A stretch of 64,000 bases of DNA from Ascidia mentula (lineage: Eukaryota > Chordata > Ascidiacea > Phlebobranchia > Ascidiidae), in contig OX387201.1 of assembly GCA_947561715.1 (NCBI GenBank), positions 4,358,001-4,422,000 of the forward strand, in the 5' to 3' direction. The position numbers and the translations under genes were made by a program. The notes below the pieces were generated by a model. That model ran no database searches. It was not told the DNA's origin and saw nothing but the letters and a program-made list of their open reading frames with translations. Positions 1 to 64,000 of the stretch are shown here, one piece after another (the stretch's first letter is position 1; each line of letters opens with the position of its first letter).

Positions 1-709
1 ATAAAAGCCAGTTCTAACAAAATCACCTTTATATTCTTATTGAGGGGTTCCTTGTCTTGGTCTTTGGAATCATCATCTTTTTTATCTGCACCAAACAGTT
101 ACAAATAAATTTTTGACATAAAATGAATTAGGCAGTTAAACAGTCCTTTATACAACAAGGACTAAAATAATGGAGAAATACATCCTTGAGCAGTGGTTCT
201 CAACCTTTTTGCCCAGGTGGACCTTTTAGTAATGTCAGAGTAATCATGAACAAGTACAGGTCCTACATCACAATACATGTTGTTTGTTATATAATAAGGC
301 TAGAAAGTGCACCTCTAATTAATCATGCTTCCATGATAATTTTAAAAAAATCAATTGCATTTATAACATGCATCTTTTAAGTGGCCGCATACCCCTCAAC
401 AACAATCTGCGGACCCCCAGGAGTCCGCAATCCCCTGTTGAGAATGCAATGTGCATAAACCAATGCCCAAAAGTAAGATTTACAGACAAACTATACACCC
501 GATCTAATCATCATCACTTTGTTAATGTAGAGTGCCAACAGTAACAATCCTTGCAAGGCCTACTAGTCATACACAGCAAAATCTTTGATATGTAACACAC
601 AACCTGCTTTATTACCTTTGCTGTTCTTTACCATCATCATTAAGGATTTCCCATTTGAAGTCGTTAACATGGAAAGGCATGTTGCAACCACAAGAAGTCT
701 TACCCACAT
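1..709 (-). CDS. 5' end of a gene for a secreted, Lys/Asp-rich protein (runs off left edge)
   Basis: Two exons join in frame. Exon 1 (709 down to 616) starts with ATG and encodes a hydrophobic leader (MWVRLLVVATCLSMLTTSNG) that looks like a signal peptide, then a short basic stretch. It ends at an AG|GTAATA donor in phase 1. Exon 2 starts at 85 after a TGCAG acceptor, keeps the frame and reads an acidic-basic stretch (KKDDDSKDQDKEPLNKN) to the window edge, or to a possible AAG|GTGATT donor. A TATA-like element lies about 31 bases upstream of the ATG. I do not recognise the family. The intron holds a hAT-like element. The splice join and signal peptide are seen in the sequence; secretion is inferred. 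Confidence 0.5.
191..451. mobile_element. hAT-like non-autonomous element (MITE)
   Basis: The left end CAGTGGTTCTCAACC is the terminal motif typical of hAT/Charlie-type elements. The right end carries an imperfect inverted copy (GTTGAGAA followed by a degenerate tail, ending near 451). The interior is AT-rich and non-coding. No clean 8-base target duplication is visible, so it is an old copy. It sits inside the intron of the left-edge gene. Confidence 0.55.
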
Positions 710-3700
710 GATGTAAAATTCAGTTTCAACGTAATTTGTTTATATAGGCTAAATGGTCTGAAGTGTAACATAAGAATCGCTAAAGTACTACATCAAACAC
801 GATAAAAATGCCTCAAACAAATGCGATACATTATGTGTTTTTTCCGTACCTCGAGCAGGTATTGAAAAAAAAATGTTTGTAGCAAAACATTTCGATGGGT
901 TTTGCTTCGGCCAGCACGGCCGGGTGGCCACCTTTCGTCACATACAGCTTGTCGCAACCCATCACCTCGCAGTGCGACTGACTGAGATCCTATGAGAGTC
1001 AGACTGCAGGATTTATCCTTCGCGCACTTTTGCGAAAATTTGCCGATAATCCGCGCAGTATTAATGAGCTAATGCATTAACATAGGAGAAAACGTTGCGA
1101 TCGTCCGCGCAATTAATGATCGCCGAAACAAAATCCTCCTCGCAAAAAACATACTTTCCAATCTGGTATGACAGACGGTGATCCTCCGTGAGGAAATCAC
1201 ATTTACACGGGCGCCTGATAACTCGATAACCTTTATGGTTTTATCGGTGCCCATTCCATTTCATTTCTTTGTATATTGTTCTCACGCGTAGTTGCTTTTT
1301 TCGCAAAAAACAACATGATTTAAAAACAACCAACAACTTTCCAAAACAACAATATAAAACACGCGTCACGCATGACGTTGCAACAATCCAATAGAAAATA
1401 TGATTTCTGTTAATTAAAATGTAATCTGCTATCAACTATTCAAATCTGTCCGAAGTAAAAATATTTTGACTCCCGTTTTTTTTTATTTCGACTACGACAA
1501 TTAACGGGAAAATACTCATACACCGGGACACAGATTCGTTGGCATACGTGATCCATATGTAATCCTGTGTAACATAGAAATGTGAGCGAATATTAACGCC
1601 AAACATGTAGGCTAATAAAAACTTGACAAATCGAAATCGTTGGTTACGTTGTTCACACATGACCGTTATCATTCGCACAGATTTCTTTATTATACCGAAG
1701 AACACGGTGTAAGTTTTAAGTATTTTCCAAATTAACGCAATCTGCTGTCTCCATTCACTCCAGGAACGTCGTTTTAATGTTGTCGGGGGGTGTCGCAATC
1801 TTGCTTTCATAGCATCACAGGGTATTACTCGATTAATGAAATGAATTTATATTTTCATATCACATCTCGAAAGTACCATTTTAAAGCTGTTGCGGTACAA
1901 CGAAGTGTCGAGAATTTTGTTCATATAAGCATCCAATATTGTATGTGTGCGTCGTCATTGCATTTTAAAATAAATAAAGTGCGCCAGACGTTCAGTGTTT
2001 TTTTAGAAAACGTCAAGTTTACGAAACGAGCGTTTTATTTTGTTTTAATGGGCGGAAGGGTAAGTATTGTGTTAAAAGGTACTTCGGAAGTAATTTTTTT
2101 TCTGGTAACGCCAGTCAGCAATTCATATACCAAATTACAAATGACCCACAATGTTAAAATAACAGATTTTACCTAATGCATTTGACATGACACTTCGCGA
2201 CCTGATATCGATTTTTTTTTAAATCTTATGAAATCGGAAGCAAAGCTCACTGAACTAAAACGGTTTCCCCAACCACAATGTCAAAACTGATGCCAGCTGG
2301 GAAAATCCAAATCGGTCAAATGCGGACAAAGAAAGCGGAGGCAACCAACGTTGTGGGGTTGCATTGTGTATTCTTCCGCATTGCACGGATTCGAGATTGT
2401 CTTCCGTCATTTCCCTGCGTGGAATTGTTCTATCTCTGGTAAGCGTCGCACTAATCCACGCTCGCGTTTTTTCACGCTCAGAGCGGTGGTGTGAATCACC
2501 ACCAATAACCTGCTAGACACGAGAACGCGCTGCTCCCTTTGCCAAATACGGATATCTAGCTATCCATATTTGGGCATATCGGCACGGCGCGTTTTCGCCT
2601 ACGTCGCATTGTCTTCTGTGCATTTAAAACGATTACTCATCTCCAAGCAGAGTATGTCCGCCCGACCCGACCACCAATCAAGCTAATTGGGAACTTCGTG
2701 CATTACGCATTCTCGTCAAACCAACCGAAGGATAACTGAAAGCTCAACGTGTTGCATTTGGACTAACGGTCGATTCACACGATAAAATATTCATGCCGTT
2801 TTCTATTTATTTGTGTCCAAATACCCGTGCCTCGTTTATCACTAGAGACCACTGCCAAGACCTATGTATTAAATAAAAACGAGAGAGGCTATATAAGTAC
2901 ACTCCAAAATGTGCCCGAACCAGAAAGGGGTTTCTCGTTGGGCAAGAAAGTGAGAAAGTGGTCTAACCTAAAGTCTCGAGGTTGGGTCGATTACACGGTT
3001 GGGTGCACAGTTTCACGCGCCGGTGCGACGGTTGCCGGTTTAGGCCAATCTCTGAAATTTTTGAATTGTTGAGGCTATTCCCAGTAGTTTATAGTAATTG
3101 CAACCGCCGTAGCTATTTTCGGACTAGTGACACCTAAGTTCCTTATTAGAAAATATTTGTTTGGGTTTGTCTGTCTGGCTATCTTTTATTTAAAGAGTCC
3201 AGCTAGCTTCAATGGCCAAGGTTTACATAAGGCAGTTACTTTCTATTTGTGGTTGTATGGAGTATTAAGTAGTTTATTGTACTCTGTGGTTGGTATCAGC
3301 CTTTTAGATGTTGTTCGTTGAAAGATGCCGTCGTATTTGTCCCATCATTAAATCACTTATAAGCAATTTACGACCCATAAATGGAGGAAAGTCGTCAGGC
3401 CATAGAAAGACAACTCCCTCCATTTGTCTGTTGCGTCATCATTGCAGATATCTATACTACGGTGAGGAGAATTGCGTGTGTGCCGAAATGTCTATCGTTT
3501 GTAAGCGTTGGCTCCCCCGCAACAAGCATTTAGTCCACAACGTCGCTTGTATGGCTGCGACCATGTTCCGGAACATTGTTTCCGAGAGTTAGAACAGCTA
3601 GTTGGATCTGGTTATTATATGTACACGCACAGTGAGGAAATTTGCATGCAAATAGCGCTCAGTTTTGGTGCTATGATTGTTTGTTAAAAAAGAGGCGAAG

Positions 3701-6700
3701 TTGGAGATATTTTGTGGTTTCCGTTGAATGTCAGAACCTCGCACGTATGGCTGTGGTGTCCAACGATGTGCATCATTGGTTTGGTAAATATTAATTTTGA
3801 TAATTTGTTTGTTGAGGGAATGGTTGCCTGTGAGTATGATTAACTTTGCAGCAATAATGATGGTGATTAAGCATTTTAAAATGTCCCAGTCTTCGCGATT
3901 TTACCGGTTAAATTTGGGTGAACTTTTAATATTATTTGCAGTCCACCAATTGTCAGTTTTACGCGCACCAGCATTTAGGCTACTTTTGAATGGAACGTTT
4001 CTATTCAGAACTTTTCTGCGCGTTATGATAACAACGCCGTTGCTTTGGAAGCTTAAGATATAAGACATGGGGTATGTTTGTATGATGGACTCCGCAAGCA
4101 TTCTATTGTGTGGGCCACGCCCAAGTGCAGGACATGGGATCGTTTTGCCGGCATTAAAATTTAATCCTCGACCCGACTGGTCTTACGCAACGCCGACGCC
4201 TCGTGACACGTTTCGTGTTTACCCATTGGAAATGGCCCACAGTGAATGTGTGCTTGATGCAAACATCAGTTCCACTTGCATAAGGTTTGCATAAAAACTT
4301 GAAAGATAAAGAGTGGATACTTGCATCGGTAACTGGGGGGTTGCGGTTCAACTCTGACCAGTTTACATTGACCATTTTGTCAGCAATACATATATTTATC
4401 CCACTATGAGACAAACCTTCGTTCCACGGCCAGAGTTTCTAGCAACAACGTATATATTCGCGTAAAAACAAAGCCCATGCTCAGCTTTATTTTGGCAGCT
4501 TGCTGAGCTGGTGATCTGTCAACTCATTATGAAGTAATTGGTTGTATGCCTACAGTAATTAATCAATGACTTGTGATCGGTGCAAGGCAAGTTTGTGCAC
4601 CATGGCAGTGCAAACGGATTAATCATTAGGCTCGGCGCGCGGCCCAACTTAACAATTACCGCGTCGTTCCATTCCAACAAGATAGTGTGACGGACCGCTG
4701 AAGTTCCAAGGCCATAAAACGGTTAGTCCAGTGGGTCAGCGCACTCGGTCACAGACTTATTTGGCCCATCACGTGTTTGCCAAAGTTGCCGACGATGTTT
4801 GCTTTGAATCTGTGGGATCCTGTGCAAAATCGGTCATTCCTTCGTTGACACAATTGGAGCAATTTCCCCACGGCGGTTTTATGAGATTAATCGCCTGGGC
4901 CGGTGTTTGCCAGACCATTTATTGTTGCAACGAATGGGCGTCGGCCCTTTAACCAATCCGCACTCCCATCAGCGCCCGACCAAACTGCGCAAAGAATATA
5001 AATAATGACACGCTGAACGACTCCTTTTATGAGGGAACAAACACAAGCGGAGTTTTAGTGCCAAGTTAGGTTGGGTAAAGATAAACCCGAAATAAAGCGC
5101 CGAGTTAATAAGTTTTTGACACCTTTGCCCGCGGTTTTACATGCGATGGTATGCCGAGGCGTTTCAGTGTCGTTACCTGTCAAGGGGTACAAGAAAAATC
5201 GCCAATGTTTTTAAAAACTGGTGACGAATTTATTACGCCTCGATTACCAATATGCGTCGTTTCTGTTTAGTCACATTACAGACCGGGGCTATGGTTTGCC
5301 TTGCTCCAAGTCGAACGTTTACAGGGAGGCAATTCTTCCCGTGAGACCCACATACATATTTTGAATTGTTTACAACGGCGCTTGGCTTTGCGGGAAAGAG
5401 AAGTCTGCTCTCGACTGACCGCACAAATGGGCCTGAGCGGCTCTGCGTTGGCTTAAAGCCTCAGGGGCACGCAAGTTTGTAATTCCCACTTAAGAATTCC
5501 CCGCAGAAACCACGTACTTCTTATTTACAAGAAAAGACTTGTCGCCGAGAGTAACTTGCGAACCTTTGATGTCGCATACAAAATCTCCTTCAATTTGCAA
5601 TTTTCGTTTGCACTTGGTTTCTATTTGCTCAATGCAACCTGTAGGTGGCGGACAAAGTAATAGCGGATTTGTGTTGTGAAAGTGGATAGCTTCGAGCCAT
5701 TATCGTGACCAGACGCAATGCATAGTCGGAAATTGCCACGACGTCCGTATATGACTCGTTGTGTTGCGACTCTATGAAATATCTGTTTGCTTTTCGTTTG
5801 CGCATTCAATATGTCACATACAACGAATCCAGTGCATTGTATCGTGCTCTTTCCCTTTCTTTTATTAAGCTCATAGCACCAAAAAATCCCTTCCCGACAA
5901 ACCAAGCAATAGTGTCAGATGGCTAAATATTTACACAGGCATTGTCCCTCGGTAATATGAATTTGTAAAAGACGTGTATTGAAAACATAAGGAATCGTTC
6001 CGTGTAATTAATATACGCACCACGTTTCTTTTCGTTCATTTTCATTGCGTTCAGTCTTGGAGAAACGGCAAGGTTTGTTGAAGGCCAATGATTTATGGAA
6101 ACAGGAACCCCCGCGTTGATGGTTATCAATCAGACAAACATCATGCACCGCCGGAAGTGATTGCTCCAGGTAAGCCAAACTCCGCTACGTCGGGGGTTTA
6201 AACGGTGAAAACGTTTCTAATGGGTGCAAAACCTCAAATTGCGTTCCACAAGCTTCATGTAGGTTTCTTTTCACGCGCGGTTTCCCTAGCTTTGGGCAAA
6301 CTTGCAACAAACGGTGAATTACGCAACCGCGAAACCGTTGAAGTGAAACTTGATCAGGACATGTTTACCCACAGTTTCGCTCGCATGCGTTAAACGCAAT
6401 GTTCGATGGCGTTCAATCGCGTCGCACCGGTTTATTATTGACTATATAGGTTGCGGCCCTGGGGCACCTACGGCTGTTCGTCTCCAGCAAGAACTTTCGC
6501 TTTGCAGTATTGTTGGGATGTCGACAAAGATTTTTTTTGCTCACAGTCAAACTAAGATTAATGGTAGTAGTAAGTTCTTTTGGGTTAGCAGCACAGATTT
6601 CTTTCGGGTTATAGCAGTGTTTATAAAAATGAAACGCTAAAAGCCGATTGTCAAGTTGGTTGGCATTGGGACATTGGAATCGTGCTTGACATTTCCTCCT

Positions 6701-8219
6701 GGGGACTTTCACTACTGAACACAGCCAACAAGCGACATCGTTTTATTGACTGGCATGTGGAACACGATGCCGGGCAGATAACGAATCGGTGTCGAATTGC
6801 ACTCTGCAGTGTAACAAAGTCTGGCATTCAGATCAATGGTTACAGAAAAGTGTATCGTTTTTGGACTCGCGTTGATTAATTGTTGGCCTGCGATTTTTAA
6901 ACTGGGTTCCACGGATCCTTGGGGTTCGACAAGAAAATACGTAGTTTCCGTTACCTTTCTGCTTTCAGGCAAAAACTGCTAAATGTGTTTGTTAAGTCTT
7001 TCTCAGGCGCATGAGAGCAAAGTCAAAAATAACAACAAGGACCGAGAGTAAGTGAAAAACCGTTTCTGTTTCCTTAATATTTCAGACGTTTGGGGTTCAT
7101 CAGTCAACATAAATGCCCTTATAGGGTTTCACCGCAAAAAGTCTGGGAAACACTAGACTGGCTAGAAACTATCAACAAAATTGGCAGGTGGGTTTGGTGT
7201 GATTCGTTTCCGCATAACGCGTGTAATAACGAGGTTGTCAAATCGGTCACTTCGTCTTGAAGCCAAATAGGGACACAGTATGTGAGATATCGCGGGTTAG
7301 GCCTGAGTTGCAGCGCCCTGGGTGTGATTTCAACTGTGCATTTTGTAACACATATGAGATACATCGTGTAAACTGTAGTACAGTTGAATCACCGTCTCTC
7401 GGATACTGCAAACGCACAACAAAAGATGACGCACTTATTAACGTTTTGTCGGTGTCACGGGGCGAGCGCGCAGCCGGTGCGCGTGGTAAAAGAAACAAGC
7501 GGTGACGTGTGTGCGGCACGCGCGTGGCGTGTGTTCGCCCGGCGGCAACGGAAGCTGCGCTCACTCTAGCGTCACAGCACGGCCTCGACGAGGAAGTTTT
7601 GCTCTGTTTATCGACTTGGTTAGGGCGTTGTTTGGGACCGATGTTGTGAATTATGTTGCTCCAAAAAGCAGTGACTGTGAGTTACAACCAGTTGCAGGCC
7701 GTTTCCGGAGCTGGTCAGTTTGTTGTCCGAGCGTGGGCCATGTTAAGGAGTTGTTTGTGCAGCTTACAGAAGTACAACAGATGTTAAAACTTTGTTGTTT
7801 GCCATGCTTACGCTGTGTGGGTCGTCCAGTAAAAATTGATTGCCAGATCACAGTGATTTTACAAGCCTAAGTGTGAATTTTGACATACTTTTTGGTAACA
7901 AGTGATATCAGTTAGAAAAAAGATAATAAATAGTTGTATTTTAAATTTTCATAACCGTCAGTGTTATTTTGGTTTCCATCAAAGCAAAATGTTTTGCTCG
8001 ACAGACAGAACCACGACTCATAAATCACAAATCAACACCTCAATTATTTCCTGTTCCTGCAATCAAAACACAGCCATCGCGGCAACTGAATTGCACAACA
8101 GACGCCTCATGCGATTAGTTGTACTTAAATGAACGAATTTTTAACAAATATGTTTTGCTTATCCAGATACACAAGAGTAGGAAGTTTTGTAATTGCAAGT
8201 TGGTCGCACACAGTTTACC
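710..8219. other. Long gene-free stretch upstream of plastin
   Basis: Apart from the promoter of the left-edge gene, I find no exon chain here that keeps frame across splice sites. Many short open frames occur on both strands with no recognisable domain. A GC-richer open frame on the minus strand at about 850-990 is reported as a finding. A non-coding 5' exon of plastin may lie in the right part but cannot be placed by eye. Confidence 0.6.
740..746 (-). promoter_or_regulatory. TATA box of the left-edge secreted-protein gene
   Basis: TATATAA on the minus strand, 31 bases before the ATG at 709. A start site at the usual spacing would leave an unusually short leader, so either the transcript is nearly leaderless, trans-splicing intervenes, or the match is chance. 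Confidence 0.4.
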
Positions 8220-11200
8220 ATGTCGTACGAACAGCATTTGTCAGAGGAATTTGGAAAGATCGGTTTGTCCAACGATGAAGTGGAAAAGTTGGTTGCCGCC
8301 TTCGCAGTTGTCGGTAAGTGGCCTGTGGCCGTCAATTTGTCCCTTCTTATTTTCGATCGGCGTTTGTTTAAAGCAAATAGTACAAGAAAGTGCACATCGA
8401 AAAGTCCCCTAGAGTAAATTTGTGAAGTTCTAGCACGCGTTTTTTTATTTCTGTTTGCGTCACGTTATAACTTTACACCTTAAGTTCCTCTGGAGTTAAA
8501 GCCAACGAGCTGATAAAAATGCCATCGCGCCCAGCACAAAGCAACTCCCCCAAACATTCACTTCTGATGAAGTTTGACCATGAAACCTACAGGGTCGCGT
8601 GTTCAACACTCTCCGGAAGCTAGAATTTGCAGACCTCGCTCCGACTTTTCGTGAAAAGGTGGCTGATCCAGCTTGCCTGCAATGCGCGATCTGCGAAACC
8701 TGTAAACCTAATGATATCGATACGATAGCTGTTATCTGTGGGCAATCAATCATGCGATTGCGTGAAATAATACTAGTTTTGGTATATCCAGCCCAGCTCG
8801 CATATTTGCTTGTTTGCATTTAATGCACGGTTCGTTATTGGTTTTGCTAATCTAAACTTCGTTTTTTAGACATTGACCAAAATGGTAACATTGATACTGA
8901 CGAGTTGGGGAACCTTCTCCGCGAAGCCGGAACTCCCCAGGCATCTTTCAAAGTTCGTGATCTGCTGCAGGAATTTGACATGGACAACAACAAGATGCTT
9001 TCACCATCGGAATTTGCAAGGGTACGGTATGACTTGTAAGAAATACTACATAATTACGACTTCCCACGGTTGCTTTCCTCTCTAAGGTATATACACAAAA
9101 CAGGTTTACAGTTTTTTTTATGTTTTGTCCCCTGTTTGTAGATTTACCAAAAGTGCACCGAAAATGATTTGTCCAAGAACTTCAAAAAAGCAGTGAGAAA
9201 GCAAAAAGGAATAGTGGCACATGGGGGACTTTCCCATTCATCAGCAGAGGGCACACAGCACTCCTACTCTGAAGAAGAAACCCTTGCCTTTACTAACTGG
9301 ATCACAAAAGTAATTTTTCAACATGGTGTTACGCAACTATCTGATCGGCTTATAAGTAATATACTGTATTGTCGTCCTAGCGTTTGAAGGATGACCCAGA
9401 CTGCGGTCAAGCAGTCAAAGGCATGGCCAGCCATGATTTGTTTTCAAAGCTTGGAGATGGATTAATTCTCTGGTTAGTATATACACTGTTCAATTTAACT
9501 ATACATTTGATTGATCTAGCAAAAACTTGTGTAGATTAATTTTCTTGTTGATTCGTTTGCAGCAAACTAATCAACCACTCGGTGCCGGACACAATTGATG
9601 AGAGGACAATTAACAGAAAAAAATTAAACGTCTACCGCAAGCAGGTAAGAATTCGTTTCAAATGCTGTAAGATTTTATAGGCTAAAAACACAAGCTAATT
9701 TAATAGTCTGTTCTTCTGGCACAATAAAAACGTAACTTTATTAACCGACGTTTCGCCTGTTATACAACTAGGCTTCCTCAGGGTAATGGTACTAGTACAG
9801 AACACAACACAACCAACACCAAGAAAACGAAAAAACGAAAAAATGTAACGTAAACACCGCTTGTGAAATCACGTTTAAATTAAAAACACAAGCATTTAAG
9901 TTAAACTCTAACACGCAGCAAAACTGTGTATGTGGCTCTATGTAGCAACTCAAATGTAAAACTATGCGTTAATCTAAAATTTGGGCAATTCAATCGGTAA
10001 AAGCTTATATCTATAGATGGTTTACAGAGTGGGCCCGCCAGTTTAAGGGACCCCAAAAAGGTCACACGGTCAGAAGATTTATGGCTCCATAATTGTTGAT
10101 TGCAGGAAAATCTTAACCTGGCTCTCAACTCGGCTTCCTCGATTGGTTGCAGCATTGTCAACATGGGCGCCACTGACATACTCGAAGGAAGACCCCATCT
10201 CGTTCTTGGTCTTATATGGCAAGTGATTAGGATTGGGTTGTTCGCGAAAATCGACCTCACCAGAACACCGGGTAAATTCACAAATAGTCAACTTGTGCTG
10301 TTTTTTGACCAGATGCTGCTTATTGCCGTGTTGCTTACTTTATTTCGCATTTGTTGTGTTCTAGACTTGGCTGCTCTTCTCAGAGATGGTGAATCGTTGG
10401 AAGACCTCATGAATCTGTCCCCGGAAGAGCTTTTACTCAGGTAGGCATCAAAGATTTCGTTTAAACAACCCAGCGAAGTATTCGCAGTTAAAACGAGAAT
10501 TTGTCTTTGAAAGCAAAAATAAATCATCTCCCAACAGGTTGATGCTTTGTCGTGAGTTATTTGCTCGTATAAATTTTAATTTTTTTTAATTGTTAGGTTG
10601 TCACAGATGGATACCAAAATCTGTCTGTGACACTTGTTTTTGGAATATATGTACTTAGTCTTTAAGTCTGTTTACCTATCAAAATCTGCTCCCAATCAAA
10701 AGAATGCTCACGTGTACACAGGTGGGTAAACTATCACCTCGCAAATTCCGAGGGTTACCGCGCAAAATGCGGAGGACAGATGGTAGAAATCAAAAACTTC
10801 AGTGGGGACATTAAAAACGCCGTTGCATACGCCTACCTGCTGGAGCAGATCCAGCCAGTTGATGAAGATATGAAACAGTTCGATCTCCAACCTCCTATCA
10901 ATGGCAATAGTGATTGCGCTGTGAGTTATTACAACGTCATGTGTCTTGAATATGCAATTGTACAAACACAAAACTGGTGACAGCGCCAGATCGTATAAGT
11001 TAAATTAAATCGTCTTGTTTCAAGTAGAGCTGCTTTTACGTGTGTTTTTTCCCATATAAAAATAAGAGAATGTTTTCCAAATAAAAAATAAATAGGAGGT
11101 TTACCACGTTATTTTCTCAGGCCGCAACCAACTTAGCAAGGGCCGAGGCTGTGCTTGAGTCTGCCGATCGGCTTGGATGCCGCGAGTTCGTGACGGCCAA

Positions 11201-13365
11201 GGACATCACCAGGGGTCATGCTAACCTCAATATGGCCTTCGTTGCCAACCTCTTTAACACCCACCCGGCTCTGAAGGAAGTGGTAATAGAAGAAGAGATT
11301 GAGGGTGAGTATTAAAGTGTAAAAAGAAAAGCATTTGGTTCAAGTGTTACCTACTATTGGTAATTATTTTAGAAACAAATTCAAATACGAATCCACAATA
11401 AAATTATATACTGGGTGCATCACAGCCAGCGGGCAAGATGGTCACTAGTCTCCAAGTTGCACTGATAAGACCTAACATAGGTCGAAACAGTTGCCATGTC
11501 TGCTTACTTAAAACACATCAATTATGTTTTCCAGATGAATCACGTGAAGTGAAAACTTTCCGCAATTGGATGAACAGTCTTGGCGTCGCGCCACGTGTTA
11601 ACAAAATGCCGAGGTACGGTTAGAGTAATAACTCAAACATCAAGCAGTTGAGGATTAGAAAACCCCTGGCGTAACAAGCTTTTCTGGTTGTTTTGTTGCA
11701 GAGACCTCAGGGATGGCATCGTCCTTCTGCAGCTTTACGATCGAGTAAAAGAACATTTTGTGAACTGGGACAAAGTAAACAAGCCACCTTTCCCGAAAAT
11801 GGGTATGACTTTTTTCCTACTGTACAGCATTGATAGCAGCGTAGAAATGCTGTTAAACATGTCTAAAGCAAGTTTCAAAAGCATTGCCTTATCAGGCGCA
11901 CATATGAAGATTCAGGAGAATTGCAACTACGCTGTTTGCTGTGGAAAGGATTTGGGCTTAAAGGTGGTCGGAATTGATGGCAACGATTTAAATACAGGCA
12001 ACGCAAAATTGACTCTGGCAATCGTCTGGCAAATTATGAGGGCGTAAGTGCAAGGAAATACACATTTCAAAATTAAATTTTGTGATAATTTTGTGTAATC
12101 TGTCTACCTTTACAACCTTCCCATTAACTTAAGTATTTTCTCATGTACATTCCCGGGTCTTCTGGCAGTTTATTATGAAGACACACTGACCTGATCTGCG
12201 CTTGACATAAAGATGACATGTGTTTCTTTGGCGGGCACCTTCAAGTAATTTATATACTGTCTCCACCGCAGATACACCTTCAGCATTTTGGAACGTTTGA
12301 GCGTCGACGGTAAAGCTGCCACCGACCCTGAGATTGTGGCTTGGGTAAATGCAACGCTAGAAGAAAAAGAAAAGAGCACCCGCATTCGTTCATTCAAGGT
12401 GCAAAAACTTTATCAGAGCATATTAAAAGCTTTTTCCTCCCGTACATTTCGGTGCGTTAAACCATGCATGCAAAAAGAAGGGAGTTGCCCCGATTGGCGA
12501 GGTTGGGCAAATTAAATTTGAACAGAGCAAGATGCATGGCTTAAACTGGCCAGTGGTGACAAACTATATAGTGATAACAAACCGGCACGTTTTTGCGTTA
12601 AGATAAAAAATGTGCATTGTATTTCGTAGTGTCCAGTCTGCATTCAAATAACTTTGCTGTGAAAAATTAATGAGAATGCAGCATTGCCCGCAAGTTTCCA
12701 GTTATATGTTGGTGCAGTAGAAAACGCTCGCACAATCAAGCTGTATCTGTGTCCTTCTAACACCAAACAAGACCGGTAACATGAAACATATATGTGTACA
12801 GGATCCCAGCATCGCCACATCTCATGTCGTCATCGACTTGATTGACGCCATTTCGCCAGGATCGATCAATTATGAAATCGTCAAAGACGGCGACAGCGAG
12901 GAGGACAAAATGAACAACGCCAAGTACGTTTAGAGACGCTTTACAGGCGGGCATGGCGTCAAACCTATTTTTGCTTTTGTTTGAATCCCGCCAGGCAACT
13001 GTAACTGTGAACGTTTTTGTTTGTTACAATTCCACATGCCCCTTACGACAAATGTTTTGTAAATCCGTTAGAGTTGAAAAAACAGGGACTTGGCCACCAC
13101 CGACAATCGACAAAGCAAGAGCAACAAATTTGATCTCTTGATTATTGTTTCGCCACATTTAAACCCAAGCAGGCAAACAGCGTGGGGCCGTGGAACAATT
13201 GATAACGCGTTCTTCTTTTACAGATACGCCATCTCAATGGCTCGTAAGATTGGCGCACCAATCTACGCTCTCCCAGAAGATCTTGTCGAGGTCAATGGCA
13301 AGATGGTCCTCACTGTATTCGCCTGCCTCATGGGCCGGGGACTCAAGAGCGCTCAAGAAGGATAG
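8220..13365 (+). CDS. PLS: Plastin/fimbrin, actin-bundling protein
   Basis: Fifteen exons give 643 residues (human plastins are about 630). Exons: 8220-8313, 8870-9021, 9142-9309, 9381-9472, 9563-9644, 10106-10271, 10365-10440, 10722-10920, 11121-11304, 11535-11613, 11702-11802, 11896-12043, 12272-12398, 12802-12923, 13224-13365. All phases agree. Two N-terminal EF-hands are read ([26 protein letters not shown], with Lys in place of the loop Gly), followed by two tandem actin-binding domains of paired calponin-homology repeats. Family landmarks include [40 protein letters not shown] and ISMARKIGA...[10 protein letters not shown]. The family cross-links actin filaments in cortex, microvilli and lamellipodia, with calcium modulating bundling. 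The start was chosen because [11 protein letters not shown] leads directly into EF-hand 1. Introns 1 and 5 contain mobile sequence. The paralogue type (PLS1/2/3) cannot be assigned. Confidence 0.97.
8590..8765 (+). mobile_element. tRNA-derived SINE copy in plastin intron 1
   Basis: The stretch CAGGGTCG..GTTCAA..CCGGAAG..CTCGCT..AAAAGGTGGCTG..CTGCAATGC..CCTAATGAT matches, block by block, sequence at 57150-57345 (minus), and in part 58245-58345 and 43885-44005. The first block holds a decayed polymerase III B-box (compare GTTCAAACC in the 57 kb copy). The order is tRNA-like head, then body, then unique tail. Confidence 0.6.
9740..9787 (-). ncRNA. Hammerhead-ribozyme-like motif, probably from a Penelope-like element
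   Basis: Read on the minus strand: helix I strand ATTACC, core CTGAGGA (fits CUGANGA), helix II GCCT...AGGC with an 11-base loop, core GAAAC, then GTC, and helix I return GGTTAAT (pairs with ATTACC with one bulge). Helix III is reduced to the A-C/G-T pairs, as in the short-helix-III hammerheads known from Penelope-like retroelements. It is antisense inside plastin intron 5 and is followed by an AATAAAG-containing AT-rich tail. No protein-coding part of an element is nearby, so it is a solo remnant. Confidence 0.55.
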
Positions 13366-14910
13366 ATTCCACGGCTACGGATTTTAATGAAACTTTCGAG
13401 CCGACCTTCCTGGGCGGCGGTCTTTGATCCAAACAACTTTCGCCGGCGCATTTTTCGCACGGGCATTTATTTCTGTTTTTTCATTATTCACCGCATCATA
13501 ATGTAGCCGGGCATATTTTACATTTTCCTTTTGTTTCGTCCTTTAATCGTGCTCCTGATAGACACGTTCTCGTTCTTAATTCGACCTGAGCGCCCCCTTC
13601 TTTCACCTCTGGAATTGCCCTTTCCCGAATTGCACTTAACAACAGCCGGTATTGATAATAATTATTCGACCCTCGTTGCGTTCGCTATTATTCCCTTATT
13701 GTCCTCTTCCCCTTATGGCGTATGACATATCAATTTTTCGAATGCGTCCTTGACTTGCTTGACACAACCTGCATCCCACTATTACCAATCCCCTTAAATG
13801 CAATAGAATAAAGGCATTCCTAACTGCTGTTGCTATATTCATTCCGGGCAAATTTACATTCTATTCAGTGAGATTCGTGCAATAGATGTTGACCAGGCGC
13901 GATCTACCGAATGCTTGATATTTGTATAGCAGTCACGTTTTGTTTGTCGTGCCTTAAGTCGTCTATTACGTCACAATGCTGTGGCATCGTAATTTAACAA
14001 CACTGAAGATCGTTGAAAAATATAACCGCTGCAAAACGTGTCACCATGCCACAATGCTGGAACCTTTGGAAACATGAAAGCAACGATTTGGCTGCAACTG
14101 GGCACTTTTCAGAAAAGCTGGGCCCAAAAAAACTTTTCACAAAAAAGCAGAAAAATTACTTCATGCCAACCCGGAATTTCTTTAGTGTGCGATTCGATAG
14201 ACTTAAAGATTTGTCTGACGGCACATCCAACATACATCAAATACATATCTTCTTGTACCGCGTTTATTGTGGGCTGACGTAGCCGATAATGTCTGTGGCG
14301 TCGTTTACGTTATACGGCAAGCGATAGATGGTCAAGGGGTTATGGGTAAAAGAAACAGAGTAAACGTGGAAGCAAGCCAATTTCTGCATTGTAACTTCGC
14401 AGTTTGTGCCCCTTACAGAATTGACACTTCGAAGTGTTGCCAAATCTGGTAAAAAAAATTTACTTTTACCCCTGTTGTAACTTAAATAACCATTAGCCTC
14501 ATCAACACGAACATCATTTGGTGTCTGCTGTCTTGCACAATATACGGCAGTTGCATCAAAGAAGGGGTTTGTTATTAGCTTACGGTGTTTATTTTATTAG
14601 AAATTTAAATTTGCGTTTTTTATACTGTGTCATGAGAGTTCTGCCTCTATGATATACAACTGCGCATACAAAACAGAAACCTTTTACCCAAATTCGGAAA
14701 AAGACTGGTTGTTTTTGTCCCATGGTAAGTAATGTTTTATTATTTTTTCCAATAGAACAGAGCGCGAAATCAGAAAAAAAAACATTGGTGTGAAAGATTA
14801 TAAACAGTGAGTGACACAGAGAATCGAAAATTGCAACGTTGGGTCGGATATTATTTAAAAAACTGGTGTTCGAGCTTTCTGAATAAATGTTTCAACATGT
14901 GCACATTGGT
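13366..14910. other. Plastin 3' flank and space before receptor gene A
   Basis: Plastin reads right and gene A reads left, so the two genes converge here. The left part is presumably plastin 3' UTR; the right part must hold the 3' UTR of gene A. Short open frames at 14013-14282 show no domain. I see no further gene. Confidence 0.6.
13807..13812 (+). terminator. Polyadenylation signal of plastin
   Basis: AATAAA 442 bases after the plastin stop codon. It is the first canonical signal I noticed in the 3' flank. Confidence 0.5.
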
Positions 14911-17145
14911 TTAACTCGTTTCATCCTTGCTTGCCGCGGACTCATAGACAACATCTGAAACGGTTGCGATTTTCGAACTGATTGGTTGCAGGTAGCCGTC
15001 CACTTTCTGATGGGGAGTGTCCTTGGCAGCTAGGTAACCTGCGCAATGTATGTGTTGTACCCGTATTGAATATGATCATCATTAAATGAAAAACCATAGC
15101 CATATGTAGTATTTACCAGACGATATCGACGTTTTTGATTCAAGGAATACAACAATGCATTAAACGCACACTTAAATTGCTGTGAAAGTTAAATAAAATA
15201 TCACCTATATTTTCTATTTAAATAAGACACAGAGAATGCTTTTTCAAAAGCGAAATATATTTGTCGTTTATACCAAGACTAACTGGTGTTAGCCTGGAAA
15301 TTAATTTTACCGCGGTTGTAGGTATTCTATGGCACGATTATTTCATGTCTTACCGTTGCTTCCTGATAAAGGCACGTTCAGTCTTCTCAAATCAATTGTC
15401 TGGTACTCGTGCGAAGTACTACACGATGGACTCATATCCGAACAACCTTCCCTCTCGCAAACGTACAAGCGATTGGTCTCCGTTGGCAACCGTCGTAGTC
15501 TACTGCAGAAAAGTGGAAGTCCAGATAAAATGTTCAGAGGTACTGGAACTTGAGCATGGCTTAAGTTGAAAAATCCTGCTTTTTGCTGTTAGACCATAAT
15601 CACTATTGGCTTACAGCTTGGACATGATTTTCGTGAGACAGAGTCGATAACACCAGTGGTTCCCAAGCAGTTGCTTGGCCATAATGCCATCTACTCTGTT
15701 TCGTACTTGGTTTGGTAACTAAGGAATCGGCATCGTGAAATCGGTCGTTTAATTCACTTTAGCCATTATATAATGCTTACATTTTGTCGGATCGTTTGTG
15801 TCTAAGACGTAGCAAGACGGCGATTGCCACAAAGGCAAAAAACAGCAAAATTCCTGTGCAAATAAGTCCCACAAGCAATATATTGTTCAGCAGAAAATGT
15901 GCCGCTCTCCCTGATGCAGCCGCTGTTTGTGTTCTCCCTCTGCTGGTAAACTTTTCTGCAAATGTGATAAACCACAAATGTTATCGACAAGTTTTCAAAA
16001 CTGCGTTGATATTAGCATTTGACTTCGTAACATTTATATAGTAAAGTATATGGTACTGACGTTACCTTTCTCGGTGGACTGTGATGTAGTGGATATGCTG
16101 CTTGAGGGAACCGAGGACTTATGTGGTCTAACAGTCGTTGCATTGCTGTAACAGTTCAGTAAAACATCTGTCTGTTAGATCAGGGCTAAATGGTCGCAAC
16201 GGAGCAGCCAGATGTAATTAAGGGGATCGCGGAACATAGGCTATGTCAGGGCCAGGAGGGCAAATCATGTAATTAAAGTATTCGAAATACATCTTACAAA
16301 TCCAAACGCACATTTTCGTATACAGCCAAGGCTAATAGTATACAAAGCTATTTCCCAAATTAAAACTTTCGTCTGACTCACCCACATCTGCCTTTTGAAC
16401 AAGCGCGTCGCTGGATTTGGTAGCTTTTATTTTTAGATCCTTTACAGTCGACGGCTACCGTCGAGTTCTAAAAAAAGTTATTACAAATATATTAAAATCA
16501 ATTTCTTTGTATGACGAACGTAAATAGTGCCATTTGATCCAAGGGATCTGCATGATACGGTCATTAGTATAACTAGTACTTCACATGATTAGTATGGCTA
16601 GTACAAGCTGTCAAAGGGTATCCAAAATTTTAAAGCTTGGTTTGATACGAACAACTATTATTATAATGAATACTAAGGGTGTATAGTCACAGCAGTTAGT
16701 TTTGTATGCTTTCAAGATCACTTCTTTTGCTAAATACATCTTGTGCACTTAGTTTTAAATTATGACAGCAAAGAAACAACGAGTATAAACTCATAAATAC
16801 CAACGTACATCGTCGAACCACTGCAACTGCACCAACCTGTCTGTAGCACTGACGTGCACGAATCTGAGCGCACTTATTGCACGGCCCGTATGCTGACCAA
16901 CTTCCCCAAGAGAAAAAGCAAGTTTCGACGTGCAAGCAAGGTTCAACGACCATGCAGTGCTCACTGCCACATGTCCCCAACCTCGTCCTAGTCGCCGCCT
17001 CACAAACCAGCTTCGGAGGTGTCGGGTTGCAGGCACTCCACGGGTACCAAGAAGGGAATTCGCACGGGCAAGATCCAACGTTTGCCGCACATTGAACAAA
17101 TGCACCCAGAAACATTAAGAATAAACTGCATCGTTTCATTTTCAC
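14911..17145 (-). CDS. TSP1-repeat type I membrane receptor A with tyrosine tail
   Basis: Six exons (17145-16837, 16467-16382, 16145-16066, 15955-15781, 15502-15354, 15038-14911) give 308 residues with phases 0-2-1-2-1. Order: signal peptide (KRCSLFLMFLGAFVQCAA); a Cys-rich TSP1-like repeat (YPWSAC); a second repeat (WGSWSAYGPC) completed by exon 2 (DCKG...RRACSKGRC); a Ser/Thr stalk; a membrane helix (NILLVGLICTGILLFFAFVA); a basic stop-transfer; and the tail. Tail tyrosines lie in RLYVCE, HEYQTIDL, GYLAAK, GYLQPIS (YxxP) and VVYESA. TSP1 repeats bind proteins and glycans outside the cell; ligand unknown. A TAA directly after the helix exon would give a tailless form if its GTAAGC donor were ignored, but the paralogue phase supports splicing. 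Function is inferred. Confidence 0.85.
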
Positions 17146-18011
17146 TCCGGTGTGTATCGTTTGTTATCTAGCCTGCGGGACGTATCATGGACCTGGAAAG
17201 ATCAGCAATCATCACAGAAAATAAAATGGAAAGTTTCAGAATGGTGCCGATCAGAACCACTATTTTTTTTCTCATTCTTGTCTACAGGGCGTCTCTTCGC
17301 CTGTCACCTCAAAGTATCGTATATAAACGCTGTCTATGCTCACCTTGTCATGTGTATGCTACCTCTCAGTATTAGCCCTCTCCAAACCTTTTCTGCTCAA
17401 ATATTACAAGCCAACCATTCTCCTGCCGTGTTTCTCCTGTCGTTTAACATAGTGACAAATATACATCGAAAGTCGCCACATTTGTCATAGATTTGTTCGG
17501 GTGACGACCCAGGAAGTGTTGCATTTCTATCCACAAAAGGTTTTGCATTTCGCGATCGGCGCCAAGTTGGCCGCTGCAGGCCCACCTGACTTGGCGAAAT
17601 CAGATGAGTCACTTTCCAGAACCCTCATGTTACCCTCAAAAAAACTTTCCTGGAAATAGTGGCATGTGGTATAGCATTACACAAAGGGATCAACTTCCTT
17701 GTGCGTGGCACGAATTATTGCTTTCACTGTTTGCCGTTTCTGCCATAACAAAACGTTTCGTTGCAACCGACCGCTAAATATTGACCATTAATTACACCCA
17801 TATCTGAATCTTGTAAAAGTTTATTAAAGAGTAGACGTTACACCACCAACAAGACTTACAGTACAAGAACACTTCTGCGTATAGTACAGTAACGCATGGT
17901 ATAGTTTACAACGTGACGAGAAAATATAACGAAAACACACTTCTAACGAAAACGTCACACTTGAAAATGAAACTAATTCACTCGATACAACACTTGTGAA
18001 GTAGAAATTTA
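17146..18011. other. Spacer between receptor genes A and B
   Basis: It should contain the promoter of gene A (near 17146) and the 3' end of gene B. I looked on the minus strand for the sixth exon that genes A, D and E carry (GYLxP...VY pattern) and found none. A SINE fragment is present. Confidence 0.6.
17525..17605 (-). mobile_element. Fragment of the window's SINE family (3' part)
   Basis: Read on the minus strand, TCGCCAAGT..GG..CCTGC..GGCCAA..TTGGCG..GCGAAA..TGC aligns with the 3' part of the copy at 43885-44005. The fragment also contains a partial self-inverted CGCCAAGT/ACTTGGCG pair. No tRNA-like head is present. Confidence 0.4.
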
Positions 18012-18013
18012 TT
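18008..18013 (-). terminator. Polyadenylation signal overlapping the stop codon of gene B
   Basis: TAATAAA on the minus strand contains both the gene B stop (TAA, 18014-18012) and AATAAA. It supports gene B ending here rather than splicing on to a sixth exon. Confidence 0.5.
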
Positions 18014-19788
18014 ACCCATCCATGCTATAATCTTCTTCTTCCCCTTCATCAGATCTGTCGTACAGGGAGTTTTCGACCATTTCTGGCCCTTCGGATTTTC
18101 GTGAGGATTTTCTTGAGGCTTTTCTTGTGGAATTGCTGATAGTGCAGTACGGGCTGTGATCAGATTCCGCGGGTCCTACTACTGCGTATCCTGAGTTGTC
18201 GTGGGCGTTGGACTGGGGAACGTTCTCAAGAGCAACACACTCCACGTTGGAGTTACTGTGGACAAAATATAACGGATATTGTAGCTGATCTAGCTGTCGG
18301 TTTGTTATACAGAATCGGTCTTTAGAAATACAATTTATGAAACCATCCCACAGAACCCTTCGGGATCCGTAAACTCCACGTTGGAAACCACTGCTCTGAG
18401 CAATCGATACACCTGGTATACAAACTGTATACTTCACACAAAAGGCGGCTAGGTCGAAAATGTTTAACGAAATACCTTTATTGGATACACCAATCCATGC
18501 AAAAGCAGCGGAAATAATTCAGTAATTACCATTTACAGAGTAAAAGTCAAGCAGGTTTTTTTTGCAATAGTTTACCTAGATTTTCTGCGTCTCCTCGTTA
18601 TTAACCAAGTTACAACGATGAGAGCTGCACAAAGCAATACGGCCGAACCAAGGATGGCAATGAGAAGGGTGAGATCACGAGATGAAAACGTGTTTGATTC
18701 TCTTTGTCCGTTGGTCGATGTTGTGTTGGTGGTGCTAGTTTTGCTAGATGTTGACATTGTACCAACTGTAACAGTAATAATTTGCATATATTTTCGCAGC
18801 GATAGCCATTGACGTGGAATTTGATGAAAGCAATAATTATAAAGCCTTCAAGTATTTCCAGTTTGTAATGCAGTTACCACTGGGCGCGGAGAAAGGACCA
18901 AACGATGAAATGCTTGGGATCGTTTTCACAACAGTAGTAATTGTCGTAGAATAGATGGTCGTTAATGCAGTAAAAGTGGATGTTGACAGAGTCGATGGAA
19001 GAATTGCAGCGGTACTGGTTGTGAGTTGTACTGACGGGGGAGTTTTTCTGTAATAAACAGTCAATGATGAACATTTTGACGGAGGTTAAAACAAGGGTGA
19101 TACTGTAATGCAATACCGTACATGCAACGGCCTTTTGCACATGGCCGTTCGTTGACCTGGAATCCGTGTCCATTGTCCCCACTGCAACCCGTCGATTCGG
19201 TTAAATTTCCATTTATCTGTGCAACAAACGCAAGGGATGTGTTACACGGTTTAAAGCAAACGCAAAAAGTGTTTTACTTGGAGATCAATAACATAAGCCC
19301 CAGGCTTTCCGTTCAGGTGACTTATATTTCCACACTGCTAATCAAACCAAAAGATTTAACTTAAGTAAGAGACTTTGTCAATATGTCTGCTATATTTGTG
19401 CTTTAGCCCACAAGTTTGTGCTTAAAGTGATTCACATTCGAATATTATCGCATCAATAAATAAACTTACACACCTGACGAAAGCAGAAGCGTACTCGAGT
19501 ATGATGGCACCGTTCATTACACGAAAAGTATGTCGACCAAGAGCCCCAGTTAACAGTACAAGACGCCTCGTCCCTGCATGATGTTTCAGTAAAGCAAGAC
19601 TGGTTGTCACAGGTACCTAACCTTCTTTTTCTGGCGTTGTTGCAGAATCTCAAAGGTGGAGAAGCCACGCATTTTCCCCATGGGCCTAAGAAGGGCTGGG
19701 TGCATGTGCAGATGTTCGGCAATTGCCCTTGGTTGACACGCGCACAAAGTGCAATGAACAATATCCCTAGGAGTGTTTGGAAACTCAT
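18012..19788 (-). CDS. TSP1-repeat type I membrane receptor B with two ITIM-like motifs
   Basis: Five exons (19788-19474, 19216-19122, 19047-18878, 18765-18576, 18255-18012) give 337 residues with phases 0-2-1-2. Order: signal peptide (MSFQTLLGILFIALCARVNQ); two TSP1-like repeats (LGPWGKC; WGSWSTYFSC, closed by GCSGDNG...RPCAKGRC); a long Thr/Ser stalk over two exons; a membrane helix (LLIAILGSAVLLCAALIVV); RRRRKS; and a tail with SGYAVV and SPYCTI (both fit S/I/V/L-x-Y-x-x-I/V/L), ENSLYDRS and EEDYSMDG. The acidic C-terminus replaces the sixth exon of its paralogues. The stop codon overlaps an AATAAA signal. Exon 2 is 95 bases rather than the 86 of A, C and D. ITIM-type motifs, once phosphorylated, recruit SH2 phosphatases in vertebrates; the role here is inferred. 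Confidence 0.85.
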
Positions 19789-21985
19789 GTCAGGTCATCT
19801 ATACTTTAACTAGAAACAAAACAATAAAAAATGATGTGGAGAAAAGCGTAAATTCACGAGAATGGAGACGTTAATTTCCATGTCCAAATCGACTTGTTTA
19901 CGTAAGTTTATTTCGCTTACAAATACATCGTCAATGCCTTAAAGAGCACCGCAAAGGAGTGAGCAAATTTCCCAAGTAGCCTCATAGAAGGCAGAAATTA
20001 AGTGTTAGGAAATCGCATGTCGTGCCGCACAACACACGTATTAACCGTAAGGGGCGTCGTCAATTAAAAGTCAAATTTTCACGTCAATTCACGTAAAAAA
20101 ATCATTCATGATGATGTCATTCTATGTATGATGACTCTAACGTGTGCACAGGCGTTCGATGAATTATTGTTATACCGAAACAACTTGATTTACTACACAA
20201 TATTTACTAAAGTACTATGGTCGCCCGTCGTGGCCAGCTCCAAAGTTTTTTGGGGGCATCTTAAACGAAAATGATTTGGCTGATTTATCGTCTCGCGAAA
20301 CAGAGAACAACTGTGTTTGCTTTAAAGGCAAAATAAAATATTTATACATTAGTACATTTGAAACATCCTAAACTTTCGAATCTTTAACCCGCCACTTTTT
20401 GCTGGCCTTGCCAAAGTCGACAGCAGCAATAGATGATTTATTTGTGTCAAGTTCTTACGGAATTTGATAACTCAAAATAGTTTTTCAAGAAATTGCGTGA
20501 TCTATCAATTTTGAAACATTAAAGCTTTTACCACACGAGTCTCGAAACTTCAAATGCATCATTTTTACCGTATTGACTTCCAGTGAGCATCTAGACGACA
20601 AACCTAGTTTGTTGACAAATGCAATTGTGCTGTCGTACTTAGGTCCTAAAAGTAACGTTGAAACTATCCACCTTTTCTAAACAACTTCACAGTTAAAACG
20701 ATCCCCAAAGAAATTCTCTTGTTCATCGCTAAACCTAACAATGTGTCTGCCAAAAAAAATAAGGCCAGTTCACCAGAAAAGGGTGGCTTGTACGTCATCT
20801 CTTCTAAGTAAAAAGATTGGCAATCTACCGTATACAGAAAACATGCGTCAGTTTATTTCAGGAACACGCCTTACAGAGAACTTTCGTTTGCAAAAGATTA
20901 CTGAGCCACATGTAGAATGTTCCAACTTGGCAATTAACCGTAAGAAAAGGAATTTTTGAGTCATGCTGGCGTTTTTAATTTATTGGGTCTGTTTCGGGCA
21001 ATCTGACCACAGATCGATGCACAGCGCAATTGATTCCTTTCGATCCGATCTGCGCGTGAACGAAAGAAATTTTTAAACAAGCTTTTCCAAAACATTGTTT
21101 TTTGTACCATTATGCTCCCAAGAGTTTTTTTTTCTATTTTGTGAGTTAAAACTATTATAAACTGCTCTGTACTTTTGTGCTTTTTAAATGATCGAACCGA
21201 CGTTGGCATTGCGACAATCTCATGAAACTTTTCATAGTGAATTTTTAGTCATCCCCTGACTTAAACCCAAGAAATGACCGGTTTACCAGTAAATGTCGCA
21301 ACAAGGGTGAATTAAAAAAAATCATGCTTCATTATTTTCGGAATACAAAAGACTTGCGTACAAAAAACTTTTTTGAACTTTTACATCTGAATTACAAACT
21401 TGTCGGCTTAATTTCTTTGAACAAAGCGTTTTAAATAACTTTTAATATTGCCCTAAACTCTACTTTTGTTTGAAGTTTTATTTTGAAAGATTTGGGCAAC
21501 CCGTTTGCTTTTACCACAATTGCCGCAGTAACTATTCCATTCTGTCTTTGCCCACACAATAAAATGCAGTGCATCAATTTCACAAAATAAGATTTTACCG
21601 AGAAGTCAAGTCGAGTTCATTATAAACACCTACTTTTTTCCTCGCTAACTAATTAAGAGTTTCCTACAAATTTCTTGTGGTGAGTGTTGACACAGTGGTG
21701 CAGCTGATGTCAAATACTTTTCAAAAAATGCGGATGTTTTTGGGTTATCAAAATTATTGTGAAACATTTTACCATATTCTTACTTTTGACATTCTAATAC
21801 GTCAGCTATAAGTTCTGTGGCCTCACCATTAAACCAGCCCACTTATATTGTTGTCGAACGAGAGTTTTTTTTGTTTATTGACGTTTTTAACTTTTGACAA
21901 TTGACAGAAAACTACTTGCTTTTATCAGACAGACATCAATATTTAATTTAAGTTGTTAAGAACGATTTTATTGTGACTTTATCAT
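19789..21985. other. 2.2 kb spacer between genes B and C
   Basis: AT-rich. I found no TSP1, stalk or membrane exon on the minus strand and no supportable gene on the plus strand. Short frames at 20741-20959 (+) and 20961-21209 (-) lack any recognisable feature. Gene B's promoter must be at its left edge. Confidence 0.6.
21967..21972 (-). terminator. Polyadenylation signal of gene C
   Basis: AATAAA on the minus strand, 14 bases downstream of the gene C stop codon. It supports the tailless terminal exon. Confidence 0.6.
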
Positions 21986-23272
21986 TCAGCCCACGGAAAT
22001 TATCATGATGAACGCAAGTAAAAATTGAGGAAGGATCATGGAAGTTGGTCGGGAGGACGAGCTGGTGGAGGTGAACTTGACAGTTGGGTCTGTGAAGTTT
22101 TGAAACCCTGTTAATAACAGACACCGGTTTTTGTCATGTTTTAAGCAGTAACTCATTATTAACGCACATCACCCTGTTGCAAAACGTTACTTGACAATCG
22201 TTTAAAACCTAAAAAAAAACGAATCCTAGGAAGGTTTTCCTATCGACTGTACCTGAAGAAGTCTTGGAAGAAGAAGTGCTGTTAGGTGACTGTGTTGTGT
22301 AGGGCCTGCAGCAGTAAACAAATACTTTAATAATAGCAACAATCGACTTCAAACGTTCCAGAACGTGTTCGGTTTCGCGATGAGTAAATGAACGACGCAG
22401 TTAGCCTGCGGGTAGTGCGTACCTCGCTATGACGTCATGCTATACAGGCGTCATTTTGGGCAAGAACTATGCACCTCCAACTACCTATGTTTGGACAAAA
22501 ATACAAATACTAAAATGAAACAAAATCATTTTTTTCTGTTTCCATTATTTGCACTTGACTTTAGGTGCGCTGGATAAGTAGAAATGACATTTTTTCACTT
22601 GTTTTCAGGCATTGGGTAAAAAAGGGCAATGTGACAATTCACCGTTCTGCTTGCAATCAAGCTGTGATAATTTTCGGAATCAAAGCGCAAGAGCAATATT
22701 GGGTGACAAATGAAGATTAGCCGGTTTAAGAAACTTATTAAAAAAATAAATTGTAACTCTTACATGCAACTATCAGCCGGACAGGGTTGAACCTCAATCT
22801 GTTGCCCCGGTTCGGTCTCTCCTTTGCAACCGACAGCTTGGCTGAAATTCTGTCGAGTACAATTACTGGTAGTTAATGGATTGCTACAGAAATGGTTCAG
22901 TACTAAATATAGACGCTTCCATGCGCTACGAGTACATGACAAGGTTAACTAGAAATGATTTCTGACCTTTCCGATGCAAAAACGAAGTCTCAGTTGAAAG
23001 CATTGCGCACCGCACTTTCCGTACTGTGACCAAGAGGCCCAGGTCAACACACAAGACGCCTCGTCCTTGCACTTTTCCTCCACTGTACAGGACACGTTTC
23101 CGCAAACCGCTGTTCCGATCCTCGTGGCGTTTTCACAGACCTGCAATGGCGGTTGTGCGGCACAAGCTCTCCACTGCTCCGTCGACGGGTTTGCGCACGT
23201 GCAGTTGCCCTGCGAACTCACGAGGTGGGCTGACGCACAAATGCACAACAAAACAAAAATTTGAAATTTCAT
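21986..23272 (-). CDS. TSP1-repeat protein C, predicted GPI-anchored, no cytoplasmic tail
   Basis: Four exons (23272-22967, 22849-22764, 22305-22253, 22089-21986) give 182 residues with phases 0-2-1. Order: signal peptide (MKFQIFVLLCICASAHLVSS); two TSP1-like repeats (second WASWSQYGKC, closed by VGCKGETEPG...QPCPADSC); a short Ser/Thr stalk; then a Ser-rich segment and a C-terminal hydrophobic run (MILPQFLLAFIMIISVG) directly before TGA. There is no basic stop-transfer and nothing after the hydrophobic run, which is the layout of a GPI-attachment signal. AATAAA follows 14 bases after the stop, so the gene truly ends. The acceptor of exon 2 (CGACAG) was chosen because it alone gives phase 0 and the 86-base length shared with A and D. 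A short secreted or membrane form is the alternative. Confidence 0.8.
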
Positions 23273-24243
23273 TTTTGTGTTGAAGACACTGCAATGCAAA
23301 CAAGCGTATAGTAGATTCGGCTTTAGCTGTAGCCAGGGCATAGAAACAACTTTCAAAGAGTGCAAATAAAAAAGAACAAACAAAACAAGTTGAATGTCAT
23401 ATAATGCACGTAGAATACATTTTTCAATGATAACTGTCAAAGAGAAAAACGTAATAACGAGTTTTAATTCGAATGTATTTTCAAAGTTCGTCAAGCAATA
23501 TACTTGACGAACATATGTTTTAATAATCGCAATTTTTATTCCTAAATGTCATACTTGTACTACCTTTCATTGCTAGCTGAAATCACTACTGTTGAAAACC
23601 AAACGCACCCAAGCTACTATGTCACCTCTTTCGCCCAAGTGGTTTTACAGGAAACGTTACCTATACTTACATCAGTCGCGTTTCTCTAATTTTTTCTAGC
23701 CAAGTTGGCGGAGTTCGTTATTTCGAGTCTGGCAAACATCACAATTGTATTACTGGGAAAATATACACGGAGAAGAAGTGTGGCCTTATATAGAGTCTTT
23801 TTTAGGAAAAAATGCTTGCTGTACCATGTGGAATTGGTGTAGTTATAAGGTAGCAAATTGATAAGAGCTATACTTTCATGCTTTTCTTCAATAAATCAAT
23901 TTGTAAAGATACTCTATACTGAATTTTTTTTACAACTGGATATCATATCATAGCTTTTTTCGTAAATTATACGTGAAAACAAAACGTTGCAACTCTTAAA
24001 CAACATTTTATTTCTTAGACAACATTTTATTTCTTAAACAAAATTTTATGGTTTTGGCTTTCAGCGGATGACGTAGGTGCTACAGGTATTTTGTTACAGT
24101 GAAAAAACATCGTCATACAGTATTTTGCTCATTACATGAAGTAGTAGAAAACAGTGGAAGTACAGTGGAAAATGATTCAAGTGCAGTTACGGAAACAGTT
24201 TTGCACGTGCAATGAAGGAAACAGTTTAAACACAGGCTACATC
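23273..24243. other. Spacer between genes C and D
   Basis: AT-rich. It contains gene C's upstream region and gene D's 3' end. An in-frame stretch continues upstream of the chosen gene C start, but the hydrophobic leader begins at MKFQIF, so the downstream ATG is preferred. No other gene seen. Confidence 0.6.
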
Positions 24244-27134
24244 TCATTCTACATCGCCAGCATTGGCAGGACGTGCCGGCTGTGCGTACACACTTTCCTC
24301 GGCATTTGGTGGAGAGATCGGACGCAAGTAGCCGTCGCTGTTGGTGGGCATCTCCACCCTCCCTGTGGATAATAAAGCGTAAAAGTTTAAGTGAAATTAA
24401 ACCGTTTAACACAAAGGTAACAATATGTAGCCACCTGTCTTTGAGAGCAAACACAATACATATATATAACTGACCTACAGTTTATAGAAATCATTTAGCA
24501 TATTTGCACTGCTGAACTTGAACAAAACGACATTTTCGAATCAACAACCTCACCATTTTGGCCGAAGCTGTTTTGGTTTTCCAGGTGCGTCATCTCGTAC
24601 AAACGGTTTTCAACCATTCTGCCGCCACCTGATTGGTTGTTAGGTGCGGACCGGTTGGGGGTGGAGGGCGGACTGCGCTGAGGGGGTCCTACAACTTCGT
24701 AGGTCGTGTTCGCGACCGAAAGTGGCAAAGGCCGTTGCGTCAAAAGCAAACTCCCATCGCTAAGACAATAATTTATTCAATGTCAACATTGTGAATGGTT
24801 CAAACGTTGGAATTTTTGGCTTAGGAAAGCCAGTTTCCCAATCAATATAGTATTAAGTCACAGGTTTATGATCGAGGATCGTGGAAAAAGGTGGCTTACA
24901 TTGTTTCACACTTTACCTGAGTAAGTATGATCCACGCATAACGCATGATCCAGCAAATAAGCAAATAAAACATGTAGAAAACGATAAATCATACATTTTC
25001 GATCGTGAAAACATGTCACCCTTACCTCGATTTCTTTCGCTTGCGTAGTATCATGTACGCAACTGCAACGATAGCTATAGAGAGCATGAAAGCTGCACCC
25101 AGAATCGCGATCAAAAGAATGATATCACTGGAAAGTGCGGCCGCAGGAGGGAGCAAGGGAGGTGCGCTGGTGTTTTCGGTTTGGTTTCGAGAAGCTGATG
25201 TTCCGTTGGATGCTGTAAGTGCGGTAAACATTACATAGAGCAGTTGACAGACACAGGAATAGTTGAACAGATGCAGTGGTCACTTCAAAAATTGTATGAA
25301 AATATTGGATGTTATTTTTTTGTTTGGTATATTATTTTTTTCGCCTGTCAATGAAGTTATTTCATGTTCAATTGTACAATGCGTGACACAGCCTTTTTTA
25401 ATTTTTAATTTATCACAACATAGAGTGAAACTATCCTTTCGCGGGCAAGTTAGGATGAGTAAAGACAGCTGAACTATATAGTCATGTTTTCACTTAGACG
25501 TAAAATAAAGGATAGCAATCCATCCCTTCACTGGCACAGTGGTGCCTCTTAAATATCCAACAACGTTATGACGTTTCTGGGAAGCTAGGAGCTCGACAAG
25601 CGTCGAAACCCGCAATACGAAAAGGCAAACAAATGCACGCTTTGGGCAAAACATAGCGAAACGGACTTTGGATGCCTAAATGCAGATAGGGCTCACAACA
25701 CGACCTTGTCTAGACCGACGTAAGAAATCAATCGAGCGTGCTTAGGTTAGTTGAATATTTCTTCGAACTGCATGTGCTGATGTTGCAATGGTAATTAATA
25801 ACACATAGCCTCAGTATTGGCATCGGCAATTTTTGGCAGATGCCAATCTGTACTTTCTGTGAAATTTACTCGCGAAACGTTATAACACGTACTTGGGGAT
25901 TTGTTTATTGTCTAAACAATATGTATGTAGGCTGGTTCTCAATATCGATAACAGTGACAGTTTTATCATATTTCGGCAAAAACGCCGTTTTAATGATAAA
26001 AGCATTATCTTTTGTCGAAACGTCTATAATAAAAATATACATTGTGGTCCAGCTTTTTCATTTTACTAACATGTTTTTGATTTTGGAGCCATTTAGCACC
26101 TTATACGCACTTGTAGTAAATCAGAACCAGGGTCAAACCTCTCTTATATACCTGTCGCAAATCGGTTGCATCCCAAACACCTAAAGACCAAATTTATCGC
26201 AATCCACAAAGTTTATCGCCCACTTGTACGAATTAGTTACCATTGGTGGGGCTTGGAATTGGCACGGCTGTTGGAAACGTGCTAGTGGGTGTTAGTTGCT
26301 GTGAGGTGCTGATCACACTGGTTGACTTTGAAGGTTCAGAGTTTGTTGGAGTTGTTGTCCTGGCGGTGGTTGTGCGAAGCACGGAGGAAGTTGTTCTGAA
26401 TACAAGTTTTAATTAACGCATGCTATCATTCTCGTTACGTTTTCCAAAAGTTTAAGCCTTATTTAGATTCCATTACAAAAGGTTGCTTAAGATTAACAAA
26501 CCACAATCCCTCTCAATATTAAATTTGTGTTTACTTTACGCGAAAAAATTCCAGCGATAGGTTTATATACTCTTTGTAGCCTACACGTCCGATGTTAAGA
26601 ATATATTCTGTGTATTTAAATTTATGCAAAACACTCATCTATTATACATACATGCAGGCGCCTCCGACGCACGTCTGTGATTCATGCTGGATTGAAGTTC
26701 CGATGGCACCCGCGCATCTATCACCCGTTGTTGTACTCTGTGAAGGTGATGGAGATTATAAATCTGCGCTTAAAGTGCAACCAAAAGAAAAAGCCAACAC
26801 CGACCTGTCGCAAACAGACCCGAATCCTCCGTGTAGTGCATCTGTTATCGCAAGACCCGAACGCCGACCACCCCGTCCACGAATAGGTGCAAGAGTCCGC
26901 ATGCAGGCATTTTTCCAGTACATAACACTGGTCTGCTACCCCACAAGATCCCAGCCTCACTCTTGTGGCGTTTTCGCACACAAAATTAGGCAGCCGTGAG
27001 GTGCAAGTCCCAGCATTTCCCAAAATGGGTGCGGGGCATGTACAAGGTAAGGTAGACGACTGCTGGGTTACCCCCAGGTGGACGTAGGTGCTCAATAGCA
27101 AGAGTACAAAAAATCTTGTTTCCTTTAATGTCAT
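24244..27134 (-). CDS. TSP1-repeat type I membrane receptor D with ITSM-like and YxxP motifs
   Basis: Six exons (27134-26805, 26737-26652, 26395-26241, 25212-25026, 24759-24554, 24362-24244) give 360 residues with phases 0-2-1-2-1. Order: signal peptide (TRFFVLLLLSTYVHLGVTQQ); two TSP1-like repeats (second WTGWSAFGSC, closed by RCAGAIG...TCVGGAC); a long Thr/Ser/Pro stalk; a membrane helix (IILLIAILGAAFMLSIAIVA); KRKKS; and a proline-rich tail. Tail motifs: TTYEVVGPP (fits TxYxxV, the ITSM pattern), ENRLYEMT, GYLRPIS and SVYAQP (both YxxP, preferred by Crk-type SH2 domains), and PPSTPNRS (minimal SH3-type proline motif). ENRLY and GPP are shared with paralogues B and E. Signalling roles are inferred from motif patterns only. 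Confidence 0.85.
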
Positions 27135-27731
27135 GACACAATCATTTGTGGATTACACAACACCTACTTTTGGTGAACCTGAAAATTAAAAACAAATATC
27201 ACTGCGCGTTTAAACAAACGAGTTGAAACTAATTGCTTGTAGAATATGGTGAAAAAACACAAACCAACACAAAAAACAGTATTTTGAGACGCAACAAAAC
27301 TTTTAAATGATTACAAGTGGAAAAAACTAACAACAAACAACGAACTAAATTCCGTGATATTTGCACAAAGAAACTCTGCCGTAACAAAACGCATGTGTTT
27401 CAGCCGATGGAGTATTATGTATTCAAGAAACCACAAAAGAAGTATAACAGACAGAAAAGCAATATCCTACAGTACTGTGTGAGGAACATGTTGGTGCTTC
27501 TCTATTTTAAGCGTCACGAATATTACAAAGCAAACAACTGTAACAACATTTTCATTTCAAAAAAGCCTTCAAAAAGTGGTTTTTACTGCATCCTTTCCTT
27601 GTCAAAAAATGTCCATTCATTATCGCAGTGCTGTGAAAAATGTTTGTATCTATACATGCGTAAAGACAGCAAATTCTTTCTATTCGCAATGACAAAAACT
27701 CCTCAGTTGATCTCAAAGCTAAACACTTCCG
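27135..27731. other. Spacer between genes D and E
   Basis: It holds the D promoter and E 3' end. A 156-codon plus-strand frame (27317-27787) covers much of it but has low-complexity Lys/Asn/Tyr content and overlaps exon 6 of gene E antisense; I do not accept it as a gene. Confidence 0.6.
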
Positions 27732-30700
27732 TCAGACCCTTGAACCACCATTGCGCTCCAGGGACAAGTAAACGCTCTCTGGGATGACGGGCGGCCCCGA
27801 GTTGAACGGCTGCAAATATCCGTTTCCGTTCGTGTGGAAGTCTGAAGCTACTTGATACCCTGAAGAAAGATGTTGGTAAAAATGCAACAATTGTGAGCAA
27901 GTAGAAAGGCACGAAACACCGAAGTACATAATGTTAATCCGGTTTTTAAAGCATTGATAATGATGTTTCAATAATGGATAAGACAGAGTGCAACAAGTCA
28001 AGTGAAATTGACAATAACAAGCAAAAAAGTTTGCGAAAGTATGTATCTACCTAGCAATCAGACCAAATGTTTGCGAACAAACAAAGCAGGAAATCAGATA
28101 ACATCCGCCTTGAAATCCGCAGGTTTATATAAAAATCGTGAAGCAAAATACGGCGCATACCTGAGTCATATTCTTCCTCCACAACCGGTCGGTCCACGTT
28201 TTTCGGGTCGATCGTCTCGTAAAGGGAGTTGTCCACTAGTTCCTTGTTATGCAACAAGGAGGGCCGGTCGGGTAAAGGAGGTCCAGCTTCTTCGTAATTC
28301 CCACTTTCCCGGTAGTACATCCGATCAGCGCTGGTTGGAAGTCGACGTCCAGCAGGAGCACTGGAATCATTTAATGTAACGGTTTTTGTATCTGTCTAAC
28401 GAATTTGAAAAAACGTTTCGATTTTTTTGCAACAATAATATGGAGAGTAATGTATTTTATTGAAGTATATACAGTTTGTGTAAGGTTTGTTTGTGGCTAA
28501 ACAAATCAGTATACCCATTGTAGCAAAACCCTGATATCAAAATTTAAGTGCAGGGACATAGACGAAATGATGATATAGCTGCTCACTTTGTGTCGTTGTG
28601 ACGTTTCCGTCTCCTCGTAATTACAACTGCAATCACCACAATGGCGATGCAGAGTAGAAGGACTGATCCAAGAATAGCAGCAAGCAGTGTGTAATCCAAC
28701 GGCTGTTGGACAGAATCCGTTTTACCGATGACATTCGTGGATGTCGATGAAGATGATGATAAGGTTGTTGGTGATGTTGGAGGAAACTTGGATGTAATTC
28801 CGACTGCAGAAACAATATTGTCACGTTAAAGAAAATAATGTTTAGTTTTTTTTGCGACCACAACGCATTGTCGCGTCGGTTTGATGAAAAAAAGCTTGGA
28901 ACCATCTAGTGGACGGTTATTTTTTAAAGCCCCAGTTGCCGTTGGAAATAAACGGTGATAACGGAACGCCATTGATTCAACACAAGTCCAAGCAATCCTT
29001 CATAGTTCATAGGTTGTCTAGTGAGGAGTGTTTCCAGTGTTTGACGTTGTGTAAATAAAATGTTATTGCCACAATGAAAAGATTCAATAGGTAAGATTGC
29101 CACAATGGTAAGATTGCCTTTTTTGTAAAAAAAAACTTTCAAATTGTTGAATATTTTTTGCAAACTAGATTTTCAGAAGACCACATAAAAAAGCACTTCC
29201 ATTTTCGGGTCGGGTGTACATTGGTATAAGACAAGATGTACAAACCAATGAAACCCAATAAATATATTTATGATACGAGTTACAGGAAAAAGCGAAAGCA
29301 CGCGGCTTAAAATGGATCGTCTGATACCACGAACGCTCGGGTCTCCGAACACATCAGCCGTGACTCCCATCATGTTGTGTGACTAAAAGTAAGTGCCAGA
29401 TTTCGACAAATGCGTTACGAACGCGTGGCGCAGAGCAGTCATGTAACGTAAGCAAAACTTCTTGGAAGTCTAAAAATGGCCTCGTTTGCTGCATTATCGC
29501 GGCTCTGTCGCAAGTCTGTCCGGGCGCCCACGAAGGGAATTTTTAAGACTTCACATTTGGACATCGAGATGTAATTATCGTGTAAAGCGTGCTGCACGAT
29601 TTGCATTTCCGCTGGTAGTTTGTTTGCTGACTCCCTAATAAAACCTTCGAGTTGGCTACAGCGGTTTAATTTATTTTTGAATGATGGTCAGGATATTTAT
29701 AATGATTGGGTGTTTATCACGAGAACATGCCTATCTGATTTGTTAGGCCTACCTAATGTTTACGACATCTTGTTTTAATTTGAGAAATGCAAACAAAATC
29801 ATTATTGGTTAACCTTCGATTTTTCAACATACATGTTGCTATGTTATTCCAAAATGTATATAAAATAACAAAATATCGTCATCCAACCTTTGCTAGACGT
29901 GATGGTCGCTTTTGATGAGGTTGTCTGGGTTGTGGTTGGCGTGGTTGGCGTGGTTGTGGTGAACTGTGGCGACCTCGTCCTTATTCTTGTCGGAATCGGG
30001 GTGCTGTAATGCATATGTGACGCGGATTAATCTTAATAGACCGTAGAAAACAGCTGATAAAAACTAGTGTAATAATGTACATGCGCAACGTACGTCGTAA
30101 GCCTGCATCCAATCTTGTTGACGCAGATGTCGTTTCGGGTTTGTACGTTTGCTCCGAACGCCCCAGCGCACGACGTTGATTGAAAGGGAGGGTCTGATCC
30201 AATCTGCGTGAAAATAAAATGTAACATAAATAACGTGCACTTCAAAAAAAAATGACACATTTTACATGTCCATGTGCATTTGATCGATTCTGAGATTTTA
30301 CGACCTGGTAAAACGTGGGTCTTAAAGTGTTAAAATAATCACGCGGTCATCTCATTACAACATATAAGTTGTAGGAATTCAAGCATATTACGCAAATACA
30401 CTTTCAAGGCAGTCTCCTTTTTCCGAGTACAAAAACATTTTGTGATACGAAAATTAAGTTACTTTCTTGTTAACAGAAAAAAAACAGTCCACCGATATTC
30501 TCCACCCACCAGGTAACAATTTCTAGCCGCCGGTTGTACCCCAGTACCGCACTGGGTGTTACAAGGTCCGTTCGGTGCCCAAGTTGTCCAGAGGCCCGCG
30601 CAGCTCAAAGAGTGCGTGCATGTCTCTGGCTTGAAACAACTGACCGGGTGTGCACCCAGGTAGCACTGCTGATATCGTTTGGCTTTGTCGCAAGTTTGGC

Positions 30701-30845
30701 CCTGGCTAGGGATAGATCCGCATTCACTCCACTTACTCCAAGTACCGAACTGACAGCAAAACGTCTGCTGAGCTTCTACTGTGCATGCGATGGCAAACGC
30801 CAGATACAACAGTGAGAGTGCTTTCAAGTGTTCCATGTTGTTCAA
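27732..30845 (-). CDS. TSP1-repeat type I membrane receptor E with two ITIM-like motifs
   Basis: Six exons (30845-30510, 30203-30094, 30003-29888, 28803-28587, 28360-28161, 27859-27732) give 368 residues with phases 0-2-1-2-1. A second ATG at 30836 is also possible. Order: signal peptide (LKALSLLYLAFAIACTVEA); two TSP1 repeats, the most canonical in the array (FGTWSKWSEC; LWTTWAPNGPCNTQCGTG); a mucin-like Thr/Pro stalk with tandem TTPTT units; a Ser-rich segment; a membrane helix (LLAAILGSVLLLCIAIVVIA); RRRKR; and the tail. Tail motifs: NYEEAGPP, NSLYETI and ESVYLSL (both fit the ITIM pattern), GYLQPF (YxxP), EEEYDSG and GYQVAS. It shows the fullest set of signalling motifs in the array. Ligand unknown; an inhibitory immune-type role is inference. 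Confidence 0.87.
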
Positions 30846-32047
30846 TCAGATTTGCACAGTGGAACAAACTCTAAACTGACCACAAAATACATTCCCTTTA
30901 AGAGAAACATATATGTTGGTATTAAAGGAAAAATACACTCCATGAGACCACCTGGCACCCAAAAGCTTTCCAAAATCCCGAACACAACGAAACTTGCAAC
31001 GCTTTCGGCGCAGAAATAAAAAAAAAACTACAAATGACACAAAGAACCGCAAAACATGAACAGCAACTGGAAGATTAAAACCAAGTGGCAGCGGATAAGA
31101 ACTGCCCAGTCATAATGTTGGTGATTATCGCTCGAGTTGGACCCTCGCGCGCGCACATGCATTTTAAGGAACAACTCGCGTCACGAATTTCTCTTTTGCG
31201 AATTTGCTTTTCCTGTGGACTGCCCTGCGTCACCGTCGACGTGCCTCCAGCGAACATGTTTACTGTTAACTCTTCCACGTTTTCTTTTCGCCACGATTTA
31301 TTGGTGGACGCATCCGGTGGCGCTAACGTTTCGTTTCCCGCCTGCTGACGATGATGCATTGGATGACGTCGGCTTATAAACACCGGGTACAACACTGGCT
31401 ACTCGGGTGGAAGAGTTACTCAATCATATCCAGGTTTCGGGCATTTAAAACGTTTTCAAATCGGCGTTGACATTTAAAAACTATTAATTCAATAAAAAAT
31501 TAAAAATTAATGCGATCCCAAAAGCTATGTTGATAAGAAAACGTCGCGACATCTTCAGTTCTAACTTAAACCTAATTATGGAATCGACATTTGTTTGTTC
31601 AATTTGTTTCACGTAAAACTTTTGGAAAGCGGGGAAGTCGGTATTGAAATAATTTTAAAGATATCAACTTTGTTGTGATTTATATCACGAGCAGTATGGA
31701 AACGTTTATTTCCGCGGGCGAAAATAAGTTAGCTTTCTTATTCATGGCAAATGTATTTCTCTAAAATAAGTATCACCTGCGTCCCGATCAGCTATAATAT
31801 TGTTACTACCAGCACATTTTGAAACACGAAACAGAGCAGTTAAAAACAACAGTCTTCGAATAATGCTGAATGGAAATCTGACCTTAATAGCAACGAATCA
31901 GGTTTAGTTTATCCCACCGTAAAAGCCGTTTCCTCGCCTCTTCACCTTGAACTTTTTCCCACACTATCGAGAATAAATTGATAAAATATGAATCAATAAA
32001 AATTGGGCAAACGAAGAGGTTATATCCATGTTAGTGAGCACACAAAC

Positions 32048-32472
32048 CATGTTGTTTAGAAGTGTCCGCTGATACAACCCGGAACCGTTTATAAAAAATA
32101 ACAGCAGCTGATCCGTTTTGGGGTAGAAATACATGGCGACAAACACGTTGGAAGATTTAGCATCGTGTGTCCATAAGCTGTAATAAAAAGTGGAGATTGA
32201 CTCATACGTGCCACATTATAAAAAACACCACTATAACATATGTATATGTACTGATAAGCGGTATATTTGTACCTTTGAAATAGATCAGTTCTATTTTAGC
32301 AGGCGGAAAGTTCGACAAGGCATATTCGAGGACCGTTGGAAATTTTAGCTAAAACCAATTTAACCAGATACACAAACTATGTATGTAAGTTCATTTTCTA
32401 TTCGGTTGGGTTTTTGTCATTGATATTTCACCTACAGTTGCTCATACTTACATTGCAACATACAAAACTCAT
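32048..32472 (-). pseudogene. Candidate exon chain with a phase conflict; weak likeness to GLYAT N-terminus
   Basis: Exon a (32472-32452) reads MSFVCCN and ends at GTAAGT. Exon b (32348-32273) continues in frame through LKFPTVLEYALSNFPPAK and ends at GTACAA in phase 1. Exon c (32177-32048, after a good pyrimidine-rich acceptor) reads SSNVFVAMYFYPKTDQLLLF in a frame needing phase 2, so b to c is off by one base. The general pattern (helix, FPP, then a VFV...LLLF strand region) recalls the N-terminal part of glycine N-acyltransferase-like proteins, but weakly. It may be a decayed gene, a gene with a missed exon, or chance. An ATGGCGGCG at 32592 may belong to its leader. Confidence 0.28.
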
Positions 32473-35400
32473 TTAGGCTTAGGCTCGAGCAGAAAATGCC
32501 CGCAAAAATTCCAACCAAGGAGTGAATCAGTTCACACAGGGAATAATTTAACCTTGCTCTAACCTCGTTGGTGTTTGCCGCGACGCCGCCATTTTAGTGC
32601 ACTGTGAACCCCGCAAATGGCGCAAAAAGTTGCTTGCAGGCAACAAACACGAGTAGTGCGCCAGAGTTTATCTTGTAGAATCGCTTCGATCGGGAGGGCG
32701 TTTAGTGTGATTACCGCTCGCCGTAAACGAGCCGTGTCTGGTGCCTGTGCATTTCCTGGACCCCGCTAAAACCACCTAAGCAGTCAACAAAAATAGATCC
32801 GCGTTTACCAGGATGGGAATCGGTCACGCAAGTGTTGCTTGCGTGCGAGGATTGGACGTGGGAATGTGAGTGATTGAGGCACATTTCACGTTTGTGGTAA
32901 AGGTGCTGCGAAAACTGTTAAACGTTTGACGAAAATAGAACAACCCACGCTACACAGGTAAGTAGATAAAAGTGATTGGTCAATGCGATAATTTGAGTTT
33001 GTCCAATTTGTGGCTAATGTTTGTTTAAATGATTTGCCGTTGACTGTTTCGTTGGAAAATGTTTTAGAGGAAAATACTTAATCCCAACAAATATTTGCCT
33101 TGAATGTTTTGGACAACGACAACGAATTGATTCCTATTCGATATGTTTCAGTGCAACAGAACGCATTTCGATTGACGCACGTGGGAAACGAACTCGGCAA
33201 TGACCTGAGTCACCACAGTTCAAGCTTGACTGTTTTTGGTACGAATTCGCCCTTTCAAAAGGAGCAAATTCTCCGGAAAAACATGTGCAGGTGATTCACC
33301 TCAAGAACTTTAAACCCAAACCAAGACAGTTGATTCAACAAAAGAACTTGCGTCGCAAACACGGTTAATCTGCTTATTCAACATTCCTGGTTCATTGTGT
33401 GCATGGCACCGCGGCGGGCGTTATTCCGAGTCACGGACATTAGCTAACCCGAACCTTCATAAAAGGTTATTGGAGGTTTTTTATCGGATAAAAAGCAAAC
33501 GGAATTAACTATTTCTGCATGTTTTTGTTTTTTGTTCAACTTCTTTTCTGGGAAAAGTTTGTCTTGCCATTAAAGGAACGCATGTACAGGCGAAATATAC
33601 ACAATACGTTTTACAGTTACGTCTACTTGATAGGCTCTTACACATTTCTTATCTTTGGCAAGTTAAACTTTGTAGCGCTTTGTCAATTTCAGCACCCTTT
33701 TGCAATATTGCTGATATTCTATCCGCCGCCCAATGCGTTTAATTCCACATCTATCGCAATTGATCTATTCCAAAAAATTTAACACCCAAAATCAACGTGG
33801 CAGCGTAACCAGGTTTTTCTCCAAACTGTTGGAAATGCAAACACTATAACAAACCTTTGTATGACCTCGGGTATGGTACCACTTTTGAGACATCATAACA
33901 GCGCTGATGGCCCCGTCAATTATATTCGTACAAGCAATGCCTCCCCATCGGCATTTGTGATTCACCCATGCATCTATGGGCGATACTGTTTGTTGCATGT
34001 GATCGTCCTTGCAGTTGGAGCATTTCAGGAGATCGACGATAGGAGATGTGTTTGTGTGAGTCATGTTGGTGCTTCAAGCTCAGCACCTACGCGCAAAAAC
34101 TTTGGGCTTTTCGAAACCCGGTTTGTCGAGACTGCCGAAATGCCAAACCCCTTTATCTCAGAGATGATCGCATTCGAGTGACGCGCCGCCCCCGATGGGG
34201 AAACCACAAGGTCTGTTAACATCTTGCGACCAGTTAATGTAAATCGAATCTTGCAACTTTTTGTTTCTGTGCAAAAAAGAAAACCGCAGACCAAACTTTT
34301 CTATATTCGGTTTCTAGTTTACCAGACGACAAAGAACGTAAAAAATTACCGAGCCTACAATATATGTGCTTAAGTGGGTTGTAACTTTTAGCTGGCAATT
34401 ATATTAGAAAATTGAACTTTCAACTGGTAAATACGTTCGGCCAACTATCGAACAGTTTTCCGCCTTTTGTGGTTTCAAATAATTAGAGCGTGGTATAGAA
34501 CATGTACAAAGTTTAAATATAGGTTACGTTGGCCAAAAACATTTTTCACGTTGGCACGCTCTGGGTCGGTGACGCTTTCCTGGAATTAATTAAAACGAGG
34601 TTCGCGAGAATGCAGGCTTGGCCGCATTGCGTGAGAATGCAATAAACAGTTCCCGTCTGTCCGGAAGGAGTTTAAAACCCTCGCAAGATGTTGCGGGAAG
34701 CCGATGCGGCCGTCACGCCAAAGAAGATAAAGGGATAACTTTTGTTGAGAAGTGGAAAGTATCTAAAAACTTAGGTAGTCATTTTGTGTGCAGCACATTC
34801 TAAATGCCGATATTACGTAACATTTAGCTTTAACGAGAAAGAAACCCCCTCTTACAATGCGGTCCATGGAGTTTGCATTTAGAAAAGGGATTTGAAGCAC
34901 GTGTCGGATTTTCACGTTTCCCGGCTATTTTTGAGTGATATTCAAGATCAAAGTTGATTAGAATGCCAACGCTAAAATTCCAGGCTATAGCCTTGTATAC
35001 AATACGGAAGACTTGGAAGAGACTCAAAGGCGTATATTTAAAAACGCCACGCCCGCACAGGACGCCGGGCCAGGCTGCCAAAGAAAGGTCAGTGAAAAGG
35101 TTTGCGCCGCCTGGCCTGCCTATATCACGCATGTGGCGCCTCGGAATAGATTTTAACGTCTAAGCGCGCACTCTGCGCGTAGGCTAACCGGTTAATTAAC
35201 ATCTCAACAGCTTCTGAACTTTATCTCAGCGTTAAGATGAGTCGGAAGAAAGTGCATGATGTCATTCTCCGTGTGAATTCGATAATAATCCCGATAAAGC
35301 ACCAGGAAACACGTCTTCATCCCGTGTTCGAGCGAGGGCGTATTTGCGCCATGTTTATCCGTGTGACTGACGCTTTGCGACTCCGTGGGGTCGACGCCTC

Positions 35401-36759
35401 TGCTCTGCAGTCATCCTCACGCGATGCGGGCCAAATCCGATGTTTGGCCTACGCATGTCGGTGCTCCGTGTGCCACTGTTACCGACCAAGTACAAAGGAG
35501 TCATTTAACCCAAAAAAATCGGCCATTTCACTGCCGTAGTCATCCCACCACCGCAGAATTTCGTGCGAATCTGTTTATTACTCCAACGTACAAGACCCGG
35601 AACAAAACTGGCGCCTTCGGACATTAACTGTGTTTTTCAACGAACCTGTATAAGCTAACGAAAAATTACCGTTTTCTATGGGCGCGGTGCTCTTCAACAT
35701 AACAACATTACGTCAATATACATGCGTAAAGTTTCCACGCCTAAACTGAAACAAATATGTTTGTCCACACTATAGTTCCGTCGCATTTGAACCTACTCGT
35801 ATCTGATTGGAAATTTCTGCTGCGAGAATCCATGCCTTCGGCGATATGACAGATGAATGCTATTTAGTAACAGGATTAAGCGCAGTCTGCATACATATCC
35901 ATGCAAAACATCGATGGAATGCTGTGGATAACGTGAAACGGGGATTTTCAACCTATGCCAGTTTCAGTGTGATGTCATTTGTGTTATGTGGCAACATTTG
36001 GTTTCAATACAACAACAATCCTCCAACTGCACTGCATTGTTTTGTCGAAATATTAATGCGAAACTCAAAGGTTTTTTTGCTGGAATACCTCGCGTGTTAC
36101 ACCCGCGCGATCACTTCCGTGAAACTTATACGGTTTCCGCGGAACGGTGTAATTTGTGACCACTGAGAAGCAACAAGATGCGTGATCGAATTTAATTGGT
36201 GCAAAGTGCGGGCAAAGATGATTCTCACGCGATTTCTATTCACCCCCATTTCGCCCCGCATCTAAAGCTCACCCCGGAAGCACTTAAATTGCGCTCAGAC
36301 TCGTAATAACCTCCTTAGATGCGTTTTTAATTGGGCCACCAATTTATCAAAGCAAATTGCCGCAGCCTAAAACACGATTTTGGCGTTGTGTCACCCAAAT
36401 ATGGCCTTCACTGACACTGTCACGCACGAGACCTAAAGTAATAAGAGTTACACATATTAAAAGTCCGATTAGCCACCACTGTTGTATAATTGAGGCCCGA
36501 CCGACTTTTGTGAATTTGTGGCGCCTTTAGATCAGCAACAGCAACCAGCATTTGGGCGGCACTTTCTCAGAAAAGATATGCGCAATTCGCGGTCGGTCAT
36601 AGCGCCTCGCCCGCCGCTAATTGAAGGCACAGAGTCGCTTGAAGTCAGTGTGCCACAAATTATGAACCGCAGCATTGCGCTACACGCGCCTCACAGGCAC
36701 GTGACGCGTTTTCTCACGATTGCGCGGGCGTTCGCGCGAGAAAGGTGTCACGCGTCTGG

Positions 36760-36766
36760 TATATAA
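36760..36766 (+). promoter_or_regulatory. TATA box of the C-type lectin gene
   Basis: TATATAA in the context GGTATATAAACC, 80 bases before the lectin ATG. A start site about 30 bases downstream would give a leader of about 50 bases. Confidence 0.65.
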
Positions 36767-36839
36767 ACCAAGACTCTCTCTGTCTCCATATAGATATTCT
36801 CGGTATAGCAACGTAGCCACGAGACACGTAGACAAAAAA

Positions 36840-38672
36840 ATGCGCGCATTCTGTTTGGCCATTTTGTTCGCTTGCGCATGGGCGGGTGCTGATAAAGACC
36901 CGTGTCTGGATCAAACGAGGTGTTATTGGACTTGCAAGCTGGTGGACACCATTTGTCGACAAACGGAAGAATGCAACAACCCCGAAGTTCCGCGCCTCGA
37001 AAGAAGAGTTCGACTTTTAACTGGTAGGACTTAAATTTTCTTTCGTGAGTGTTGAGTTATTCGCGGCGAGAGTTATTTATTAAGAATGCAAAATTATCGC
37101 CCAACAATTTCTTTTGCAGCTGCTTTGGAAAAGTGGAAAGCGTTAAGCAAGGACATAGGTATGTTATATAATAATCATCTCATATATTTTAAGTACTGTA
37201 TGGCCGCGCAGAATAGTATTTTGTGGTACAGAAAGGTAATAGGGCTCACGACCTAGATCTCTTACTATTCGGAATCTGTCCGCTCTGTAATTAATTATCT
37301 AAATACTAAAATTCCGTCAGCTAATCAGATTTATGCCATGAATTTTTTACCTATCGTGGACCCAGTGACCTTTCAGCCGTATCAATGTATTTTACAGAAT
37401 GCAAGGGAATAACCTACAACAGCCACTGTTACTTCCTGGTTGACGATCAGGGCAGCCGTAGCATGTTACCGTATGTTGAGGCACAACAGGCGTGCAACCA
37501 AAAAGGTGCAAAACTCGTGGAAATTGACAACCCGCGCTTGTACTCTATGTTATACGAGTACGCGGAAAACAATGCCAGGGATTTCCTCTACAAAGGAAGG
37601 GAATTTATCATTGCCTGGACTGGAGCTTCTTACGTGGTAAGTTAACCCTGGGGACTCCGTATTTAGGTGCACATTTTTTGGGTTTTTTTGTTCGGTAATG
37701 GAACGTGCGTGCACTAAAATATTTTTGGGTGCTTCTGTTCGGTAATGGAACGCTTACAGTTAAAGTTAGACTGACTATAAAACATATTAATTCTACGATG
37801 CGTTTTGACGTCTATATGTTTTTTTCGGGTTGGGAAACCAAGGAAACGTGGTGATTTCTTTTTGATTATAACACAAAGCATAAAAAAAAACAATATATTT
37901 ATTTTTTTAATTATTATTTTTGGAATATATTTCCCATAAATATATTTTTGTATTTTTTTGTATATTTACTCGGTTAAATTACTGCCCAAAATTTCTGATC
38001 ACGAGCGCAATAATTTGGGACGAAAAGATAGGCAACGATTAATCAGCAAGTCGCCATTTTTGCCTTCACGATGCGCCTTAAACTGTTGGCACCTACCGTA
38101 TCTTCGTCCGTTCCAGAGCCATGGGTCAATGTCGCGATAAATAAAAATTATTTAAACTAAAAAATTCTAAGAATAAACGCAATAAAAACAGAATCAGCCT
38201 AGTTTTTCATTCAAAGTTTATAGCTTATATTTTGCCCTATACACACAAGATCGCCAGTTCCTTATTCAAATGATATCCTGCTTGAATAAAGAACTAAGGA
38301 TGCCGATAATATATTTAATAAAAAGCAGGCTAATTGTCTTTCTATATGGCTTTGTGTGAGTTAATACTGAAAGTGCAGTGCGTGGTCTCCAAGTTGCAAC
38401 CCCAAGTTCATTTATTTAAAATCCTAATACAAACAAATACAAATCATCAAATAACATTATAACTACTTTTGCAGAATTCTACAGTGTACCTTGGCAACAG
38501 ACTTTCTGATTTCGTTCGATGGGCTCGTTACCATCCTTTCAACGTGCCGAACCGAAACCGCATAGCGATGGTGGTGTCTCTCGACCCCAAGCAACGACAT
38601 ATGTTCGACGCTACGGCTACGACTAAGTTCTACCCTTTCTGTCAAAAGCAGCTCAAGAAGACCAGTTCGTAA
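36840..38672 (+). CDS. Secreted C-type lectin-like protein
   Basis: Four exons (36840-37023, 37120-37158, 37398-37636, 38475-38672) give 219 residues with consistent phases. Order: signal peptide (MRAFCLAILFACAWAGA); a Cys-rich N-terminal segment (CLDQTRCYWTCKLVDTIC); a short helical linker (ALEKWKALSKD); then a C-type lectin fold beginning CKGITYNSHCYFLV, with EAQQACNQKGAKLVEIDN and IIAWTGASY. The usual calcium and sugar-binding triplets (EPN or QPD, and WND) are absent; the nearest stretch is FNVPNRNR. The domain ends with a single Cys (YPFC), so one of the normal disulfides seems missing. It is probably a protein-binding or glycan-independent lectin-like domain, secreted. The gene lies between the receptor array and the SHIP-type gene. 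AATAAA follows at 38822. Confidence 0.9.
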
Positions 38673-38821
38673 TAGCTTGCACCAGCGGCGTTGTTTTTGT
38701 TCCCATTTTTTGCGTTTTTGAGCTTGTCGGCCTATTTTGCGTTTCTGAATGCAACTTATGCCTCGAGTTGGCGATCGTGTTTTAAACGTGTTCGTTAACT
38801 CAATTTTTTTCGCTTGCTTTC

Positions 38822-38827
38822 AATAAA
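38822..38827 (+). terminator. Polyadenylation signal of the lectin gene
   Basis: AATAAA 150 bases after the lectin stop codon, in a normal 3' UTR position. Confidence 0.6.
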
Positions 38828-39934
38828 ATATCAGCTGAAGAATATCCAAGTCTCTCGATTAAGAAGTTATTGTGTGCAGAGTTACAGTCGTACATACTTT
38901 TTAACAGAATCCTACGACCTCATTGTAAAGCGACAATCTTGTAATATCTGCGGACCCGTAAACGTAAATTTGACCTGACGTCTTTTCGTGAAAAAAGTTA
39001 CATAATTCTTGAATGAATGATGGGTGCAGCAAAATAAATACGAGTTTGGGATCAGATTAAGGTTTGGCAAAACGTTCGATTTGCTTTAAATTTCACGAAC
39101 CGCTTTGGCGTCTGCCAACCCCACGCTGGCAACCACTGTTTGAAAGGAAGTGTCTCGTGTGTGGCAAAATCATTCGCACAATCCATTTTTTTCGGAAAAG
39201 AACAAAAACTTATTTCCCTTTTTCGGTGCGCCATATTCCAGTATACTTACTCATCAACATATTATGTAAATATATGAGCAATAGAAAAAATAACGTTTTT
39301 TAGTGTGCTGCTTGTATTAGGTCTAATTACCAAGACTGCACTGATCAGACCAAGTAGATCAAAACATTGGCTCTTGAGCTTCTCTCGCAAAACTATAACC
39401 TGATTCATACAGTACCGGGTCAGACCATGCGTTTTTTTATTGTCAAAGTTGTATCCGCGTATAGATGACCAGATGGAACGGCGGAAAGGCGATCGAAATT
39501 GCACACACGATAATATGAATGTGCGACGGTTAGCGTGTACAGTGTCAGTACAAACTGGGGGGAAGTTACACTCGCTTTAAAAAACAGCCAAAAAAAACAC
39601 GGGCAAAACAACGAGACACGATCTTCACACTTGGCAATATCAACACTTAAACTTGGTCTGATATACCGTTTGTATTGGATATACGCCATTGCGCGTTAAA
39701 TCGTACAGCTTCGACAATGATGTCATTACGCATTACGTCACTGATAAGAGATCACTTGAAGTCATACTGAAGGTTTGATTAGGAAAGCCTGGAATAGGAT
39801 ATATATGTTGATAGATAGGGGATGGTGGAATGGCAAAAATTGGCATACTGATTGATGAGATGTCGCGCAAAAGCTGAATCACTGACAGAAAAATGCTTCT
39901 TACACTTTTTTCATGTTGACGTCGACGATGCTGC

Positions 39935-40014
39935 GGATTCGATAAAGCGAGGATTCGATAAAGCGAGGATTCGATTAAACGAGGATTCGATAAAGCGAGG
40001 ATTCGATAAAGCGA
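39935..40014. repeat. Tandem repeat, five copies of a 16-base unit
   Basis: The unit GGATTCGATAAAGCGA is repeated five times head to tail. The third copy is changed at two positions (GATTAAACGA), the others are identical or nearly so. A degenerate sixth unit follows. Confidence 0.85.
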
Positions 40015-40476
40015 GAGTTTGGTAAACTACAAGGATTCGAATCTCCCATTGCGACGAGCTGACATATATGGCGGTTTGGGGAAATCTCGGAAAATATTTC
40101 TGACGATTTTGTAACTTGAAAATGTGAAGAAGTGCACAGGGGGTACGACAAAAAAACGGTAAATAATAGAAAATGGACGAGGGACGGAGGGGTTTATGTA
40201 CAGTGTCAGGATCATATGGAGGTGTCATATGGGTTCGAAATGCGGGAACGAGCCTAGAAAAAAGCTGAACTACATCTTGCGAAACCGTAATTGACTACAA
40301 TTTAAGGAAACTGTTTGAAGTAACAAGTCCAAAAACAAACAAAATAACGGATCTTTTGAAACATATTAGGTCTCATGAACTAAACTGTCGGTAGAAAAAG
40401 GTCGAAACTTTCTCTACTGGCTACAAAAAACTGAACTGCGTCGTTCGAAGTCAGATTGGAACCTTCCATTGTGACG

Positions 40477-43400
40477 TCACAAACCGAGTGATTGAATTTG
40501 TTCGAGAATAATTCGACAGTGCTGCGGCGAAGTGATGCCGGCGTCTTGCAAGTCGTTCTCCGTCATGTCGCTGATGGAAAAGAAATAAAGCGTGAACGTG
40601 AAGTGGGGATATCGCCAGATACGGAGATAACACACGTGGTTTGTGGAATGAATGCAGCCGCCGACGACGGCGCTTGGTTGGGTTGTGCTGTCACGTGTTT
40701 GGCCAGGCAACAAATATTAGACTTTGGAAACTCACAGATCTTGTCATGTGCGCTAAATGCGATCATGTTGTCGGTTTGTGCAAGCCACTGTACGGATGAT
40801 TGTGTAACAGCGTATGTTATGGTGGATTTCTGCAGACGTCGGGCTGGTGTTCCAATGCTTTGTGTCGTTGCTTTATTATGCTTCGTGGCTTGCTTAGTCA
40901 ACCATTTTATTATTGACTTTAGTTCGAAGGTCCAGTGCAACGAATATATAGAAACAGTCAAATATATTTGGAACAGAAGTTATTTTATTTCATTTTTGTA
41001 CCTCATTACCCTAGATGTATTTTTACTGTTCTACGCATGCACATTACACAGCACATACGCAAACACACAGGACTAATTTTAGAACAAAAATATTTATAAT
41101 TCCTGAAACAAGGAAGGACAACGGTGGTCAACGCTGCCCTAGCAGACGCTCGACCCAAGCGCGGCCCAAATTTACCTCAAAAACTCGATGCTATCCCATC
41201 CATTCTCATGAAGCAGTGGTGCATAATATTCAAGCTTAAGATCGGCCAGAAACTCGTTCACAGTCGTCGGGGTTTTTGAACCTGTTCGAAATTGTAATTT
41301 ATTGACAGTGACAAGAATAACGTCAATTCACTGCCGGGTTCTATTGGTAAGCGAAGTTATTTTACGTCACGGTACACACCTCCGCCAACAGGTTGATTTC
41401 GACCTTGGGCCATTGGAGGAGCAGCGCTCGTTGCCGGGTACGCCTACGTTAAAACGGTATGTTAGTATGTTAGGTAGGCGTCGTGTATTTCGAGGAACCA
41501 TAGGCTTGGTTTAGTTACAAAAAACACCGGCTTAAACAAAAAACACCGGTAATTTACAATTCACCTTCCTGTTGTTAGGAGTTTCGTACGAGCCTACGGA
41601 GGGAGTGGATGACGTATTCGCCTGAAATGTTGGTACACATTTGTTGAAAACACAAAAACAACGTGATTCACCGAGTCACCGTCGCCGTGACATTTACTGA
41701 TCGAGGTCGTTTGCACCTGTTATACGAAAGCCGCAGAAATACCGATTGCCGTGTGCAATTTAAGACGTCAATACACAACTGAAACATTGACTAATCGGAG
41801 CCTGAACTTACGTATAATGGCACCATAAGTGACGTCATCAAAGGAGCAATAAAATCCCCTAATACTTATGCGCTTACATAGAGAACAAATTAAACGCCAA
41901 TTTCCCATAGATTCTGTGTACATAATTCACAAAAACTGTATCACTCGATTTAAATCCCCCGAGCGACACCAACCGATCGTACCCAGTTCGCGACTTCGGC
42001 GAATTCCGCGAGCGCGTCATCAAGCAAGGACGCGTGTTGCGATATAGATCGGGAGGCGGTTTGCGGTGATTGTTGTTGCTGGGTCGACGGTTGCCTGGCA
42101 ACCTGGTTTGCCTTTGGAGGTTGAAGGTTGGGTGCATGTGCTGTAGCAAAATGTTTGGATGGTGATTGAGTGACTTTCGTCCTTACTGGTACGTAACACA
42201 CCAACACAGCAACTATTTTCTATGTGATAAATTGTAGGACCTTATAGGGCATATTATTGGCAGCTTTCCTCTGTCAAAGATTAGCGACTTTAATACAAAG
42301 CTATATCACCCAATAACTGTTCTCACTTAGGCTTTTTCAAAGAATTTTGGTAGGAAACATGAAAAGTTACCTTGTGCTCTTGGTGTCGGAGGGAGGGGAT
42401 CGTCTTTGGGGATTGGTGAGGGTTGTTTTCTACGCGCGGCCACAACAGGGGAGGTTTTTGCTGGACTGTGGATTGGAGGGTGTGTGAAAAAGGGTTGTTA
42501 AAGTAAGTCAATACTACAATGTTTTGTGTCTATGTGGGCTCAAACTATACATGGATTTGTTTGATGCTAATATGCGGTGTACTGCAATAGCTGGAATAAA
42601 ACACGAAACACATTTGTTGTCGCAGAGGAAAACGCTGATTGGTCTCAAGTACAGAATGACACTTTTTAAATCATCAAATATCGCCCACCCACCCCCATAA
42701 AAACAGATAAACTGTAAAGAGGTGGAAATTAATTTTTCACAATTTTGCGCCGGTTTTTGACGTAAACGAACATCAAACCTGGGGGACTGTCGTCCTTGTA
42801 TGGGGAAAGTGGGCGAGAGAGGGGGAATCTGCGACGGGAGTTTCGGACTCAGCTGCTCCGGATCGGCGTATTCGCCTTCTGCAGCTAAAAACAACCGCGA
42901 ATTGAAATTTGAAATAAAACCAGTATTTCGACTGAGTCCGGGGACGCACCTGCAGGGGTTTCCCCGTAAACCGCGACCTCGGGCGAATACATTGATTTGG
43001 TCTCGGGAGATCTGCGAAAAGCGCATGTTTCAAAAAACCGAACAAAATGATTCTGTATAGCTGAAATAGTGTTAGCTCACTAAGGCAACAATGCAGCCTG
43101 TATGGTTCTTACTATTGTTGTGCATTTTAAAAAGCTGCAACCGTATGCCAACCAAGCGACACTTCTTGAAACGATTCATCTCAAAGTAAATGACGGATTA
43201 GATTAGCTTACTTTTCACGGGGTCTGAAGTTCGGTTTTGGGTTGAATTTGGCGGCTGCCGTTTCACTCAAATCGCTGTACATTGGAGCTTCAGCAATCTA
43301 CACAAACGAATGCACTAAGATATTATGCAGGCCTACCTGGTTATAAAAAAATAAAGTTGTAGCTGTTGGGATCTAGACTTACAAAAAAAATGGTTAGTTT

Positions 43401-46400
43401 AAAGACATTACGAGCATTTTCTCTGGTCTAGGTGCGAGTGGCGACAATATTCACACAATATAGAAAAAAAAAATTCACCATATGCGACTTCATTCCGTCA
43501 TCGTCTTTGATTCCACCGAACTGGATAAAGTCGTAAGTCTTCTCTTTTACGCTCTGCGACTCACCCCTGAGGAAACAATAGAGTGAAAACCACGAACCCG
43601 GGTTTTCTCCGTCTTTCACAAACCTCGCTTTCACCAACATCCTGCCGCGTATCTGCCCCGTTTCGTCACCTTTGCGCGTGAGTCGCTCCTCGAATTTTTG
43701 TGGGTCGGTGCCGATCATGGAACGCAGGGCGAGCACGCATTCGGCTGAAAAGTACGTTACTGTTATCGAACTTTTTCACAACGCTTTTGTTGTCGCGTTA
43801 CACGGGAATCAAAATCAAACCACCAATGTGGATGTGATCAAAATATTCAATATTACCCAAAGAAATCGTAACTGCTACAATCAAATGGCCTGATCTAGCT
43901 TGGCTGCAATGCCTGTAAACTTAATGATTTCGATGCCTGTGGTCGCCAAGTGAGGACCTGCGCAGTGGGCCAATTCTGCCAATCATGCGAAACATTGCTG
44001 CGTTGCAGATGATTCCACTTTGTAAACTTTGTACTTACCGTGTATTTCATTATCGTCCTCCGATCTTACGGACACGAGTATGTGTTGGTCGACGAGATAC
44101 TCGCGGTCGGCGATGATTGGCTTAAGCAGCGGCACGTGATCTTTGCTCCAACCCAATCGCACGTAGTTCGGCCCGAGGTCACTCGTGTCCAAACGGGTGT
44201 TGCGCTTACTGCGCACATATTCTGCGCAGTAAAAAGGTTAATATGCCATTTGGAGGATGCCGTATCGTTGTAGAACCGTAGATAAGCCTCGCACAATCTC
44301 TACATCAGGTTTTTATAATGTGTGGGCGGATCACCAAACTGTTTGCCCACGTGCAATATGAGTCACCAATGGCAATTACCCAGCAACAAAATCGTAACAC
44401 AGACAACCGGTTATTCTTACTTATGAGGCAGACGGAGTGGAATTGCAGATAAAAGGAACTCTTTCCTGGAGCTTTCAAAATAACTTCCACGTTTTCGAAG
44501 CTGACCGAAGATGAGCTCGCAGCGTTGTCCAAGTCGTGTGAGATACCTGGTTGATTGAATAGAAACGAAGAGTTTTGGTATGGGTGAGTTTACAAACGGG
44601 TGATGAATAGGTAATGAACAGGTGATGAACAAGCCGTAACGTACGCCCTATATGAGGAAAGAAAACTATGAAAAGTGGTTCTAAATCAAAGCAACATTTC
44701 CTTCAAGGTTTTTTTTTGAAACTCTTTTAATTTCCTCCATTCACGTTACGTAAGCACGAACACTAGAAACGCGGCAGAAATTGCCATTCAAATGAAACAA
44801 AGATTCAAAAATCCCTAAATCACAGATCCTATTTTCACCATTCCACACACAAAAAACATAACACAATCGCATCAAAACATCACTACACACCCCCACTGCA
44901 CATCACCTGCGTCCGAAACGTATTGTCCCCTGACGCCGACCTGGAAGTTAGAAAAGACTGGAGAGTGGTCGCTGGTCATGATGTCGTCGGAACAACCGTA
45001 CGAGAGACACTGAGAGTGGGTTTCGGGATAGGAGCGCCACAAAACGCGGTCGCACCACGACGGTACGTTGATGCGGACTCCTGTTTTCTTTACTTTTAAA
45101 TGGGAGTACGTCTCCCTGGTTCCTCGCTCGTAACGGTAAGTGGGTGGGAATCCGATTTCTTCCTCGTCTGGAGAAATATACACAGGGTTTTAAGAGTTTG
45201 ACACCCGGCAGTGAATACGTTTCCAAAAGTCATTGTTAGGTACCAGACCATATGTTCTCAAAGTGTGGCGAAGGCACTAAGAGCTTGGTCTGTGGTGCGG
45301 TGATGAGGTTTTTGACGTAACGCACCAATGTCTTGGCATGTCCATCTCGGTCATAACGTTTTATTTTAGACTTGCCGGTAACATATAATACAGTTGCGGG
45401 TAAAAAGCAATTGATTCTGGTTGGGCCGGGTATATTTTTCAAGGAAAAGGTGTGACCTGCGTGTAACTACCACTGACACATGGACACAAAGAAAAAAAGC
45501 GGAAGTGACGTAGTAAAACCATCTCACCAAAGCCAGAGAAAACTTTCGACGAATCCTTCTCACGACGAAGTTGGTCGACTTTGGACAATGTCCCGTAATC
45601 TCCGCGCCTCAGGTAGGCGAGAATCTCCTGCACGTCCATCTCCAACCTGAAACAAGATAAGTCCCGTAGGTCTGGATATGATGAACTCCAATCTGGAGTT
45701 ATATACATGGAAAGACAAATTTGGGCAACTACGGCAACATCAGTAATAACATATATAGTAAGGTAGCCTGGGTTTAACTGGAGGCAACCGAAAAATGCTG
45801 AATTGGGGATGTTCCTTTCCCTATTGTTAGTCTACCGACACCTCAACTGAAAGCACGGCTGGCTTCCGCATCAGGCCAAATTCATCGTACACGTCATGTA
45901 TTGTATCTCAGGCACCCAAAGCTATTTATAATCACCTGTAGTTTAGGTCACCAAGAAAGTAAAGATGATCGAAACGGTTTGACAAGTCGAAGTCACGGAA
46001 GCGGTCCTCGCCCAAGTTAAGAGATCGCATTATGTCGTAATAATTGTTGTTACGCCTGCGGAAATGCAACGCGTCATTACTCAAAGGCTAATACACGCAT
46101 ACGCACCCTAAAATAGACCGCACCACACGCACCTAATGCACTTTTCAGCCCCGGACGTGAGGTGGGCGTTTATGAAGCAAAACGAGGTGCCGCCGAACTG
46201 GAACGAAGCTCCCACTGCTCCCTTATTGCCGAGTGCGTTGGCGATGCCTGGAAATATAGACATGTATTAATTAACAAGGAAATGCAAACAACTAAAAACA
46301 GGATTTTGCCGAAAGCGTGCGAGCATAAATGCAAATATATATAGGCCTATGAGCCATAGAAAGCCAAAACGCCAAACAGAACCGTTCGATACTACTGAGT

Positions 46401-49400
46401 CCAGATAATAATTTTCAAATGCAAGTCACATTACCTGTTTTGACGCTGGAGGTCTTCACATGACTGATGCGGTTTTTATGTTCCTCTCTGACAAAGATAA
46501 GGATCTTGATGTGCCAGAGCGCGTCCATGGCAACCTAAAGAGCATTTTTTAAGCTTTGTCGCTACGGGAAAACGCATTTCCCCAGTTTATGTACGTCTGG
46601 CAGAATGCACTCTCAACAGCACAATAAATTATCCTGCCACGTTTAGAAGATTCCCTATACCTTATTCTAACATCCAAACCCTCACCAAGTGAAAATTCTT
46701 TTCCGTGATTTCCTGTACAGTCTCAATACACTTGTGCATCCATTCCTTCTCCGGCGGCCCGGTCTCCTGGGTACCAATGACGTATATGTCGTGAGGAATC
46801 GCGCTGACGCTGTCGTCCAACGTCCGCCCGCTTCCCTGGCACATGAACCACGAGCTGATGTCGCTCGGCGGGATGGCGTCGCCTGCGATTGGTTGGTTAA
46901 GATTTTAAATGAACCAATCAGCGCTTAGCAGCGTTTAGTATGCATTTGTGATAAAACAGAAGAACATAAATGATGTCGAACGTTGTAGATTCGCTTCTTA
47001 CGAATACAATATCGAATAATATTCGAATATTAAACTGCGCATGTAATATGAAATTTAATTAAGTAAGTCTTCAGTCATCAAGCGAGCAATGGCATAATGT
47101 AATTGTCTTTTCAAAGTCCTATCTTAGATGTGGTTTTTCAAAGCCAGACACAGCATGCAGTTACCAATGATCAGGAGGTAAAATGATATCGGTACATGTC
47201 TTTCCCAAAAAAATATTTTAGTTTATCAAACAGTGAAATTAGGAAAATAGGTAAGAATATCCGATCATATAAAAATGTTCCTGCGTGTTTCAAGTACAAG
47301 GTTTTCGGGATTCGAAACCGGTAATGCAGAACATCTTGAGACAACTTCACTCACCCATGTTCCAGGTGCCACAAAACAAGGACACGCAGTCGGGTTCAGA
47401 CGACTTGCTGTGCTTGTTTCTCACATGTTGGAGAAGTTGACAGAAGGCTTCTCGCTGCGCACTCAAGTCGAACGAGTATTCCCGCTTTTTGTTGCCCTCA
47501 AACACTATGGTGAGCTTCGTCTTCGACTTGTTGTTTTTCACGATTTGAAGAACTGCGATAAAAAATAACCATGTTAGTTAAGTACAACACCTAAACGGTT
47601 GGTAAATTTAGGTACAACAACGAAGAAGTTTCACCTTGTGAGTGGTCGTATTCGCTGGAGGTTCCGTCCCCTTTATAAACATGCAAACGGCCGTTCAAAA
47701 CATCCAGCTTCAGCCTGTGTTTCGCGTATTTTAGAGCTCCCTCCTGTTTCACCTAAATTCCAAATAGTGGTTTAACGTACAGGGTCACAACATGTCCCCT
47801 ATTGCAAGGTATTTGTTCTAAGTTTCAACTGCGATAAGCATAGTAAGAAGTTCCAAAAGACATTTAGCAATATTAGCAGGTGGAGGTGAATCTATTTTCG
47901 GTGCAAATCTAAAAAGGATAACAGGTGTATCCCACACAAGCATTACAACCCTGATCTTGTGTTTGCTTGAAATTAGCGACATGGCAAACCCCCTAGTTTT
48001 CGCGGTACAATAGCAAGAACCTTGGTTGCGAACAAATCAGCTCACAACTGCCACAAGCGTGCAGGAATTGATCACAACAAACGCTGCAAATACGGACTTA
48101 CTTCGAATATTCTCTCCGTCATGGGTAGGACTTGCTTCGACATCCTACGCGTCTCGGTCATCTGACTTGCCGCGCCATTCCCCAGACCCATCAGATCCTG
48201 AAGTTTGATGCAAGCGCGTTTGTTGAGCGATTTCACAACCGTCTGGCAGTCGCCAAGTCGACCGAGGAAAGTGTCCAGATCCACGTCTTTGCCGGTCTGC
48301 AAAGTATTGAGGAGTGTTGCAAGTTGGTAACGTGGCGTGTGTATCTAGTTTGGGTTTTTACAAGATTTAATGTTTGAGTGACTTTACAGCTGAGGATATC
48401 GTAGTAAATCCCTAATCTGCATTGACTATTTGGTCGAAATAGTGGCCCTGTCTGCAGATCACCAAGAACGCATCTCTCTTTATGAAAGCGTTTTACTTCC
48501 TGATGCTAAACGTGTTTTAGTACTTGCAGTTTATATAAGAACGATTCGAGTTAGCATAATTTTATATTTGCGACAACGTGATGTATTAGAAGAGCTACAG
48601 AATCCGGGTCGTTTGGCCTGGAAAGGTTGAAACGCTTAAGGAAAAAAAACGCTAGCAGAATAACAGAGGTGTTCGTTAAAGTTCACAACTGAAGGGAAAA
48701 GGAAGTTAAGAAGGACTCAGGTGAGTCTGAAGCCGTTATGTTGTACCCACCCTGCTGTAGACGTTGTTCTTGCGCGGTGGCGTTCCGAAGTCAAAGAGTT
48801 GTCGCAGGACATCGATCTTGGTGAGGAATCTTTCCAATTCGCTGATGAAACAGCCAATTTAAAATAGAAGAATTTGGAGCATTTTAGGATATGTTAGTTC
48901 CAACAATTTAACAATTGTGCGAGGTCTATACTCGTTCAACGTTTCGGCTCCTTTTGTATGTTAGCGCCGGCCAGTAAAAACTATAACCAACCAGTAAAAT
49001 GCCTTTCAGCTTAAAATTTTGTGTACTTTTGGACATTTTTGCTGCACCACCAATAAAACCCAACACTTACAAAAATTAGATTTTTTCAATCATAACTTCC
49101 CATTTTTGTCTGGCAACAACACACCAAACGAGCCTTTCTTTCCGGAAACAATTCCTGACAAAATCCCAATACAAACACAGCTTTGGCAAAAATTTACAAA
49201 CAAAGGTAATGGACCCCGCGAAGGTGGAAATTCAAACACGGTCACCCCCCGTCCTTACCATTGAAAAGCAACGGCCTCTTTCGCTAGGAGGGTTTGTAAC
49301 TCTGCACACTGACCCCCGCCACGTTTAATGGTAGCCAGGTCGGCCAGAAGTCCACGATCCGATGCATACTGCTGCACACTGTCGAAGTAGCTGCCGCCCA

Positions 49401-52400
49401 CGCTTGGACTGTAATACAATGACGTGTTGATATGAAATACTTTGTTTGTTAACGTGTATTTTTTATATGTTTTGGTTATGCTTGTTTGGGCTTGCATGTT
49501 AAAAAAAAGGAATATTTCGGATCTCTGCGGTTAGATTCGAAAATTGTTCGTTGAATATGGCAACCTTTGATGATTGTACAAACTGGTAGTAAAGCTTATT
49601 TCTTGTATAACGATTGTTTATGGTGCAGACTTCGCAATATCGTTTGCGGGCAAATAGGCAACAACGTCCCACTATTTTTGCCACTTTCTGTGCAATAAAA
49701 AAAGCATAGAAATGTCCGCATAACATAACAATGAACTACTGCTATTGGGTATGAGTTATTTTGAGGAGACACGGTAGGCGGTTTGTACTCAAACATTACA
49801 AAGTACGAATCATAAACGTTGAAAGCATTTTACGACAAAACATAAACGCGTGCTTATATAGTAACCACACTGCTTTAAGAATTATGCCCAAAACTAAAGC
49901 TTTGGCTTCATGTATTATAGCAACGAGCGGACGGTCTCACTTGACGATTATTTTGAGAATTGAGGTTCAATGTAAAGCGGAAAGGGGTTTTACACCATCT
50001 ACCAAACCACTTTCGTTACATTGCCTTTTCTTATTCAAATAAACGAAACAGATAGGGTTGTAATGCATCAATAAAATTAGACACAGTGGATTGAATGGTC
50101 CCAATTAAAACGAGCGGACAATACCAGCGTCACGTACACATTTGTGTAATTTTTGTGATTTACCTGTTAAGAAACCTCTATATACCTATTTCGTTTACGA
50201 CTTACTAGTGGACTTTGAGCTCGTTCAGGCGCTCGACGAACTTGCACTGCAAATCGGTTTCTTTCGACTTTCCGGCTTCCGGTAGTTTGGAAGAAGGGCC
50301 ACGTACGGAAGGTAATTCTCTACATATAAAATAGCATGTGATATACACAGTTATCAATAGCTCATACGAAACCGGATTTTCAACGCCAAAAAGCGGTTCC
50401 GCACGTTGATGGCATATATTCACTTACGATACTCGCAAATGCACAACTAATTGCAAGTATTATCACCATTGCTACTCACACAGTATGAATGAATTCCGAT
50501 AAAAACTACCGTTGCTTCAGTAAACTTGCGTACCGTTTACAGCACGTAAAACAAGCACACTTCAACCAAAAATTGTCCCAAATTAATAAAACGTGTGATC
50601 ATAGGCGTATTTATACATTTAATAGAACAAGCGACCGACCTGTTGGGCAGGGGAGGAAGGTCTCGACTCTTGTCGGCTTGCGTCGGCCCCGTCGGCTTTG
50701 AGTGGTCGCCGGGCATAACCCGAATTCCCATCTGCATAACTCGGTTTGCTGCGGTCACCGGAGGTTTGGGAAGAATCTCATTGCGCACCGGTGCTGTCGG
50801 GGGATCTTTCAACAAAGTGGTAAAAAGTTGTTGCGCTGGCGGAGGAGTAATTTGTGCGTTTTTCTTAGGGGTATTAATTTAAAAATCAACATTTGACAAA
50901 GCATAAAATAGAATAAATAATAAACCATTTATTTCGTATTGTGGTTTTCCTAACACATAGAGCGTTTATGATGGCATATATGCTACAAGCAGGAGTGACT
51001 AGTGATGTATCTGATGTCAAATACTAACAAAAAAGTCACAACCAGAGAGTTTCTGATCAGCATATGTACACATAGTAATAAAAAATCGGAACGGGAACGT
51101 GAAAAATACTTCGTTGAGCCGATGGGAATGCACGAGCAATGCTTTTTAAGTGGGCAATATACGAACGCCTATTTAAATTTACATTTTTTTGTCAATTTAA
51201 CAGTCACTATTACCCACACTCTGCACAAACTACAACCACGCTATGCAGGAAACAAATCGTCACTTTATTCATACGAACGTTGCAAAAACCGACGTGATGC
51301 GTTTACCATTTTCGTGGTTTGCAGGTTTGCGCAGTGGGGCCCACATGTGCCGTACTTCAGCCTACATGCTACCGCATGGATGGAGTAGGATTAATATAGC
51401 TTCTCTAACGATTACGTTTGCCACTCGTGTCTTGTGATATGGCCGAATTGGCCAAGATATTACGGCTTCGGACTTCATACATGACGTTTTCCCCGGCGTC
51501 AACGCACGTTATTAACAGAAATTCAATACATTATTGCGATGGCCCGAAACTGTTAACTTTCACAACGGAACTGTAGTCCGGCATCCCCGAAAATCACCCA
51601 CACTTGCTCTCGCCCGAGCGGCACTGCGCATAATCGAACACACACGCGCGAGTTGACGTCGTTCGAACAGACGCGCGCACTTTTTACACACAAGAAATCC
51701 GAAAAAAGGTAAATCTGATTTGCATTAACAAAACTGCGTAATAGAAAGTTTAAGGTGTGACCAAAAAAAAATTATTCGACCAGCGCGACCTGGTCACGTG
51801 GATAGACGCCCCCACCCCCGCGCGTCTCGCCCCTCCCCGAAACTGACGTAAACGAGTATGGCGCGGTCGAGGGCATGGGCAAACATACGGACGGTTTGAT
51901 GGCGGATACGTGAGATTAAAAATATATTGTTGCTCGACCGAAGGATTAGGAACAAAAGGGTTCAATAAAAACCGTACCACGTGTAAACAAGTAAAGCCGT
52001 CTGACAGTAAACGGTTTTATCACCCAAGCCCTCTCGCAAATAAACTTTTCGATACAGTTACCGCGTTGCCATGGCTCTGACATTCACCTGATCTTAGAGG
52101 AAACCTGATTCAACTGCTCCATCCTAAATTAGAAACACTTTTTCACTGGAATGACGCGAATGCGGTAACTTTCAACTCCATTACCAGCGGCAGCATGCGA
52201 ACTGGGTGCCCGTGTAATACGCCATAAAAGCATCACAAATCAAACTACGAGACCTGTCGGCGTCAGAATCTGGCTGAACGCGGGCTACTCACCAACATAA
52301 AAGTTTGACCTGCCCTTGTCGCCTCTACGTGCAATGCGCTGGTAAAACATGTCATCCTTCAAGTAATGAATTTCCTACATTCTGGCGCCCAGGTGGAGCG

Positions 52401-54874
52401 GTACAATGTTCGTTATGCCACTCAGCAATGCAACCGTCGCGTAGAGTAAATACCTTTTGGCCAATGCCTGTTGTTGGACTAATTACGGCGCTATGCACAC
52501 ATGTGTAGTTCGGTGAAATACTGGTTTTAATCCGCCGAAGTACAAAAATGGTGCCACGTTTTTTTAACTTGTGTTTGTGTCTTCTGGAATGCGACGTTGG
52601 GCTAAGTTTTAATTAATTGTGTCAAAATAGCGCATCAAGCAACAATTCACTTGCATTGTTTGACAGAATTGAAATTTCAACGAATTGCAACGTTCGCAAC
52701 GAAATAGTTGTCTTGATATACAGAAACTTTAGGCTTTTTCTATTGGAGTGGCGCATTATACAACTTTTCTTTCGTTCTATCGACGCAAAACGACAAACGA
52801 AATGTCAACTCTCAGGTTTTTAAAGGCCAGTGTTGGTCCCGGTAAGCCAAACGCTAACATACGCAGCAATGTCAGATATTTGTGTTTTTGCTGTTTTACA
52901 CGAAACGAAGGCGAAGGAAGAAACCTTCATAAAACAATGGCCAGTGCAAAAGTTTTTTTACCTGTTCAAGAGTCCTCCACCATTACAGCTGGTGGTGCCC
53001 TTGGAACCCAACTTCCTGGAAAACAGAATACAGAAATGCGACTGTTGGACAACAATATTCATGGCCTCGGGGCCTTCCGCCTCACCAGGAAAAGGCAACA
53101 GACGCATCTATTCATAAGCCAGGGTTTTGAAGAGTTCGTCGGGTGGCCCGGGGATTGGGAGATTAAACGTTGGTTATCCGAGCGAATCACGTTTTCTTTG
53201 CATTAAAGTGGATATGCCTTGACCCTTTGTGGTGTATGGTCTAACGTTCGAGTAAAAAATGCGCCAAGATTGTCGTTTGGAAAAAGCACGCGTCATAAGT
53301 GCACCCATTAACAGTCAGCTTGTAATTGGATAGAAATCATAAACTTATCGGAATCACTCTTGAGTGGAAATAGTAAAAAACGTGCGATTAGAAACACGCA
53401 GATTTGTGGAAAAAAGTCGCTTCGTCAACGAATAGCAGTCTGTAGCTGGTCACGATTCTTCGAAGGACGATTTATTCCTAAAACCAAATCTATGGCAGTA
53501 ATGAAGACAACACAAACGCACGCATTTTCTTTTCTACCAGCACTCGATTTGCGTTTGAAAAGGCACAGAATTGAAACTTTAACGATCGTCCGCAACCGAA
53601 AGTGGTGACTGTTTCTGGGACGCGTTGTGGTTAACTTAAGCGCCAAGTTTAGTTTCTGTCTAGATCGCGTTATGTACACACAGATAATGCATTTTAGGTT
53701 GGGGCAAATATTTACTCTTAAACAACTTTTACTAACGAATCCGGTTGAGGAAATAGGGACATAGGTACGCCCAATAGGATAAATTAACCATGGGTTGCCT
53801 TGTGGTCCACAATGTTATTATCATTTACAACAAGTTTAATAACACTTCAATCTCGTTTCCTAAGTTAAAACCCCGTGTTTAAACGCAAAAGACTGTGACA
53901 GCTGTTGTTGTTTTAAACAGAGTGACACAGCCTGCCTGGTGGCCACAATATGCCAAAACAACCACAATTAAGTGAAACAAAAGCATGAGTCACAACCTCT
54001 TTAACAACATGTTACATGGGGACCTGTTTAATTATGTGGTGGGCACAACTAATGTGTTAAGTTGCCTAGTACATACACTGCTAATTATAATTCCATCCTT
54101 GCAAGCACAAACAATCTTTTCACAAGCCACAAGATGTAAAAATTGCTATCCATAGCATATTTTGTTTGTTGTTTAATTTTTGTATGTTCAATAAAGATCC
54201 ACATGTTGTAGTTAACATCAATTACAACTTCAATTGCCCATTTTACAATGCATTGTATTTTGTTTAAAAAAAGTGAATGGCAAAATGTCACACAACAAAC
54301 TCTCACCGAATGCTGGAAGTTTTGGGGTGGATGCTCCGACAGGATTGGCAAGGGCACATATAAGACCATTTTGTGGGTTTTTGTATTCAAACACCAAAGC
54401 AGAAATGCTTTTGAACTTTCGCTGTTGGACACCATTGAGGGTTTGAACTGCCAAGCATCCATTTTCAGTTGGCAGTACTCGGTAGGTATGAACAGTTCTG
54501 TTAAACCTGAAATATATAAAATGTTTTTTTAATATAGCAAGGGTTAGCAAAACTACGAGTCATTTTACAAATGCAACATTGAATAAAACATCATTGGAAA
54601 TCTCAGTTGTTAAGATTGCCAGACAAAGGCCTCGGCAGTGGATCCTTCCAGCTTTGGGAAGCATTGTTTCTGTGTTGATTGGAAATCACGCACAAAATAA
54701 ATGAGTATAAAAATATACTGACAAGAGTTTTACTCACAAAACACTAAGTGCATAGGCTCCAGAAATGCTTTCGCTTGATCGTACAACAAAACTACCATCT
54801 ACCCCAGCATTCTGCAGCAATTCTTCTGCTTTCTGTCTGCTAATGTGGCCATGAAACCACTTTTCATCAGTCAT
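40477..54874 (-). CDS. INPPL1: SHIP2-like phosphatidylinositol-trisphosphate 5-phosphatase (SH2 + 5-phosphatase + SAM)
   Basis: I built 26 exons, about 1223 residues (human SHIP2 is about 1258). Exons: 54874-54738, 54506-54307, 50805-50640 (acceptor uncertain), 50319-50206, 49408-49259, 48841-48751, 48296-48102, 47752-47635, 47552-47355, 46882-46686, 46534-46435, 46247-46133, 46055-45936, 45646-45528, 45167-44907, 44546-44421, 44221-44039, 43744-43479, 43297-43212, 43011-42950, 42884-42779, 42465-42371, 42185 to about 41983, 41443-41380, 41281-41176, 40570-40477. The N-terminal SH2 starts at residue 5 (WFHGHISR; GSFVVRSSES with the phosphotyrosine-binding Arg). Catalytic motifs: FCGTWNMG, VIGTQE, NALGNKGAVG, NAHLTSG, GDLNYR, PSWCDRVLW, SDHSPV. 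Then a C2-like region, proline-rich tail and SAM domain (ENGWDSIEFL; MTENDLQDAGITS). It removes the 5-phosphate of PI(3,4,5)P3 at the membrane. SHIP1 lacks the SAM, hence the symbol choice. Confidence 0.95.
41950..41982 (-). other. Alternative read-through 3' end of the SHIP-type gene
   Basis: If the donor after ...EVANW is not used, the exon starting at 42185 continues for 11 codons or fewer to a TAA at 41950, giving a protein without the SAM domain. Two phase-0 donors (GTACGA after ANW, GTTGGT after ANWVRS) can instead join to the exon at 41443. Which is used cannot be decided from sequence. Confidence 0.4.
43885..44005 (+). mobile_element. SINE fragment in a SHIP-gene intron
   Basis: It contains CTGATC.AGCTTGGCTGC, AATGCCTGTAAACTTAATGA and TTTCGATG, matching the body of the copies at 8.6 and 58.2 kb, then a TCGCCAAGT...CATGCGAAA tail shared with 17525-17605. 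The tRNA-like head is missing. It is antisense to the host gene. Confidence 0.5.
50806..54306 (-). other. 3.5 kb intron of the SHIP-type gene
   Basis: It separates the SH2 exons from the rest of the gene. No phase-compatible exon was found, but the acceptor of the next exon is weak (GAAAG), so a small exon could be missed. Plus-strand frames at 51002-51388 and 52748-53206 have no recognisable domain. Confidence 0.5.
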
Positions 54875-56206
54875 TTGTATGGTTGGAAATTGCCAAAATC
54901 CAAATTGGTAACAGGGCTGACCAAGTACTAGCAGATAGCAAGCAAGCTGCAACCTAAAATAAACAAGTTGAACAAAAATAACTGGTCATGTAGCTTTAGG
55001 ATGTTATTTTAGACTGGTACAAATGTATATAGGCTATTTTGTCCTCCAGCCTGCCAATGTAATAGAGTACTTTTGCTAACAAGGCTAAACTGTCAAAAAA
55101 TGCAAATGTAGCCAAATATAAAAGATCGACCTTGATTGAGCGAGCTCCAAACACTCACTCACAGAACAAAAACATGTTTTCAGGCATGAGGCCACACCAT
55201 GTTTGTGCCTTGTTGTTTACCCTGTATTTTTTCCCACAAAAAATGTGAAAAACGCGATCAATAATATACGTTGAGGAAAAACGCCATACAATTATAAAAA
55301 CGTAAACTGCCTGAACGTTCTTTCCTTAAACAGCTTTTGGCACACACTTCCGTGTAGTTTACATAAACTTTTTTGCTCTTTACCGCCACTGTTTACTACT
55401 GGCGTGTATTCAGCCAAAACAAATTGTTTCTGTTTGGATATTCGAAAACTTGTGTTTTCCGCCATGATAAATCGCGATTACGCAATAACATGTTAATTTG
55501 TAGATGGTGTGACATGTGAATAATATTAATGGACTGCCAGTAAAATGCCCGGGATTTAGGCAGCGAATTTGAAATAGCACCATAGACATGTAAAAAGTTG
55601 GATTTGGCCACACAAGGACTTTCTTGAAATCAATAAGCGTAAATTTGCAACGCTACTTTACGAATTAATTTCGTGATGTAGCCTATTCTTTGATTCATAG
55701 GCTTCGGTAAAAATGTAAGTAACATGTGTCAAGTGTCATGCTTTTTGGTGTTCTAATTTGTTTACGTGTGTGCATTACACAGCCATTGTGAGTTATTACG
55801 ATATCCCTGCACTGCTTTGTATTGAATTGTACATGTTCGTTCTTCTATATGCTGTGTGCGTGTTTGCCCGAAGTTTCAGTGAGAATTTATAAACAGAACA
55901 TTAGAAACAGAAAAAATAGGCCTTATTAAGTGTTCTGCGGGCTTAACGTGAAATTACGGTTCAAAGGTGTGAAACTTGCAAAATAAAATTGTACTAATTG
56001 TAGCACTTTTATGAACATTAAAAACTTACATCTGCGCAGCCTGGCACCAAATGTCTTTGGGCGTAATTTCTCGCATGCCTTTTTTTCCTTTTCCGACAGG
56101 CACGTTGCTGTAACAGGAAGGTGCTGCTGTTACATAGTGCTGTGTGCAGCTTATTAGCGGTTGAGATAGATATTGCTTTTCTGTTATTTACCAAGAGTTT
56201 GCCGAT
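54875..56206. other. Divergent region between SHIP-type gene and glutaredoxin 1
   Basis: It must hold the promoters of both genes and any non-coding 5' exon of the SHIP-type gene. The frame of the SHIP-type first coding exon stays open upstream of the chosen ATG, but the family starts close to the SH2. No other gene seen. Confidence 0.55.
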
Positions 56207-56630
56207 ATGTCGTACGCTGAAGACATTGAAAAAACCGTCAATGAGCACAAAGTTGTAGTGTATTCGAAAACCTACTGCAGCTATAGCAATATGGCGAAAA
56301 ACTCTTTAAAAGGTACAGGCTTGCAACAGCGTTCTGTTAGCTTGACATTTAATTAACATAAATTGTACAATTCGCCATGAGTACCCTATTATACAAACAG
56401 AGCAATCATGCAGTGTACTTTCATTTCTTTATCTTGCAGCGGTTGGTGGTGATTTCCATGCTATCGAACTCGACCTGAGGAACGATACCGAAGCATATCA
56501 AAACGCCCTGATGAAAATCAGCGGTGTTCGAACCGTGCCGCAAGTATTCATTGAAGGGAAGTTCGTCGGGGGTGGGACTGATATTAAGCAGCTACAGGAA
56601 ACAGGCAAACTGGCAGCCATGTTGCAATAA
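56207..56630 (+). CDS. Glutaredoxin 1 of 3, active site CSYS
   Basis: Two exons (56207-56312, 56440-56630; phase 1) give 98 residues, a normal single-domain glutaredoxin length. Read: MSYAEDIEKTVNEHKVVVYS, then K-T-Y-C-S-Y-S at the position of the family's CPYC, then TVPQVFIEGKFVGGGTD (the conserved cis-Pro and glutathione-binding GG) and a C-terminal helix. Dithiol glutaredoxins reduce disulfides and glutathione mixed disulfides. Here the second Cys is Ser and the Pro is also Ser, so only a monothiol (deglutathionylation) mechanism looks possible. First of a same-strand tandem trio with one shared intron position. Activity is inferred. Confidence 0.93.
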
Positions 56631-58031
56631 ACCAAGTGAAGCATGACAGATATGTGGAACCCAATGACAGTTGCCTCAGAAAACAAATTAAATTTAATAC
56701 GAATTAAACATAATCAAGTATTACTTGTTGAATGTTTTAAGAGAACATGTGCTCTTTTTGCGTTGTTTCACATCGTTTAGTGCATTTTTTGTAATTAAAA
56801 GCCTGTAATGTTTGTATGTATACTGGTACCAACCAACGTACACTAATGACACAAAAATACACACGATTGTGCAAGAAAAATAAAAACGTTTGCTGAAAAA
56901 CTTTTCATGTTTTTGCTAACCAATGGTTTAAATTCAGCAATGTGATAAAGACATCTTCTTGATGAATTTAAAGATATCGCTTTGTCTATCGTTTCATAGC
57001 ACACACAAAATAAAGTACACAGAGAAAGGGACGTCTGCTATCTTGTCTTGTTACGAGTCAGCATGACTACGGGAAACACGACATTACACCCAACACCCTA
57101 AAGGACTTAATTACAACAAATTGCCAATCCTATACATCACTGTTCACGTTATATTTAGATATATCATTAGGTTCATTTGCATCGCACCCATGCCATTCAA
57201 GCCAAACTAAATCAAAGCCAGCCACTTTTCCCGACAATTGGCAGCGAGATCTTAAAAATTAACCTTCCGGTGAGGTTTGAACTCACGACCCTGGGCGCTC
57301 TTTTAAACAAACTGCTTTATTGACTGGAGTTTGGTTTTCTTCAAATTAATCTGTTGCGTGTTATTCTTCGCCATACTACCTTCGAATAATACAATTCATT
57401 TTGTTTGCGCCATCATCCTCAGTAGTACCATGTGAGAATACAATTGTAACAACTAGGCATTATGCCGCAGGGAAGCTATCGGGCACTCAATATTTTTGCC
57501 TCGTCATGATAAGCATTTGCGTCAGAACAATGACTTGTAGTTTTGTCAGCCCTGCAGTGTCGTTGCCTTTGCGTTTTGCAGCAACAGTTTTTATCTTATT
57601 CCCTCTGTTTACCTGGCTGGTTATAAACGTTTCGATAGGTTTAGATAAAATTTGTTTTGAATTTTGGCAAAAAACTTAGCATTCAACCATTTTCCCTCCA
57701 TGAAATATTTTGCAATTCGAACCGGTTTTTCAAAATTCTCACAAGTTCTGTGTAAGTTATGATAAAGAAAATATGCACAAAACCTTTGAAATTGGTGAAA
57801 TGTTTTCATCAAAGCTAAAATCGTCACCATTGCCGCAGCAAGACTTCCTAAACGTTATCATACTTGTTGGAATGATTCGGCATGATGGTTCAAAAACCTC
57901 TCTCGGGCACCCTTTTTCTTCTAAAATGACGCAAGCGTTCTTTATAAATGACCGTGGATTACAAACACTGTGCGAGCATTTCTTGGTTACGTTGTTTTGT
58001 GATTTGTACAATCCACCGTTCGTAGTGAAAC
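56631..58031. other. Spacer between glutaredoxins 1 and 2
   Basis: It contains the 3' UTR of glutaredoxin 1 (AATAAA at 56879-56884), a SINE on the minus strand (57150-57345) and the promoter of glutaredoxin 2. The plus-strand frames at 57401-57679 and 57710-58057 have no domain and the latter overlaps the next gene in another frame. Confidence 0.6.
57150..57345 (-). mobile_element. tRNA-derived SINE, best-preserved copy
   Basis: Read on the minus strand, the head has tRNA-like sequence with a clear B-box (GTGAGTTCAAACCTCAC) after GCCCAGGGTC. A body follows (CCGGAAGG..AAGATCTCGCTG..GGGAAAAGTGGCTGG..CTTGAATGGC..CCTAATGATA) that matches the copies at 8.6 and 58.2 kb. The A-box is decayed. The family name is not known to me. 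Confidence 0.6.
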
Positions 58032-58619
58032 ATGCCTTCCCACGCCGAAGATATTAAGAAAGCTGTAGAAGAAAACAAAGTGCTGGTGTATTCTAAAACG
58101 TTCTGTCCTTACTCGAAGATGGCAAAGGAATCATTGCAAGGTACATAATAAAGAATTTGGTGTGCCTGTGTCTCATTGTGCTATTATATTTATTGCATAT
58201 TGCCTTTACTATCGTGTCTATTAAGTTATCAATATATTTATTTAGATTTTTCAAATCTTGCTCCGACTTGTCAGAAAAAAGTGGCTGATCCAGCTAGGCT
58301 GCAATGCCTGGGCTGCTGCCAATCCTGTAAAAACCTAATATATTTCTTTAGTAATTCAATCGTAAACTATTTAGGGGCGTATGTTCATTTTCATCGTGAA
58401 TTTTAATGTTTGTTTTTTGCTTTTCGAGGGGTGGGGGCAAGCTACCATTTAATTGAACTTGACCTAAGAGATGACATTGCTGATTACCAAGATGCGCTGC
58501 AGAAAGTTACAGGCGTTCGCAGTGTGCCTCAGGTTTTTGTCAAAGGAAAATTTATTGGAGGTGGTACAGACGTAAAGAAGTTGAAGGAGTCTGGCGAGTT
58601 GGCTAAATTGGTTGCGTAG
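58032..58619 (+). CDS. Glutaredoxin 2 of 3, active site CPYS
   Basis: Two exons (58032-58140, 58429-58619; phase 1) give 99 residues. Active site KTFCPYSK: the nucleophilic Cys and Pro are kept but the resolving Cys is Ser, which resembles engineered and natural monothiol-acting variants of the dithiol class rather than the CGFS class. SVPQVFVKGKFIGGGTD supplies cis-Pro and the glutathione site. It is closest to glutaredoxin 1 in the second exon (shared ELDLR, GKF.GGGTD). The intron, at the same place as in its neighbours, carries a SINE fragment. Acceptor TTCGAG|GG gives the only in-phase join. Confidence 0.94.
58245..58345 (+). mobile_element. SINE fragment in glutaredoxin 2 intron
   Basis: It reads AAATCTTGCTCCGACTTGTC, then AAAAAAGTGGCTGATCCAGC, then GGCTGCAATGCC and CTGTAAAAACCTAAT. 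This matches the body of the copy in plastin intron 1. The tRNA-like head is absent. Confidence 0.55.
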
Positions 58620-59691
58620 TAATATACAACTGCAGTGGTTGCAAAAAAAACGAATTTGCTTTTAAAAGTATTAATTTTTATGCTCCCAACTACAATTTTT
58701 GGAAATGATGAAGATATGTTTCGTTTTACAGCGCAAATATTACACAGTGTTATTATGTTTACAAACACCGAATGACATAAAAAAAACATCATTAAAAACG
58801 TGTTATGCAAAAGCATTAATAAAAGGATGTGATTTGTTGCATCGCGAATATGATCTCTAAGACATTATACTGTTCACCAGAACTCCGCGTTTAACTGTCT
58901 TGTCAACGTGATGATGCATAATTGTTTTCAAATTTAGCAGGAAATTTCTCAGTGAGTATGGTTATCACTCTTAGATCGTGTCATCGCATAAGGCTTTGCC
59001 CAAGCCAAACAATACGTCTATTGTTCTGAGGGTTACAGAGCGTCTGTGAACAATATGAAGGGTAAAATTATGAGAAAATATCTTAAGCAGACACAATGCC
59101 TCCTGTCAATACCGAAAAATGGCAATTTCATTGTAGAATGTAGTAGACCATAACAACATGTTTTGTCCGAAATCCCGAGCTATCGATTTTTAAGTAACCA
59201 TGATTAGCATCACGACAAACAGCTGGTGCACAACTGAAATATTAGCAACAAACTGCTCCGTCAGCATGACGAGGTAAAAGTACAGAACATCTGCGGAGAG
59301 CATATTGCCCTATTATTCGGGGGCAGTGAAGCGAATCAAGGTACAATTGTATACAAGAAAGGTGAAACATATCTTTCAAATGGCTTTCTTTTTATGTAAT
59401 ATAGAATCACATGCAGCAACATATCTGAACGATAGCCTACTCCTGATTAGTAACAATTTGTTGTACTGGGATGGCGTGGGATGGTGGTGTAAGGTAAAAT
59501 GTCGTAATCCCACAGCCAAGGCAATCCCAACACGTCCAGAAAAAGGCAAATGCTTTTTTTCTTTACTTACACAACCAAGGCAACATCGGCAAACTCTGTA
59601 TTTCGAAACGTGCTTTGTCATCATAGCGCAGAGTCTGTCTGTAACTGAACAAGAAGGCAACCTGTTGTCATTCCACTGCTGCTAACTTAAA
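58620..59691. other. Spacer between glutaredoxins 2 and 3
   Basis: It contains the 3' UTR of glutaredoxin 2 (AATAAA at 58818-58823) and the upstream region of glutaredoxin 3. The plus-strand frame 59305-59685 overlaps a minus-strand frame of similar length and shows no domain. Confidence 0.6.
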
Positions 59692-60212
59692 ATGGGTTCA
59701 CATTCGGAGAAGATTAAACTAAAAATAAAGGAAAAGAAGGTCGTGATGTACTCGAAAACCTACTGTCCATTCTGTCACATGGCGAAGGCTGCTTTGGACA
59801 GTAAGCGCTTTGTTCAAATTCCACATTAGTTGAAGTTGCTGGTGGAATTAAATGCCACTCATTTAAAAGCTGTCGTTGGTGCCTGATGTAATTTAAATAC
59901 TCTCTCGTATTTTTATAACAAACGCTTATATCATATATTATACTTGTAAACTTGGTTAGTAGGCTATACTGTGCTTAGAAACTTAATAAGCAGAAGCTTA
60001 TATATTTGCATTTACTTACAGAGGCTGGGGCTACTTATGACGTTATAGAGCTAGACAAGATGTCCGACGGTGCCGCTTATCAAGACGCTCTTTTTAAAAT
60101 AACCAGATCAAGAACTGTTCCTCAAGTTTTCGTCGGTGGAAAGTATATTGGAGGGGGGTCAGAAACAAAAGCACTACAAGATCAAGGAAAGCTTGCCGCC
60201 ATGGTCAACTGA
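59692..60212 (+). CDS. Glutaredoxin 3 of 3, dithiol active site CPFC
   Basis: Two exons (59692-59800, 60022-60212; phase 1) give 99 residues. Active site KTYCPFCHMAK keeps both cysteines, so this is the only trio member with a complete dithiol site. TVPQVFVGGKYIGGGSE gives cis-Pro and the glutathione site; the C-terminus is a short helix. It is a likely cytosolic thiol-disulfide oxidoreductase using glutathione; no targeting peptide is seen. Same intron position as its neighbours. AATAAA lies at 60361-60366. Confidence 0.95.
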
Positions 60213-61360
60213 GCAAAGGCGCTTTGATGTACCACCCAGCACTGTACATACCTATAGCTGAATATTGTACTAGTCCGCTTGTATTGCCACCATAAAAGTA
60301 TATTGTATTGCAGTTTTTTTTTATATGAAGTAGGCTGAAGACGTTTATTACCTTTCTTCAAATAAACAAATTATTACACTTGCAAAGATGTGACTTTTGA
60401 AAACTTAAGGCTGGTTTACACTAAGTACAGTCGGGCTTGCGACAACCAAAGAAGGCAGCAAATCGATACGGTCCATGTTCAGCGAACCTTAGTCATGTGA
60501 ACCCTTCTGTTTTACTCTTATCGCTTGCCGAATGTGACGCTAACATCGGCTGCATTATCTATGATTATAGCTGCAAAGCGTCAACAGGAACTTGCAAGTG
60601 GGGCAAACTTATTGAAATGTATAATTACCAAGGTTGTAACTTTTAAAATACAAATATGCCATAATTTTGTGGATTTTCAAAGATAAAAAAACAATGAAAG
60701 CACTGTGCACAGGAAAATGCCATTGCGTGTAGGGGTGCACAACACAGGGCACACTTGCCAAACTTACTACGTAGGATAAATTTTACACGTTATAGTTCCA
60801 ACAATATAGTACACCGGGAGTGCACAACGCAAAGAGCCAGTTATCTACGCCACTTGTTGTTATATTTCCAACACCCCTCAAAAAAGCTCATAAAATGTTT
60901 GGCAACCAATAATTTTCAAAAACAATATCTTCAAAAGTTTAGGTAAACATAGTTGTAAAAAAACAGAAAACAATGCATCCTAGGTGCAAAATGCTTGGGG
61001 TTAATTATTCAAAAGCCAAAGCTAGTATGCTGTTGATCATATTAGAGTTCGAAACGTCCACTTTGGGTATTTAATCAACAGAATACTGGCTTTTCTATTT
61101 CGAATGTATCCTTACTTGTTGGAAATAAATGTAGTGACTTTTCTTTATTACGGTGTTTTGTACAATGCTCATCCGGTTTGTCTACACATCATTGGGTTTT
61201 GCGTTGAACATGACTGGCCGATTTGCAAGTTAGTTATAAGTTTTAATTAATTTTCATTAGCGTTTAGCCTCGTTTGTACTATTTCTTGTCAAAAAAAACC
61301 TTCATAATTCATGTATTTACGTTTATTTTACAGTAAGTTAATAAAAATTAGAAAAGAAAC
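60213..61360. other. Spacer between glutaredoxin 3 and PSMB6
   Basis: It contains glutaredoxin 3's 3' UTR and the PSMB6 promoter. The frame at 60437-60646 has no recognised feature. The phrase GGCTGGTTTACACTAAG near 60410 resembles ends of some short inverted-repeat elements, but I could not find a partner end. Confidence 0.55.
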
Positions 61361-62924
61361 ATGGCCTTCGTGGAAAACTATGGTCTCTCAGACAATGAAG
61401 TGTCTACTGGAGTGAGTGACAGTAAATTCATCGCCCATCCGGGAGTTTTAAAGTCCGGGAGTTTTAAAATATGTTTTATTTATCATTAGACTTCTATTAT
61501 GGCAGTTGAATTTGATGGCGGAGTTGTACTTGGGGCTGATTCGAGGACAACTTCAGGGTAAGTCCCACTAAAGTTTTGTCAATTGAAAATTTATTTAGCA
61601 TGGTCATTCCTTGTTGTCGTTAAAGGTCATACATTGCAAATCGAGTGACAGACAAGCTCACACCAGTCCATGACAGAATTTTTTGCTGCCGATCTGGTTC
61701 TGCAGCTGATACACAAGCCATTGCTGACATTGTTGCTGCGAATGTGGAAATGGACAGGTTCGTGTTTAACTTGCCTATTTATGTAGACGGTGTAGGTTAC
61801 ACTGATGACAATTGTTGTTGCTAATGACAATATATTTCATTTTTGTAGTATCATGATGGGTGCACTTCCCTCTGTAAGAAAAGCTGCTGCAATGTTTCGG
61901 GAATATTGCTATGAATATCGTGACCACCTGACTGCAGGTATCATTGTTGCTGGTTGGGATCCTAAAGAAGGAGGCCAGGTATTATATTACTAAAAAAACA
62001 AACAAAACAAAGGCAGCTTTGGAAGATAAACTCCTTTATAATCTTGATGTCATTAGCATGCCAATTTTTTCTGGTATAAAATGTAGGTTCTAAAGCTTTC
62101 TCAAATGATAAGAATTATCCTGCTAACAATAATGCCTAATTTATATGTCATTGTACTTGTGGCCAGGGACCTTGTTTTAAAATGTTTCGTGGTTGTTCAT
62201 TCATGCATTACATTGTTAATTAAACATGGAACATATCACTATTTTCACTTCACAATTTACACTTCCTTATATTTAACCCATGGGATTAAGAAATTGAGCT
62301 ATATAGTATCTTCAGTCCCTTTTTGTGACGATTGTTTTTAAATGTGACTTTCAAATGACAGGTGTACACGATACCTTTGGGTGGAATGGTGATAAGGCAG
62401 CCTTTCTCCATTGGAGGATCAGGAAGTACCTACGTTTATGGACATGTTGATGCCACATTCAAGGAAAAAATGACAAAAGAAGAATGTCTCCAGTTTTGTG
62501 CCACTAGTGAGTGTTATCTTTTAGATTATTAAGCAGTAATCAATGTCTTGGATGCCATACGTCACACAACAGTAACTTGAGTAAGTTGAACATGCAGTAG
62601 TCCTATATGTGTCTAGTATTTGTGCACATGAAATTGTGTCTTATTTTGCTCATATGTAAAACATGACCATTGATATTTCGAATGTTCTATGTAATAATTT
62701 TAAAAAAATATGTGAACTGTCAAGTAATATGCATGTAGTTGCTAAAACTAGTCATGTAGCAACTTTAACTCATGTAAAGCACTTTTGCCATTTCAGCACT
62801 TGCACTTGCGATGAACCGTGACGGATCAAGTGGTGGAGTAATTCGGTTAGCAGCAATAACCAAGGATGGTGTGGAGAGGAAAGTAATATTGGGAAATGAA
62901 TTGCCAAGGTTCTTTGAAGGCTGA
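61361..62924 (+). CDS. PSMB6: Proteasome subunit beta type-6 (catalytic beta1, caspase-like)
   Basis: Six exons (61361-61411, 61490-61557, 61626-61757, 61849-61978, 62362-62506, 62797-62924) give 217 residues with consistent phases. The propeptide is only 17 residues (ends EVSTG) and is exactly exon 1; exon 2 starts with the catalytic Thr1 ([20 protein letters not shown]). Further family landmarks: [46 protein letters not shown] and [13 protein letters not shown]. It forms the beta1 site of the 20S core, cleaving after acidic residues; Thr1 is exposed by autocatalysis. PSMB9 (the immunoproteasome form) is the alternative, but the sequence reads closer to PSMB6. Confidence 0.97.
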
Positions 62925-63253
62925 AAAGCGCTGTGCCTCAGCTGTGTAGACAAAATAAAAGTGACATTTTTCATTTAAATTTTGGGGACAAGAAACTGGG
63001 GCCGTGGTGGAAAATTTTTGCTTTTCCAGATGAAATTGTTCAAAGTTTTGATGCATTTTTTGCTGCTTTTTTGTGTAGCAAACCGCTGAAAAGTTCCCTC
63101 GTAAACAATAAACTATCCTTGCTATGGGTTTTGTGTCAACTTGCTTGAACTTTGCAAGATTTAACAATAACTTGACTCCGCAAACTTCCTTATATCATAT
63201 GGTCGTAACTTAGATGTAACTCAAAACATGTACCAAGACTACATACTGAATGT

Positions 63254-63259
63254 AATAAA
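63254..63259 (+). terminator. Polyadenylation signal of PSMB6
   Basis: AATAAA 330 bases after the PSMB6 stop. Earlier AATAAA-like sites occur near 62950 and 63107, so alternative ends are possible. Confidence 0.45.
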
Positions 63260-63468
63260 AACTAAGCTTACAAACAGTGACGAATTATGTCCAAAACAAC
63301 TCGGCTTGAAAAAGACACCAACAAAAGGCAAAAATGTGACGTAATTTGTGAATTCTTTTAAATCCAGCCCACAGCCAGTTGTTGGTAATTGCAACACCAC
63401 TGTGTCGGTGCACTTGCATGAAGCATTCCAGGGTCTTTTCTTTAACGATCAGTCTATCCAGTTGCATT

Positions 63469-64000
63469 CTACAATTCCTGATGATCCAGCTTTTCATAAT
63501 TGCACAGTTTACTTCCTGTGAAATACTCGCTTTTGTCCAATATCTCGTCCAAACTAAGATAGGAGTCGTTGTTGGCATCAGCTGCCCACATCATCACTTG
63601 TGCTTCGAATATCGCGTTTGACTCGCTGTCCACTTTCAAGAACTCCTGGTTAACAAGGCAAAGTGGACAATAGTTTTTATATTTTATTAAAGTTAGTTAA
63701 ATTTGGCATCAAATGTGCTGATTGAAATACTTTTTATAATCTCTTTTGAATTTGTAACAAATAGTACTATTATATAACCAAGAAACCACGGCTAATTCCA
63801 CTATATAATAACACACACGTTATAAAATGTATTTGCAAAAGTTATAAATATTACTTCTTACCGTAAGCTCCTCCGATGTGACGTAATGATCCAGATTGTG
63901 ATCGATCAAATCCGTGAATTCGAGCACTCTGTTTTTGGCTGCGTCTTGGTCCATTGGCTTGTTGTCACTTTTCCCAAAGACGTATTCGGACTTGCTTAAC
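63469..64000 (-). CDS. 3' end of a reticulocalbin/calumenin-like ER calcium-binding protein
   Basis: Two exons: 64000 (edge) to 63862, ending at GTAAGA in phase 0, and 63645-63469, the terminal exon. The first reads an EF-hand (LIDHNLDHYVTSEEL). The second has ADANNDSYLSLDEIL, another EF-hand with correct Asp/Asn/Glu ligands, then KSEYFTGSKLCNYEKLDHQE and a final Leu. A last EF-hand followed by an F-x-GS motif and a C-terminal xDEL-type tetrapeptide is the layout of the CREC family (reticulocalbins, calumenin, Cab45) of the secretory pathway. Here the tetrapeptide is HQEL rather than HDEL/HDEF. The gene converges with PSMB6 and the 5' part lies beyond the window. Confidence 0.8.

What the first reader, a model, noticed from the sequence alone, without database searches (positions are those of the whole stretch)
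14911..30845. Five-gene tandem array of single-pass TSP1-repeat receptors with signalling tails
Five minus-strand paralogues share signal peptide, two TSP1-like repeats (the second split by a phase-0 intron), Ser/Thr stalk and exon phases 0-2-1-2-1, but differ strongly in ectodomain sequence, stalk length and tail. Short ectodomain, mucin-like stalk, one helix and phosphotyrosine-type motifs together resemble innate immune or self-recognition receptors. I know of no named family with this exact architecture.
Basis: partly seen in the sequence, partly recalled or inferred. Interest (0 to 1): 0.9.

Follow-up and report, generated by a model that had tools for sequence, protein, structure and literature searches.

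The report
Tunicate thrombospondin-repeat receptor gene cluster
In a sea-squirt genome, five neighbouring genes encode old, strongly diverged cell-surface proteins with a thrombospondin-type ectodomain; four appear to have a membrane helix and tyrosine-rich tails and one looks lipid-anchored without a tail, a layout that resembles vertebrate paired immune receptors but is built on a different domain.

Summary
Five minus-strand genes (14911-30836) can be modelled with 22 GT-AG introns. Only the second TSP1 repeat is demonstrated (profile against thrombospondin-1 structures, E=8e-9); the first is unproven. The family is old (exon-1 identity 25-43%); exon-1 searches of the 196 Mb genome found no other clear member, though they barely detect g1. 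The host is a tunicate (plastin 74% identical to Phallusia mammillata). No credible homologue was found in the protein database. In the four tails tyrosines are the best-conserved residue type: NxLY occurs in 4 of 4 (in g5 at a different place), GYLxP in 3 of 4, and five ITIM/ITSM-like motifs against about one expected. A SHIP-like gene begins about 10 kb from g1, and two Syk-type kinases are in the genome. Best reading: a cluster of phosphotyrosine-signalling receptors with one GPI-type member, working like CEACAM or Botryllus FcoR arrays but belonging to neither. Signalling and immune role are inferred, not shown.

The parts
27732..30836 (-). g1, 365 aa, six exons: 30836-30510, 30203-30094, 30003-29888, 28803-28587, 28360-28161 (acceptor uncertain), 27859-27732; TM segment and 118-aa tail with NSLYETI, SVYLSL and GYLQP
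   Evidence: splice models; hydropathy 3.35 and motifs
24244..27134 (-). g2, 360 aa, six exons: 27134-26805, 26737-26652, 26395-26241, 25212-25026, 24759-24554, 24362-24244; TM segment and 114-aa tail with TTYEVV (ITSM-like), NRLYE, GYLRP, YAQP
21986..23272 (-). g3, 188 aa, four exons: 23272-22967, 22849-22764, 22305-22253, 22107-21986; no tail
21986..22107 (-). g3 terminal exon: Ser-rich segment, then MILPQFLLAFIMIISVG and stop; GPI-signal-like, at the rank and entry phase of the TM exon of the others
   Evidence: model, hydropathy 1.95; similarity to the four TM exons only z 1.1-2.9; no TM or tail exon match in the gap behind it at E<=0.05
18012..19788 (-). g4, 337 aa, five exons: 19788-19474, 19216-19122, 19047-18878, 18765-18576, 18255-18012; TM segment and 87-aa tail with SGYAVV, SPYCTI, NSLYD
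14911..17139 (-). g5, 306 aa, six exons: 17139-16837, 16467-16382, 16145-16066, 15955-15781, 15502-15354, 15038-14911; TM segment and 99-aa tail with NRLYV (near the membrane), EYQTI, GYLQP
41200..54859 (-). Neighbour, not part of the array: SHIP/INPPL1-like gene on the same strand (first part of an SH2 domain at 54734-54859, SHIP first C2 domain, inositol 5-phosphatase, sub-threshold SAM near 41200); limits approximate
   Evidence: Pfam on typed pieces; SH2 family hit over positions 1-42 of 77, E=1.7e-12, one TGA counted at its end

Best explanation
A tunicate cluster of five type-I cell-surface proteins that works like a paired-receptor system. A short cysteine-rich ectodomain ending in a TSP1 repeat, held away from the membrane by a mucin-like Ser/Thr stalk, binds a glycan or protein ligand. 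In g1, g2, g4 and g5 ligand binding leads to phosphorylation of tail tyrosines (NxLY, GYLxP and ITIM/ITSM-like sites) by Src- or Syk-type kinases, which recruits SH2 proteins such as the SHIP-type phosphatase; tails differ, so that g1 and g4 (two ITIM-like motifs each) would be mainly inhibitory, g2 switch-type, g5 core-motif. g3 kept the ectodomain and has no tail, acting as a GPI-linked decoy or co-receptor. Shown: splice-consistent gene models, TSP1 relation of repeat 2, Ser/Thr stalks, hydrophobic segments, tail motif content, presence of a SHIP-like and two Syk-type genes. Inferred: transcription as modelled, membrane topology, GPI linkage, phosphorylation, ligand, sign of signalling, and immune-cell expression.
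For: Gene models with consistent phases; repeat 2 matches thrombospondin-1 structures at E=8.2e-9 and a profile of TSP1 repeats from the same genome at E=7e-8, probability 94.6%; four strong hydrophobic segments, mean 2.95-3.35; five ITIM/ITSM-like motifs against 0.91 expected, 12 of 5000 shuffles, 9 of 5000 with tyrosines held fixed; NxLY in 4 of 4 tails, 0 of 5000 shuffles, and GYLxP in 3 of 4, 0 of 5000; columns holding tyrosine conserved in 4 of 7 cases against 20 of 242 for other residues, p=0.002; SHIP-like gene nearby with the first part of an SH2 domain and two kinases of the Syk layout elsewhere; a GPI-type member beside tailed members, as in the CEA family (passages of PMC2832619).
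Against: No transcript, expression, polymorphism or ligand data. ITIM alone is weaker (58 of 5000), and the strict ITIM form (982 of 5000), core Yxx[ILV] (493 of 5000), YxxP (512 of 5000) and ITSM alone (408 of 5000) are not enriched. NxLY was picked after seeing the tails; some three-residue pattern shared by four shuffled tails occurs in 226 of 5000; and in g5 the NxLY lies near the membrane and does not align with that of the other three. Tails share ancestry, so motifs are not independent. No ITAM was found. YxxPhi and NxxY are also endocytosis signals. Ectodomains are old and diverged, unlike the extracellularly very similar paired receptors of the CEA family (passages). SHIP proximity may be coincidence.
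Confidence: 0.42

Rival explanations
1. Endocytic or scavenger receptors: YxxPhi and NxxY motifs bind AP-2 and PTB adaptors, and the TSP1 ectodomain takes up a soluble or particulate ligand; g3 is a GPI-linked form.
For: NxxY motifs 6 observed against 1.63 expected, 18 of 5000 shuffles; Yxx followed by L, I or V in 4 of 4 tails.
Against: Yxx[LIVMF] is not enriched (872 of 5000); GYLxP and the ITIM/ITSM context are not needed for endocytosis (recalled).
Confidence: 0.2
2. Adhesion or extracellular-matrix receptors of the THSD1 or UNC5 kind, acting in tunic, epithelium or vessel attachment, with tyrosine tails linked to focal-adhesion kinases.
For: UNC5B TSP1 repeats are among the profile hits (E=7e-5); THSD1 is a single-span protein with a TSP1 repeat (passages of PMC12189160); GYLxP would fit a Crk-type YxxP site (recalled).
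Against: A short ectodomain on a mucin-like stalk, tandem divergence and a GPI-type member are unusual for such receptors (judgement); no ZU5, death or Ig domain at E<=1 in the proteins as given (g1 without its tail).
Confidence: 0.2
3. Gamete or self-recognition proteins (fertilisation, self-sterility or allorecognition).
For: Ascidian sperm carry other TSP1-repeat proteins, the astacin-like Tasts, with a suggested role in fertilisation (abstract starts of PMC11673157 and PMC6353882); tunicates have polymorphic recognition loci (section 11 of PMC12065747); divergent tandem paralogues with a GPI-type member fit.
Against: No polymorphism or gonad data; the Botryllus receptors use Ig and sushi domains; synonymous divergence is saturated, so no selection test was possible.
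Confidence: 0.12
4. Not exclusive of the others: g1 is decaying or wrongly joined, so the working cluster has four genes.
For: g1 exon 5 has no in-frame splice at its first acceptor, and no AATAAA or ATTAAA lies between g1 and g2.
Against: The remaining junctions are open and in phase, tail motifs are present in g1, and a downstream CAG acceptor keeps the frame.
Confidence: 0.1

Closest known systems
Mammalian CEACAM (CEA) family
   Same: Members with ITIM/ITSM tails beside GPI-anchored members; GPI signals are thought to have arisen from altered TM exons (passages of PMC2832619); here g3's GPI-type exon sits at the rank and entry phase of the TM exon
   Different: CEACAMs have Ig domains; here a TSP1-type ectodomain and mucin-like stalk; no Ig match; no ITAM member found
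Botryllus fester co-receptors (FcoR)
   Same: Tunicate type-I TM multigene family whose tails can hold ITIM, hemITAM or core Yxx[ILV] motifs (section 11 of PMC12065747)
   Different: FcoR are 520-610 aa with V-type Ig, sushi and two C2 Ig domains and pair with fester genes; none of these domains found here
THSD1 (Tmtsp)
   Different: In the passages seen it is one gene, not a tandem cluster, with no GPI form mentioned
Cnidarian TSR-only proteins
   Same: TSP1-repeat proteins proposed as pattern-recognition molecules; one TM TSR-only protein is mentioned (passages of PMC5446238)
   Different: The majority lack TM domains; no tyrosine tails or stalks mentioned in the passages seen
UNC5 netrin receptors
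   Same: TM receptors with TSP1 repeats; UNC5B is matched by the repeat-2 profile
   Different: Ig, ZU5 and death domains (recalled); none detected here

Membership tests
TSP1/TSR superfamily | WxxW, six cysteines in TSR spacing, sequence relation to TSR | tested here: met
   Repeat 2: WxxW and six Cys in 5 of 5; E=8.2e-9 to thrombospondin-1 structures
TSP1/TSR superfamily | Pfam TSP1 model above curated cut-off | tested here: not met
   Best E among the 5 members 0.0034 to TSP1_CFP_C, 18.2 bits against cut-off 27
TSP1/TSR superfamily | First repeat is also a TSR | tested here: inconclusive
   F-spondin E=0.072; hhalign E=0.0015, probability 16% against genomic TSRs; 1.6% against repeat 2; one of 5 members to TSP1_spondin at 0.74; AlphaFold mean pLDDT 43
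ITIM/ITSM-bearing receptors | Tail motif [ILVS]xYxx[ILV] or TxYxx[VI] | tested here: met
   Four ITIM-like (g1, g4) and one ITSM-like (g2); none in g5; strict [LV] form not enriched
ITIM/ITSM-bearing receptors | Phosphorylation and recruitment of SHP or SHIP | not testable with these tools
   needs biochemistry
ITAM receptors | YxxL/I x6-12 YxxL/I | tested here: not met
   none in 4 of 4 tails
CEACAM family | Ig-type N domain | tested here: not met
   no Ig match at E<=1 in five proteins, g1 given without its tail
CEACAM family | Mixture of TM-ITIM and GPI-anchored members | tested here: inconclusive
   ITIM-like tails and one GPI-like C terminus by sequence only
Botryllus FcoR | V-Ig, sushi, two C2-Ig domains | tested here: not met
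   no such match at E<=1
GPI-anchored proteins (g3) | Small-residue site, spacer, C-terminal hydrophobic segment, no cytoplasmic residues | tested here: inconclusive
   pattern present by eye, hydropathy 1.95; no predictor available
UNC5 | ZU5 and death domains in the tail | tested here: not met
   no match at E<=1 in g2, g4, g5; g1 tail not scanned

The most novel reading that the evidence does not exclude
An independently evolved paired-receptor system of tunicates in which a TSP1-repeat ectodomain, not Ig, C-type lectin or sushi, is coupled to inhibitory, switch and core tyrosine tails plus a GPI-linked decoy, near the gene of its own SHIP-type effector.
Probability: 0.3. Interest if true: 0.75.

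Novelty: new variant of a known kind. Interest (0 to 1): 0.5.

Why it matters
If the signalling reading is right, it would show that the layout of vertebrate and Botryllus tyrosine-motif receptor arrays (related ectodomains, alternative tails, GPI form) was reached in another tunicate with a different recognition domain. It gives a compact five-gene locus in which ligand, tail function and polymorphism can be tested directly. The most likely disappointment is that these are adhesion or uptake receptors.

Tried and rejected
Protein database searches: g2 alone gave no hit at E<=1e-3 among 5038 candidates; the five-protein profile gave one hit among the 8000 candidates scored, a 506-aa protein rich in Ser and Gln at 17% identity over 10% of the query, rejected as composition. 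The control (a plastin model from the same window, lacking its N-terminal start) returned tunicate and vertebrate plastins with Phallusia first (120 best of 4926 listed), so tunicate proteins are in the database; but the search needs shared five-residue words and stalk composition may crowd out candidates, so absence of homologues is weak evidence.

More family members elsewhere: exon-1 searches with each of the five members listed, outside the array, only weak matches at E of 0.006 or worse (at E<=1; at E<=0.1). Their reach is limited: the g2 search sees g1 only at 0.126 and the g4 search not at all, and the g1 search cannot be told from general TSP1 matches, so another g1-like gene could be missed. 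Tail searches with g2 and g1 exon 5 at E<=5 found only themselves, not even the sister tails, so they exclude nothing. The genome-wide Pfam TSP_1 search scored 150 of 1616 candidates and listed none in the window.

Exon searches within the window: the output was cut, so I saw only part of the protein-to-DNA matches; the gap searches were shown in full and gave no convincing extra or relic exon. Recent duplication or gene conversion: one 45-bp nucleotide match (87%) between g4 and g3 exon 1, dS undefined in 7 of 10 pairs and about 2 in 3, so rejected; a dN/dS test was not meaningful. Structure of exon 1: mean pLDDT 43, not used for a fold search. g2 alone against solved structures: one composition hit at E=0.64. 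Rfam and tRNA scans of the window: no hits. The C2 locus L035 is a different multi-TSP1 gene.
Full report
What is there. The reverse strand of 14911-30836 holds five genes in head-to-tail order. I built spliced models from the sequence: g1 30836-27732 (365 aa), g2 27134-24244 (360 aa), g3 23272-21986 (188 aa), g4 19788-18012 (337 aa), g5 17139-14911 (306 aa). The 22 modelled introns begin with GT and end with AG. Phases after successive exons are 0-2-1-2-1 in g1, g2 and g5, 0-2-1-2 in g4 and 0-2-1 in g3. g1 required two choices: an exon 2 longer by nine bases so that it ends at GTACGT, and an exon-5 acceptor 35 bases downstream of the first AG; with the first AG the frame is lost. g1 is therefore the least certain model. 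No transcript data were available.

Ectodomain. Exon 1 carries a leader, a cysteine-rich block and the first half of a TSP1 repeat; exon 2 completes that repeat. The repeat-2 profile of all five matches thrombospondin-1 structures at E=8.2e-9 and UNC5B at 7e-5, and a profile of eight TSP1 repeats from another locus of the same genome at E=7e-8, probability 94.6%; WxxW and six cysteines are present in 5 of 5. Single sequences stay below Pfam cut-offs. The cysteine-rich block before it has a similar pattern but only F-spondin at E=0.072, hhalign E=0.0015 with 16% probability against the genomic repeats, no similarity to repeat 2 and no useful AlphaFold model (mean pLDDT 43). I call it a possible degenerate repeat.

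Stalk, membrane, tails. The stalks are 41-85 residues with 38-54% Ser+Thr. g1, g2, g4 and g5 have one strong hydrophobic segment (2.95-3.35) followed by basic residues and 87-118 residues of tail; g3 ends with a weaker segment (1.95) at the very C terminus after a Ser-rich stretch, the pattern of a GPI signal. The g3 terminal exon has the rank and entry phase of the TM exon of the others, but its sequence similarity to them is slight (z 1.1-2.9). No TM or tail exon match was found in the gap behind it.

Tail motifs. The four tails contain 21 tyrosines. NxLY occurs in 4 of 4 (0 of 5000 shuffles), GYLxP in 3 of 4 (0 of 5000), and ITIM/ITSM-like motifs total five against 0.91 expected (12 of 5000): SLYETI and SVYLSL in g1, TTYEVV in g2, SGYAVV and SPYCTI in g4, none in g5. 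With tyrosines held in place the total is still unusual (9 of 5000) and so is NxxY (18 of 5000), but ITIM alone is weaker (58 of 5000), and the strict ITIM form (982), ITSM alone (408), core Yxx[ILV] (493) and YxxP (512 of 5000) are not enriched. The NxLY pattern was picked after seeing the tails; the global control gives 226 of 5000. In g1, g2 and g4 the NxLY sites align; in g5 the motif lies near the membrane and does not align with them. Columns containing tyrosine are shared by at least three sequences in 4 of 7 cases against 20 of 242 for other residues (p=0.002). Because the tails are related by descent, this shows selective retention of tyrosines rather than independent gain.

Age and spread. 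Exon-1 identities are 25-43%, exon-3 stalks do not align better than shuffles (z from -1.1 to 1.1), and synonymous divergence is undefined in 7 of 10 pairs and about 2 in 3. Exon-1 searches with each of the five members over the 195.8 Mb genome return array members and otherwise weak matches at E of 0.006 or worse. As far as these searches can see, this is an old, small, single-locus family; a member as diverged as g1 could be missed.

Host and neighbours. The gene below the array is a plastin; its 611-residue model (14 exons, N-terminal start not included) is 74% identical to Phallusia mammillata fimbrin, 63% to a Clavelina and 61% to a Ciona savignyi protein, so the genome is a tunicate, probably a relative of Phallusia. 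Above the array lie a small lectin-like secreted gene (36.8-38.7 kb; only a sub-threshold Pfam hit), a SHIP/INPPL1-like gene on the same strand (SHIP C2 domain E=7e-10, phosphatase E=3e-51, SAM below cut-off; the first part of an SH2 domain, positions 1-42 of 77, E=1.7e-12) and a glutaredoxin exon. The near end of the SHIP-like gene lies about 10 kb from g1 and its SH2 exon about 24 kb. Elsewhere in the genome two open frames have two SH2 domains and a tyrosine kinase, the Syk/ZAP-70 layout. Machinery that could read such tails is therefore encoded; the closeness of the SHIP gene is suggestive only.

Homologues and literature. The g2 protein and the five-protein profile found no credible homologue in the database of 5.8 billion proteins; the plastin control shows that tunicate proteins are held, but the word-based search could miss diverged orthologues. 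Ten literature searches listed no title or abstract start that describes TSP1 receptors with immunoreceptor tails; the lists (20 of 50; 15 of 45; 8 of 13; 10 of 31) were capped. ITIM + ascidian + thrombospondin gave zero papers. Only open-access papers are held. The sperm-surface Tast proteins of ascidians are TSP1-repeat metalloproteases (abstract starts), which keeps the gamete reading open.

Comparison. It works most like two known systems. In the CEA family, members with ITIM/ITSM tails and GPI-anchored members occur together, and the GPI signals are thought to have arisen from altered TM exons (passages, PMC2832619). In Botryllus, fester co-receptors are type-I TM proteins with ITIM, hemITAM or core tyrosine motifs (section 11 of PMC12065747). 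It is a member of neither: Ig and sushi domains were not found. Single-span proteins with a TSP1 repeat exist (THSD1, passages of PMC12189160) and cnidarians have TSR-only proteins proposed as recognition molecules (passages of PMC5446238), but a TSP1 paralogue array with stalk, diverse tyrosine tails and a GPI-type member was not seen in the searches named above.

Verdict. Real, correctly located, partly misdescribed; a new variant of a known kind. The receptor architecture is well supported by sequence for four members, phosphotyrosine signalling is plausible but untested, GPI linkage of g3 is probable, and the immune role is a hypothesis. On checking against the calls I lowered the best explanation from 0.45 to 0.42 (g5's NxLY does not align) and raised the gamete rival from 0.10 to 0.12 (the Tast proteins).

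Noticed in passing
window 41200-54859, minus: SHIP/INPPL1-like gene (first part of an SH2 domain, C2, inositol 5-phosphatase, sub-threshold SAM) on the same strand as the array and upstream of it.
   Followed up: partly
window 36841-38674, plus: Small secreted protein with C-type-lectin-like cysteines and motifs; Pfam gives only a sub-threshold lectin-like hit.
   Followed up: partly
window 8870-13365, plus: Plastin/fimbrin gene, 14 exons modelled without the N-terminal start, 74% identical to Phallusia mammillata.
   Followed up: yes
window 56346-56630, plus: Exon matching glutaredoxin.
   Followed up: partly
window 39935-40015: Tandem repeat of about five 16-bp units, 93% matches.
   Followed up: no
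G000 contig C71, 8.77-9.75 Mb: Many TSP1 repeats in long open frames, up to 2131 residues in the listing; apparently a large expansion of TSP1-array genes.
   Followed up: no
L035 (G000:C2:15768000-15777999), minus: Gene with several similar TSP1 exons about 1 kb apart followed by a hydrophobic, possibly transmembrane exon; a different TSP1 membrane protein.
   Followed up: partly
L032 and L033 (G000:C67 7.964-7.981 Mb): Two Syk/ZAP-70-type kinases (two SH2 domains plus kinase) in uninterrupted open frames of 646 and 605 residues, about 12 kb apart.
   Followed up: partly
L034 (G000:C72:9216500-9226200), minus: Open frame of 2924 residues in the stretch (3597 in the search listing) made of TSP1 repeats of several types.
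   Followed up: partly
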